64,000 bases of DNA, from positions 19,119,936-19,183,935 of the forward strand of contig CM068828.1 of the NCBI GenBank assembly GCA_028554795.2, written 5' to 3'. The notes under the pieces were generated by a model that was not told where the DNA came from, searched no databases, and saw only the letters and a list, made by a program, of their open reading frames with translations. How positions within the stretch are numbered: position 1 is the stretch's first letter; each line of letters opens with the position of its first letter. The DNA is from Sinohyriopsis cumingii (lineage: Eukaryota > Mollusca > Bivalvia > Unionida > Unionidae). Positions 1 through 64,000 of this stretch are shown here, one piece after another. The position numbers and the translations under genes are program-made.

Positions 1-1914
1 GTGAAAGGATTAACATGTACCAATAATAACAATAATTTGGGTTTTTATGCGAGCAAAATATGAATTCCTGTATGGCTTTATGTTTATGGCTGCAATAATC
101 TGACATAGTCCTAATTCTAGATTCGTAAAGCTGTAACATATAAAATCTTGCTTTAACAACGTCACCACAAAGAGTTGTGTAACTCTTTTCTAAACAGCCA
201 CTGGTGCAACAACAAATTTTAACTTACAGTGTGTGCAATAAGTAGATTTGACTTGGGGTGAATGATTGGTCAGAGTGTTTATCAGCTATTACGACTCTAT
301 AGTAATAAATTAAGTAATAGGCAGGAGCCAAGAACCAACAAGTTTCGTAACATTCAACATATAATTTATTTCCATAGAATACAAACTGAAAATTTAAAAA
401 GAACTAACAGTATTGTGAATTATATCCCAAACTGTTCAATCACAAGTCCAACTGTATAATATTACAATTGAAATCCAGTGATATTTGTTATGTATATTTA
501 ATTTAATTCTTTGTTTGTTAGATTTTTTAAAAACCTATTTCATTGCATGCTATTGTAATGTAACATTGTTTACTGGATTTGACATTGTCCAGAACTGAAA
601 CATTGGATCTAGTTTCTGACCCTGTTCCAAAATCAGTCACAGTTTTGGTAAACAACATTTTTTTTTATTTTTCTCAAAGTAAGAATCAGTAAGTTGAGTC
701 AACGTCATACATGGACTACGTGTCATTAAGCACGTGTCAATTGGCAAACAAACTTCTATTTTTGTCCAGAAGGATGAACTTTTGACCCCATCCGGAAATC
801 TGTTTTGAGTTTTAGTTAGTCTTATAACTGATGTTATGATAAAGGATTGCCAGTTGGGCTTTAACATCTGACACGTTAATATGGATTATGTTGTCACCAG
901 TTTTGGCTGCATTTTATTTTCTTCAAATTACTGAATTCAAGTGATTGTTTTCCCTGGAGACACAACATTGCTCTGATAATTCTTGGACAAAGACATTTAC
1001 TGGAATTTATAGGGAATTCAAAACTGGAAAAATATTTTCTGTGTTTCAACAAGAGACTGTTGACACATCAGTATAACGCTAGCTATTACAGACGTTATCG
1101 CCTTCCATCTTGAATTTCATCGGCATTTGAACTGATATTCAATTAGAACTTTTCACTGATAGGAATTGTGTTTTCTAATTCTTGGATTACAATTTGGATT
1201 TAATTCGTAAAACCGTAAGTTCTTTTTTCTTATTTTTCACTTTGTATACTACGGAAAGAAATTATTTGTTAAATTTTAGAAAGCTTGTAGTCTTCACTCT
1301 TTTCTATTACTTATTTTAAGAGCATAGACTCGTAACATATTCCAAATAAATTCCAACATTCAATGTGTGCCTGTAGTCTCGAATGTGCTAATGGGCCAGT
1401 AGCCTGGAATGTGGCGATTTACTAACAGACTTCTGAAGTATTACAATAATATGATCCAAAATGTCATGACTAAATTTGCCATAATTCCAAATGAACGGTT
1501 TAGTCAAAGAATAGTATTGAGTACTTTTAAGTTCCAGTGAATAATAATTTGAATAAAAAAAATCGACCCAAATTAAAAACAGAACATAACAATAAGACAG
1601 GCTGTTAAGGCAGGAATGAATATTTTTAAAGTAAACCAGTGTGTATAAGCCTCCGCTTGACCTATAATGCAATTACCATTTTTGGAAATACTCCGTCAAC
1701 TTAACGGACAATTTCTTTTCTGGAACATTCTAAGGTCAGAATCAAGGCTGTACCTTTACTTCCAACTGAAGTAAACATGTTTACAATTAATATGATCTTA
1801 ATGTTTAATCTGTAATGATAAAGAAATATTAGCTGTGTCATACGTTGTTTACGTTATAAATGTCACTGGGCAGTTATACCATTATTAAATTGATTTTAGA
1901 CTAAGGTCAATTAC

Positions 1915-1915
<1 letters not shown>
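1..1915. other. Intergenic AT-rich DNA, no gene seen
   Basis: I find no ORF longer than about 95 codons, no conserved protein motif and no repeat structure here. The short ORFs look like chance openings. Confidence 0.6.

Positions 1916-2008
<93 letters not shown>
1916..2008. repeat. (TA)n microsatellite
   Basis: An uninterrupted TA dinucleotide tract of about 90 bp. The apparent ORF across it, rich in Tyr and Ile, is an artefact. Confidence 0.95.
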
Positions 2009-2009
<1 letters not shown>

Positions 2010-2582
2010 GTTGTCACAAACCAACATGCAATACAATTTAGATATACATAACTCAGCAAGCATGCCTGGCGAAGACGACTAAGTCGTTTACAAAATAATT
2101 TTACAATAACAATATTGCTGAACGGAAATTTGCCATGAGTTGTATTATTTTCGGCAAAAAACACAGCTGGTTGGAATTATAGCTGACACCTTTGTCACAC
2201 AAACTGAAAAACTCATTATGTTTTTGTTTAGAATAGATGCTTTTGGACCTTTATTGTCAGTAACATACGGAGCAGTTTTAATGAGAATTTTAAATGTCCT
2301 ATAGAGATATCCCCAAACATTTTATAATGTTGGAATTCCTTTCCAGACAAACTCATCATGTGAAACCTATATACAAATTTTAACATTACACCTCTTTCTT
2401 ATTGATTTCAACATGGGCGGGTTGGCATAATGTTAAATTCCCCTTGTGCCCATAAATTTGTTTTTACGTTTTGTTTATGTATATCTATAATTTTTGCAAT
2501 TTTTATTCATGGCTGTAAGTTGTATATAGCTGGATTTGAGTGTCTATTTTACGAACGTAAAATTGCGTAGGCCCTATAAATA

Positions 2583-2765
2583 TGTTGTTGTTGTTGTTCT
2601 AGGGTTTAACGCCATTATTCAGCACAAGATAGGCTGTACATGGCAGCCAGTATAACTGGTGGAGGAAGAACCCTGGAAAACCCATGGAAGAAGCACCGAC
2701 CCACGAGAAGCTACTGGCAGGCTTTCCCACGTACCCACGCTAGCCGAGCATGAGACTCGAACCCA
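2583..2765 (-). mobile_element. 5'-truncated tRNA-derived SINE, family A copy 1
   Basis: The sequence is similar throughout to the copies at 26060-26290 and 47729-47977. Shared features are a (TTG)n end on the plus strand, then a TTTAACGCCAT-type motif, the motif GGTGGAGGAAGAACCC, and CCGACCCACGAGAAG. On the minus strand it keeps a B-box-like GGTTCGAGTCTC but lacks the A-box half, so it is truncated at the 5' end. The octamer TATAAATA lies on both sides (2575-2582 and 2766-2773) and is a plausible target-site duplication. Confidence 0.75.
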
Positions 2766-2773
2766 TATAAATA

Positions 2774-3875
2774 GGTGCTTACGTATGTATTTACAGTTAC
2801 TAATAATAAAATTACCAGTAAATATGGTGAGACGATTCAGCCTTTTCTCCATTCTCAGGTCGGACAGGTGGTATGTTGGAAAAATTAACTTAGTTCCCAT
2901 TGAATGGTTTTAATCATGTGACCTGTTTAACGAAGTTGGAAATTTGCGCTTTTCACGTTAGTAGGAGTGACAATATACATAGCTGAGCTTTTCGCATGTA
3001 TATACGTAGCAGTTTTCTTATTCTTATGTCAATTGTTCTTGTTGTAACATCAAGTCTACAAACGTTTTTATGATTTATGCATATATTATCTGAGAGCGGA
3101 AAACCCCCACATTTGTTTGGATTATTCGGTGGAAATAGAAAGTGCTAATTGGACTATAATATTATTCTGGAACTACTGGGAATTATTCAAAGGAGTTCTG
3201 GACAACGTCATTTTTAAAAACGTTACTATTGTTGGCGGATCAGTACTTTACGGTTTTGAAGTTTATATGGAACTTTTCATTCTTTTCGACTTTAATGAAC
3301 TTTTTCAGAATTATTTTGGATTCACTTCACAATACTGCAGGTTTTATTCACATTTTCATTTATAACTTTGATAATTAAGTTCTTTGTTTAGTTTTTCAAA
3401 ACAGTTTGATTTTGCTTCTTTCTGTTACTCAGTTTGTGACCAAAGAGTCGTATACACAAGATCCCACTTTGCGCCCTTATCGTTGTCCCAGAAGACTCCC
3501 ATTTCATCACAGTATACAAATATATTTAGAAAATATAATGCTATAACGTACATTTATATCAGTGTATAATTACATGTTTATGCAGACCTCTGTATAAAAT
3601 ACATCCATCCAAGAATACAAATATAAAGAGAACATTTATTGTTAGTACGCTCATTTCATACCAGTATACCAATAAATGGGGAAAGTATCCCGGCTTTAGA
3701 TCCAATACAGTACATCCAAAGTTCTGAATTTGTAATTGCATAGATTCCATCACCTACTGTTTGAAATACCAAGGTGACTCCATAACCCAAAATCGTTGTC
3801 AAAACGTAATTACGTTTTCATTATAAGATCTTTCCCGCAATAATTATTAAGTGATAAAAATATGAAAACACAACT
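2774..3875. other. Intergenic or intronic DNA, no gene seen
   Basis: Several small ORFs (for example 3117-3365 plus) show no recognisable motif, signal peptide or splice context. If the gene beginning at 4129 extends leftwards, this is probably its first intron. I did not find a matching transmembrane exon here. Confidence 0.5.
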
Positions 3876-3878
3876 TAC

Positions 3879-4129
3879 GTTCTACAGCATGCCGGACATC
3901 TGTCCACCTCACAGCAGCTATGGTTGATACTGCAGTAGAGGAACCTATTGTCACAATACCAATAATACGAGCCAGTACATCTGGTGTACACACCGGGTAT
4001 AGTTTGTGTCAAACTGGTATCGGCAACGTAGCATGCCGGAAGTGCAGGATTCGTAATTCCCCAGCATCCATCGCCAAACAATGACACTATTACAAATAAA
4101 GTTACCGTCAAGCGAAAGTAGTTTTTCAT
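3879..4129 (-). CDS. Exon 1 of a secreted or membrane Cys/Tyr-rich protein (paralogue B)
   Basis: The exon starts with Met at 4129, followed by a typical signal peptide (basic N-terminus, then a stretch rich in Val, Leu and Phe) and a mature region with about ten cysteines and many tyrosines. It contains LYCSINHSCCEVD and CPACCR. The reading frame appears to stop just after CCRT, but that TAA is formed by a consensus splice donor (AC|GTAAGT). The exon therefore ends at 3879 in phase 2 and the gene continues to the left of the window. The same donor at the same codon is seen in the paralogue at 28924-29189. By analogy with that gene, a transmembrane exon should follow. The architecture resembles CYYR1/Shisa-like single-pass proteins, which is a family-style inference. 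No function is assigned. Confidence 0.68.
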
Positions 4130-4785
4130 TTAATATCTTCTTTGTACAAAAGTCCAGTGAGATAAATTGGGATTTTCCAAGTTTTGCAATAAAATCGCAG
4201 TGTTTTTACTTTTCGAAAGTATTCTCCAATTTCCGAAGCACAGGCTTAAGTGATCGCTTTTATTGACTATTCTTTTTGTGAACTGTGGGAATGTAACATG
4301 ATATATCCACCTTGTTCATTGTGTTCCTGTTTTCTCATCTAATACTGCTATTATTTGGCTCTATTGATCAGCTTGAAACGCTCAAGCGTTCCTAACAAAT
4401 TCTCTTCCCTGTAGTCAGCATTAGATCCCAAATATATTTGCATAATCATAGGTCTCATGGAACTCATTTCGTATGCATTGTATCCATTCTACTTGTTAAC
4501 CATGCCCAATACAAATTCATTTTGTATCTGAATTCCCTGTACATAAACTTACACAATCACACAATTCGTTGGTTATTCCAGCAGTATTCACGCTAAAGAT
4601 AGATGTCTTACACAGATACCTCTCTATACCGGTTTGGGCCATGAACTAGTTTATTCACAAATGTCAAACAAAAGACAAATCTACGAGGACTCTACAAGGT
4701 CTATCCGTTCCTACACACACACCATTGTTGAATGTTCTCCGGAGCAAGTATTTATTTACAACCCCGAGTAACAGCTAAGATATTT
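4130..4785. other. Upstream region of paralogue B, no other gene seen
   Basis: This should hold the promoter and 5' UTR of the gene starting at 4129. I do not see a convincing TATA box or a further exon. Confidence 0.4.
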
Positions 4786-4789
4786 TCTG

Positions 4790-5985
4790 CGCCTTAACTG
4801 TATATACAAATGGACTGCTCATATAAATGAACCCTGACTGTACATACAATTAAACCCTGACCGTACATACAACTAAACCTTGAACGTACATACATATGAA
4901 CCCTAACTGTACATACCAATTAAACCCTGGCCGTACATACAATTAAACCCTGACAGTACATACAATTAAACCCTGACCGTATATACAACTGAACCCTAAC
5001 TGTACATATAGTTAAACCCTGACTGTATATACAATTAAACCCTGACTGTACATATAATTAAACCATGACCGTCTATACAATTAAAGCCTGACTGTACATA
5101 CAATTGAACCCTAACTGTACATACAATTAAACCCTGACCGTACATAAAATTAAACCCTGACCGTATATACAGCTGAACCCTAACTGTACATATAATTAAA
5201 CCCTGACTGTATATACAATTAAACCCTGACTGTACATGTAATTAAACCCTGACCGTCTATACAATTCAAGCCTGACTGTACATACAATTAAACCCTGACT
5301 GTACATACAATTAAACCCTTACCGAACAGGCAATTAAACCCTAACTGTACATACAATTAAACACTGTATATACAATTAAACCCTGACTGTACATATAATT
5401 AAACCCTGACCGTCTATACAATTAAAGCCTGACTGTACATACAATAAAAATCTGACTGTACAAATAATTAAACCCTGACCGTCTATACAATTAAACCCTG
5501 ACTGTAAATACAATTAAACCCAGACCGTACATACAATTAAACCCTGACTGTACATGCAATTAAACCCTGACAGTCCCTAACTGTACATACAATTAAACGC
5601 TGACCGTACATACAATTAAACGCTGACCGTACATACAATTAAACCCTAAATGTACATACATTTGAAACATGACTGTACATACAACTAAACCCTGACTGTA
5701 CATCCAATTAAACCCTGACTTACATCAAACCCTGACTGTACACCCAGACTGTGCGTACCATTAAACCCTGACCGTACATACAATTAAACCCTAACTGTAC
5801 ATACATCTGAAACATGACTGTGCATACAATTAAACCCTAACTGTACATACATCTGAAACATGACTGCACATACAATTAACCCCTGACTGTACATACACCT
5901 GAAACATGACTGTGCATACAATGAAACCCTGACTGTACATACAATTAAACCCTGACTGTACATACATCTGAAACATGACTACACC
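4790..5985. repeat. Tandem array, about 23-bp unit
   Basis: Dozens of diverged copies of a unit like AATTAAACCCTGACTGTACA plus TAC, with variants at ACTGT/ACCGT and ATTAAA/ATCTGA. Some copies are partial. No coding signal. Confidence 0.92.
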
Positions 5986-5999
5986 TTCAACTGAAAATA

Positions 6000-6705
6000 T
6001 GTGAAAAGTACAGGACAAATCTTCGACTTTTCAGACTGAGTTAAGTTGAATTATTTCTCCATGGATATTTGTCGTAAACTAAACATAATTCAGGTTATGG
6101 TTTTAACACACATATAAAACTATATCCCATGATCAGGTGTTATTAATATCTTCATTCTTAATTTCATCAAACAGTTGTTAATTCAGCCTCCAATGATAAT
6201 CTATTCATTCTGGAATTGTCTAAAGTCATTAGCAATTTGTTTATAAAATGTTTGACGAAATCTAACAGGCCCATACGTGTTTATCAGTGGGCTGTTCTCA
6301 TATGCTTTTAAATAATATATCTATAATAATTTTATTTCACATGACCTTATATTTAGTAACATGGATATTATATTAGAAGAGAATTAATTTTTTTTAAAAT
6401 ATGTTTTAGACACCCCAAATCTATCCAATGCAGCCTTCCATCGCATTAAAAAATGATATATCTTGTAGAACAAAATAAAGATTCATTGAGTACTTTGTTT
6501 TACATAATGTGAAATATATCGTCATTTATTTTGGATCCACATAAACAGCATATCGTATGGAAACCTTCACTGATGACCCTCAAGAATATACTAAAGGAAT
6601 ACATCGCCAAAACTATTCTCTCCAAATACCTCAAAAAGATAAGATAAAGAAGGCGAAATCAGAGAAGAACGAGAACAAGAATGATAAAAATATATTCCAT
6701 CATAT

Positions 6706-6743
<38 letters not shown>

Positions 6744-7234
6744 CTTTATTTAACGAGGATAGCTCATCTGGTCATGAAAGACCCATCTGTACGGTAGTCC
6801 TTAATGTATTAATAGGTTATGTAATTCAAAAGTCACTTAGTACACTCATGTATGGATTAATATATGTAACCACAGTCGTCAGCAGCCACATATATGAACA
6901 TATTCTATGCACTTTAGGTTCAGAGTTAGATTAAATCCGTATTCTGGGCTTACCGTTAAACTATGTTTTTGTGGGTGGGATGGGGGTGGGGTGGATGGGG
7001 GTGGAGAGGAGGATGCAATACCAAACATAGTAATATAGAGGAAACATTTTTTTAATTACAGTTAATATACAACAAATGGCATAGTTACTTCTATGAAAGT
7101 CAGTATACAACAAATGCTATAGTTACTTCTATCAAATATATATCGTTCATGTTGCATAGTTAACAAGGAAGACAGACCAAAAATGGAAATGAACGGAAAT
7201 GAACGGACACAAGCTGAACGCAAAGTAATTGTTA

Positions 7235-7306
<72 letters not shown>

Positions 7307-7410
7307 TAGCTTAATTCAACAGTCTGGATGGAAAATCGAGCTCTTCTGGCGGCTTTTCAACATAAGATATAACTTGCAAGCCTCGGTCCACATGAATGAT
7401 TTCACACACT
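6000..7410. other. Non-coding DNA with microsatellites
   Basis: Contains an (AAT)n tract near 6711-6741, a strongly G-rich stretch near 6969-7013, and a (TC)n then (AC)n tract at about 7236-7302. No gene is visible. On the minus strand the part just below 7415 would be the 3' UTR of the exon at 7415-7464. Confidence 0.6.
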
Positions 7411-7414
7411 TTCA

Positions 7415-7464
7415 CTAGTTAGTTCGAGACGAGGGTGCTGGACCTTGGGCCATCTTTCTTTTAC
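7415..7464 (-). CDS. Probable terminal exon of the Cys/Tyr-rich membrane protein (paralogue A)
   Basis: On the minus strand a pyrimidine-rich acceptor (TTTCGTTCCACAG) precedes GTAAAAGAAAGATGGCC. The upstream exon at 24181-24296 leaves one base (T), which with GT completes a Cys codon. The tail then reads KRKMAQGPAPSSRTN and a TAG stop. Basic residues immediately after a transmembrane helix fit the positive-inside rule. Evidence for the join is phase, acceptor quality and the sensible charge pattern. It is an inference because the intron would be about 16.7 kb and full of satellites. The exon could instead belong to another family copy whose exon 2 I did not find. Confidence 0.48.
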
Positions 7465-7794
7465 CTGTGGAACGAAATAATGCATGCATGTTTAATCATG
7501 CTACAAAAAGTATAAATCAATTATCTAGATTCTGTATTTATAAGGTAGAAACATGCCATCAAAAACCCAATATACCAAAAGATTAAAACTAACTGTACAA
7601 CTGTCAGATTCTTTGACTCAGTGTTGAAAATTAAATGAATAAGATTAAATATCTTCATTTAGAACAGCATTACCCGACGTCAAGAAAGGATGGTTCGACG
7701 TTAGTACGTGTGATTAAACATGGCTGCCTCAATATCCAAACATCATTATTACGCATCGTGATGGTTGGCTACAATACTTTGTTCTTATGGAAAC

Positions 7795-8060
7795 GTTTCT
7801 CCGTTACATTTTAACCTGAGTCTGATTTACCTTCGTTACATTTTAACCTCAGTCTGATGTACCTCCGCTACACTTTAACCTCAGTCTGATGTACCTCCGT
7901 TACATTTTTAACATAGTTTGATGTACTCCCGTTACATTTTAACCTCAGTCTGATGTACCTCCGTTACATTTTAACCTCAGTCTGACGTACGTCCGTTACA
8001 TTTTAGCCCCAGTTTGATGTACCTCCTTACATTTTAACCTCAGTCTGATGTATAACACAT
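7795..8060. repeat. Tandem array, about 31-bp unit
   Basis: Roughly nine copies of a unit like CCGTTACATTTTAACCTCAG followed by TCTGATGTACCT. No gene in this part. Confidence 0.9.
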
Positions 8061-8510
8061 GGAGAAGCGTAGTTCCAAAACCTCTTTTGTTCGACCCGTC
8101 AAACTATAATGCCGTTAAATACGTATTTAGAAAATAAATAAATAAAAACACTTCACAATACGTAATCAGATAACTGATGAATAATAACAATACACAATAC
8201 TTACTTATCAGAACATAAATTTACGTATCTTGATTTACAGGTATTCCGCAAGCCACAATATATACACACTTGATTTGCTTTACAGACCTTGGTATAGTAG
8301 TGGAACGAATAAGTAACAGTTGGCATATTTCTGACAGTCAAAGGTTACATTGTACCAATATATACAAAGGTACTTTGCAGGTAACAAATAAGTATTTGAG
8401 CTTCTTTTCAGATATTTTTTTCTTCATCTGTCTAATCAATATCACCATTTATCTTTGCTCAGTTTAAGATTGAAATAAAGTATCATCCGCGTCATAATAC
8501 ATATTACAGG

Positions 8511-9040
8511 AATCAAATGTCAGAGGTCAAAGTGATCAGCAGTAGAGTGATAATGGCGGTTGTACATATATCAAAAGTTACGTCACCATCAGTAGATTAA
8601 TAATGGCGATTTACATGAATCAAGGGTCAAGTGATCATCAGTAGAGTGATATTGTTTGTTGTACAGGAATGAAAGGTTTACATGACCATCAGCAGAGTAA
8701 TAATGGCGGTTGTACATGAATCAAAGGTCAAAGTGACCATAAGTAGAGTAATAATGGCGGTTGTACATGAATCAAAGGTCGCATGACCAACGGTACAGTA
8801 ATAATGGCGGTTTACATGAATCAAAGGTCAATGTGACCATCAGTAATCATGGCCGTTGTACTTGAATCAAAGGTCAATGTGACCATCAATAGAATGATAA
8901 TGGCGGTTATATATGAATCAAAGGTCAGTGTGACCATCAATAGGGTAATAATGGCGGTTGTACATTAATCAAAGGTCAATATAACGTCCGTAGAGTGATA
9001 ATGGCAGGTGTACATGAATCAAATGTCAATGTGACCATTA
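8511..9040. repeat. 51-bp satellite, left block
   Basis: Diverged copies of a 51-bp unit containing AGTAGAGTAATAATGGCGGT and AATCAAAGGTCAATGTGACC. The array continues at 9691 after an insertion. Confidence 0.9.
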
Positions 9041-9690
9041 GGTGGCGCTCACCAGATAATATGTACTTTTGAGAGAGTGACATATGTAAGGTGAAGTAGT
9101 TCGCATTTAAAACATGCACAGTGGAGAGAATGTTGGCATATCTCTATGCTACATTAATGTAATGTGGATTATATTTCTTTTAGATATTGTACTTTTGGAA
9201 ATTTTACATGATTTAAGCACACTGCTAACTAAAATGACTGCTCCCTTGTGTTAAAAAATCAGTCTGAATAGTCTAAAGTGCACTATACATAGCAGCTATT
9301 AAAATAGGGAAAATGAATTTTGCCAGACTAGACAATACCAGCTTCTGAAAGTGAAATGAATGAATTACCAAATATATAAAATGTAAAAAAAAAGTTATCG
9401 GCTCTTTTTTATACAATTGACCTGTGAAGTTCAGGAAGTGAAAATGACCAAGTAGAGCTAGCACTTTTTTGAAAGGTGCACATTTGAAGCAAGGCCAAGC
9501 TGTATACTCTATAACCCATAGTACACCCATCAATCATACACCAAAATAAAGGGAATTAAAGGTTCTTTGCATTATACCTAAGATATACAAGGTCTTTTTA
9601 AATAGCCAGTATAACCAGTGAGGAAAGCCGGGAAAATTCTTTTTCTTTAAAATCCTAACTATGCAAAATGCGAAACTGTATAGTGCCACC
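9041..9690. mobile_element. 650-bp non-autonomous DNA transposon (MITE-like) with TTA target duplication
   Basis: The 51-bp satellite is interrupted by unrelated sequence that begins GGTGGCGCT and ends AGTGCCACC, which are inverted repeats with one mismatch. The flanks are GACCATTA on the left and TTAGTAGAG on the right. Removing the insert and one TTA restores the satellite consensus, so the TSD is TTA. A 3-bp TTA duplication is typical of PIF/Harbinger and is also seen in CACTA-like elements; the family is not decided. Short minus-strand ORFs inside show no transposase motifs. Confidence 0.78.
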
Positions 9691-10565
9691 TTAGTAGAGT
9701 AATAATGGCGGTTGTACATGAATCAAATGCCCATGTGACCATCAGTAGAGTGAAAAAAGCGGGTGTAAATGAATCAAATGTCAATGAGACCATCAGCAGA
9801 GTAATAATGGCGGTTTTACATAAATCAAAGGTCAATGTGACCATCAGTAGAGTAATAATGGCGGTTGTAAATGAATCAAAGGTCAATGTAACCATCAGTA
9901 GAGTAATAATGGCGTTGTACATGAATCAAAGGTCCACGTGACCATTCGTGGAGTAATAATGGCGGTTTTACATGAATCAAAGGTCAATGTGACCATCAGT
10001 AGAGTAATAATGGCGGTTGTACATCAATCAAAGGTCAATGTGACCATCAGTAGAGTGAAAAAAAGCGGTTGTAAATGAATCAAAGGTCAATGTGACCATC
10101 AGTAGAGTAATAATGGCGGTTGTAAATGAATCAAATGTCAATGTGACAATCAGTAGAGTAGTAATGGCGGTTGTACCTAAATCAAATGTCAATGTGATCA
10201 TCAGTAGAATAATAATGGCAGTTGTACATGAATCAAAGGTCAACGTGACCATTAGTGGAGTAACAGTGGCGGTTGTATATGAATCAAAGGTCAACGTGAC
10301 CATTAGTGGAGTAACAGTGGCAGTTGTACATGAATCAAAGGTCAACGTGACCATTAGTGGAGTAACAGTGGCGGTTGTATATGAATCAAAGGTCAATGTG
10401 ACCATCAGTAGAGTAATAAAGGCGGTTGTATATGAATCAAAGGTCAATGTGACCATCAGTAGAGTAATAATGGCAGTTGTACATGAATCAAAGGTCAGTG
10501 TGACCGTCAGTAGAGTAATAAAGGCGGTTGCGTATAAATCAAAGGTCAACATAATCATCTGAACT
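9691..10565. repeat. 51-bp satellite, right block
   Basis: About 17 copies of the 51-bp unit. Because 51 is divisible by three and the unit lacks stops in some frames, long ORFs appear on both strands (10028-10582 minus and 10092-10562 plus). These are repeat artefacts. Confidence 0.92.
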
Positions 10566-10689
10566 TGTATGCATTGCTGCATAAAAAGTAGATTTAAATG
10601 TCAGAAATTGATTAGAATTCTACAGAACATATATCATACAAAATCAATGCATAGTAGATATAATGAAAGCATAATGTTAAATTCCGAAA

Positions 10690-11830
10690 CATTCACTGAA
10701 TGTGTCAGGTTTGACACAGAAACATGAGGTATCATCACAATTATGAATTATATTGGAGATCGGTGGGACTCAGGGTCATGAGGTAAAATTATCATTAAAT
10801 ATATTATTAGAGATAGGTGAGACATATGATAATGAGGTATCATCGCCAGTAAGCATTGTATCAGAGATTGCTGGGACACATGATAATGAAAAAAAGTATC
10901 ATCACCAATAAGATTTGTATTAGGGATTTTTGGGACACAGGGTAATTAGCTAGCATCGCCATTAAGCATTGCATTAGAGATTACTTGGACACAGGGTAAT
11001 TAGGTACCATCACCATTACGCGTTGCATCAGAGATTGCTGGGACACATGATAATTAGGTATAATCACCATTAAGCATTGTATCAGAGATTCCTGGCACAC
11101 AGGGTAAGTAGGTATGATCGCCGTTAAGCATTTTATTAAAGATTGTTGGGGCACAGGATAATTAGGTATCATCGCCATTAAACATTGCATCAGATCTTGC
11201 TGAGACACATGATAATTAGGTATCATTACCATTAAGCATTGTATTAGAGATTGCTGGGACATAGGGTAATTAGGTATCGTCGCTATTCAGCATTGTATTA
11301 GAGATTGCCGGGACACAAGGTAATTAGGTATCATCACCATTCAGCATTGTATCAGAGATTTCTGTAACACATAATAATTAGCTATCATCACCATTAAACA
11401 TTGTATTAGAGATTGCTGGGACACAGTGTAATTAGGTATCCTCGCCATTAAGTATTGTATTAGAGATTGCTGGGACACATGATAATTAGGTATCATCGCC
11501 ATTAAGAATTGCATCAGAGCTTGCTGGGGCACAGGATAATTAGGTATCATCGTCATTAAGAACTGTATCAGAGCTTGCTGTGACACAGGAAAATTAGGTA
11601 TCGTCACAATTAAGCATTGTATCAGAGATTACTGGGACACAGAGTAACTAGGTATAATCAACATTAAGCATCGTATTAGAGATTGCTGGGACACATGGTA
11701 ATTAGGTATCATCGCCATTAAGCAGTGTGTTAGATAGTACTGGGACACAGGGTAATTAGGTACCATCAGCATTAAGCATGATATTAGAGATTGCTGGGAC
11801 ACAGGGTAATCAGGTATCATCACCAACAAG
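10690..11830. repeat. 54-bp satellite
   Basis: About 21 copies of a unit containing GCTGGGACACAGGGTAATTA and ATCACCATTAAGCATTGTAT. The 18-codon period gives spurious minus-strand ORFs. Confidence 0.92.
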
Positions 11831-12420
11831 AGATCAAAAGATCGAATTAAAAAAAAAACATAAGGCAAAATGTTTCAAAACACGTCTAGGAGATATAAAA
11901 TTGGTGACCATAATTACTCTATAAATGACCGACTATCTCAAATCTATATATTTAATTGCATTGATATTAGCAAATTGGGAAAACACCCCATCCCAAAATA
12001 GTGAAATCAACAACATCGACCACTTCCCCTTTATCATGGCAAGAGTTATCTGATGGTGTGTTTATTTTCCCACTGATGTAGGAAAATGGTAAATTATTTT
12101 GCTTCTTATCCACAAATATAACAAGAATCTTTCATTTCTAGTAGCGTAATTGTATACTCAAAGAACCATTGTAAGGCGGTTGTTACCTATAGGACGCAGG
12201 GTTCTAATTCATCCCCCATGGTAAACCTACGAATGCATATCCCATTGTTAATTCAAAAGATTTCTAAACACTCATCATTGTACTTATAAGTATGAGCATT
12301 GACCCATTCTCGATGCAAGCTTTTGTATGTAAGAAAACCTTATGATCATTTTTTATTAACTCGTGTTTGAAATATGTGCTTCCAATTTATCAGATAACGG
12401 ATCGATACTACTTTAATTTT
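11831..12420. other. Unique AT-rich DNA, no gene seen
   Basis: No ORF, motif or repeat of note was found between two satellite arrays. Confidence 0.5.
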
Positions 12421-12427
12421 TGAGTGG

Positions 12428-12665
12428 TCTTAAATCAAGTCTGTAAAAAGACTTAAATCAAGTCTGTAAAATAAACTTAAATCAAGTCTTTATAAAGATT
12501 TAAATCAAGTATGTAAAAAGACTTAAATCAAGTCTGTAAAAAGACTTAAATCAAGTCTGTAAAGAGGCCTAAATCAAGTCTGTAAAAAGACTTAGATCAG
12601 GTTTGTAAAAAGATTTAAATCAAGTCTGTAAAAAGACATATCAAGTCTGCAAAAAGACTTAAATT
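12428..12665. repeat. Tandem array, about 22-bp unit
   Basis: About eleven copies of CTTAAATCAAGTCTGTAAAA with an AGA linker and small variants. Confidence 0.9.
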
Positions 12666-12669
12666 GCCT

Positions 12670-13597
12670 TAATATAGTATTATGTCTATCAGTAACAAAC
12701 CGAATAAGGTCTAACATTACTCTTTTTACAAATTTTTACTTTTCATTTATCAACCAATCACAAAACTTTAGTTGCTAAACAATTTCACATTTCCTGTGAC
12801 GCCAGCAATTTATTGTAGTCAGTAATAGTAATAGTTACAGAATGTGACTTTATGTTCTGTGACTTTTTGTCCTTTATGTACTCCATTAATATGATAGTTC
12901 AAATCGTGACGTTTTGTCCGTGACTTTCTGTTCTGTGTATAAGTGCTCTTTTGTCCATTGATTTTATGCCCTGTGTGTATGAGTGGCATTTGTTCTATGT
13001 ATGTCCTGTGTGTATTAGCGACTTAAGGTGGCAGGGTCCAGTTTCGTAAATTGGCCCCTGGCAAATTTCTTAACTTGAGGCTATGGTGTGACTTTTTCAG
13101 CTAGTATTGTTTACTATTAGAAGATATGGATATATCTGTGAACTAGATGTTTCGGGCTTGTGTTGTTCTTGATATTGATGTCAAGCATGTACACCTCCAT
13201 AGTTACTCTGCAGTATGTTGATAGTGAAATGCCAATAGTCGGCTAGGAAGAAGAGCTAGCCTCCCATAATAGTAAACACATGGGTTTGGGGCAAGTAGAA
13301 TATCTCAAAAACGGCTTGGATGACAACTATTTTCAATTGCATCAGCCTGTTTAGTGCACACAGTTTTGCAGAATTGTCATCTAGGAAAAGGGCTTTTGTT
13401 TGCACAGTGAGCATCACATGGTGTCGAAAAGTACCTTCGGACATGAAAATTGCAGGTAGAAATTTGGGATTGGGATGCATAAACTTCTGCTATGAACTGC
13501 CATTGACTTCTTTGGTCAAGTGGATAATATTCTTGTACTTTGTTTTAATATAGGTATAAAAAAAATATGGACCTTTTTGACCTCACTTGTGTATTTG

Positions 13598-13661
<64 letters not shown>

Positions 13662-15525
13662 GTCTTTAGTTAGACAAAGAAATTACCATACAAATAATTC
13701 TAACCTTATGACGTATTAAATTATCCGTACAAACTCCTAAGTGGGCATCAAAGGCTTTATGACATTTTGGGTGACTTTTTGTTTGATCTTTTGATTTTGT
13801 GTGTGTGTGTGTCTGTGTGTGGGTCTTTTTCAATGGAAATTCATCATGAAATGAAGTGCTTTTGACTTCATGGAAACCCCACCTACTACTTTGTCCACAA
13901 ACTACGTATATAATAACATATAAAATGTTGAAAACCCTACTTATATTGAGTATACAATACGGTGAATACATACACATCGAATGAACTCTATCAACGCTTT
14001 GTGTTATTCTTTCGAGAATTTACACTCACGGTTGACTGCTACACCATGTGTTCACAGGTAACACCATGCAGCCTAAAATGGTACACCAAGGCAAATTTCC
14101 AAATTCAGTCAGAAGTTATCATTTAGGGAAATGAGTAAAATTGAGTTATCCAGTGAAATTACAAAAGAAACCAATCACATAAACTGAAGTAAATGATGTA
14201 ATCCGGTGAGTGGTGTGTAAATTTAGTTTTACTACCACCTGTGAGTAAATTCTAAGGCTTTCAATTTTGGACACAAATTGAAAACTACCAAATGTTATAC
14301 AGAATATACCAGTGCAATTGCTATCTGTCCTAATTTTTCTTTTCTATCCCCAGGAAATTGTACGGATATCTGTATCATACAGCAATTTATAATACAGTTT
14401 TTAGTTAAGTTATTTGGGTTTATGACATTTATATTTTAATTTTTTAATTCTGTGGCTGGCGAGTAATAAAACCAGTACATGTATGTATTTTCCCCAAAAG
14501 TTGATTGTCAAGTTCATATCAAAACCTAATTCGGTCAGGTACGACACGCCTATTGGAATGAAGGTTATGTCGACATAAAGTGATCCTAGTGAGTACATTT
14601 GTATTGTAGATATATCACGACTGTCATAGCCGCTGATTGGGTAATAAATGAAAAGATAATGCTGATGACCAATGCATTTTGCAAGGGAAGCTTGATTTAA
14701 ATGTTCGGGAATCTTTTTAGTAATTCAGTTGTTTTCATACGCATTAGGTTACTATGTGAGATTATTAAATCACCCTGTTAATATTCAACAGTAATATGAC
14801 AGTGCTTTAGAGAGAAAGGAAATAGTAATGTATTTATAATTTGTATGTTAGATTAGTAGACTGGAAAAACATTTATTCTAAAACAGACGGTAAATTGAGG
14901 ATTATGTGGAATTGGTCAAAGACTTGAACATTTAAATGATCCTGTCTATATATGTGAAACTTTCAAGGATTTTAGTAGTGATATTCTACTATCGTAGAAT
15001 TTACCTTGAAGTAAAACGTTTTGGATTTAAAACATTTTTTAAAAACTGGTGCTAGAACGTTAGAACATAAACACATTAGAACCTTCATTCGGAGTACCTT
15101 TGGTTTGCTTTCGGATTAATGTAAAATTGATAATACAGTTTAGGACAATATTCTGGGAATTCATGCACTGTAAGTTATTTTTAATTCTTTCACTTTGTTT
15201 GATTTTATAGGCTAGGTCAATAAATTTAAATTTTGGAAAATTGAATTCTTGTTGGGTTTTTACCTTACTTGTTATTTTGTTTAAGCCACCTAAACGTAAC
15301 AAGATTAATGGTAGCTCATCTCGGAATTTAGGCAACATTTGAATATTTTCAGGATTTGAATGTAGTTAAAAAATTTCAAAATTTCAAAATCTCAGAGATT
15401 TTGATATTTCAGAAAATTGGTTTGGGGGAGGGGTGAAATTTGAATTTAATTGTTCGAAAATGCAGTATTTTCTTGTGATTATTTTCGTAGTCGGGAAACT
15501 AATAGTGAAAACCAATAAGCCTTCA
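12670..15525. other. Mostly unique non-coding DNA
   Basis: Holds a short degenerate repeat of GTGACTTT/TTCTGTG phrases (12840-13020), an (AT)n tract (13599-13660) and a GT tract near 13798-13820. ORFs such as 15060-15338 minus show no recognisable domain. Confidence 0.5.
13599..13660. repeat. (AT)n microsatellite
   Basis: Uninterrupted AT dinucleotide tract of about 60 bp. Confidence 0.95.
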
Positions 15526-15528
15526 CCA

Positions 15529-16800
15529 TGACATACAAAGCAGAGAAATTGGTCGATCCTACCCAGGTGAAATTAGAATCCTTATAAAAAGTACGAGTTA
15601 CTTGAACATGAAAAACATTATGATCTTGCTAAGGCGAAGCTTTCTTGGAAAAATAGGAATTAAAGAATATCTTGATAGATTATTTGGTAAACCAGAACGT
15701 TTTCGATAAAAGTGTTTACGGTTTGATGAAGAAGATTCCATCTGGTTCCATCAGAAAATCGAGGAAATAGAGTTAACCAAATTTCTTCTTATGCCAGTAT
15801 GAAAAACAAACTTTGGCTAAAGAGAAAGACAGAACAAAGCAAGAGAGGCAGATCGAATTAGGTAAATGCATAAAAGAAAGGAGGAGAAAGAGCCGAAAGA
15901 AATAAAGGAGGAGAGAGATAGGGAAATACAGAATGACCAAATGCAAATGCAGAAAGAGAAATGCATATGCAAATGCAAAGAGAAACTGGAGAGAGAAAGA
16001 CGTGAGAGAAAGGAAGAGATATACGGGGAGTTTACATTAAAGGAAACGTAACCGACCAATAAAGAGCACTATCATGAAAATACGGGTTAACTTTTTATCT
16101 TGCCAAAAATATCAGAGAAAAGAAAGGAGGTAGACAAATTTTTTTTAAGTTTTTAGAAAATTACCGAGAGTTTGAAATAACCGAAATTTTATTGGAATTC
16201 ATTATTGAAAAGTGTGTTTACTGGTAGAACTAGTAATGTCTACACTTCAATCTTTTAGGAACAAACTGCTGATTACGATGTGGTCAAAGAATATGTCTTG
16301 AAGGCTAATGAAATAGTGCATGAGGCCTATCGTAAAAACTTTAGAAATTGTAGAATGAAAACCACCCAGACTCAACTTGAATTTGCACGGGGAAAAGAAC
16401 GATTGTTTAATACATGGTACACAGCCAAGAATGTTGACAAAGATTGTGATAATTTTATTGATTGAAGAGTGCAAGAAGTGTGTCAGTAGTGACAACAGTA
16501 TTTACGTTGATGAGAATGGGGTTATAACTCTAGAGAAAACAGCTATTAAAGTTGACGATTTTTTTTCTCACAAGGTTCCATTTGTAAATAAGTCTTCCTC
16601 TCAACGAGTTCATCTTAAGAAACAGTTTCAGTTTCGTTTGGGTACTTACAAAATCTCCAACTGGTAAAACTGTGAAGAACCAAATTTCTGATAAGACGGA
16701 TCAGAAATCGTTATCTCTTCCCATGTGCATTCTTTGTAAGGGGGAAAGGACAAGGTATTTCTGATTGCGATAGGGTGAAACGTAAATAACAAAATGGTAA
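15529..16800 (+). pseudogene. Decayed gag of an LTR (Gypsy-like) retrotransposon
   Basis: A region rich in Lys, Glu and Arg (about 15830-16050) is followed by a SCAN-like gag segment: DVVKEYVLKANEIVHEAYRK, then FRNCRMKTTQTQLEFARGKE and LFNTWYTAKNVDKD. Further on comes EECKKCV and a remnant of a zinc knuckle (CILCKGERTR) near 16720. The pieces sit in at least two plus frames with several stops, so it is broken. Gag, then knuckle, then protease (18.45-18.8 kb) follow in the order expected of such an element. No LTR was recognised. The superfamily assignment is from memory of molluscan Gypsy gag style and is moderate. Confidence 0.68.
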
Positions 16801-16884
16801 CGGAGCGGTTTCAAATGTTTTTGTGTCTTAGAGGTCAAGATTACGGTGATGTATTGAAATAGATAAAGTTATTAGCTTAGGGTT

Positions 16885-18450
16885 AGCTTACACCAGTCTG
16901 ATTTTGTTATGGAGATTTATGAACCATGTAAAGGATTCAGTGTCATCTTACACCAGTCTGATTTTATTATGGAGGTTTATGAACCATGTCAAGGATTCAG
17001 TGTCATCTTACACCAGTCTGATTTTGTTATGGAGATTTATGAACCATGTCAAGGATTCAGTGTCATCTTACACCAGTCTGAGTTTAGTATGGAGGTTTAT
17101 AAACCATGTAAGGGGTTCAGTGTTATCTTACACCAGTCTGATTTTGTTATGGAGATTTATGAACCACGTAAAGGATTCAGTGTCATCTTACACCAGTCTG
17201 ATTTTGTTATGGAGATTTATGAACCACGTAAAGGATTCAGTGTCATCTTACACCAGTCTGATTTTGTTATGGAGATGTATGAACCATGTAAAAGATTCAG
17301 TGTCATCTTACACCAGTCTGATTTTGTTATGGAGATTTATGAACCATGTAAAGGATTCAGTGTCATCTTACACCAGTCTGATTTTGTTATGGAGATGTAT
17401 GAACCATGTAAAAGATTCAGTGTCATCTTACACCAGTCTGATTTTGTTATGGAGATGTATGAACCATGTCAAGGGTTCAGTGTCATCTTACACCAGTCTG
17501 ATTTTGTTATGGAGATTCATGAACCATGTAAAGGGTTCAGTGTCATCTTACACCAGTCTGATTTTGCTATGGAGATTTATGAACCACGTAAAGGATTCAG
17601 TGTCATCTTACACCAGTCTGATTTTGTTATGGAGATTTATGAACCATGTAAAGGATTCAGTGTCATCTTACACCAGTCTGATTTTGTTATGGAGATTTAT
17701 GAACCATGTAAAGGGTTCAGTGTCATCTTACACCAGTCTGATTTTGTTATGGAGATTTATGAACCACGTAAAGGGTTCAGTGTCATCTTACACCAGTCTG
17801 ATTTTGTTATGGAGATGTATGAACCATGTAAAAGATTCAGTGTCATCTTACACCAGTCTGATTTTGTTATGGAGATTTATGAACCATGTAAAGGATTCAG
17901 TGTCATCTTACACCAGTCTGATTTTGTTATGGAGATTTATGAACCATGTAAAGGGTTCAGTGTCATCTTACACCAGTCTGATTTTGTTATGGTGATTTAC
18001 GAACCATGTAAAGGGTTCAGTGTCACCTTACACCAGTCTGATTTTGTTATGGAGATTTATGAACCATGTAAAGGATTCAGTGTCATCTTACACCAGTCAG
18101 ATTTTGTTATGGAGATGTATGAACCATGTAAAGGGTTCAGTGTAATCTTACACCAGTCTGATTTTGTTATGGAGATGTATGAAGCATGTAAAGGATTCAG
18201 TGTCATCTTACACCAGTCTGATTTTGTTATGGAGATTTATGAACCATGTAAAGGGTTCAGTGTCATCTTACACCAGTCTGATTTTGTTATGGAGATTTAT
18301 GAACCATGTAAAGGGTTCAGTGTCATCTTACACCAGTCTGATTTTGTTATGGAGATTTATGAACCATGTAAAGGGTTCAGTGTCATCTTACACCAGTCTG
18401 ATTTTGTTATGGAGATTTATGAACCATGTAAAGGGTTCAGTGTCATTTGC
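16885..18450 (+). repeat. 60-bp minisatellite, 26 units, inside a retroelement polyprotein
   Basis: Twenty-six near-identical 60-bp units, each starting near GAACCATGTAAAGGATTCAG. Since 60 is divisible by three, two plus frames stay open through the array. One reads a 20-residue period with EPCKGFSVILHQSDF (16909-18456). The other contains WRFMNHVKGSVSSYTSL (16904-17995, with the same frame open again at 18164-18592) and runs directly into the aspartic-protease remnant. The array lies between a decayed gag zinc knuckle and the protease, so it looks like an internal expansion of the polyprotein gene. I do not regard it as an independent host gene. Confidence 0.9.
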
Positions 18451-18840
18451 TGGTGATCCAATATCACTTTTTGGTGATTTAGATAAGGCTACTCCTAGTA
18501 AGATATCGAGAGACACAGGATTTTCTCAGAATTTATTAAATACTTTGCCCTTTTCTGAGAAATCTTCTTGTAATGAAAGTACCCTAATATAGGGAGTAGT
18601 TTATGTTCCTCTTCATTGTGCTAATGTGTCATCAGACTTACTTTTGGTACCGCTTATTAAAGGAGCGCAAACTGCTATGCCCTGGGTGGGGTGAAGGGTC
18701 TTCTTTTGTTATTAGGTAATGACCTAGCTGGAGATAAGTTAGTAGTTGATCCACTCGTAACAGGAAAGACTTGTATGGGTATCTTATTGAAGTAAACTCC
18801 CTGGTTTATATCCAGTTTGCACAATTACTAAGCAATTTGC
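18450..18840 (+). pseudogene. Retroviral-type aspartic protease remnant
   Basis: Downstream of the 60-bp array the plus strand reads GDLDKATPSKISRDTGFSQN, in which RDTG followed by a Ser-containing segment matches the position of the catalytic D-T/S-G triad of LTR-element proteases. Further on, after stops and shifts, LLGNDLAGDK-like and TITKQFAS-like phrases occur, typical of the protease to reverse-transcriptase linker in Gypsy elements. Multiple stop codons show decay. I could not follow a reverse transcriptase further right. Confidence 0.6.
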
Positions 18841-19358
18841 CTCATCTTTTTTTCTTGACTAAGGAGCGTAGGATATTCCATTCCAATCTTTTCTGGTGCT
18901 AACGACAAGGCCAAACTTGAGACGATGTTCAGTTTATCATTTGATGATTATATTTAATTTTCAACCATTTATTTGGTGATCGGAATAGATTATATCATAG
19001 AGGCAAAGAACATCATGTCAAAGGTATCAAATTCTAATCTAGTCGTTGTTTTATAGTTTTCCCCGTTTTTAATCTAACTTGTTGCGTTAATCTTTTCTTT
19101 TTCTTTCAAAACTAAATCGTCATTTGTATCGCGCTGTCGTGCTTTGTTTGCATACAAGATTACAGTTAGTATGGTTGTCATGTTGTATGTACGCAGCCTT
19201 GGGATTGCAAACTAGATGCAAGAACTACTTGCCTTAGAAATTGAGGAAGATGAACAACTCGACTCTGAAACTGAAAAGTTGGACAATGGAAGAGCTCCAA
19301 AAACATACGCAATTTATGATTTACAAAAACACACATCAACACAATATTATTACTATTA

Positions 19359-19393
<35 letters not shown>

Positions 19394-20230
19394 TAGTTCA
19401 AAATACCATCAAGACCCATAGAAGACTGACTATAGCAACCATTACAACTAACATAGAGAGGTATTAAGTATGTAGAACTCTTTTGTAAGACTCCTAATAT
19501 ACACGTATCCACAGAGCTGCATTTATATCACCTCCGCTAATTCTTCGAGGCAAACAGTTGCCTCAGATGATTGTCAGCGCAGTAATTCACAGACAATCAA
19601 ACATATTGTAGACCAGAAATTTCTTTGTAAAAAAATATTTTAAAAGATTTTAAAAAAGCAATCTACTCGGACCACATCGGTTATACTATGTTTGGACTGA
19701 CCATATGATTGACAGAGCAGCTGCAAATGAAATACATTTCGATGCATTCGCATCTCCTCTGTCAATCTTTGTCTCGCAAATTGCCGAGGTAGTCAGAATT
19801 GCAGCTATTGGCATACATTCGAGGCATGATCCTTCGTCAATGTTACGGATATGACGAGCTGGTTGACGTAAGGATAATATACAAAATGATATAGTGAATC
19901 GTCAGATCGCAGAGGAGCTTGCTCAGCGGCAGTGGTGTATAGTATACTGACTTTTTTTACAAATGATATTCCATTGTTAATGCTGGATATTTATAGAAAC
20001 ATTTGAAACAATAACTTATTAAAATGAACTGCACTTGGGAGATGCATCTTAGAGAAATTGGACTAAAGCTTTCTTATGGTTGGCAGTTGTCTGTTTGATT
20101 CTACATTACACAAACGAATATGGCGACTGACCGTCCTTTCGTAACTTAAGTAAGATGGCATTGTGATGAAAACAGTCTAACGAATGTTAATTTACATATA
20201 TTATTTTTATCTGAAAAGAAAACTCCTGTT
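18841..20230. other. No supported gene; small acidic ORF and (TAT)n tract
   Basis: A short plus-strand ORF starting at 19216 (MQELLALEIEEDEQLDSETE) runs into a (TAT)n microsatellite at about 19346-19395. Its acidic start could be a transposon fragment but there is not enough to name it. The rest is unique sequence without signals. Confidence 0.4.
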
Positions 20231-20234
20231 GTGT

Positions 20235-21425
20235 GAAGGAATCATGTATGAAGTATGATGTTGTACACTAAAGGGATTGTGTATGTAGTATGGTGTTGTG
20301 CATTAAAGGCATCATACATGCAGTATGGTGTAGTGCATTGAAGGGATCGTGTCAGTATGGTGTTTTGCACTGAAGGAATCATGTATGCAGTACGGGGTTG
20401 TGCATTAAAGGGATCATGCTTGTGGTATGGTGTTGTACACTAAAGGGATCGTGTATGTAGTATGGTGTTGTGCATTAAAGGCATCATACATGCAGTATGG
20501 TGTAGTGCATTGAAGGGATCGTGTCAGTATGGTGTTTTGCATTGAAGGAATCATGTATGCAGTACGGGGTTGTGCATTAAAGGGATCATGCATGTGGTAT
20601 GGTGTTGTACACTAAAGGGATCGTGTATGTAGTATGGTGTTGTGCATTAAAGGCATCATACATGCAGTATGGTGTAGTGCATTGAAGGGATCGTGTCAGT
20701 ATGGTGTTTTGCATTGAAGGAATCATGTATGCAGTACGGGGTTGTGCATTAAAGGGATCATGCATGTGGTATGGTGTTGTACACTAAAGGGATCGTGTAT
20801 GTAGTATGGTGTTGTGCATTAAAGGCATCATACATGCAGTATGGTGTAGTGCATTGAAGGGATCGTGTCAGTATGGTGTTTTGCATTGAAGGAATCATGT
20901 ATGCAGTACGGGGTTGTGCATTAAAGGGATCATGCATGTGGTATGGTGTTGTACACTAAAGGGATCGTGTATGTAGTATGGTGTTGTGCATTAAAGGCAT
21001 CATACATACAGTATGGTGTTGTGCATTGAAGGGATCGTGTTAGTATGGTGTTTTGCATTGAAGGAATCATGTATGCAGTACGGGGATGTGCATTAAAGGG
21101 ATCATGAATGTGGTATGGTGTTGTACACTAAAGGGATAGTGTATGCAGTATGGTGTTGTGCATTAAAGGCATCATACATGCAGTATGGTGTTGTGCATTG
21201 AAGGGATCGTGTTAGTATGGAGTTTTGCATTGAAGGAATCATGTGTGCAGTACGGGGATGTGCATTAAAGGGATCATGAATGTGGTATGGTGTTGTGCAT
21301 TATAGGAATCATGTATGTGGTATGGTATTTTGCATTAAAGGGATCGTGTGCTTAGTACGGTGTTGTGCATTAAAGGGATCATGTATGCAGTACGGTGTTG
21401 TGCAATAAAGGAATTGTGTATGCAG
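20235..21425. repeat. 172-bp higher-order satellite
   Basis: A basic unit of about 35-40 bp (GTATGGTGTTGTGCATTAAA plus a GGGATC/GGCATC variant) is organised into a 172-bp higher-order unit. The phrase GTGTATGTAGTATGG recurs at about 20279, 20451 and 20623. About five higher-order copies are followed by looser monomers. Confidence 0.9.
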
Positions 21426-21741
21426 TATGGTGTTGTTATTGTTAGCGCCCATCAACCTAATCACTTTAAAGTTCATAGAAGTCATTTGTTCTGTACTTAC
21501 CTAAAAACGATTAAACAGCGATTACACTGGACAACAAATTTTTACAAAAGTCATGTTACTGAAATAAAATTAGTCAATTCTTATCAATTTTTATGTGCTG
21601 AACACGAATATGACAGTCAAATTGCAAAATTGGCTCTAGTTTTTTTGTAATCTGCAAGAAATTAATGTTTACATAACGAAATGCATTCCAATAGTAAAAG
21701 GTCAACTGTAATAGCCTACCTATAAAAAATCAAGTCATTGA

Positions 21742-23430
21742 CTACATCTTAGATTTCTTCACCTGTCTCTTGTACAGCTGTTCGGGAGCATCTCTGAGGA
21801 GTGTCCAGCAGTAGTCAGCCAGCATTGTAGTGGACCATTTTCCCTGGTATCTTTGTTCCATTGTTGCGATATCTTGATGAAAACGTTCGCCGTGTTCATC
21901 ACTAACAATACCACAGTTGCTAGGAAAGAAATCCAAATGGGAATGAAGGAAGTGAATCTTTAGAGACATATTGCAGCCAAGTTTCTTATACTTCATCAAC
22001 ATGTCTTCTACTAGTTCCTTATAGTTTTCTGCCCTAACATTTCCGAGGAAGTTTGTAGAAACTAGGCGAAAAGCATTCCATGCTTGTTTCGCGTCACCTT
22101 CCAGCAAGTTGTTGAACCGGTCATCTTTGAAAAGCTCTCGAATCTGAGGACCCACAAAAACTCCCTCTTTAATCTTTGCTTCGCTGAGTCGAGGGAATTT
22201 TTCATGCAGGTATCGGAATGCTGGCAAAGTCCGGTCAATGGCTTTCACGAAGTTCTTCATCAAACCTAGTTTGATGTGAAGGGGTGGTAGCAAGATTTTC
22301 TGAGCCTCAACCAGAGCTGGGTGTTGGATATTCTTCTCTCCAATGGCTACATTCTGCCTGTGAGTCCATTCCTTCCTCATGTAGTGCATTTCCCTTGCTC
22401 GGCTATCCCACTCGCATAAGAAACACATGTATTTTGTATATCCTTGCTGCAGTCCCATTAAAAGGGCAACTACCTTCAAATCACCACAGAGGTGCCAGCT
22501 GTACTTGTTATACTCAATGGAATTCAGTAGCTGCCTTAAGTTATCGTATGTCTCTTTCATGTGGACAGCATACGCTACTGGAATAGATGGAAGAATGTTT
22601 CCATTGTGCAAAAGCACAGCCTTGAGACTCAGTTTCGAAGAGTCCACAAATAGTCTCCATTCTTGTGGGTCATGAGTGATTTTTAAAGCATTCATGAGGC
22701 CCTCAATATCGGAACAGAATATCAGATTACTTTCCTTTCTGAAGAAAGGCTCCAATTGCTGGTGGCGCTTTCGATATGCAGTAATTGTGACATCTTCTTC
22801 TAGAAGATTCCATTGTTGGAGTCTTGATCCTAGCAATTCTGCCTTGTTCTTTGATAAGTCCAAATCACGAATCAGGTCATTTAGTTCTTCCTGTGTTATT
22901 CTGTGTGGGGTTGATGATGCACCACAGTGAAAATCTGGATCACTGCATGCTGATGGACCAGGAGAAGAACAGGTCGACTCACCTTTGTCTTCGTCAGATG
23001 AATCAAGAGAATATTCTGCTGGAGGTTCTGGAATAGGAAGTCCCTCACCATGTGGAACTGGTCTCAATGCAGACGGAATGTTTGGGTAGACTATTCTCGA
23101 CTTCTTTCGCTTCGTTATTCCGCCGGAAAGAGGAGGAACCAAGCAGAAGTAACAGTCATTTAGGTGGTTGCTTGGCTCTCTCCACACCATTGGGACTGCA
23201 AACGGCATTGATGACCTTTTGCAATTCAACCACTGTGAAAGCTGTGTTGTACATGTAGCACAGCATATATGCGGAGCCCAAGGCTTGTCTTGGTCACCAA
23301 CCTTGCATCCGAAGTAAAGATGATATGCCTTCTTCACTTGAGAATTGATACTTTTCTTCTGGTTGGCAAATGTCACTTCCCCACAAATATAGCAAAACTT
23401 GTCCGCGGTATTAACACACTTTCGAGGCAT
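21742..23430 (-). CDS. Transposase-like protein of the CACTGG element (562 aa)
   Basis: An uninterrupted 562-codon ORF. The N-terminus has Cys pairs suggesting zinc binding (CYICGE near residue 13, then CCATC and later CYFC). A Ser/Pro/Glu-rich linker spans about residues 120-170. The C-terminal two thirds has RNase-H-like features: LFVDSSKLSLKAVL, then HLCGDLKVVALL, then CFLCEWDSR, and near the end SDEHGERFHQDI with YQGKWS. I infer the two Asp and the Glu in these motifs as DDE catalytic residues. It is the only gene in a transposon with matching ends and TSD, so it is the probable transposase. Similar proteins, as I recall, are common in Hydra and insect genomes as uncharacterised multicopy proteins. 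The intact frame suggests recent activity. Confidence 0.82.
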   Translation of the reverse strand: MPRKCVNTADKFCYICGEVTFANQKKSINSQVKKAYHLYFGCKVGDQDKPWAPHICCATCTTQLSQWLNCKRSSMPFAVPMVWREPSNHLNDCYFCLVPPLSGGITKRKKSRIVYPNIPSALRPVPHGEGLPIPEPPAEYSLDSSDEDKGESTCSSPGPSACSDPDFHCGASSTPHRITQEELNDLIRDLDLSKNKAELLGSRLQQWNLLEEDVTITAYRKRHQQLEPFFRKESNLIFCSDIEGLMNALKITHDPQEWRLFVDSSKLSLKAVLLHNGNILPSIPVAYAVHMKETYDNLRQLLNSIEYNKYSWHLCGDLKVVALLMGLQQGYTKYMCFLCEWDSRAREMHYMRKEWTHRQNVAIGEKNIQHPALVEAQKILLPPLHIKLGLMKNFVKAIDRTLPAFRYLHEKFPRLSEAKIKEGVFVGPQIRELFKDDRFNNLLEGDAKQAWNAFRLVSTNFLGNVRAENYKELVEDMLMKYKKLGCNMSLKIHFLHSHLDFFPSNCGIVSDEHGERFHQDIATMEQRYQGKWSTTMLADYCWTLLRDAPEQLYKRQVKKSKM

Positions 23431-23504
23431 TACTGTTCTTTATTGTACGTAAATGGATAAAATAATAAGTTTTATGTAACAGTAGCTTGAACTGTCTCGC
23501 ACAA

Positions 23505-23670
23505 CGTCTAAAATATTTTAAATGCTGAACCTATCTGATTGGGCTTTATATAGTACACTGCTTACGTCAGCTTCAGCAGCCGCCTGGCATTAGTATAATA
23601 GGCCTACACATGTATAGTACACTGCTGACGTCAACTTACTTCAGCAGCCGCATGGCATTAGTATTGCATT
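23505..23670. repeat. Direct duplication upstream of the transposase start
   Basis: Two near-identical segments of about 50 bp, each with TATAGTACACTGCT, ACGTCA, TTCAGCAGCCGC and TGGCATTAGTAT, lie head to tail at about 23549-23594 and 23612-23662 in the transposase 5' region. They could be promoter or subterminal transposase-binding repeats. Function is not shown. Confidence 0.6.
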
Positions 23671-24180
23671 GCATCAGAAAATGATGCAATCAACTGTGGA
23701 TGATGTGAGCATGATGGTATTATGCAATGTTACATCATTATTCCGGATGTTGCTGCAGTCCTACTGGAGAAATTTACACAGTGAAACATAGAAAATGAGG
23801 TATATGAATATCTTCAAAACGAGAGCCAATACAAATTTTTCACGGTTATATTCGTGTTCGGCACACCAAAATACTACAGATTAGGGCCTTTTCAAGTCAG
23901 TAATGATTTCACTGTTGACCAGTGTTATTTGTTAGATATAACTAGACGGATAATCTGTCGAGCTGTGGTCAAATTAGGGAGCCCTAATTAAATTACGACA
24001 GTTTGATTCACATCAGCCTACTGTTGATAGGAATAATTAGACCGTACTCTTGGCCAGACAAACCTCATGTGTAAGACTATATTAGTATTCAACAAAACTG
24101 GTACAAAGATACGTCAGCATAATTTGCAATTTGAATATGCAATGACTGAGTTCGTACAGTATAATAGTGGTACTACTTAC

Positions 24181-24296
24181 AGAATCGATTACAGATACAC
24201 ATCAGGATGAAAAGAATGGCGGCAGCACCAACAATACTGGCTGTTACCACGCCTGCAATTTCACCAGGATAGAGTGATGAGCGCCTGTCAGACAAA
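24181..24296 (-). CDS. Transmembrane exon of the Cys/Tyr-rich membrane protein (paralogue A, exon 2)
   Basis: On the minus strand an acceptor (ATTTATAG) is followed by 116 nt and a consensus donor GTAAGTAG. In the frame set by exon 1 (which leaves two bases, GC) the first T completes Ala. The exon then codes 38 residues: a short LSDRRSSLYPGEIAG juxtamembrane segment and a hydrophobic helix (VVTASIVGAAAILFILMCIC), ending NRF plus one base. Length, phases and content all agree with a single-pass membrane protein. It lies 4.6 kb downstream of exon 1 (28924-29189). The small GxxxG-like region and the Cys in the helix end recall CYYR1/Shisa-type proteins. Confidence 0.66.
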
Positions 24297-25015
24297 CTAT
24301 AAATATTTAGAGACTGTCCATAACAAAAAATGTTCGGTTACGTGGAATTAATATAAATATTCTAGTCAAAAGTATTCATCATAGTAATTTAACTTATATA
24401 TTAAAGATTCAAAATCCAAAAAAATATGTTATATCAATCACATATATACTACCATTGTTCGTAAACAAGCAACGACAATTAAAGTGTACTTTATTCAAAT
24501 CTGAAACCGCAGCAGCTGGAAGAATACCATCTTCGCAAACCAAAGGTTATCGATCCATGTTGTTCCATAACGTCCACTGGCACATGTCGGTAGCCAAAAG
24601 AGTATCGCCACTCCTCATTTATATAGGATGCAGCTGAAAAGAATTATCCGACTGCTTGTTATATTTAGCTAGGAATATGACTGGAAAGAATCGCAGCATT
24701 CACCGTAAACAGTTACGTATGCTGCATGTAAAATCTCCGATTTAAACACGGTGGCCTGTTTTTTCTTAGGCATGACAATGTGAACATCACGGAGGTCGCA
24801 ATATATCACACATAACAGGTTAAGAAACGAGCTCCCTGATTTGTCAATTGTTTTGATTTGCTATGGGAAGTAACTCTTTGTATTTGTTCCAACCACTGTT
24901 TTAACTAGTTACATATGCTACGGGTGAGTGTAGAACGAAGCGGATCGACCTCCCATATCTAGCAAAGATGCACGAATAAATACACAGTCAATCATTTCCC
25001 CCAATAAATGAATAT
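24297..25015. other. Intron sequence, no other gene seen
   Basis: Lies between exons 1 and 2 of the split gene. A small ORF at 24455-24637 has no recognisable features. Confidence 0.45.
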
Positions 25016-25017
25016 AA

Positions 25018-25780
25018 TGACTTCTATCTGATTAGCACTTCCATTTGATTAGTACTAATGAAGACGTGTACCATACAGTGACTTGTATCTGATTAGTACT
25101 AATGACGGCGAGTACCATAAGTGACTTCTATTTGATCAGTACTAATGAAGACGAGTACCATACAGTGACTTCTATTTGATTAGTACTACTGGAGACGAGT
25201 ACCATACAGTGACTTATATCTGATTAGTACTAATGACGACGAGTACCATAAGTGACTTCTCTTTGATTAGTACTAATGAAGACGAGTACCATACAATGAC
25301 TTCTATTTGATTAGTACTAATGAAGACGAGTACCATACAGTGACTTCTGTTTGATTAGTACTAATGGAGTCGAGTACCATACAGTGACATAGCTGATTAG
25401 TATTAATGACGACGAGTACCATACAGTGACTTGTATCTGATTAGTACAAATGACGACGAGTACCATACAGTGACTTGTATCTGATTACTACTAATGACGA
25501 CGAGTACCATACAATGACTTTTATTTGATTACTACTAATGGAGATGTGTACCATACAGTGACTTGTATCTGATTAGTACTAATGAAGACGAATACCATAC
25601 AGTGACGTGTATCTGATTAGTACTAATGAAGACGTGTACCATACAGTGACTTGTATCTGATTACTACTAATGACGACGAGTACCATACAGTGATTTCTAT
25701 CTGATTAGTACTAATGGCGACGTGTACCATACAGTGACTTCTATCTAAGTAGTACTAATGATAACGTGTACCATACAAAT
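25018..25780. repeat. 44-bp satellite
   Basis: About 18 copies of a unit with GTACCATACAGTGACTTGTA and TCTGATTAGTACTAATGAAG plus ACGA, within the intron of the split gene. Confidence 0.92.
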
Positions 25781-26059
25781 AGGTTTCGTAATATGATACA
25801 TAATATTGAACACTTAAAAATGCATGAAGGCGTCTTGGTGATATCACCTTGGAGAGACCATTTAACAGTCTCCAAAATCTTATCTTTGGGATATATAATA
25901 TATCCTCTTCATTCAGTTTAAGCGTGAAACATACTAACCGACCGCTCTGTAATCTCTTTCTGTGCAGAATAGCCACATCTTGTTTTCTTAATATGCGCAG
26001 TTTTTATTTAAGCAACTTATATCGGCTAACTCTAAAACATTTATCAAAAACAGTTTAGT

Positions 26060-26290
26060 TGTTGTTGTGGGGTTTAACGCCATTTTTCAGCACACGATAG
26101 GCTATGCATGGCGGCCAGTATTAATGGTGGAGGAAGAACCCGGGATAACCCTGGAAAGAACCACCGACCCACGAGAAGTACCGGCAAGCTTTCTCACATA
26201 CCCACACTGGCTGAATCCGAGACTCGAACCAGCGCAGCCATAGGTGAGATGGCAGTGATCCGTAACGGAGAGCGCTTTAGACCACTCGGC
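26060..26290 (-). mobile_element. Full-length tRNA-derived SINE, family A copy 2
   Basis: On the minus strand it begins GCCGAGTGGTCTAAAGCGCT (A box of a Leu/Ser-tRNA-like head), has a long-variable-arm-like segment, then the B box GGTTCGAGTCTC, a conserved body and a (CAA)n tail. The 11-bp sequence AACAGTTTAGT flanks it on both sides (26049-26059 and 26291-26301), a clear target-site duplication. This copy defines the full family length of about 230 bp. Confidence 0.87.
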
Positions 26291-26301
26291 AACAGTTTAG
26301 T

Positions 26302-26855
26302 AACAACACGGTTTGTTTCCAGAAAACTTCATTGCACAACATCTGTTGCATAACAAATTGTGACGTATCTGCAAACAAGTACAAGGGCTGTATTAATAAA
26401 AGGCTCTTTATCGTGCAGTTCATAGTGAGATATCGAAATTTATCAGTGGAAGAAAAAATTAAATCGCCACAATGGCGATACCACTGCTGAAATTTTGGAA
26501 CTACTTTCATTTGTTTCATTTAGGAAGTATATCTGCCCTTTTATGTGTTATTCAGGCCCTTATTTCCAGACAAGGATGTACAGATATTAAAATGTGTCAA
26601 CTGTACATCCTCTAGTGTACATTTATGCAACCAATAACTTGTTATCTAGAACTGTATAAAAACGAATTAGAAACAACAAAAAGTATTGCAAACGTTTTTG
26701 TTGTAATGCAGCTGTTAATCTCATTAGCACAGAATGGAGAAAACCCAAAGCAACGGTTTTTGCCTTGATGTTTTCTTAGTAGATATACATAAGTGGGATA
26801 CATTTTGTATTTACTAACAAAACGTAATGTCCTCTATATATCACATATCTGATGA
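26302..26855. other. Intron sequence, no gene seen
   Basis: Unique AT-rich sequence without ORFs or repeats of note. Confidence 0.5.
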
Positions 26856-26857
26856 TA

Positions 26858-27599
26858 TATTCGTGTTATTATCAGTCGCTAAAGTATATCTTCCACGTAC
26901 ATCTACATCCTAACTCTGGTGATGTACTCCTGTTATTATCAGTCAGTTAAGTATCTCTTCCACGTACATCTACATCCTAACTCTGGTGATGTACTCCTGT
27001 TATTATCAGTCAGTTAAGTATCTCTTCCACGTACATCTACATCCTAACTCTGGTGATGTACTCCTGTTATTATCGGCCACTTAAGTATATCTTCCACGTA
27101 CATCTACATCCTAACTCAGGGGATGTACTCCTGTTATTATCAGTCAGTTAAGTATCTCTTCCACGTACATCTACATCCTAACTCTGGTGATGTACTCCTG
27201 TTATTATCAGTCAGTTAAGTATCTCTTCCACGTACATCTACATCCTAACTCTGGTGATGTACTCCTGTTATTATCGGCCACTTAAGTATATCTTCCACGT
27301 ACATCTACATCCTAACTCTGGTGATGTACTCCTGTTATTATCAGTCAGTTAAGTATCTCTTCCACGTACATCTACATCCTAACTCTGGTGATGTACTCCT
27401 GTTATTATCAGTCAGTTAAGTATCTCTTCCACGTACATCTACATCCTAACTCTGGTGATGTACTCCTGTTATTATCGGCCACTTAAGTATATCTTCCACG
27501 TACATCTACATCCTAACTCTGGTGATGTACTCCTGTTATTATCAGTCACTTAAGTATATCTTACACGTACATCTACATCCTAACTCTGGCAGAGGTGTA
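26858..27599. repeat. 67-bp satellite, left block
   Basis: About eleven highly similar copies of a 67-bp unit with GATGTACTCCTGTTATTATC, CACGTACATCTACATCCTAA and CTCTGGT. Two subtypes (CAGTCAGTTAAGTATCTC and CGGCCACTTAAGTATATC) alternate in a partly regular pattern, indicating multi-unit amplification. Confidence 0.93.
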
Positions 27600-27790
27600 G
27601 CTAGAGGGGGGCAGGGGGGTACATATGTCCCCGGGCGCCAAGGTACAGGGGCGCCAAAATGAGGCTTACAACGTTACATTATAATAAGTAAACAAGGGTA
27701 ATATTAAGAAATGTGATTAAACGGGGAGGGGGCTGGGGCGCCAATTTTATAGTTCGTCCCCGGGCGCAAAATATCATAGCTACGCCTCTG
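27600..27790. mobile_element. 191-bp hAT-like MITE with 8-bp target duplication
   Basis: Inserted in the 67-bp satellite. It starts CAGAGGTGTAGCTA and ends TAGCTACGCCTCTG (13 of 14 inverted). AACTCTGG occurs on both sides (27592-27599 and 27791-27798), and removing the insert plus one copy restores the satellite unit. An 8-bp duplication with CAGRG-type termini is characteristic of hAT elements. The interior has GGGCGCC-rich segments and no ORF. Confidence 0.87.
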
Positions 27791-27870
27791 AACTCTGGTG
27801 ATATACTCGTGTTATTATCAGTCACTTAAGTATATCTTCCACGTACATCTACATCCTAACTCTGGTGAAT
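27791..27870. repeat. 67-bp satellite, remaining unit after the MITE
   Basis: About one diverged copy of the same 67-bp unit resumes directly after the transposon and its target duplication. Confidence 0.85.
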
Positions 27871-28920
27871 TTTCGTGTTATTGGCCACTGAAGCATGTCT
27901 TTAAACTTATATCTTTATACACAGAATCAAATCATTGAGAACATTCGCCTTTTTGTAGTAATTTCTGTCAGAACTGAACTGCGGTGTATCCATCGACTGT
28001 TGACCTTTTGTAAGTTTCTGATGCATGCGCTGAAGGCGGCATCACAACAAGGCAATAGTAACTTGTGGAATTCCTCGTGATATTTAGACTGATACAACAG
28101 CCCCATTCCCGTAGTAATATTGATAGGGGGTTTAAGGGATGATATCGCCTATTCATTAAAACCTGTTATACACTACCGGTATTTTCCCCGGCTTTGGAGC
28201 TACCGTCGGCTGAAGGGTTCTTTTGGCGACATGTACATTATACCTTTCCGGATCAAATCCTATGTATGGCCACTTGTAGGCTAAATCCACGTGGAAAAGC
28301 ACAACCCTTTACCTGTGGCCATTTTTTAATTTCGCGGCCGTTACCAAATACTGGTAAGTGTCTAAAAGTGTACGCAGGTGCGTACCGGAAAGATTTACAT
28401 GCAGCACGATTACACATTTTAATGAACAGGTGACATAAGACCCAGATATCGTCCATCAGTATTAACACAGACTTTTTTGGGGGGTGGGGGTGGGGTTGAT
28501 TTATCGTATTAGGTTATTATCCTCGCTAGAGAGGTGATGCTGCCTTCTACATATGCGTCAACAATTTAAAAAAAAAGGTATACAGCCGATGGATACACAG
28601 GTGTTCTGTTCTGACATTGACTAAAAATGCGATAGTTTTGGCGGATTTAATACTACGGGTCAGAAGTTGAGGGAATTTACTTACCATCCGCATACGAAAG
28701 GTCAAAGGTCAAAATTAATGTATTTATTACTAGCGAGCATGTAGTTTAGAAATGAATTATGCGTATGGCAGATCCTTTCTAATGTTTTACAATTGAAATT
28801 GACTTTGAACGTTTGGTTGTATGCTGATATTTTCAGGTTATGTTAGCTTTATAACCAGTTGATTTGCATTAAAGAGACCATCTTATAAATAAATAAATAA
28901 ATAAATAAATGGACGAGACT
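27871..28920. other. Intron sequence with a G-rich tract and (AAAT)n
   Basis: A G-run cluster lies at 28478-28496 and an AAAT repeat at about 28886-28910. Small ORFs here show no motifs. Confidence 0.5.
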
Positions 28921-28923
28921 TAC

Positions 28924-29189
28924 GCTCTGCAGCAAGCCGGACATCCATCCACTTCACAGCAGCTGTGGTTGATACTGCAGTAGAGATTCCTGCCGTCGCA
29001 GTTGTTTCCGTAGTAGTATCTATAGCAATATGTGTACGCTTTGGGAATACTCTGAGTTAGACTACTACTGGCAACGTAACATGCCGGAAGTCCTGGGTTC
29101 GTAAACGCCCAGCCTCCATCGCAAAATATCCTATCAACCAGCATGACCATAACAAGAAGAATCTTATTAACTTGTACATGTTCCTTCAT
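28924..29189 (-). CDS. Exon 1 of the Cys/Tyr-rich membrane protein (paralogue A)
   Basis: The preferred start is Met at 29189 (MKEHVQVNKILLVMVML), because it aligns with the MK start of the paralogue at 4129 and gives a signal peptide. An in-frame Met further out (29240) would bury it. The ectodomain has about nine Cys and many Tyr, with GLPACYVASSSLTQSIP, LYCSINHSCCEVD and CPACCR almost identical to the paralogue. The apparent stop is inside a splice donor (GC|GTAAGT), so the exon ends at 28924 in phase 2. Joined to 24181-24296 and 7415-7464 the message is 432 nt, giving 143 residues: secretion signal, Cys-rich ectodomain, one membrane helix and a short basic tail. Resemblance to CYYR1/Shisa-like proteins is in architecture; the ligand or partner is unknown. 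Confidence 0.72.
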
Positions 29190-29239
29190 TTTTTTATATC
29201 TTGCTTGCAAAAGCATAAAACTTTCACGTAAGTTAAGCA

Positions 29240-29850
29240 ATTATAATTTATCGGCAAGAATTACCCCGAGTTAAATTCAGATAGTTAGTTATCGAACATG
29301 GTTATAAGCTTCCTGGTCCATGAACATGACTAAAAAAATATCTGAATTCGGACAAGTCCCATAAAACCCACTTATCTAGCGTTCCCCAAGGTATTCTTGC
29401 AAAATATCAAGTCTCCGTTTACTCAATGCACAGGTGCTCGAACACAATGATCAATTGTCCGTCAATTAAATAGGCATATCTGTATGTCCCGTCTGAAACG
29501 CACCCTTAGTACGTTTGAAAAAGAACATGTTTATCAGTTTACGAATTCATGATAATGTGAGTAGTAAATGAATTGAGAGTTCGGCGTCATCCGGTAGTCT
29601 CAATGACTACTGTCGTTTTTAAAAATTTTTAAATAAGGCAATAGCTAAACATTATTTAAAATTTTCTCAATCATTTTTGTTGGAAATATACAAGTTGTAG
29701 ACAGGAAAAAGAATCATAAATTAAACATTATCTGATTGATTTTTTTTTATCCAGGAAGGACAAGAAATAGTTGATGGAATAATAGCGGATGAAAATGTAT
29801 TGAGACATAAATTTTTATACAGCATACTGTAACTAAAGATAAAATTCCGT
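29240..29850. other. Upstream region of paralogue A, no gene seen
   Basis: Should contain the promoter and 5' UTR of the gene on the minus strand. No distinct core-promoter motif stands out. Confidence 0.4.
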
Positions 29851-29854
29851 TTTC

Positions 29855-30720
29855 AATCATGAAGTACATCGTGTAAGATAAAGAGTGGTGCTCTATCATC
29901 AATGGAGAAATTTGTAACCACAAGATTATCTATCTTGTATTTAGCTGGCTGATTCATTCCTCGTTTTACTTTCTCTTTCAGTGTGTGCACCTCGTTCCTG
30001 TTTCTAACAATCTTTATTAACTGGGACATATCATGTTTGTCTATTGATTGGTTAACGATATCATCTATTTTATTTAGAGTTTTCAGGATTATTCATACAA
30101 ATGAATCAATCGCACGGACCACAACCTGTTATGCTTTGTGAATCAATGGAAGATGGCTGCTTGTCCGCTTCATTTACTTTTATCCTCCTCTGTAGTTTAA
30201 CATAAAGGTTTTGATTATTGCCACCTGAAAATTTATTTAAATTGATGACACCGATAAAAATATCTGTATGATTTTGATTTGCTCACATTTCCACTGCTTC
30301 CATTGATGTAGCTGGTGATGTATACACAAATGCTCCGTCTGAGTCTTTCAGCAATTTGTTGTTCCATCATTGTTTGTTTAATTTGCTCAAGACATTGCAT
30401 TTTTAAGCTGTTCTAACATCTTTCGTTTAAGCTGTTCAAACATAATTTCACATTGTTCAAGTGTAGGTTGTAGATGGTATTTAAATGTCGATTGTTTAAG
30501 CTATTCAAGTCTCTTTTGTTTACGCTATTCAAATATCGTTTAAGTTGGTCAAATATTATTTGTTCAAACTATGCATATGTCGTTTGTTTAAGCAACTCAA
30601 CTACATTCAGACTTTTAATTCCTCAGTTTGCTTTCTTCGTCCAAACTCCTTTTGTCCTTTCTATAATTGTTCTTTATCTCTGAGTAAAGTCACTATGTGC
30701 TCATTACAGGAATTTTGTAC
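29855..30720 (-). pseudogene. Decayed coding-like region with Leu/Gln coiled-coil character
   Basis: On the minus strand a repeated phrase reads as EQLKR/LNSLN-type heptads (30400-30610). Farther downstream LNKIDDIVNQSIDKHDMSQL and an Asp/Val-rich segment read openly near 29870-30090. Stops and frame changes interrupt it. It looks like an old mobile-element or viral structural gene, but no family can be named. Confidence 0.3.
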
Positions 30721-30739
30721 TGGATGTACGGGTTAACAT

Positions 30740-31000
30740 TATTAGAAGTGGTTGACCTCAAATGGGGCTACGTTGTTGCATTGTTAAAGGTATCTGACTT
30801 CAAAAGGCAAATACACTATTCAACACACAAATACTATCCAACACGTCATGTGTAGGTATCTGCTGCTTAGTGGCTGTAGGCATATATCCGAGATCTATAA
30901 TTAAAGCATTACTATATTTTAAATTATGTTGCAGTGTGTATTGTACTGAAACTATAATCAGGGAAACCAACTCATACTACTAAAATGGATGTGACTAAAA
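30740..31000. other. Unique non-coding DNA
   Basis: Nothing recognised. Confidence 0.4.
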
Positions 31001-31460
31001 TTAATGCTAAAATTACGCAACTGTCCCAGAATTTAAAGATTTAATACTAATTTCGAAATCATACTGGACTTTAGAGGAGACTGAAGAAAGTTCAGATTTT
31101 TTAAAATTGGCCTAGACTAAAAGTAGCAATAAAATTCCGAAGTTGTTCCGGACTTTAATGGAGACTGAAAACACTCGGAAATGTTTTTAAAAAATTGGCC
31201 GAGACTAAAAGTAGTATTGAAACTCCCAAATTAATATTGGACTTTAGCGGAGTCTGAGTATGATCCGGAAAATATAAATTTGTCTAAGACTAAATGTAAT
31301 TCTACAATTTGGAAACTCACACGGACTTTAGCAGAGACTGAACAAATTGTCTAGAAAAAAATTAATTATGATCGAGGTTAAAATTATTACTAAACTTTCT
31401 AAACTAATACAGAATTTTTTCGGAGATTTAAAAGCAGTTTTCCCCACAATGTAGAAATTT
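31000..31460. repeat. Diverged tandem repeat, about 100-bp unit
   Basis: Four to five old copies share GACTAAAAGTA, CGGACTTTAGCGGAGACTGA and an AAATT-rich spacer. High divergence indicates age. Confidence 0.65.
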
Positions 31461-31469
31461 TAAAACAAA

Positions 31470-32460
31470 AATGTTACAAATTGTCAAGCAAACAAAGACG
31501 GTGATAAAAAATCCATAAAGTATACTTAAATAAGCGAAAAATGAAACATGGCAGAACAATTATATAAATTGCAAAACATATTGTAGAACTCGTACAATAA
31601 AAGTTTAAAATTTTAACTTTTTGACAAATTTGAAAGATGCTTATGCAAAATTAAACCAACACTCAATTATACATAGCATACTGAAAACTGAATGGATGTA
31701 TTGTCTTAACATGGGGGGGGGGTGTTATCTTAAGACGAGGGGTGCTCTTTATATAGGAAGAGATACGTAACCTAGTAAAAGTAAATTAGAATCATCTACT
31801 GTCCTGAGACAATCTCACATTTCCCCAAAACGTACTGGCAGAAATTCACGCTAGCGATTTTGAAGATGACATGAGTGAACCTAGAACAACACCCTCTGAC
31901 TCCGCCACAAGACAACGAGAGTCAAGATCACCCAGAAAAGAAAGTCATTTAATGGCTTGTGTAGATTTGTTTCACAACGTGGAAGGAAATGTTAGAGATA
32001 TTTATGTATTTATCACTACAGCTGTTTGTGCTCTCCAAATAAAATTGTAAGGTTAAAACCACGCTTAGTAACCAACATATAAACACCCAGTGATCTACTA
32101 GCCAGCAACCACAATATACCATCATCACATCATTTGAGTGGCCTTCACCCAGTTGTATATTGTCCACCACACACTACTTTCCAAAACCCATACTATTCCC
32201 TCAACACGCCGTTTTGGAGTGATGATCTCCGAGTTTGTTTCCATCCAAGATCCAGTTATATATTATTCAACACTTACATTATATAGTCAACGTGCCGTTG
32301 GAGCGACCAATACCCAACACTTACCATCATATACACGGTTATAGCGACCAGCACTAAGTTATCTAAGAACCGAAATCCACACATTTACCAGCAAACGAAA
32401 AAAGGGTAACAATATACACAAACTATACTTGTGAATACACAAATGAACTAGAAATCAAAC
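31470..32460. other. Non-coding DNA; one short Ser/Arg-rich ORF
   Basis: A plus-strand ORF at about 31871-32047 reads MSEPRTTPSDSATRQRESRS and ends with a hydrophobic segment. It is too short to identify. A poly-G run is at about 31712-31721. Confidence 0.35.
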
Positions 32461-32880
32461 TTCGTCTTCAATTTACAGTTTTAATTTTGTTACTGTTTAA
32501 AATTTGAGCTTTTTTATTTCTCCATTTCAATTTTCATAGGTTTCATGAGTTGTTCAAATTTGATTTGTTAAATTTTCATTTTAAATTTCATTTTAATAAG
32601 CATTTTTTGTAGTTGTAACTTGTAATTTTCATTTTTATCTTTAATTTTCCTTATTTCAATTATCAAACTCGACTTTTGGTTTTCCCACCTTTCAATTTTA
32701 TCTGAAACTTTTCTTTTCTAGGTTTTATGCCTAATTTTTATTTTCAACTTAGTACTTTTTCATTTTCAAATTTGGTTTTCCAATTTTTATTAAAATTTCA
32801 TTTATTTCTTTTCGTTTCAAATTTTGTTTCTTAATGTTTATATTTTAAAATACTTATTTGCAATTTTCATTTTCAATTTT
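32460..32880. repeat. T-rich low-complexity tract
   Basis: About 400 bp of degenerate ATTTTCATTTT-like phrases, directly upstream of the capsid fossil. Confidence 0.75.
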
Positions 32881-32884
32881 TCAG

Positions 32885-34103
32885 AACTCGATCTGTTAGC
32901 TATGCCACCGACGACAATGATGGTGAGAAAATACAAATAAGTAGCTTCTCGTCATGTTTCCTCTTCGGCTACCTCAGCCCCTATCGAATTTTAAATCAGT
33001 GGACACCGAAGATTACATCGATCTGATTAACGGTCACTTGTATCAGTAAGTCCGATTTCTCAAAGTAGACAACTCCAATCCAAAGGAAAATGCCAGAGTA
33101 CCTTCTGTCAACAATGTCATGCATTGGTTGTTCATTAAAGTGGATTTGTACTTGAATAACAAAGTATTCAGTAGCAGCATGGATACTTACCCTTACCGAT
33201 CTCATCTGGAAAAATCTCTTGACTTACTGACAAGAAGCCAGGAACATACAGATGGTTCATTTCTTCTGTGGTATGGACACCGGGTACATTGGATGTCTTC
33301 AACTGCACAGAGTTGACAGATGCCGACGATCCACACAATTTTGAATTTCACAACCGTCGAAAGAAAATCGGACAAGAATATAGTTTAGAAATTATGGACT
33401 GATTGCATGGTTGCAAGATAAGCATTTGTGCTCAATGAGTCGATGAACGCCTGAGACCGATGAGGAGAGTTAAGTACCTAGGTGGAGTGTACACATTGAT
33501 GAGGTCAGACAGGCATAATGGACTGGAGCCAGTTTACGCAATGTAGTATAGCTAACATATTTTGTGTTTAATTCTGGATCAAACGGGTAGCCAGTGAATG
33601 TAACATAACAAGAGATGTGTGCTCAGTTCTTTGCGTTCTAGGGATGATCCGATCAGCCGTGTTTTTAACTTTTTGAAGTTTTTGTAGTATATACTGAGAA
33701 GAACAGATATAAGTGAATTACAGTAATCCAGTCCTGATAGTACTAAGGTACTAAGGAACACACAAATATTTTAGTGACATCAACCAAAAGAAAAAACGGA
33801 GTGTTATCAGTGTAAACACGGTGAGACACCGGATGTCTAACTATGACACGTTGGAACAGCTGTATGCATATAATGAAAACATTTAGTGAGACGATTATGC
33901 AGGAGGATATGCTTTGTGTGGATTTGATTTGACTCCAGACCAAGGCAGCGGCGAGGGACATCTCCACTCCATAAACTCAGGCCAACTTCACATGGAACTT
34001 CAGTTCGCAGTAGGTCTGGCAAACACAATTAACGTTATCATGTATGCAGAATTTGACTATACTCAGAAAATCATTTGCTTGAGAAAAGTGATAAGAGACT
34101 AAA
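32885..34103 (+). pseudogene. Broken double-jelly-roll major capsid gene (Polinton-type), fossil
   Basis: Pieces of one capsid protein read in order on the plus strand: LDLLAMPPTT, SATSAPIEF, the N-terminal domain with SVNNVMHWLFIKVDLYLNN and DTYPYRSHLE (33100-33220), then EIMD (about 33390). After an inserted LINE piece follow YDTLEQLYAYNENI and the C-terminal FDLTPDQGSGEGHLHS and INVIMYAEFD (33915-34070). The order and spacing fit the invertebrate capsid family annotated as F54H12.2-like, which I associate with Polinton/Maverick major capsid proteins. Multiple stops, frame changes and loss of the centre show it is dead. A relation to the polymerase fossil at 41-44 kb is plausible. Confidence 0.72.
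33425..33775 (-). mobile_element. LINE reverse-transcriptase C-terminal fragment
   Basis: On the minus strand: LVLSGLDYCNSLISVL, then KKLKTRLIGSS, then CYIHWLPV and, after small breaks, LSDLINVYTP. This matches the conserved thumb and C-terminal part of non-LTR retrotransposon reverse transcriptases (the LDYCNSLL ... HWLPV signature). It interrupts the capsid fossil in the opposite orientation and is truncated at both ends. Confidence 0.82.
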
Positions 34104-35090
34104 TGAAAGATAGAGACGAAGAACCCACGGAGACAGGCCTTAAGTATGTTATTGATCCAGAACAGGAAAAAGACAAAATAACAATCATGATGTCAAGATG
34201 GCAAGAAGAAGAACAACATTTAGTCTCGTGGTTTGCTCCTGACTTAAATAAAACAACAGCTTGACCAAAGATTATTGTTATAGATGTCAAATATATCATC
34301 CTAGTCAGAAGCAAACGGCAAACTATGACAATGAATCAAGAAGAGTCGTTGTCTCTAATCTTTGAGGAAAATTTTGAACAAGATTTGAGTGACCATTCCA
34401 TACCTTCACTGACTTCTCTGGAAACCAAATGCAACGAAACTCTCTTGCACCAGAGTACACAGATTACCCGTTGCTCATCGACTTACTTGACAGCGCCTTT
34501 CATTAGTTAGTATTACCTGTGAAAAGAAAGACAAAAACAAATGATACCTGAGAACATCATTACTTCTGAGGCACAGTTCGTACACAGCTGCTTGGAATCC
34601 AAAGGTGAGTGCTAAAGAAAACCGAAAAACGTCTAAGCCTACGTGATGAACAAAGACGACAGCCATCGACTTTCCCAACAACCACAGTGTGCAAAATTCT
34701 GATTCGTATGGATTATCTCTTTTGGAAAAGGACATAATTTACTTTATGAGAAAACATTACTGTATCGACTCAGTTCAATTATGTATGATTACAAGGATCC
34801 AATTCGATTGTGTGTGAAAAATATTGAGCATATTTTCTTCATCAACGCAGTCTTGGATTTTCCTTCTAATATTTAGTGACTTGTTTGATTCTGACTACTC
34901 TAGAAGCAATGATAAAGTAGATAATCACATATCACGACTGCCTATATAATTATCATATAAGCAAAGCAACAAAGAAATTAAAGCAAAGTAGCGTACAGTT
35001 TGATTTTGAACGAGTTTAAGATTCAGAGATGATGAAGCCGATGCAAATTCATGTTGAAAAGAACAAAACGTCAACTTCTCTCATGTCACA
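34104..35090. other. Possible further remnants of the old viral element
   Basis: Short plus-strand reading stretches follow the capsid fossil (PTETGLKYVIDPEQEKDK near 34130 and an acidic segment near 34330-34510). They may be the next gene of the same element, but no homology is evident. Confidence 0.3.
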
Positions 35091-35094
35091 CAGT

Positions 35095-35375
35095 ATTAGA
35101 TGGACTTTGTATCTGTTACAACAAACAACATTAGACTGGCTTTGTAGTTATCTCACACAGCATTAGATGGGCTTTGCAGTTGTTATATCACACAGCATTA
35201 GACATGCTTTACAGTTGTTATCTCACACAGCATTGGACGGGCTCTTTAGTTGTTTTATCATACAGCAGTAGATGGCCATTGTAGTTGTTATATTACACAT
35301 CATTAGATGGGCTTTGTGGTTGTTATATCACACAGCATTAGATGGGCTTTGCAGTTGTTGTATGTGTTTTTGTAT
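35095..35375. repeat. Tandem array, about 38-bp unit
   Basis: Seven to eight copies of a unit with CACACAGCATTAGATGGGCT and TTGTAGTTGTTATAT. Confidence 0.88.
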
Positions 35376-35740
35376 ATAAAGATTAAGCTTTAAAAATAAA
35401 TTGAAATTAGTCTGTAGTTATTGCATTGTTTAAACATTGCGAAAACAGTAATTCAAACAAGAATAGCGAGAGGCCCTAAACTGTCATTATGTATACTACT
35501 GATATGTATTTTGTGCTTGTCAATGCATTGAATCATTCCGCAAGATCAACCAAATTACAAATCGAAGAAAGCTATGTACATGATGTGCCGTTACCTAAAG
35601 ATACGAGATCAGATTATCGATGAATAACTGTGCACAATACTTTTCGTACTGTACTTGAGCTTCCTTGTTCAACAACGCGTGTCTTTCCAAATTTACCTGC
35701 TCGACCTACGGGTATACCGTAGATGACCGTAAATAAGCTC
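35376..35740. other. Unique non-coding DNA
   Basis: Nothing recognised. Confidence 0.4.
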
Positions 35741-35744
35741 CTCT

Positions 35745-36008
35745 GTCAGGTCTATTACAGTTAACCAACTTACCTCTCTGCTTAACTACTTACACCGTAC
35801 CTACCTACCTAACTACCTGCTCAGCTACTTACTTATACCATACCTACATAACTACCTCGTTTACTACTTAATTACCCAACTTAATTATACCTGATTTCCT
35901 GGATACCTACCTACCTACTTACCTACCTACCTACCTACTACATACATACATACATACATACATACATACATACATACATACATACATACATACATACATA
36001 CATACATA
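35745..36008. repeat. (TACC)n then (CATA)n microsatellite
   Basis: An imperfect CTAC/CTTAC tract (35745-35940) passes into a clean CATA tract (35940-36008). Confidence 0.93.
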
Positions 36009-36570
36009 GCGGTCCTATAGTAGACAAAGAGAAATAATATAGGAAAGGTGCAAGAACTCATGCAAACTGGAGGGTAAAGAAGAAGACACACATGCAGTCC
36101 GTCGGCGGTAATGTTTACAGAGTGTCACCTAGGCAAGCATATACAAAGATATTATCAAATAAAAATCGATAGGTAATAATTTGTTCTTTGGATTTTTGCC
36201 ACGATAAGACATGTTCCAGAAGAATATTCGTGTAGGTATGTATGCCTAAGCTTTAACGGTACATCGGCAAAGTCCTGACTATATAGCGCCAAGTCAATAA
36301 GTAAATGCAGGTGTACCCAGAAATGCATATAAAACAAAGATAAAGTCAAAAAGGTGTAAAATCCTTAAAAGTATATATATATCGACATCCAGTTCAAAAA
36401 GGTTGCCTCATTAGTCCCAAAAATAAGAGCAGATCTAGAAACAAATGGTACATTTTCACGAAATATTGACTTAATGGAAGCCTGAATATACATATGATTA
36501 TTGTTGATTTTGTTGTTGTTGTTGTTGTTGTTGTTTTACTGGTTTCGCTGCTTTTGCTGTTATTCTAGTT
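36009..36570. other. Unique DNA with a short (TTG)n tract
   Basis: No gene recognised. The TTG tract is at about 36509-36535. Confidence 0.5.
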
Positions 36571-36669
36571 CTAGTTGTACCTCAACCTAGTCGTTGTTGT
36601 TATTCGTCTTATTCATGTATTAGTAGTAGCAGTAGTAGTGGTGGTGGTAGTAACAGTAGTGGTGCGCTT

Positions 36670-37150
36670 TATTTGTATGAGTACTCTATTTGGTTTTAAA
36701 TGGTACTGCGCATGGTATTCCGTGTTGAGTACTCGATTTGCTTTTAAGCTGCATCGATCATGGTATTCTTGCTGAGTACTCTGTGGTTTTAAATTGTATT
36801 GATTATTGTATTCAGTGATGAGTACTCTATTTGATTTTAAACTGGATCGCACATGGTATTCCGTGTTGAGTAATCTATTTGATTTTAAGTTATATCGATT
36901 ATGATATTCCGTGTTGAGTACTCTATTTTATTTTAAATTGCATCGATCTTGGTATTCCATGTTGAGTACTCTATTTGATTTTAAATTGCATCGATTATTG
37001 TATTCCGTTTAGAGTACTCTATTTAATTTTAAATTATCTCGATTATGGTATTCCTTGTTGAGTACTCTAGTTGATTTTAAATTGCATTGATTATTGTATT
37101 CCTTCTAGAGTACTCTGTTTGATCTTAAATTTCATCGTAAATGGTATTCC
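36670..37150. repeat. Tandem array, about 68-bp unit
   Basis: Seven diverged copies of a unit with GAGTACTCTATTTGATTTTA, AATTGCATCGATTATGGTAT and TCCGTGTT. Confidence 0.85.
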
Positions 37151-37300
37151 GTATTACATCTAACAATGTATTAGTGTAAACAAATCAGAAAGCCCGAGAA
37201 AAAACTATCTTTTACATGGGCATCGATATATTGATAGCATTCTTTTCTCCGTTAACGTGAACATTATGCATGCGATCCGTTAAGGTGAACAGTATTTATA

Positions 37301-37425
37301 GGTTACTGCATTTGTATGGGAAAATATGAACGAGTTTTTTTGGCTGGAATACTGCATGACCTTTTGAGTGCAGTATATCCATCCGACAAAACGAGTTCCT
37401 ATTTTCCCATACAAATGCAGTAACC
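37301..37425. repeat. 125-bp long hairpin (MITE-like palindrome)
   Basis: GGTTACTGCATTTGTATGGG at the left end is the reverse complement of the right end ending TGCAGTAACC. Pairing continues imperfectly inwards (AACGAGTT, then TACTGCA) almost to the centre. The size and near-full palindromy suggest a foldback MITE. Confidence 0.75.
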
Positions 37426-37429
37426 TTTT

Positions 37430-38552
37430 TATTATATGCTCATTTTCTTATTCTACCTAAGGCTTACTTATATAAACAAAATACAGTACAAGAAATAACG
37501 TAAATGAATGAATGCCGTATTCCAAACTAAATACACAAGCGCAGATTTATCATTACACAACAACATCATTATTAATGCGCACATAACTCCGCCCAGATAA
37601 ATTTAAATTTAGTCGCGCTCGACATAAATTTCGAAAGAAAATGGCGTGTCTAGTTAAGATTGAAATTTGCAGTCATATTGTGAATGAATACGCATTGCAA
37701 CAACTTTTCCATTTGATCTGGAATGAATATATTTTGGTATTTTGTTTCGATTCGACGAAAGTTTGTGATTTTGGACTGGATTCATCTGTGCAAATTATAC
37801 ATGAAATACATCGGATTGAAGCGGCGCGGGAGAAGCGTATTTACATCTGCAAATGTGTTTCTCTTTCTGTCATTGAATGATTGAAATCATAATGTGGGAA
37901 AAATATGAAGTCTTTCAATTGCAATTATCAAAAAGACGCCATGGAATTTAATGCTTATTTCATTTTAGTGCAGTAAGGAGGATGCAATTGCACTTATCAT
38001 CGAAATTACAGCACAATTTCGAAATGTGTAATCTAGGTTGAAAACCTATGACATGGCTCATGTAATTCGGATTTGCAGAATTAAGGAAATACATTTTGAG
38101 GAAATTCAGGATGTAAAACTGTAAGTATATTTTATTTTGCCATTCTTATCACCAGCTAAAGAAGAGAGTATATGACTTGTCATTTGTATGTTATTTGTAA
38201 GGACCTTATCTTGCGTCTGTTATATACTGTAGCTAGCCTAAATCCATAACATTGTATCAACGCGGAATGTGCTAAAGCAGCTGGTATGTGGCAGTCCACG
38301 AAACATCTGTTTTATTTCATTCAGAAACAAATTTAAACAACCTCAACGTAAAGAGCCTCTTACGCGAGTGTACATGATTTGTGTACAAATCAAAAGTGCT
38401 GACGTCTGCGTCCATTGTTTGTTTACAATAGAAAGTAGTTCCTTTATGCACGTGAATGCTATATGTGTATTGTCGCGCGGATTAAATATCGGGTAATACT
38501 GCACGAATCTGACAATGTAAAGTTAACGGGGAAAAAAATGAGCATATAATAA
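37430..38552. other. Segment bounded by an 18-bp inverted repeat
   Basis: TTATTATATGCTCATTTT (about 37430-37447) is repeated in inverse at about 38534-38551. A small plus-strand ORF inside (37641-37880, 79 codons) has no known motif. It could be a non-autonomous DNA element, but no target duplication was identified. Confidence 0.35.
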
Positions 38553-38559
38553 ACATACT

Positions 38560-39215
38560 ATACGTTAATGTTAACTGTATGATTATGATCCATTATGGTG
38601 AACCGAATGCATACGATCCAACCTCCCAAGGCTATTGTAATGTATGGCACCCGAGAGGAACGGCTTCAATTTGGTATAACCCCTGGAGGGGTTGTCTCCC
38701 TTGAACAAATGATCTGCTACGATCGCCTTGTAATTTGCCATCATAATTTGTTTCAAAAGATCATTTTAGGAAACAAAAGTTTTTCTAAAATGTATCAATT
38801 TTAATAAATCAAAAAATAATGTTAAAATAAATTACTGAAACAGTAAATGATTGGAAATAGCTATAATGCTGGAGCTTGAGGATCCATGCATGGAAATCAT
38901 TGGACAACATGTCGGTAGTTTTAACACGACAAGCTCCTTGATGTTAAAAGTATCACTTGACTGCATGTTGTTCGCGCAAACGGAGGAAAGTATGGCACTG
39001 ACATGCTCGTGTAAAAAGAATTGTCTTCATATGTTTTTGGAATGATTTGTCAATGTTGTTGAGTAATAATCATGATTAAAAAAATATTTTAAAATTTTGT
39101 TTCCATAGTATAACAAAATGCCGTGAATCACATTTCTATCACCGCAAGACGAAGAAGTAATTATGAAACTGCACTAGATTAAATCTGCATCTGAAATAAC
39201 TAAAACAATACCGCA
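38560..39215. other. No gene recognised
   Basis: Two short ORFs (38595-38804 and 38851-39045, plus) lack recognisable features. The AT content rises towards the viral remnants on the right. Confidence 0.4.
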
Positions 39216-39220
39216 TTAGT

Positions 39221-39950
39221 ATGACTCGGTTATACGAGATTTGGAGGAAAGGTGAGATCAGAAAATATATTCTGACACAAGAAATTCCTGATGAAGATAA
39301 ATTTGTTCTTAATGATGATTGTGATAATGATGATGAAAAACTCCGCAGAAATAAATCTGAACCAGTGATTTATTCCTCAACAAAACCAAAACCAGCTTAT
39401 TCAACACCACCACAAAATTCTTTACTAGAAACAGAACAACTCCGCAAAGAGGTTGATCAATTACGAAAAATAATATCAAATCTGCCTGATAATAGCAGTC
39501 AGTTAAACGATCAATTATCATCGTTGAAAATAGAACGAGAAAAACGTATTTCTGAAAATAAACAACATGACGAAAAAAAAAAATAAATTTATTGAACGGT
39601 AAATATGAAAATGAAATAAAAACAATCAAATCTGGAGAAATATCGTTGATTAAATCAAATCTGACGAATAATAAATAAATAATATTGAAAGACAAATTAG
39701 TAAAATGAAAGAGCAGTTAGATTCAATTACGAAATTTTATGATTATTTAGCTTAAAAATACTGTGGCGAATGAAAAAATAGAACATGAGAAATTCATGGC
39801 TAAAGTGCTAAACAATCGCGATGATGAAAAACTTTTGACAAAAATGAAAAATTAATGAGTGAGATGGACAAATATCGCATTTGACAAGATGATAGAATCA
39901 TTAAATCTGATTACTAATGGTAATACTCATAATAAAATAACAAATCAGAT
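39221..39950 (+). pseudogene. Coiled-coil protein gene, 3' part decayed
   Basis: The first 121 codons are open. They comprise a basic N-terminus (TRLYEIWRKGEIRKYILTQE), an acidic stretch (residues 28-40) and a heptad-rich helix from about residue 68 (LLETEQLRKEVDQLRKIISN). After the stop at 39586, further coiled-coil phrases (IERQISKMKEQLDSITKFYD, then EHEKFMAKVLNN) continue in shifting frames to about 39850. It is probably one longer coiled-coil protein belonging to the old viral element. Function unknown. Confidence 0.45.
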
Positions 39951-40023
39951 ATTATGAATCCTACGATTTTACACAGTAGCAGATTTATTTGTATTTGTTT
40001 TCCTTCCTCGATCGACCTTATTT

Positions 40024-40426
40024 TTATATTTGTTTTTCTTCTTCGTGTTTGTCAGGGTTGATTATTGTATGACTGATTAATTCATCAACAGTCAGTTTAG
40101 CGCTTATTTCCTTTTGTATCAGCGATCTATGAAATAATTCTTCTATCACCGGTGTTGGTTGATATAATATGTAGAATTGACGATTAAACTCTTCTACAAA
40201 CTCGTCATTACTCTTGATCAGTGAAAACATTGTCGTCATTTGTTTTACCAATAAAAGGTATGATTTCTCCATCAATGATTTTAAAAGTGATTTGTGCTTC
40301 TTTAGGGGGCATAAAATATTTCTCACCATTTAGACAATAACTCATTTTATTGTAGAAATAATTATCGTTTTTGTCTTTATGGAGGTCAAGTATATTTAAA
40401 GCCATTACATTGTTTACTGAAACCAT
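40024..40426 (-). pseudogene. Unidentified small gene split by a frameshift
   Basis: Two minus-strand ORFs overlap in different frames: 40208-40426 (NNVMALNILDLHKDKNDNYF, a soluble-looking N-terminal part) and 40024-40329 (NDEFVEEFNRQFYILYQ to the end). A single frameshift near 40220-40240 would join them into one protein of roughly 130 residues. No family recognised. Its place next to the polymerase fossil suggests it belongs to the same element. Confidence 0.4.
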
Positions 40427-40463
40427 TATTAATTATATTTATTGTTAATTCACTTCACCGCAA

Positions 40464-40676
40464 TTACTTAAGTATTGACGTTTGAGTGTTCTTTAAAAAA
40501 AACTCCTCAATTGTTGGACGTGTTTTCTTACAAGAAAATTTGGCTTTCTCTTCTCGTAATAAAACATTAATGATCCATGTTTGTCTCCACCACAATCTGT
40601 ACAAATTGGACATTGCCCTCGCACACCTTCTTCCACAGTTCAAGCACAATTTTGGACCAGTAGAATTTCTTTTCAT
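40464..40676 (-). CDS. Small Cys/Trp-containing ORF, unidentified
   Basis: A 70-codon ORF reading KLCLNCGRRCARAMSNLYRL then WWRQTWIIN. The CxxCxxxC spacing could bind zinc. It may be complete or partial. It sits between other small minus-strand ORFs and the polymerase fossil, consistent with accessory genes of a Polinton-like element. Confidence 0.33.
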   Translation of the reverse strand: MKRNSTGPKLCLNCGRRCARAMSNLYRLWWRQTWIINVLLREEKAKFSCKKTRPTIEEFFLKNTQTSILK

Positions 40677-41137
40677 CGAGTGTAGTTTATGTAGACCACA
40701 AAATTCGTAATAATTGTTCTTATTTTAGAAGTCAGTTGACTCTTGTAAAAGCCATCTACAAATATTCATACCAATCTGAAATGGCATTATATAATTATTT
40801 TATATTAAAATATAATTCGTATTAAAATATGAAACATATTTTGCTTCAAATATTAACTTAGCTCATTTGAAGATATATTTAATATAAAATATATACATAA
40901 AAAATGTCTCAGACTAAGAGAACAAAGAATGTGCTCGAGTTACTCAACTGGGATATGTTCGAACGTTCCATAGATCTTTATTTAAAAATATTTGGAAAAC
41001 TCGCAGAATAAGATATGACAAAAGAAGATTGATTAAAGATCTTTCAAAACGAGTTGAGAGATCTATTAATGATATTAGTAACGAAAACTTAAATGAGTTT
41101 GCAAAGCTCACTTTAAAACGTCATACTCCTCGTCGTA

Positions 41138-44100
41138 TTGTTTGCTACGGAAATATTAAGACGTATTAACAAATTAACCTGTGTCAAACCAGCATGCCCA
41201 AGATCTAATGCTGAGCTGAAAAAACTCGCAGAAACAGTGGTAGATATTGAACAACATAGAGAAATTTTTAAACATGAGCTTGATGAGATGAAAACCCGAA
41301 CAAATAATTATGAATTGCAAATAAAATGATCATCATTTATGGGTTTTAATAAAGTATATGTGTTTGAAAACACTAAATAAATCAGAATTAATTTTAATGA
41401 TCTACGTGAAACTATCAGGTTGGTTATTGAAACTGAAAGAGTTAATTCGCCAGCGCTCAAATTAGCAGGTCATTATGCAGCAACGCTCTTAAAGCAACTG
41501 ATCTAACAGTAACAGATGAAAGAGAATTTCGATCTGGTATACAAACAAGTAATCTCGATACTAAAAATATTGAAGAGATTTGTAATGAAATTTACCAGCA
41601 GATCTAAAAAATGAATCGACCAACATACTTCATACGGCTCTGGCTGGGTTTTAGATCGAATCAATGCTATTGTGGTTCCCACCCATAATTATACGCCGTT
41701 AACTGGTGGTACATTTATTGATTTCCCAGCAGCGGGTAAAAAGACTAAATCATGTCTCAGTGTCAAAAATGATGATAATAAGTGTGTTCAGTGAAGTCTA
41801 ATATTAGCATTATTTCCGGCAAGTGATAATGCCGATCGTGTTAGTAAATACCGACCTTATGAAGATCGAATAAACATAAATGGAAATCATTTCCCAACAC
41901 CAGTTAATCAGATAAAAAAAAATAGAAAAACAAAATACTGAGTTGTTTCCTGGTGGTATAAATGTGTTTTCGTTAAGTGATACAAACAAACCTTTTCCTG
42001 TTAAAATTTCGTCATTGGCAAAATGGTATGGTGATAAAACAATTAACCAACTGTTACATAAAAACATTATGTCTGCATTAAAAAAAAAGTTTAGTCTGTT
42101 CATCAATGGTAGCCTTAGCAATCATAATGGAAGTGTTTTTTTCTGTTACAACTGTTTTCATAAATTTCAAACTCAGAAAAAAACTGGATGAACACAATCT
42201 ATACTGTATTAAAGTACAAAAGATTGATGTCCCAAAAGGAGATAAAGCATTTTTACAGTTTGATAAACAAGAACGAAGCCAAAAAAAATGCCATTTGTGA
42301 TATACGGCAATTATGAATCGATTATTTTTCCAAAAAAGCCTCGTGGTGGTTGTAAAACCGACCATGTTCAAGAGCATGTGACAGTATCATACGCTCAGCA
42401 CAGTTTGTATTTATGACCGTTATTCCAAACGATCGGCCATTTACCGACTTGTCAATAATAATGTTGAGCCACCTCCTGTTCACATGTTAAAATATTTGTT
42501 TGAAGAAGAAGCCCGGATCAAGGAAATGTTACCGAATCCAGCTCCAGAACTTCCATTGACTGATGAAGAAAAAAAATATTACAAGAATATAAATGTCATA
42601 TCTGCAGTAAATTATTCATCACTGGAAAAAGAACAAAATATCGTTGTATTTTGTCAGGAAAGTTTCTCGGACCTGCGCATAAGTTCTGTAAAAACAAATA
42701 CTTTGCCAAAGGTAAACACAGAAGTTCATCCCGGTTGTATTCCATAACTTGCGCGGCAAAGATGGGCACTTTATTCTACAAGCGCTTGGTCATCCTGATA
42801 TTTAAAAATATTGCAACGAATGATTATTCTCATGCGTAAACGTTTGGAAAGAATTTGATTGTAAAACATTTGCTGATTATCATGATATTTATTTGTTGGT
42901 AGATGTGTTATTGCTCAGTGATATCTTTGAAAGTTTCAGAGAAACGAGTTTAAAGAATTATGAACTAAATCCGTGCGGGCATTTATCCGCACCAGGTCTC
43001 TCATGGGATGTATTAATGAAATTTTCCACAATTCGGCTCGAACTGTTAGAAGACCCTGACACGTATAAGTTCATTGGAAAAGGACTCCGTGGAGGTACTA
43101 GTGTGATAACAAAAAAAAATATGAACGAGCTAATAACAAAGATATGAAACAATTTGATGCTAGTTCATTAGATAAATGCATGATCTATCTCGATCCAAAA
43201 TAAATTGTATCGATATGCAAGAAATGCCGTATGGAAAGTTTTACTGGATTTCACCAGAACAGTTTGTTAAGGAAACATAAATTTTAAGTATGCCAATGGA
43301 TGATAAATTCAGTTATTTCTCTGAGGTTGATATTAATTATCCAGATTCATTGCATGATTTATATAACGATTATCCTTATCTCGCTGAATAAATGTTGATA
43401 ACTGACAACTTGTTATCAAAAGAGCAGTTAACTCTTCGTATAACAGGTAATTGCACTGTAGTTAATATAGTTCCAAATCTATTCAACAAACAAAATTATG
43501 TTTGCCTTTACAAAAATCTAAAACAAGCTATTGATGCTGGATTAATTATTGTAAAACTTCACCGCGTATTAAGGTTTAATCATTGTTGTTGGATGAAAGA
43601 CAACATTGATTCTAACACAGATCGGCATGCACAAGCAGCCACAGATTTCGAAAAAGACTTTTTCAAGCTGATGAATAATTCCGTATTTGGTAAGACCATG
43701 GAAAACATTAGAAACCGCATCAATATTGAGATTGTTAAACATTGGTGAAAAAGGTTAATAACATTAAAAAACACATTTGATGGTCTTATAAACATTTGTG
43801 AAAATCTTATATTAATCAAAAGAAAGAAAACCAACAAACCAATTTATATGGGTGCTTCCGTGTTAGATCTTTCAAAGTGGTTCATGTATGATTTTCATTA
43901 TGGTTTTGTGAAAAGAAACGTGCCTGAAGCACACTTATCGTTTACAGACACTGACTCATTAGTTTATGAGATTAAAGGTATTGGTTGTTCTGATTATGAT
44001 GTTTTCCGGGATATCTATGACAGCAGAGAAGTGTTTGATCTTTCAGCTGTTCCTCGCGATAACCCTTTCCATGATTCTGTAAACAAAAACGTTATTGGTA

Positions 44101-44445
44101 AGTTCAAAGATGAATTCAACTTCAGAATTGTTTCTGAATTTGTTAACCTTCGTAGTAAAATGTATGCATTATTCACTGATGATGGTGATGATAAAACAAA
44201 AAAGGCAAAAGGGTTAAATAATCATTATGTCAAAAAATAAAATGCGATTCAATAATTATAAGCAAGCTTTACATCGTCAATCAGGTGGAGAAATTGATTG
44301 TATAACCACAAGAGATTTTCGTTCGTATAAACATGTTATTGCAACCGATCAAATTACCCAAAGTGGTTTAAATAATTTTGACGACAAATGTAATTGTGTT
44401 GATGGTATAAATGCTTTTGCGTTGGGTCACTATTCAACAAAATGA
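41138..44445 (+). pseudogene. Decayed family-B DNA polymerase (Polinton/Maverick type)
   Basis: Collinear fragments in all plus frames form one polymerase. An N-terminal extension (SGWVLDRINAIV then NYTPLTGGTF, about 41640) is followed by VFFCYNCFHKF (zinc-finger-like, 42136) and the exonuclease motif region FVIYGNYESI (42290), where the usual Asp of the D-x-E motif reads Asn. Then come DIYLLVDVLLLSDIFESFRE with APGLSWD (42880-43010), a motif A region with IYLDPK (43185), motif B DFFKLMNNSVFGKTMEN (43650-43710), motif C FTDTDSLVYEI (43940) and a C-terminal RSYKHVIATD ... GHYSTK (44310-44445). At least eight frame changes or stops make it non-functional. In Polintons this enzyme is the protein-primed replicase. 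Confidence 0.87.
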
Positions 44446-44454
44446 AAAAGTTTT

Positions 44455-44765
44455 AATTTATCTTGCACTTGTGCATCTTTTATTGCTTTTACAACAACAT
44501 TCGCAATATCATTAATTAACTGTTGTCCTTTTTCTTTGTTTTTCAGCTTCTTCACGTCTAACTTGTTGTCATTTTTCCTTAAAGTGCCCACGAACTTCAA
44601 CAATCTTTTTTAATGTCGCTATATGCTGAGCATGTTTGTCATTTGGATCAACTGGCTTAGCTGGCATTAATGGGATAAACTGGTTTAGATGGCTCAGTTT
44701 AAGTATTTCCAGAATTCATTCTTAATCTATTTTTTTCTTGTAGGCCATCGTTAATACATTTTAAT
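44455..44765 (-). pseudogene. Decayed copy of a small helical protein gene
   Basis: On the minus strand a leader (CTAAGATTATTAAAATG) similar to that of the gene at 44879-45172 is followed by broken helical coding sequence (HIATLKKIVEVRGHFKEK, then a Glu/Lys/Arg-rich stretch) with several stops. It appears to be a diverged tandem duplicate of its neighbour. Confidence 0.4.
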
Positions 44766-44878
44766 AATCTTAGTATCATCTACGTTTCAAATTTAATATT
44801 TATAAATATAGGACTTCCAGAACATGGGTTAGCCAGAAATCTCCTTTTATTAAATTCATACTGTGAATTTTGTGAACC

Positions 44879-45172
44879 TTACAAGATTTTGAACAATCCA
44901 CGATCGACTAAACCCATGCAGAGATCACAAGAAAATATAAACTTTCGTTCATTTTTCTGCTGTGCGCGCCCTAATATTTCCACGAGCATCTTAATTCTTT
45001 TTTCATATAAAACATGCTCAACTTTCTTTTGATCTTTTTCGAACTCTTCCCGTATAATTAGCCATGCTTTTGCATATTGTTCACGAACTTCAGCATCAGA
45101 TGGTAGAAGATTTTTTTTAGCTGGCTCAATTGTCCTGTTTGATTTAGTTTTCTTAGTCCCTCGTGAAGACAT
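44879..45172 (-). CDS. Small basic helical protein, unidentified (97 aa)
   Basis: An open 97-codon frame: a basic N-terminus (MSSRGTKKTKSNR), a Pro/Ala linker, then an amphipathic helix-rich part (EVREQYAKAWLIIREEFEKD) and a C-terminal FSCDLCMGLVDRG with two Cys. It is preceded by the leader CTAAGATTATTAAAATG, also found in front of the broken neighbour at 44455-44765. It is likely the last recognisable gene of the older viral element. No homology is recognised. Confidence 0.4.
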   Translation of the reverse strand: MSSRGTKKTKSNRTIEPAKKNLLPSDAEVREQYAKAWLIIREEFEKDQKKVEHVLYEKRIKMLVEILGRAQQKNERKFIFSCDLCMGLVDRGLFKIL

Positions 45173-45179
45173 TTTAATA

Positions 45180-46415
45180 ATCTTAGCGGTAGGTACATTT
45201 CAAATCTGACAATCATGGGAAATAATTGACCCAATTAGAGAAAATATTGTTCTCATATGAAGATTAATTTCTGAAAAAAAGAATCGCCAGAAATTTTGGT
45301 TTGTTCACCCCCCTCTGCTACTAACAAAAATATATTTAAGGTGTTTTAGTACCAATTTTTAAAAATATTTCCTCATTTATTTTCCGAAATAAGAGGGATT
45401 ATTTGATGAAAATAATGCTTCTAGAACATGTGTGAGCCAGAACTCTCCTTTAACTATACAACTCCCCTACTTCCTTGACAACAACGACAAATCCCACTGT
45501 GATGCATTGTTGAACTGGACTTGTATTGTTTTCATATAGGGTCAGATCCTTTACAAAATGACAAAAATGTAATTTACTACGACAGATTGGGTCAACAACA
45601 TCTTACCGCTTTCTTAAGTCACGTGTAATGATCAGTCTATGAAAGTGACGTGAATTTGCGAAAAAGGGATGCGGTGAGCGTGATGCACAGAAGAGTGAGT
45701 TTAATCTTCCAATCTTCGATTTGCATCATGTTTGGTATATAATGAAAATGTTTTTCCTACGTTAACACTGGATATATTTAATCTTGTAATACCAAAAACT
45801 ATATATTTTAATTCGTTTCTTATCATGTTTTAGGTACCACACGATGAAATATATCCGGTATAAACGTAGATAAAGACAATATCCTCTATAGTTTTATTCT
45901 GTTTTTGTTAGAAAAGAAACGCTTTAATAATACTAATAATAATACTAATAATAATAGTAATAATAATAAGAAGAAGAAGAAGAAGAAGAAAAAATGAAAT
46001 GTGGCAGGGTGTAGGTCAGGCAATCTATTTAAAGCAGGACACTGTTTGCAATAGTTAGTCAAGGTGGAGATTGACTTTATTAAGACTCGTTATTTCTGTA
46101 AAGCGAGGAGATAGTGATCAACATTTCAGGCTCGATAGGATTATCTTTCAAACTCAGCTGCATGTCGGGGTTGGACACGCTAGTGCTATCGTTAGTTCCA
46201 CATAAGTCTTTTGAACATATGTGAGACAGACATAATCTCGTACATCTACAACATCTCACGATCGAAGCTTTCGTCAAATACCCTTAAGACAGATTATGTG
46301 ACATGTAATCTAGATATTACTCATGTTACACAAGTTTTCTTGAAATTTTCTAAAGCAGCATGCATTGACAACACGTATATTTACATTACACCTTCTAGGC
46401 CTGCTGCAGTAAACA
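45180..46415. other. No supported gene; AAT/AAG microsatellite
   Basis: A repeat of AAT passing into AAG lies at about 45925-45992. A minus-strand ORF at 46080-46277 has an AATAAA right at its stop, but it has no ATG start and no clear exon boundaries. Confidence 0.4.
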
Positions 46416-46416
46416 A

Positions 46417-46516
<100 letters not shown>

Positions 46517-46559
46517 GCACCTACGCACCGCCTACACTTCCATGAGAGAATCAGTATTG

Positions 46560-46825
46560 TTCCAGTTTGTCAGTTTGTCTTTTGGCCAATCAGGCGTACT
46601 TTTTCGTTGGATTTCGTGTATGTTCACATCGAACATCGAAACGTTTTCGCCAATCAGGCATGTTTTCTCCTTGGATTTCGTGCATGCTCTCATGGAAATA
46701 ATTTGGACAATCAGTTGTATTTTCGTGATGGATTTAGTGTATTTTCATATCGAAACATTTTGGATAATCGGGCGTTATTTTTCCTTAGATTTCGTGTATG
46801 TTCATATTGAAATGGCTACAGTGCA
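46560..46825. repeat. Tandem array, about 67-70-bp unit
   Basis: Four diverged copies of a unit with CCAATCAGGC, TTTTTCGTTGGATTTCGTGT and ATGTTCACATCGAA. Confidence 0.8.
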
Positions 46826-46860
46826 TAATAAAACTAATATACTTTGCCCCGTTGACGCGA

Positions 46861-46862
<2 letters not shown>

Positions 46863-46891
<29 letters not shown>

Positions 46892-47201
46892 AATTGGATT
46901 TTTAACGTAGCTTTTAACAATTTTTCAGTCATATCGCTACGATGTTTGCAGTGTGGCAGTTTATAGTGACGTCTAGCACTGGGGCATCATGCCACAGACA
47001 TGTGGCATGATGTCCCACCCAGTCACATTATCCTGACACCAGACCGACCAGTCCTAACACTAACCTCTTAATGCTGAGCGCCAAGCCAGGGAGCTGTTAG
47101 TAACATTTTTGGTAAGTCTTTGGTATGACTCGGCCGGGGATCGAACCCACGACCTCCCGCATCCGAGGCGGACGCTCTAACCACTAGGCCACTGGAGCGG
47201 T
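46863..47201 (-). mobile_element. Full-length tRNA-derived SINE, family B
   Basis: On the minus strand it starts with a very tRNA-like head. The A box is TGGCCTAGTGG with TTAGAGCG, the anticodon arm has stem TCCGC and loop CTCGGAT (a Pro-CGG-like anticodon), and the B box is GGTTCGATCCC. A unique body contains a perfect small hairpin (GGCATCATGCCAC region), and the element ends in a (CA)n tail. TTGACGCGAGT flanks both ends (46852-46862 and 47202-47212), which proves insertion by target-primed reverse transcription. It resembles molluscan SINEs I know of, but the named family is not certain. Confidence 0.88.
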
Positions 47202-47289
47202 TTGACGCGAGTCAACGAAATAATAAATTGGTTACATTACATTCCTGCAATCTAGAACTGTCCATTTTATAACATATAGTTTAATATTC

Positions 47290-47540
47290 AAATGTTATTG
47301 TGCCAATTGCCTACACTTATCAGAATTTGGCTTATTGTAACACAAATAATAGTGTCCACCATAGCTACATAGTTTACCTTAACACTGTAAATAGAAGGCT
47401 ATCTGTAACATAAAGAATACTGTTCACCTTAAAGTACATAGTTTAACTTAGAACTGTAAATACAAGGTTCATTGTAACACAAAGAAAAATATCCACCTTA
47501 AATACATAGTTTAACTTACCACTATAAAAACAAGGTTAAA
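47290..47540. repeat. Tandem array, about 63-bp unit
   Basis: Four copies of a unit with AACACAAAGAA, CACCTTAAA, TACATAGTTTAACTTA and ACTGTAAATACAAGG. Confidence 0.8.
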
Positions 47541-47728
47541 ATATGAATCTCAAAAAAAAAAAGTAATTCACGATAGATGGTGCTGTCCGCGAAAAAGTAG
47601 TATGTATGGTTAGAGTGGCAGGTATAATAAGCAAGGCTTAAAAAGTCTCATAAACGAAAACACAAACAACAAGAAATCATGCAGATGTCCTTTCTGCTAT
47701 CTGCGACTAAACATAACTGAAGAAAGGT

Positions 47729-47977
47729 GTCGTTGTTGTTCTAGGGTCTAACGCAATTTTTCAGCACAAGATCGGCTATACATGGAGGCCAGTATAACTG
47801 GTGGAGGAAGAACCCTGAAAAACCCAGGGAAGAAATAGCGACCCACGAGAAGCTACTTGCAAGCTTTCTTACGTACCCACGTTAGACGAGACAGAGACAC
47901 AAACCCACGCAGACAGAGGTGAAATGGCAGTAATCCGGAACGGTGAGCGCTTTAGACCACTCGGCCATCGGGGACCC
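47729..47977 (-). mobile_element. Full-length tRNA-derived SINE, family A copy 3
   Basis: It has the same head (GGCCGAGTGGTCTAAAGCGC), body and (CAA)n tail as 26060-26290, with more mutations in the B box region. Flanking CTGAAGAAAGG and CTGAAAAAAGT are a diverged target duplication, indicating an older insertion. Confidence 0.8.
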
Positions 47978-47989
47978 CTGAAAAAAGTA

Positions 47990-49330
47990 GTAGAATAGCT
48001 TCAAGCCATAACACCACAACTTAAATGCTTTCTAACCGTTGTTAAAATGGCCATGAATTAAAAATATTAAATACACGTTTAGTCTCCAGAGGTGCAAGTT
48101 AGCTGTACATTCGGATACGCCGTACCGATAAGACATTTGTATTCCCGGTTTGGCCCTACCGGAAAGACTGTTACAGATAACTATTGATATTTACAGTGAA
48201 TTTTTAAATGCTGCTACTTTTGCCGCAAGCAAAAATGAATATTTTATAATAAAGAAATTGTTCTAATGAATTTCAGTTCCAGTTCCGACGAAAATCCAAA
48301 ATGGAAGGCGATGACGTAAACTGTAGCCAGTACAGTATTGACGTGTCAACAGTTCTTTGTTGTACCACAGGAAATATTATTCCATTGTTTGAATTCCGAA
48401 TATAATTTCAATAAATGTCTTTGTCCAATAATTTTGTACCAGCACTTAAATATTCCCTGGGAAAGAATTAATCTTTTAGAATCCAAATAATTTGAAGAAA
48501 AATTAAAATATGAAACTCCAATTGGTCACAACAGAAAACATACCACCTTGAAGTCTAATTGTTTAAAAGCCCAACTGAGATTATTTCTCAAAACATCCGT
48601 ATTAAACCTTACTACTGCGCAATTTTGGTAAAACCAGAATTTCGAAATAGAGGCTTTTACATGTAAAAAGTCACGTACACCAATCACAGCCTCGATTCCA
48701 CCCTAAATCCCATACTACGAATGAATGAAAAATAAAAAAGAAGTTGTTCACTTCAACTGTTACTAATTTTGAATCAGGGTCAGGAAGTAGGTCAGCATAA
48801 AGATGCCAAGTTCTATCATTATGGGTTTTTGAAAAAACAGTCAGGTCAAACTAACTTCTGGAAAATATCAAATTCCAGTAAACAAAATTAAATTACTATA
48901 ACATGGAATGGAATTTTTTAAAAATTAAACTAACAAACAAACAATTCAATTAAATCAAATATAAATTAAATCAAATATACATAATAATAGTTTAAAAGCA
49001 TGAACATGACGTTTTACTAAACAATAGTTACTAATGTTTCTACAGCATTCGAAATCAAATTATGTTATATCCTGAAGCCATTAACAAAGCAACAACTTGC
49101 ATCTTTGGCTCAAGAGTCGCAAATTTAACATGTATTTCTTTCCCAATTAAATAATTTGTCTTACTTCACAGTGTCACGAAATGCCCGATATGGCTCATTT
49201 AGTCTTCCATACTTTTCATTTAAATCAGGTTGTCTTGTTTCACGCGCCGTAATATTTCTGTAAATGTAATTTTTCGTCGTATCGCGTGACGCTTTTATTG
49301 CTCGCGCGGCACGTGCGAAATAATGTATTA
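47990..49330. other. Unique AT-rich DNA, no gene seen
   Basis: No ORF above background and no repeat structure. The left end of the second viral element may lie near the right border of this stretch. Confidence 0.45.
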
Positions 49331-49335
49331 TTGCG

Positions 49336-49460
49336 CACTACTATATATATCGGGTAGAGATATTGAAGGGCACAGCCAATATAGAGGGAAGCTCTTAAAC
49401 ATATTCAGCTGTCGGGCAGGTGCCATTGTAATTTCGTTAAAGCCAAACAGTTGGGTGAGT
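49336..49460 (+). promoter_or_regulatory. Candidate promoter and untranslated leader exon
   Basis: A TATATATA box (about 49342-49349) is followed 25-30 bp later by GGGCACAGCC and a leader ending CAGTTGG|GTGAGTCG, a good splice-donor match. The GC content is higher than the surroundings and contains CpGs. It lies about 1.1 kb upstream of the first gene of the virion cassette on the same strand, so it could drive that cassette through a spliced leader. This is an inference. Confidence 0.33.
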
Positions 49461-50478
49461 CGAATGTTTTTTAGTCAACTCTTTTGATTATTTACAATAA
49501 TTATTCAGTTTCGTAAAAGTACGTCATCGTTGTATTATGTGGTCACATCGTTTATCGTATTTGCAATTCAGTTTATTAAGATATAACCTAGGCAATGTGG
49601 TAGCGAGTTAATTTCATCTAGTCGCTCTCACGACTAATTTCGAAAACATATTATGTATGTATTAATGTCACAGCATTACGTATATTTATTTTTATTGCAT
49701 AGCATTCCTATGTCATACTTCGTACCTATCGTATATTCTTAAAGTAGTTGCAACAAAACCCATTCCAATTAAACTAGACTATTGGAAAGGTACGTTTATT
49801 TTCCATATTCAGCTCGCCGGTTATGAGCAGCCGGATGGGCTTGTGGATACCATGACGTCTGGTGTTCCATTACTAGTATAACCCACCAACTCAGTGCCAA
49901 CGTACGGGTACAAGTGCGGAGTTGAAAGTGACCGTGCCAGAGAGAAGGCCGTGTCAACATGTATTTTCCAATCAAGTAGTGTTTTGACTACAAGTAAAGC
50001 ACAATAACAAGTAGTGTATTGACTACAAGTAAAGCACAATAACAAGTAGTGGTTTGACTACATGTGAATTATGACAGTAGTGTCTGACTACATAAATGTT
50101 TGCAACCAGTAGTTGATTATATAGGTTTGCAACAAGCATTTGTTTATATGAAAGTTTGCTAGAGATATTTGTATACATGAAGTTTATATGGAGTTGTTAG
50201 AACTTTTTGACTACATGAATGTGACATAGTAGTCAAAGTATATTTCATATGTGTTTTATATTCATTTTATATGCTTTTCTGTTATTTTCATATCATTAGT
50301 AGCAGCAGAGAGGGTGAACAGACCACTTAAGGGAGTTGTCACCCTTGTGTTTGGACCAAAAAAAAAATAGTGACCCTTCATAGAGGTCAATACCACGTCT
50401 ACGATTATTGTTTGTCTCCAAAATAATTGTAGACAAGGCCCATCTGCTGCTATAATTAAATCATTATGTTATAATAAA
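49461..50478. other. Non-coding 5' region of the virion cassette, with short repeats
   Basis: Three copies of a unit of about 40 bp (GTAGTGTTTTGACTACAAGT, AAAGCACAATAACAA) lie at 49973-50070. Otherwise AT-rich with no gene. Confidence 0.55.
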
Positions 50479-51636
50479 ATGGTACATCCGGAATCTCATA
50501 CTGCAAGAATAGCTCGAGAACGATTAGAAGCAATTAAAAAATTTCTTCCTGTTAGAGATTCATTTAGAAAAAATCTACAAGCGCAGTAAGAAGCACAAGT
50601 TGAGTACGAAGAAGACATTGAAAAACTATTTAAACCCGTTACTGCAGCTACTGAGAAAGTTACAACAGTCATCAAGGAAGATCTTCTTCCGGTATCAAAA
50701 CAAACTGCAGCGCAGACTGAAAAAATAGCAGCGAGAACTAAAAAAACAAAAAGGATTTTACGAGACCTTCCAACTAACATAGCTGCAGCTCAACCTCCAC
50801 CTGTCGGTGAAGAAATACTTGAAAGTATTGAAAAACTTCGTACTGAAGTCGCCGACGTGAGAAAAAAACATGCATCTGAATCCAAACCAGTAGGAGAAAA
50901 TTTAGAATTGATTGCAAGATTTAACGAAGGGGTTGTTGAAGATATTAGAAATACTGAAAGAGAAAAATTACCTGAAATGATATTATCTGGTATATTTAAT
51001 AAATCTGGTATTTTAAAAACTCGTCATGAAAAAGTAAATAATGATAATCTCATTAGATGGATATATCGCGTATATTACAACAAAAAACAAGCTAGAGGTT
51101 CAGAATACGACAGTCTTAGTAGAGAAGTAAAAAGACTTTATAGAGAGAGACTGGAACAACTAGAACAAGAACAACTCTCTCAGTATCAACTTCCTCCACC
51201 TCTGCAACAAATAGAACAACAACAATCTTCTTCACCGCAGGAAGAGATGATGTTGAAATCACCTATGGAGAAAATAAAACAGGTGGCGAGAGAAGTAAAG
51301 CAAAGAATGAAGAAAGGATTGAGAAAAACTAAACAGAGGGGGGAATTACGTTCACTGGGTGAAGAAAGAGATCCTGACGATGATCCTCCTGGCGCTGTAG
51401 GAAGTGGTTTTTTGACTGCATCAGGAGAAAATAATTTTGTTTGTCCTAATAATATCATCAATGACGTGTCACGGTTAGAAGTTCTTATAGGGGGAAAACG
51501 TGCAGGAAATAACTCAACAGAAATAACCAATGAAATATCTGATATTTGTCGAAGATTATTTCAAGGTGGTATTATGGATCGCAGCATTTATCGTTCACTT
51601 ATTGATGAAATTGCTGATGATTATCACAGCGACTAA
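50479..51636 (+). pseudogene. Coiled-coil structural protein of the virus-like element, one nonsense codon
   Basis: The frame starts with ATG at 50479 (MVHPESHTARIARERLEAIK) and runs 385 codons, except for a TAA at 50587-50589 (codon 37). Content: a helical N-terminus, long Ala/Thr/Lys-rich coiled-coil segments (residues 45-130), a charged central part (GIFNKSGILKTRHEKVNNDN, residues 170-190), a Gln-rich region (240-260) and a basic tail. No family is recognised. Its position as first gene of the virion cassette suggests a scaffold or virion protein. The downstream 260 codons could be made separately from an internal start, but the nonsense codon more likely marks decay. Confidence 0.55.
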
Positions 51637-51661
51637 ACAATTAATCAATCAGTATATAAAA

Positions 51662-52096
51662 ATGATTATACATACTGCTCAACGTAGACCGATCATGGTC
51701 AGGGTAGTAAACTCACGACTGCCAAATTACAAAGTAATTTACGGAGATGGACTTGGTGATGTTATTCAGGGTTTATTTAGAAGGATGGCTCCAAAAGCAA
51801 TACCGATTGCAAAACAATTAGGTATGAAGGCTATTGAGGCTATTCGTGAAAAAGCTCCTGGTGCAATTGTCAATGTTGCTGGTAAGGCGTTCTCGGCGAT
51901 CAAAGATAGACTAGCACGATTAATAAGACGAAAACAACAACCACCAGTGAAACTGGCAAGTACTGAGGTTATGCCAGCAAATGTCAGTAAAATAATAAAT
52001 CAAGCCGCAAATCAAAAACTAGCGGAATTATCTGAAGAAGCAGAAAGAAATATAACAGCGAATTTAATAGCAGGAAGCGGTCTTCGTCGACGATGA
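51662..52096 (+). CDS. Small basic minor virion protein (pVI/pX-like)
   Basis: Start at ATG 51662 (MIIHTAQRRPIMVRVVNSRL). The frame is open further upstream but only through the previous gene. It is 144 residues and strongly basic. GDGLGDVIQGLFRRMAPKAI, an amphipathic/hydrophobic helix region and Ala-rich helices follow, ending GSGLRRR. Gly-Leu motifs with Arg/Lys-rich helices recall adenovirus-like core or membrane-lytic minor proteins found in Polinton virion cassettes. That comparison is by style, not by alignment. Its stop overlaps the ATG of the capsid gene (ATGA at 52093), typical of compact viral genomes. Confidence 0.55.
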   Translation: MIIHTAQRRPIMVRVVNSRLPNYKVIYGDGLGDVIQGLFRRMAPKAIPIAKQLGMKAIEAIREKAPGAIVNVAGKAFSAIKDRLARLIRRKQQPPVKLASTEVMPANVSKIINQAANQKLAELSEEAERNITANLIAGSGLRRR

Positions 52097-53583
52097 TTAC
52101 CATTTGGAAAAATGGTAATTACAATAAAATGTTTAAACGCATGTCCGACCCAGCATTTGACATGGATGCACCGGTCCTCAAAGATGAATCAGTGCGTGAT
52201 TATCAATTTTATTCCTATGACGCAAGACAGCCAAATCAGCGGGGGAGAATCGAATTACAGGTTCATGATACAAGTAGATATTTCTTGCCCGCTGAGGCGT
52301 TTATTGAGGTAGAAGATAGACTTGTAACAAATGTTGTAGCTAATACGCCATATGGTGCCAATTTGCGTGTTGGTTTTGTCAACAACGGGATTATGGCACT
52401 GTTTTGATAGCGCCACATACATGATTGATGGAAAAAATATTGAATCAATTCAGAAGGATGTCGATGTTGCTACAACAATAATTGGTCTAGCCTGATATTC
52501 TGATGATTACACAAGATCAGCCGGTCCAACAATGATGTTTGGCAAGGATATTACTGACAGCGCTGATCATATCCGGTATGCTAAAAAATACGAACACCAG
52601 CAGGTACTGCATCTGATCCACAACCAGTTGCTGATGGTCCTGAATACGCAGCCAGACCAGCTGCTGCTTTTGATATTGTACGAGGCGATAGCACGACTTT
52701 CAACCTAGGATTTGCAACACGCCAAGCAGCGTTGTCGGGAGATAATAGAAATTTTTCATGTGCAATTCCATTATCTCACATTTTTGGATTTTGCAGAAAT
52801 GTCAGAAAGGTTATCTTCGGAGCTAAACACACAATTGTGCTCGTAAGAAAAGGTGATGATAATGATGCAATCTGGCGAGGTGCTGGTGTTGCTGATGGTA
52901 AAGTAAATATATCAAAGCTTTCATTGTGGATGCCAGTAATGATTCCATCTATTATTGAAGAACAAAAATTACTTTCTTTTATGGATCAAGGCGGTAAATC
53001 ATTGATATCATGGTTAACAGTAACCACAGATGCTATTCAAAGCTCTGTTAATGGCTTATTTACATGGAATATAGCATCACAACAGGGTGTTTCTGCACCA
53101 CGACATATTTTTATTGCGCTGCAAGATAATGCTCGGACGAGTAATCAAGAACGTTCACATATGATATTTGACAACCTTTGAGTTAATGAAGTTTCCTTGC
53201 GGATAAATGGACATCAAGAACCGGCTGAGGATATATTGTTAAATTTTGATCAAAATCACGTAGCGCGTGCATATCATCGTTTGATGTCATTCATGGGACG
53301 TGATCAAAATGTAGATACTGGGCTGCAAATATCACAGTTAGATTTTACAAAACTATATCAGATTTATTACTTTTCGTTGGAACATCTTGATTTATCCAAA
53401 CAATCTGTAGTTGATATACACTTTCGAGCTCGTGTCACTAACCCTCCTCCTGATATAGCTGGTCCACCACTTGTTCGCGGCGCCTACAAAGCAATCGCGG
53501 TTATTCTCAGCGATAATGGCATGTTACTTGAAGGTGGTAGTGGTCGAATGAGAGTCGTTGATGCACCAGTGGAAAATCTTTAA
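52093..53583 (+). pseudogene. Major capsid protein-like gene (double jelly-roll type), four breaks
   Basis: Reading from ATG 52093 (alternative ATG 52132) gives an N-terminal part with DMDAPVLKDESV and DTSRYFLPAEAF. The frame is lost at the T-run at 52402-52405, continues in another frame to a TGA at 52493-52495, then shifts again at an A-run near 52587. The remaining frame has IPLSHIFGFCRNVRKVIFGA, KHTIVLVRKGDDNDAIW and LSLWMPVMIPS. A TGA at 53179-53181 follows, then HVARAYHRLMSFMG and SVVDIHFRAR to 53583. These phrases match a large invertebrate family of Polinton-like capsid proteins. Two nonsense and two frameshift changes mean this copy cannot make the full protein as sequenced; the A/T-run indels might be sequencing errors. 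Confidence 0.72.
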
Positions 53584-53617
53584 TCGTGTTATTTAAAAAC
53601 ACGAGTATTATCATAAA

Positions 53618-54059
53618 ATGCCATATCAACACGTTAGTGTCAGTCTGACTCACGGTCAGATTAAAAACCTTCAATCAAATTCAGCAAAAAACTGCGGAAT
53701 GAAAATATCACTAAAGCGAGATCAGATCACGGGTGGTCAAAATAAGCTATCATTATCAGAACGCCAGCTTAAACATTTCAACGACGCTAAACAATAAAAA
53801 ACAGGCGTCAAACTCAATCTCTCTGATGGTGCTGTTAAAGACTCAATTAAAACAGGCGGTATTTTTCCACTCCTCGCGGCTATTCCAGCGTTAATAGCTG
53901 CTGCCGCGCCAGCCATAGCAAAAGCAGCCGCGTTAGGTGCTGTTGGAACAGCTGCTGGAACGGCTCTAAAGAAAGCAACAGGGCAAGGATACAAAAAAAG
54001 GACGCGGCTTAAGATTGCCAGGATCTCGTTGGGGAAGAGGTCTAAGACTTCCACGTTAG
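53618..54059 (+). pseudogene. Small hydrophobic/Gly-Leu minor virion protein (pX-like), broken
   Basis: ATG 53618 begins MPYQHVSVSLTHGQIKNLQS. A TAA interrupts at codon 56 (about 53783-53785). The frame then gives TGGIFPLLAAIPALIAAAA, an Ala-rich hydrophobic helix. At an A7 run near 53993-53999 the expected basic tail with GRGLRLPGSRW and GRGLRLPR, ending at TAG 54057-54059, lies in the next frame. Gly-Leu repeats and a hydrophobic helix are the signature of adenovirus pX-like proteins in Polinton-type cassettes. The position directly before the protease also fits. Confidence 0.55.
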
Positions 54060-54496
54060 ACGTTCCAGTATCAAATTTTGATTTACTTGATGCCGCTAAA
54101 CGATTAAAAATATCTGCCTTTAGAGGTGTTTTCATGCGAGATCAATTACCAAAACAACCAAACAAACTCGAAACAGGTATTATTAATCTCGACGAACGTT
54201 CCGGACCTGGTACTCATTGGGTATCATACGCGGTTGATCCACGTGGAATCGTTTATTTTGATTCATACGGGTTAGCTCCGCCTGTTGAATTTATCAAGTA
54301 TGTTGCACCACTTCACGCGCAAGTTTGGTATTCAACGCTACCCACACAAACAGTGACAGATCCGCCAATATGTGGCCGTGAAGTAATTAGTGTACTTGAC
54401 GCTATATCAAAATCATCCAGGCCGCCACATAAAGTCGTGCATGATTATACAAGCAACCGATTCGTTTTAAACAACAGGTCTTATTATAATGGTTGA
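54060..54496 (+). CDS. Adenain-type cysteine protease (virion maturation protease)
   Basis: Open frame with FDLLDAAKRLKISAFRGVFM, then GPGTHWVSYAV (catalytic His), VYFDSYGLAPP (Asp) and TLPTQTVTDPPICGREV (Gln and the nucleophile Cys in CG). The order His, Asp, Gln, Cys is that of the adenovirus/Ulp1 C48/C5 clan. In known relatives it cleaves capsid precursors. About 140 residues is normal for the Polinton form. There is no ATG before residue 35 of the homologous part. The same frame is shared with the upstream pX-like gene, so the start could be non-AUG, spliced, or reached by frameshift. The CG is followed by REV instead of the usual aromatic/Cys residues, which is unusual. The stop overlaps the next gene's start. 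Confidence 0.78.
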
Positions 54497-55499
54497 TATT
54501 TACGGAAGATCTTCCTCACGTGTTAAGAAAAAGCCCGGCGACGTTGATCTATCAAAGTACGCGACTAAGGATGACCTCGCTGATATTATGAACCTGGCTG
54601 AAGTTGACCCAGATGAGGTTGTTATTTTTCAGGATCGACATGGTAAACTAAAAAGCAGCAATATCAAATGGAATGATATAATTCGACGAGTACTTGGTGC
54701 AGTTACGGATAATATACCCGTGTTTACTGACAGCGGCAGAATCAGGGATTCAAGTATATCGTTTACAACCATCAGAAATCAAATTACGGCAGCTGCTGAT
54801 AATCGCGTAAAAAATACCGGTGACACAATGACAGGTGAACTTAGCATGAACGGAAATAAAATAGTAGTTTTAGGAGATCCAACATCCGGTGAAGATGCTG
54901 CAACGAAAAATTATGTTGACACCGTAGATAATAAATTATCCACGTTGCGAGCCGAGCATGATGTTCACGTAGGCGCTTTTGGAAGATTTCGAAGAAATTT
55001 TCAAAAAACCGACGAATCCATAGATAAATTCTTCGGCACTCCGCACGCCGTTGACATGAAACTCGTTGATATCAAAACTAACCTAGACACGATCAAACAA
55101 ACACAGCAAAACATCGTGGCGGGAATTCCTGAAATCGTTAATAAAACCAATTTGATTAAAATCTCAGCCGGAATAACTTCCGGGCATATTACCAACATCG
55201 TATGCACGGTATCATCGGGATTTGCGACATGGTCGCAGCAAAACAATACTATCAAATATACTGCAACAGTCACTGGCGTGTACAGGCTGTCTGTGTTTAG
55301 TGCTGCAAAATTTGAAATATTTACAACGTATCCATGGCGTCATTCAACTGATAAGTTTTCCGGGGTTGTATCTGTCATATTAAATAACGGAACCGAGGAA
55401 ATATTTATTCTGGAAGCAGCTGATAAGAAATTAACCGCAACATCCTTCTGGTGGTGTTTGGAATTTGTAGCTGAAACACCTCAATTGGTTACGGCATAA
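54489..55499 (+). CDS. Fiber-like / tail-spike-like protein (336 aa)
   Basis: A complete frame from ATG 54489, overlapping the protease stop. The N-terminus (MVDIYGRSSSRVKKKPGDVD) is basic and could anchor to the capsid. Residues about 110-150 contain NTGDTMTGELSMNGNKI followed by LGDPTSGEDAATKNYVD, the repeat typical of trimeric phage tail fibers and of fiber genes in Polinton-like viruses. A helical stalk follows (residues 150-220), and the C-terminal 120 residues are beta-rich with aromatic residues, a plausible head domain for attachment. Membership in this fiber repeat family is directly visible; receptor binding is inferred. Confidence 0.78.
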   Translation: MVDIYGRSSSRVKKKPGDVDLSKYATKDDLADIMNLAEVDPDEVVIFQDRHGKLKSSNIKWNDIIRRVLGAVTDNIPVFTDSGRIRDSSISFTTIRNQITAAADNRVKNTGDTMTGELSMNGNKIVVLGDPTSGEDAATKNYVDTVDNKLSTLRAEHDVHVGAFGRFRRNFQKTDESIDKFFGTPHAVDMKLVDIKTNLDTIKQTQQNIVAGIPEIVNKTNLIKISAGITSGHITNIVCTVSSGFATWSQQNNTIKYTATVTGVYRLSVFSAAKFEIFTTYPWRHSTDKFSGVVSVILNNGTEEIFILEAADKKLTATSFWWCLEFVAETPQLVTA

Positions 55500-55505
55500 A
55501 ATATA

Positions 55506-56042
55506 ATGAATGCTATCGACGTTCAAGGATTTAGGTACAATCAAGCGCGTGAATGGCAGGCAGCGTTGAAAGATCGAGTCGAACAATATACAGCAAAAAT
55601 AGAAAAGTATCAACGACGATTAGTTATCATCGACGTTGTTGTTTATTCGGTATCCGCTGTTGTTGCCGGAAGCGGAATAATATTATCCGCGGTAACAATG
55701 ATGGCACCAGTAGCTGTGACTAGTTGTGTTTGTGCAACTACGACAATTGCAGGTGTGCTTAATATCGTTGCAAAAAAGATATGTACTTGCACGAATGAAA
55801 AATTATCCGATTACAAGATAAAATTACACACAGCAACTGTCGCATACACGAGGTTATCCTCGTTGTTATCAGCGAGTCTCAATGATGGAATTATATCCGA
55901 TTTTGAGTTTTCGATGATGATCAGCGTATACAATTGCGCTGGTATTGAAGGCACGAGTATCAATAATGACGGAATTACTGCAGCAGATCGTGACAAACAC
56001 AACCCCGCACAAGACCACGATGATCTCGCTAAGCTCGATTAA
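55506..56042 (+). CDS. Two-helix membrane protein of the virion cassette (178 aa)
   Basis: The N-terminal amphipathic helix (REWQAALKDRVEQYTAKIEK) precedes two hydrophobic segments: residues about 40-63 (VVVYSVSAVVAGSGIILSAV) and about 70-92 (VAVTSCVCATTTIAGVLNIV). A cytoplasmic-type helical domain follows, ending in DGIISDFEFSMMI. This layout of coiled-coil, helical hairpin and coiled-coil is common for an unnamed small membrane protein in Polinton-like elements and is reminiscent of SLATT-fold proteins. It starts 7 nt after the fiber gene, and its end overlaps the penton-like gene by 23 nt. Role unknown. Confidence 0.62.
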   Translation: MNAIDVQGFRYNQAREWQAALKDRVEQYTAKIEKYQRRLVIIDVVVYSVSAVVAGSGIILSAVTMMAPVAVTSCVCATTTIAGVLNIVAKKICTCTNEKLSDYKIKLHTATVAYTRLSSLLSASLNDGIISDFEFSMMISVYNCAGIEGTSINNDGITAADRDKHNPAQDHDDLAKLD

Positions 56043-57392
56043 TCCTGAATTTGACATCAATTTTCCAACAGCAATTCGCGCGAATGAAATTGCACTAGCA
56101 CAATTACGAGTATATTACAGCTGGCCAAACATCAGATCGAGATCATTTAATGGTACACCAGCAAATAATTCGCTCGTATTTGCTGATAAAAACAAACCCG
56201 ATGGAACACCTGACTGGGTTGTTGTTGGAATACCAACTGGTAGTTATGAGGTCGAACAAATCAATGATGAATTTGCTCGTAGAATAAAATCAATAACAGG
56301 AAAAGAAGCAAAAATATCAATTAATGTTCATGAGCCGACGCTGTCCTCGACGATTGAAATAAACTCTCCTGATTACGTCGTTGATATTTATCAGTCCACG
56401 ATAAGATCCGTACTAGGTTGGCCTGATATTGCGCCAGTGTATGAAGGACCACCAGAACCAAAATTAATTGATTTTATCACTGACAATGCCGGGTTTATAA
56501 CAACTCCAAAATACCGAAATTTGTATCCATGGACTGGTAGGGATTTTCGTCTTATTCGTGGTGATGGAAAATATTATCCTATGACACCGTTTTCTATCAT
56601 TGATTTTGATGTGAAAACATCAACTAATATTGTTTTTGAAAGACATTTCAGATTACATGCTAACAGAATTAGAACTGAATACACAACTACATTAACGACA
56701 CTAGCACAGTTGTTTAAAAACTATATCCTGGAGTATCCTAATGACGATCTAAGACATCAGATCATTCCAACGATACAACATTTAAATCAAATTGTATTGG
56801 ATCTTAAACATTTTAATCAGACCATTATTGAGGTAATAAATGCTAATAATTATATAGATAATGGAGCAAAAAATAGTATCAACAAGCATACATTGATCAT
56901 TATAAAATAACTGAAGCAGATTTATTAAATTTTACACTACCAGGATTTGAAACTGGCGAATTGATAAGATCACTTAATGATCTGGTCGCGAAAAACTTTT
57001 CTGAAATACTAGCTGTGTGGAAAAAAATAGCCCCACCAGCAACTGTTCTTAGATATGATAATGATCCACTCGGCGGCGGGAGACACATATCTCCGGGAAT
57101 CGTTAATATAACGTCGACGGTCGCGGTTAATCTAGTTTGTGACGTAATCGAAGGCAGTTATCAAATAGATCTTGGAAAATCAAATCAGGCTCAACAAGGA
57201 TACATCCTATACACGTTCACACCACAAGTTCCCCCTGGCGATTTGATCGTACAAGTACCAACCAATCCTGTTTATCTACGCACACATAATCAGCATTTGT
57301 CACGAATAAATTTTAAACTCACAGACCACCTTAATCGCTTAATTGACCTACGTGGAGAAGAGCTTGTAATAAATCTGTATGTGAAATCGTAG
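56020..57392 (+). pseudogene. Penton-like minor capsid protein, one frameshift
   Basis: Preferred start ATG 56020 (MISLSSINPEFDINFPTAIR); an in-frame ATG at 55966 is possible. The first part contains ALAQLRVYYSWPNIRSRSF, then WVVVGIPTGSYEVEQINDEF and IRSVLGWPDI, and stops at 56910. A second frame (from about 56880 to 57392) resumes with IDHYKITEADLLNFTLPGF, then HISPGIVNITS, VPTNPVYLRTHNQHLS and RGEELVINLYVK. The two halves correspond to one protein of about 455 residues. They are separated by a single frameshift between an A6 run at about 56866-56871 and 56890. The family accompanies the capsid protein in Polinton-like cassettes and is thought to be the single-jelly-roll penton. Confidence 0.68.
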
Positions 57393-57443
57393 ATCTTTGA
57401 TCAAGAATCTTCGATTCTAAATTAATCCAATAAATATTATATA

Positions 57444-57713
57444 ATGTACCAGCACGTGAGGGTTTTTATACATGACAAAGAAGCACTTGAAAACACCATC
57501 AGAACAGCGTTTTCACAAAACATGGAGCAATTTAACGTTAATTTAGTTATTGATGAATACGGAAGTGAGGATTTCTTATTAACGCATGAACAGTTGGATG
57601 AGCTCCGTCAAAAACATATTATCGAGATCATTTGTAGCAGAAATCAGATTCTAAATTATGCACATTCCTGCATTAAAGTTGATCAACTTAAAAAAATATT
57701 CCAGAATGAATAA
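57444..57713 (+). CDS. Small unidentified ORF at the end of the virion cassette (89 aa)
   Basis: Complete frame beginning MYQHVRVFIHDKEALENTIR, with a mixed alpha/beta composition, an acidic middle (DEYGSEDFLL) and a C-terminal helix ending KIFQNE. It starts 51 nt after the penton-like gene on the same strand and is the last gene before the large palindrome, so it is probably cotranscribed. No family recognised. Confidence 0.5.
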   Translation: MYQHVRVFIHDKEALENTIRTAFSQNMEQFNVNLVIDEYGSEDFLLTHEQLDELRQKHIIEIICSRNQILNYAHSCIKVDQLKKIFQNE

Positions 57714-57738
57714 AATAAGGAGCTGATTAAGAAATCAG

Positions 57739-58031
57739 AAATATTTCAACATTTGTTATTTTTTTCAGCTATTTTAGTCGATTTGTCAAGGAAAATTTGT
57801 CAAATTAGTTTTTCGTCGGGTCAAACCTCAAGCGGTTCTCTAATTGATTTATCGATAAATCGTCAAAAATCAGTAAAATTAACAAAAATCGCATGAAAAA
57901 TCTAATTTTTTGAGCTAATTTTACTGATTTTTGACGATTTATCGATAAATCAATTAGAGAACCGCTTGAGGTTTGACCCTGATGATGTTGGAAAATTCAT
58001 CAATTTTCACTGACAAATGTTGAAATATTTT
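57739..58031. repeat. 293-bp palindrome with perfect 64-bp arms
   Basis: Left arm 57818-57881 and right arm 57916-57979 are exact reverse complements (64 of 64) around a 34-nt centre. The arm begins GGGTCAAACCTCAAGCGG, and an ATTTATCGATAAAT self-palindrome lies inside it. Outside, AAATATTTCAACATTTGT (57739-57756) pairs with ACAAATGTTGAAATATTT (58014-58031), with mismatched sequence between. It separates the plus-strand virion cassette from the minus-strand genes. It may be a bidirectional transcription terminator, a replication hairpin, or joined terminal repeats of a linear genome. Confidence 0.93.
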
Positions 58032-58039
58032 ATTTTTTT

Positions 58040-58990
58040 TCTGATTTTACATAAATCTGAGTACCAACAGTTATAAATTGCATAAATCTGAGTACCAACA
58101 GTTATAAATTGCATAAATCTGAGTACCAAGAGTTATAAATAAAATAATAATTCAAAAATAAATAAGTTGTAAAATTAAGAAATTTGTACAATTTTGTAAA
58201 TTTGATGGGGTAAATGGTAGTCAAAATTAAGAAATTTGTACAATTTCGTAAATTTGATGGGGTAAATGGTAGTCAAAATTAAGAACTTTGTACAATTTTG
58301 TTGTATTTTGTGAAATAATTAAGAAATTCTTCATTTTGATGGGGTAAATGGTAGTCAAAATTAAGAAATTTGTACAATTTTATGTTTTTGATGGGGTAAA
58401 TGGTAGTCAAAATTAAGAAATTTGTACAATTTTGTTAAATTTCAGTAAAAAAAAACAAATTAATTCAGTAAATAAATAAATTCAGAAATAAATAATAAAT
58501 CTGAGTACCAAGTAGCCCATCAAAATTATGAATAAATAATAATTCAGAAAAAATAAATAATAATTCAGAAATAAATAATAAATCTGAGTACCAAGTAGCC
58601 CATCAAAATTATGAATAAATAATAATAATTCAGAAAAAATACATAATAATTCAGAAAAAATAAATAAATAAATAATAAATCTGAGTACCAACAGTTATAA
58701 ATTGCATAAATCTGAGTACCAACTAGCCCATCAAATTCAGAAATAAATAATAATTCAGAAATAAATAATAATTCAGAAATAAATAATAAATCTGAGTACC
58801 AACAGTTATAAATTGCATAAATCTGAGTACCAACTAGCCCATCAAATTCAGAAATAAATAATAATTCAGAAATAAATAATAAATCTGAGTACCAACTCAC
58901 CCATCAGAGTTATAAATTGCATAAATCTGAGTACCAACTCACCCATCAAAATTGCAAATTGCATGAATCTAAGTAGCAACTAACCCATCA
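58040..58990. repeat. AT-rich repeat block with two unit types
   Basis: Unit one (ATAAATCTGAGTACCAAC with AGTTATAAATTGC) recurs at 58060-58140 and 58676-58980. Unit two (GATGGGGTAAATGGTAGTCA with AAATTAAGAAATTTGTACAA) recurs five times at 58203-58440. AATTCAGAAATAAATAAT spacers fill 58460-58870. Apparent minus-strand ORFs rich in LLFISEL are artefacts. Confidence 0.88.
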
Positions 58991-58996
58991 AAGATC

Positions 58997-59398
58997 TTAG
59001 TCATCTTCATCGGAATTACTACTTTGGATCGTTTCACCAACTAGGTTACTCGCTAACATAATTTTTCTTAATAGTCTTATGCGAGTACTAATTGTTTTCT
59101 TTTCCTCGTACTCGTGGGATAACAGCGATCTAATTTTTTCCACTGCGGCAGAGAGAGGAACGAATTCCTTCACCTGATTATCTTCTACGGTAGCTAGCGA
59201 CTGAAACATTGCCGCCTGAATCCGTTTCATGAGCTTATATTCAGATGATAGTGTGTGTATTCCTTGGTTTTTACGTTCTTGTAAAATCTCAAAATCAGAA
59301 ACTATTTTTTCAGGATTTAGTTCATTAGATATATTAATTCCATCTTTTTCCAATTTTTTAATAGCAGAAATAATGTCTTCGATATTTTCATGGTTCAT
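58997..59398 (-). CDS. Helical acidic-tailed protein, unidentified (133 aa)
   Basis: Complete frame from Met 59398: NHENIEDIISAIKKLEKDGI, a central helical region with EYKLMKRIQAAMFQSL, and a C-terminus ending SSNSDEDD. No domain recognised. It is the first of three minus-strand genes between the palindrome and the polymerase. Its mostly helical, charged make-up could suit a DNA-binding or scaffold role, but that is a guess. The frame is intact, unlike several neighbours. Confidence 0.52.
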   Translation of the reverse strand: MNHENIEDIISAIKKLEKDGINISNELNPEKIVSDFEILQERKNQGIHTLSSEYKLMKRIQAAMFQSLATVEDNQVKEFVPLSAAVEKIRSLLSHEYEEKKTISTRIRLLRKIMLASNLVGETIQSSNSDEDD

Positions 59399-59454
59399 TA
59401 TATAATATATAAATCTTTAAAATAAAAAAAGTATCCCTACAGAACCCCTATCGA

Positions 59455-59800
59455 GTGTTTAGCGAGTTCGTCGGGATGTTTCAAGGACAGCACAAACATA
59501 TATTATGAAATGTGAACCTCTATTCGAGTCTTTTAGCAGGTTTAAGTATGCAATGAACGAAAGACAGTACAGCCAAGAACTCGTAGATTGCCATCGCATT
59601 CTACCAAGTTCACCAGGCACACGAAATATTCCTTCTACGAGAGCTTCTAACCCGTCAAACAACGGTCTAGAGGCCCAAGAAGGGGGACGGCACAAACATA
59701 TATTATGAATGAAGAGCCCCTATCGAGTCTTTAGCGAGCTCAGATTATGCAATGAATGACGACACAAACATATATTATGAATGAACCTCTATCAGGTTTA
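59455..59800. repeat. Three imperfect repeats, about 110-180 bp apart
   Basis: CACAAACATATATTATGAA followed by CCTCTAT or CCCCTATCGAGTCTTTAGC recurs near 59492, 59692 and 59764. They are probably duplicated non-coding segments of the element. A (GAAT)n stretch follows to 59858. Confidence 0.7.
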
Positions 59801-59867
59801 GTAAATATGTAATGAGATGTAATGAATGAATGAATGTAATGAATGAATGAATGAAATGAGGCCATTT

Positions 59868-59974
59868 TCTCCGCTGTCAGAACACCCACCCACCAAATAA
59901 TCAACCCGTGGGAAAATACAAAAACATGTATCTACCACGTTTGACATGGTAGGATGGTGTTCTGACAGCGGAGA
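59868..59974. repeat. 19-bp perfect inverted repeat
   Basis: TCTCCGCTGTCAGAACACC (59868-59886) is exactly complementary to GGTGTTCTGACAGCGGAGA (59956-59974), around a 69-nt loop. It adjoins a tRNA-like sequence at 60045-60112. Confidence 0.85.
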
Positions 59975-60044
59975 GGGGGTGGCGGTGCCCCAATTAATTA
60001 TAAAAATCGCAATTATGCGTACACCACCGACAAGTTGTCAGCCA

Positions 60045-60112
60045 TGGGGATTCGATCCTGGACCGCGAGCGTCACAGTCCAATTCGATACGGATTGAGCT
60101 ATCAAATCTTAT
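60045..60112 (-). other. tRNA-like sequence (SINE or pol III remnant)
   Basis: On the minus strand TAGCTCAATCCGT (A-box-like) is followed about 35 nt later by GGATCGAATCCCC (B-box-like). The D arm and anticodon arm do not pair well, so it is not a functional tRNA. With the adjoining inverted repeat it may be a SINE or composite insertion of about 250 bp. Confidence 0.5.
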
Positions 60113-60560
60113 TACAAACATATGTTTCGGAAGTTAATATATAGCTACAGCATTTCTGAATTAAAACAGCGGAATAGTTTCTACATTTAAATAACTGTTT
60201 CTACATCAAAATAACGGTTTCTGAATATAACAGCGTTTTTCGTAACAGACTGTAAATACAAACCTGCGTGCAGAATACACCTGCATATCGATTTGTGCAT
60301 AACAACGGTTTGTAAATGCAGCATATACAGCTACTTGCGGATCAATAACAACGGTCAAGTTACCTCAGTTTCTCGCTATGTTGTTTGATGGGAAATTTCT
60401 ATTTTGTAAGTTAGAAACCATAAATATACTTCTACGAGTAATTACGACGTAAATGGTTAATCTGACCATAAAAATCGGAAATTTACGAAGAAAACTATAT
60501 ATTACAAAGTAATCTCCCTTTTGCATAATTAAAAATTCAGTAGTATAAGGGGGACATACA
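60113..60560. other. Non-coding DNA, no gene seen
   Basis: Short phrases such as ACAGCGG and GTTTCTACAT recur around 60165-60230. Nothing else stands out. Confidence 0.45.
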
Positions 60561-60564
60561 GCGA

Positions 60565-61017
60565 CTAATATAATTCAATGTGGTGATGATACTGAAAGGT
60601 GATTTTCTGCTTATATTTCTTTGAGAAAGTAGATTTGGTTATATTTTCTGCGACGTATTTTACCGCACGCGAGTTAATATCAAAATATTTCGCAGCCACG
60701 TTCATAGACTGAAATATAATTTCTTTGCCAGTTTCTGTGTTTGTAGCCTTGATCAGCCTTCTAGAAACTGTCTTACATCTTCCAGTATTACCACGCGCAG
60801 AGTTCACGCTTTGTGTGACAACACGAAGGTTAAATAAGGAGTTGTTCTGAGGATTCCCGTCAATATGATCAATAACAAAACCATTTTCGATCAATCCGTT
60901 ATGACACTCATACGTAAATCTATGACACAGATAATGTTTCTTTCCAGCAGTAAACATTAGATAACCAGTATTAATGACAAAACCAACCGGTCTTTTAAGC
61001 ATACAATTTCTGATCAT
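60565..61017 (-). CDS. HNH endonuclease (homing-endonuclease type, 150 aa)
   Basis: Complete frame. The core shows LCHRFTYECHNGLI then VIDHIDGNPQNNSLFNLRVV, the classic H-N-H arrangement (His in CHRF, then DHIDGN..NN...NLR) of HNH nucleases found in phages and large DNA viruses. A C-terminal segment (SMNVAAKYFDINSRAVKYVA) resembles a NUMOD-type helix-turn-helix that reads DNA. Such enzymes make double-strand breaks and often spread as free-standing homing genes. Here the gene lies between replication genes of a virus-like element. Independent mobility is inferred. The frame is intact. Confidence 0.84.
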   Translation of the reverse strand: MIRNCMLKRPVGFVINTGYLMFTAGKKHYLCHRFTYECHNGLIENGFVIDHIDGNPQNNSLFNLRVVTQSVNSARGNTGRCKTVSRRLIKATNTETGKEIIFQSMNVAAKYFDINSRAVKYVAENITKSTFSKKYKQKITFQYHHHIELY

Positions 61018-61103
61018 ACCGTAAATATTTGATTCGTAGTTGTTACGACAGGATGTGGGATAAATATATTTTGCTCCATATATGATAATATTATTTGTTT
61101 AAA

Positions 61104-61400
61104 TCATTGTTTGTCTGAAAACTTAGTTAGATAATCCTCCACGGATTTTATAGCATTTTCACTATTATTATTTTTTTTGTCATAATATCTTTTAAGCTCT
61201 CTGAACCGTTTTCCCCCGCACTTTCCACATAATTTTGTTTTTTCTCGCACTCCAGTACCACATCGCAGACATGGTATTGGTCCTGAGCTTCCACGGTTAA
61301 CGCACTGCATGTGTTGTCCGCAGAACTCCTTTTTACAGGATTTATTACAACGAGTTAATGAACCCACCATGAGCCATCTGCATTGAGACATTGTATACAT
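61104..61400 (-). CDS. Small zinc-binding protein (98 aa)
   Basis: MYTMSQCRWLM begins the frame. Two Cys/His clusters follow: C-x10-C-x3-C-x4-C-x2-H (CRW...RCNKSCKKEFCGQH, residues 7-30), and CLRCG ... LCGKCGG (residues 44-62, two CxxC knuckles). A basic helix (KRFRELKRYYDKKN) ends the protein. Short proteins with the first pattern are common in large DNA viruses. It is divergently arranged 35 nt from the polymerase-helicase gene, suggesting a shared early promoter and a role in replication or transcription. That role is inferred. Confidence 0.65.
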   Translation of the reverse strand: MYTMSQCRWLMVGSLTRCNKSCKKEFCGQHMQCVNRGSSGPIPCLRCGTGVREKTKLCGKCGGKRFRELKRYYDKKNNNSENAIKSVEDYLTKFSDKQ

Positions 61401-61435
61401 AATATTTTAATTTAAATACTTGTCTGAAATATAGT
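61401..61435. promoter_or_regulatory. Divergent intergenic region between zinc protein and polymerase
   Basis: Only 35 nt separate the two start codons. The AT-rich sequence (AATATTTTAATTTAAATA) is likely a compact bidirectional promoter, but no initiator can be pinpointed. Confidence 0.4.
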
Positions 61436-64000
61436 ATGAACGAATTCGATAGATTATCCCGAATAAAGCCCTGGAGAGTGGATAAATTCAACCTCGACAG
61501 AATATCTCCAGACTTACCAGTACGAGATCTGGTTGATCCGAAAAATAAAAGTTTGATTAATAAAATTCACGACGCCAAGAAAGAATTTCACACAGATGGT
61601 GCATCTCATGTCTGGTCAACGTTCAAGATTATACGCAAGGGCGCCATTAACGCTATGATGTACGACAAACGAGCAGCAATTATCATTAACTATCTTGATA
61701 ATCGCAAGTATCTTTTCAGAATAAAATTCGTCGTGTTGACAGAAACAAATGATTGGATTATCCGTGACAAATATGATCCTGTCCACGGTAATAAAAAAAC
61801 TGTCGTACTAAGTAAAGATTCCAAACCAGGTCTATTGACAGGTATTGACAAACCGTATTATGAAAGAGCATATCCTGTGACCGCGGTTATTTATGGAATC
61901 TATGTGATGAATGAAAAACCTAGCGCTGATAAACTAGCGCCGATGAAATTTTCAAAAATAAATTGTGTAGCTGAACGAGTAACAGAACATTTTACCGTTT
62001 TGACTCGTGGAAACGGTCTAACGGATAAGAGACGTAAAATAATAAACACGTGGGGAGAAATGGTTAAAGATACTGGTGCATCTATCAAAGATGTCGCTGA
62101 GTTAGGAAAAAGATTAAAATTTCCAATAACCGTGGCGACGATAACAGGAGAGATTTTGTATGAATCAAAATATAGATCAAAAGGAGCTTCGATCGAAATT
62201 ATTGATCATAACGCACACGCGTGGACTAACGCAGTAACAATATTTCCACGAGATCGAACTGTTAAATGTTATCCCGGAGGCATGTTTGATTTTATTAACG
62301 AAATAAGTAAAAACGATCCCGTGTCAGTATGGTTATTTCAGTCTTGCGTGGAAGAAAATAATCAATTTGATCAGATTGTGAGACCAAATGGTGCTATTTA
62401 TCGAACAAATCCTCTTCACGAGAAAATGAAAAATCTTGCACTGCAATACACTGATGACACCGACGAATTATTGAGCAACTGCTTTACTGTTCCGTCAGTT
62501 GCGGCTCATTTTGCTAGAAAGAAAAATTCGTGGAAACCAACTCGGTTTGATTTTCTCGATGACATAGTATCCAGTTGTGTCGAATATGGACACGGCGGAC
62601 TATGGAATACTAAATACGATCATAGAGATGTTATTTCAGTTGATATGGTTGCGTGTTATCCGGGAAGTTTTCTTGGATATGGAGATTGTTCTGTGTATTT
62701 TGAGCGATTCGGTCATCCGACGCACGAAATGACGCGAGTATCGATAAATGGACCATTACCGGATTTTGACCTGACTGGATTTGCTCGTATCGAGTCATTC
62801 GAAATGTCTAAAGGACTCCATGCAATTTGTTATGTTTGGTTTGGAAAACATTTTCCAGAAAAAATGTGGACACCAATAGTACTATTACGATATATGCTTG
62901 ATTGCACGATGTTAATATCGCTGACGATCAGCGAAGCAATTATATCATATCGAAAACAAACCGAAGTTTGGTTACCACATTCGAATGAAACCGATTCGAA
63001 GGATCTTGGTAGAAAAATAATTGGCAAATTTACCCAAGGAGCAGCATATGATCACAGACAACATTGTACAAGATTGATCATGGACGACGCTGAGTTAGAT
63101 TTTATAATCGCTGATACAACGAACAAGAACACGTTTGTAAGTCGAGAAACAGCTTTCTTGTCAAATGGAAATAAACTAGGCACCATTGTGAACTACATGG
63201 ACGGTGAGTCACCTCAGTATACTCATTTAAGATCATCGATGCTCGCGTATGTTTCAATAAATCTATTATCGATGATAAATATGGTTTCTACGCATGCCGT
63301 CAGAGTTGCTACTGATTCGTTTTATATAAGTAAAAACATTCAATACAGTTAGAAAAATTAAACATAGGCACTTATGCATCGTGGGGTTCGTGGAGAATAA
63401 AAAAGGAATATACGCTCGATTATTCCGAATCCGCTGATGTTGCGGTTAAAGATATTTACTGTAAAAAATATCAAACGTTGACAACTCCGTTGTTACCATC
63501 GGTATACGATCCAATAACTAGACACAAAACGGTTTATCTAAATGGACCTGGCGGCAGTGATAAAACTACTCGAGCTATCGAACTATTTCAGAACTCGGAT
63601 ATGATCGTGCTAACACCCACACATAGACTCGCGCGAGAGATGAAACAACGCGGTGTTAATTCCTGTACTTATCACAGCTTTTTTCGATGGAAGGGTGATA
63701 CATGGACATCTTTAAGGATGGGCGAGAAATACATTCCAAGGATTATAATATGGGATGAAATATGCACTGTACCGCTAGAAACATTAAAAACATTTCTTGA
63801 TTGGTTGTTAACAAGAAATACCGCTGTGATAATGTGCGGCGATCACGGTCAACCACCACCTGTAGCTGGACCATCTCCACATGATTGGCTGAAAAATTTC
63901 GTTGATCACGCTGAAGAAATAACTGATGATCATAGAGCACTTGATGCAGCGTTGAAGGAATTTAAAAAATTAATCAGACTACAACCGAATAAAATTCAAT
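61436..64000 (+). pseudogene. PolB-like DNA polymerase fused to SF1 helicase, one frameshift, runs off the window
   Basis: ATG 61436 opens 638 codons. Residues 1-390 form an unfamiliar N-terminal region. Polymerase-like motifs follow: VISVDMVACYPGSF (motif A, about residue 400), KIIGKFTQGA in place of the canonical motif B (about 527), and AVRVATDSFYI (motif C, about 623). A frameshift near 63335-63350 ends the frame. The next frame continues openly to 64000 with NGPGGSDKTTRAIEL (Walker A, with Asp where Gly should precede Lys), VLTPTHRLAREM, IIIWDEIC (Walker B) and VIMCGDHGQPPP (motif III): a superfamily 1 Pif1/RecD-like helicase. From memory, a similar single-protein fusion occurs in many copies in the fungus Rhizophagus and scattered invertebrates. 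It is probably the replicase of this element. Confidence 0.74.

What the first reader, a model, noticed from the sequence alone, without database searches (positions are those of the whole stretch)
50479..64000. Virus-like element combining a Polinton-type virion cassette with an unusual PolB-SF1 helicase fusion
Seen: a compact collinear plus-strand set (coiled-coil, pVI-like, capsid, pX-like, adenain-type protease, fiber-like, membrane, penton-like) and, 4-6 kb away, a polymerase-like ORF with motifs A and C followed in the next frame by SF1 helicase motifs. Known: classical Polintons carry a protein-primed PolB without a C-terminal SF1 helicase, usually with an integrase and an FtsK-like ATPase, neither of which is visible here. 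The fused replicase resembles, from memory, a lineage known mainly from fungal genomes. The combination may define an undescribed lineage of Polinton-like viruses.
Basis: partly seen in the sequence, partly recalled or inferred. Interest (0 to 1): 0.87.

Follow-up and report, generated by a model that had tools for sequence, protein, structure and literature searches.

The report
Polinton-like provirus with polymerase–helicase replicase
A damaged 17-kilobase virus-like element in a large, probably molluscan, genome holds, between one pair of terminal repeats, capsid, packaging and integrase genes plus a polymerase and a helicase that are one fused gene in its relatives; this replicase type is known from viruses of single-celled organisms, so the element likely marks an overlooked lineage of animal viruses.

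Summary
It runs from window 50301 to 3,428 bp past the window's end (17,128 bp), bounded by 153-bp terminal inverted repeats (152 of 153 identical) with TTAGT on both outer flanks.

The replicase ORF folds like phi29-type protein-primed polymerase behind an OTU-protease-like domain and leads into an SF1 helicase with an HNH end. In 52 of 119 retrieved relatives, palm motif A and Walker A lie in one frame. This is the Tlr1-like (pPolB-S1H) architecture of ciliate Tlr1, Polinton-like viruses and transpovirons; profile comparison found no likeness to the resident Polinton polymerases.

New here: a probably animal host and a Polinton-style virion cassette. Named relatives come from mussels, sea slugs, a coral and mycorrhizal fungi. 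This copy's capsid, penton-position and replicase genes are frame-broken. Copy number and synteny elsewhere are untested: the genome search stayed unreachable. Verdict: a new variant of a known kind, plausibly an undescribed lineage.

The parts
50296..50300 (.). TTAGT, also found at L009:3429-3433 outside the right repeat: likely target-site duplication
   Evidence: equal 5-mers expected in 0.13% of random pairs from these flanks
50301..50453 (+). left terminal inverted repeat (right copy L009:3276-3428, beyond the window)
   Evidence: 152 of 153 identical, begins AG; no other full copy in the window or the 12 loci held
50857..51636 (+).
   Evidence: no Pfam match above cut-off
51530..52096 (+). 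ORF 188 aa, 'pVI-like' by position (untested label)
   Evidence: no family
52093..53583 (+). major capsid gene, broken by stops and frame changes; piece 52732-53178 matches DJR-like_dom PF21738
   Evidence: E 1.7e-15; stops and frames
53618..54028 (+). pX-like hydrophobic stretch (by eye), one in-frame stop, then open into the protease ORF
   Evidence: label recalled, not tested
54029..54496 (+). adenain/Ulp1-type cysteine protease ORF, 155 aa
   Evidence: Peptidase_C5 E 0.0014, below cut-off; S273R E 4.9e-4
54489..55499 (+). fiber-like ORF, 336 aa
   Evidence: Phage_T7_tail E 0.0014, below cut-off
55506..56042 (+). ORF 178 aa with hydrophobic segments (by eye)
55945..57392 (+). penton-position gene, split into two frames here (55945-56910, 56961-57392); one ORF in relative P0042
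   Evidence: 18 relatives; both halves match P0042; penton fold untested
57444..57713 (+). ORF 89 aa, unknown
58050..58992 (.). A+T-rich tandem repeats between cassette and replication genes
58997..59398 (-). ORF 133 aa, unknown
60565..61017 (-). HNH endonuclease ORF
   Evidence: HNH_3 E 3e-14
61104..61400 (-). cysteine-rich, zinc-ribbon-like protein; paralogue at L009:2942-3274
   Evidence: 34% over 100 aa, E 2.5e-19
61436..63352 (+). replicase, N-terminal part: OTU-like domain (residues about 162-268) and protein-primed PolB palm
63478..64000 (+). replicase, SF1 helicase part; the frame runs on to L009:788 with UvrD_C_2-like and HNH-like ends
50301..64000 (.). part of the element inside the window; beyond it, on L009: integrase 808-1740 (-), PLA2 1737-2204 (-), ATPase 2259-2903 (+), cysteine-rich protein 2942-3274 (+), right repeat 3276-3428

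Best explanation
The stretch is a single integrated, now damaged, Polinton-like element, probably of an animal, that likely copied its linear DNA with a protein-primed polymerase joined to an SF1 helicase, packaged it in a double-jelly-roll capsid and inserted it with a retroviral-type integrase. Shown: one 17.1-kb unit with terminal inverted repeats and a flanking 5-bp repeat; rve integrase, Pox_A32-type ATPase, DJR capsid fragment, PLA2 domain, SF1 helicase; a phi29-like palm in the predicted model; polymerase and helicase in one frame in relatives. Inferred: the N-terminal domain primes DNA synthesis as a terminal protein; the OTU-like domain cuts it off; the helicase opens the duplex ahead of a polymerase without proofreading; the ATPase fills the capsid; the adenain-type protease matures it; PLA2 helps the particle leave the endosome; the HNH parts are homing endonucleases riding along. 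This copy is likely not autonomous, because its capsid, penton-position and replicase genes are broken.
Confidence: 0.85

Rival explanations
1. Two elements lie side by side: an ordinary Polinton cassette and a separate polymerase-helicase transposon, each inserted on its own.
For: A tandem-repeat stretch lies between them (58050-58992), and the cassette is broken while integrase and ATPase frames are open.
Against: One pair of 153-bp terminal repeats encloses both, with no further full repeat copy inside. Potamilus and Sinanodonta each have relatives of both modules.
Confidence: 0.04
2. A Maverick-Polinton of animals took over a Tlr1-like replicase from another virus fairly recently: a chimera, not an old separate lineage.
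For: The cassette order, protease, rve integrase and ATPase are Polinton-style.
Against: No blastp match (E <= 0.01) between the cassette ORFs and ORFs of one resident Polinton and its L009 neighbour; integrase 27-31% and ATPase 31% only; no PF21738 match in eight resident ORFs scanned; the integrase has no chromodomain match. Only one or two resident elements were compared, and which resident ORF is the capsid was not tested.
Confidence: 0.25
3. Contamination: the stretch comes from a fungus, symbiont or free virus assembled into the genome.
For: Relatives occur in fungi and in bacterial MAGs.
Against: It lies inside a 156-Mb contig with terminal repeats and a flanking 5-bp repeat; the named penton-position relatives are unionid mussels.
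Confidence: 0.03

Closest known systems
Tlr1 element of Tetrahymena and Tlr1-like helicases (pPolB-S1H) of Polinton-like viruses and transpovirons
   Same: Protein-primed palm after an OTU-like domain, fused C-terminal SF1 helicase, first Asp of motif C replaced, HNH at the C terminus in some; Tlr1 also has rve integrase, ATPase, capsid and penton (PMC11071308 passages; PMC4028283 passages)
   Different: Here the host is probably an animal, and protease-like and PLA2 genes are present; the passages say Tlr lacks the adenovirus-like protease
Maverick-Polintons / adintoviruses
   Same: Virion cassette style, rve integrase, packaging ATPase, terminal repeats, DJR capsid
   Different: Replicase without PF03175 match and with SF1 helicase; no chromodomain match in the integrase; only remote similarity to the resident Polinton
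OmPLV Helicase SF1-pPolB of Oxyrrhis marina
   Same: SF1 helicase fused to protein-primed PolB
   Different: Reverse order (helicase N-terminal), full exonuclease, no rve integrase (PMC12721341 passages)
Mavirus polymerase
   Same: First viral fold match; TP-vOTU-palm layout without most of the exonuclease (PMC11071308 passage)
   Different: Separate SF3 helicase instead of a fused SF1 helicase (same passage)
Fungal (Glomeromycotina) relatives P0099, P0112, P0120 and others
   Same: Same replicase family, 52% (P0099) over the helicase part of P0008
   Different: A separate group in the tree; whether they carry a capsid is untested

Membership tests
Tlr1-like helicase (pPolB-S1H) | Protein-primed PolB palm | tested here: met
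Tlr1-like helicase (pPolB-S1H) | OTU-like domain before the palm with Cys and His | tested here: inconclusive
Tlr1-like helicase (pPolB-S1H) | SF1 helicase C-terminal in the same protein | tested here: met
   52 of 119 relatives by motif; in this copy a frame change lies between
Tlr1-like helicase (pPolB-S1H) | First Asp of motif C (DTD) replaced | tested here: met
   ATDS in the window ORF; 0 of 83 readable relatives keep it
Tlr1-like helicase (pPolB-S1H) | No exonuclease domain | tested here: inconclusive
   model 269-638 aligns to phi29 50-469, so a remnant is not excluded
Tlr1-like helicase (pPolB-S1H) | C-terminal HNH or GIY-YIG (in some members) | tested here: inconclusive
   HNH E 0.0067, below cut-off; HNH pattern in 37 of 119 relatives
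Maverick-Polinton | pPolB of the Polinton type | tested here: not met
   no Pfam match at E <= 1; no profile match to eight resident pPolB frames
Maverick-Polinton | rve integrase | tested here: met
   E 3.7e-8, above cut-off
Maverick-Polinton | FtsK/A32-type packaging ATPase | tested here: met
   Pox_A32 E 5.9e-12
Maverick-Polinton | DJR major capsid protein | tested here: met
   PF21738 E 1.7e-15 on one of three pieces
Maverick-Polinton | Single-jelly-roll minor capsid (penton) | not tested
   position only; no Pfam match above cut-off, fold not predicted
Maverick-Polinton | Adenain-type protease | tested here: inconclusive
   below cut-off in Pfam; S273R E 4.9e-4
Maverick-Polinton | Terminal inverted repeats with short target duplication | tested here: met
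   153 bp, 152 identical; TTAGT both sides; 6 bp is the size I recall for Polintons, here 5
Adintovirus | Integrase with C-terminal chromodomain (PMC11071296 passage) | tested here: not met
   no Chromo match at E <= 0.5; a resident Polinton integrase has one, E 1.2e-7
Adintovirus | Hexon recognisable by BLASTp to adintovirus hexons | not tested
   no named adintovirus hexon was at hand

The most novel reading that the evidence does not exclude
A separate lineage of integrating viruses of animals and mycorrhizal fungi, replicating with a pPolB-SF1-HNH fusion instead of the Polinton polymerase, has lived beside ordinary Polintons in animal genomes and gone unrecognised because its polymerase has no Pfam match.
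Probability: 0.6. Interest if true: 0.72.

Novelty: new variant of a known kind. Interest (0 to 1): 0.6.

Why it matters
The pPolB-S1H replicase is used to trace the origin of Polinton-like viruses and transpovirons, and the passages read place it in elements of protists and giant-virus associates. Finding it in probable animal hosts and in Glomeromycotina, here with a protease-bearing Polinton-style cassette, would widen its host range and show why such elements are missed: the palm has no Pfam match at E <= 1. One genome then holds two polymerase solutions, with and without a fused helicase, which makes the proposed trade-off between proofreading and helicase testable.

Tried and rejected
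Tried without result. (1) IMG/VR scans with the replicase (P0001; alignment A3) gave 5 and 19 pattern matches, none a relative; the scans use a few short peptide patterns, so absence is weak. The same for P0135 and P0137, the integrase and the capsid piece. (2) The bacterial/archaeal genome scan gave one 3,152-bp contig in a Diapherotrites MAG (L010); not pursued. (3) hhalign of the replicase family against eight resident pPolB frames: nothing. (4) Folding P0008: low confidence. (5) The own-genome search with the replicase ORF was sent 30 times and never answered, so copy number, intact copies and synteny in this genome are unknown. (6) The 2016 fusion paper (PMC5499653) and the adintovirus paper (PMC8502044) are not held.

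Rejected: two separate insertions (one pair of terminal repeats); an element without integrase or ATPase (both just past the edge); [quoted passage not shown]
Full report
What is there. The window is bases 19,119,936-19,183,935 of contig C5 (156 Mb) of an unnamed 2.9-Gb genome. Reading on past the window edge (L009) shows that the finding is the larger part of one element. Comparing the two flanks as separate sequences gave a 153-bp inverted repeat, window 50301-50453 against L009:3276-3428, identical at 152 positions, beginning AG, with TTAGT on both outer sides. Equal 5-mers are expected in 0.13% of random pairs from these flanks.

Missing genes found. Beyond the edge lie: the rest of the helicase with UvrD_C_2 (E 0.0012) and HNH (E 0.0067) matches, both below Pfam's cut-off; an rve integrase on the minus strand (E 3.7e-8); a phospholipase A2 domain (PF08398, E 1.4e-13); a Pox_A32-type ATPase (E 5.9e-12); and a cysteine-rich protein. 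The last is a paralogue of the one at 61104-61400 (34% over 100 aa, E 2.5e-19). A stand-alone HNH_3 endonuclease sits at 60565-61017 (E 3e-14).

Virion cassette. One of three capsid pieces matches PF21738 (DJR-like_dom, E 1.7e-15). The protease matches Peptidase_C5 below cut-off (E 0.0014) and ASFV S273R (E 4.9e-4). The penton-position gene has 18 relatives; the named ones are in Potamilus streckersoni and Sinanodonta woodiana. The same two species also have replicase relatives (P0041, P0014), though linkage there was not tested.

Relatives. A search with the window ORF gave 41 proteins, and one with the helicase part of P0008 gave 89, of which 78 were new. In a 48-row tree (quick method, SH-aLRT only) the window pairs with P0001 (99) inside a 6-row set that includes Sinanodonta (100); seven fungal rows form one set (100); a 27-row set (99) holds the coral, Elysia crispata and Thiodiazotropha-MAG rows; P0134 and P0135, on 15-kb contigs, lie outside. 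Long branches and uneven composition were flagged, so deep branching is unsure.

Compared with resident Polintons. The genome has many ordinary ones: 150 PF03175 matches from 75 scored candidates, a lower bound. ORFs from the surroundings of one of them (L011, L012) and from a neighbouring element on L009 match this element only in integrase (27-31%) and ATPase (31%) at E <= 0.01. None of eight such ORFs scanned matches PF21738, and a resident integrase has a chromodomain that this one lacks; which resident ORF is the capsid was not tested. Profile comparison of the two polymerases found nothing. So the element does not look like a recent variant of the resident Polintons, but only one or two of them were compared.

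State of this copy. The capsid gene has several stops and apparent frame changes; the penton-position gene is split into two frames where P0042 has one; the replicase is split once. Integrase, ATPase and PLA2 frames are open. The terminal repeats differ at one base, so the insertion is probably not very old, or the repeats were kept alike.

How it most likely works. Shown: gene content, repeats and predicted folds. Inferred from the named families: protein-primed replication of a linear genome, release of the priming domain by the OTU-like domain, unwinding by the fused helicase, packaging by the ATPase, maturation by the protease, endosome exit by PLA2, and integration by the rve integrase.

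What is known. Passages of PMC11071308 describe Tlr1-like helicases as TP-vOTU-palm-S1H proteins of Polinton-like viruses and transpovirons, with the first Asp of motif C replaced and C-terminal GIY-YIG or HNH domains in some. This element fits that layout. Tlr carries rve integrase, ATPase, capsid and penton but no adenovirus-like protease (PMC4028283 passages). The Oxyrrhis fusion has the reverse order and a full exonuclease (PMC12721341 passages). PMC10120064 passages say that cnidarian capsids were the only animal ones outside the Maverick-Polinton cluster, and that helicases fused to an unknown domain were often seen in protist elements. Passages of PMC7805220, PMC10328495, PMC11071296 and PMC4642659 were also seen. 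In the listings of nine literature searches (titles and abstract openings) I saw no paper announcing this combination in an animal. The library holds open-licence papers only, and the 2016 paper on the fusion could not be read.

Verdict.

Noticed in passing
L009:5197-9500 (minus strand), beyond the window: A second, ordinary-looking Polinton lies a few kb away: rve integrase at 8945-9421 (E 2.1e-10) and ORFs resembling those of another resident element.
   Followed up: partly
window 42893-44240 (+): Degraded reading frames with polymerase-like motifs, among them FTDTDSLVYEI with the first Asp kept: by eye the remains of another PolB-type element without SF1 helicase; the 43848-44240 ORF has no Pfam match at E <= 0.01.
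   Followed up: partly
window 40496-40769 (-): A fragment about 40-46% identical to the element's cysteine-rich protein (tblastn E 6.9e-9), outside the element.
   Followed up: no
window 48255-48984 and L009:4026-4701: Sequences outside the element that form an inverted repeat with each other at about 80% identity, so the element may have landed inside an older palindromic repeat.
   Followed up: no
window 21742-23430 (-): An intact 562-aa ORF with Cys-rich N terminus and no Pfam or NCBIfam match at E <= 0.01.
   Followed up: partly
window 16904-18592 (+): Long ORFs made of a repeated unit of about 26 residues, open in two frames: a tandem-repeat array.
   Followed up: no
L009:808-1740 (-): The element's integrase scores better against NCBIfam IS481 transposase (E 4.6e-16, far below its cut-off) than against Pfam rve (E 3.7e-8).
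   Followed up: no
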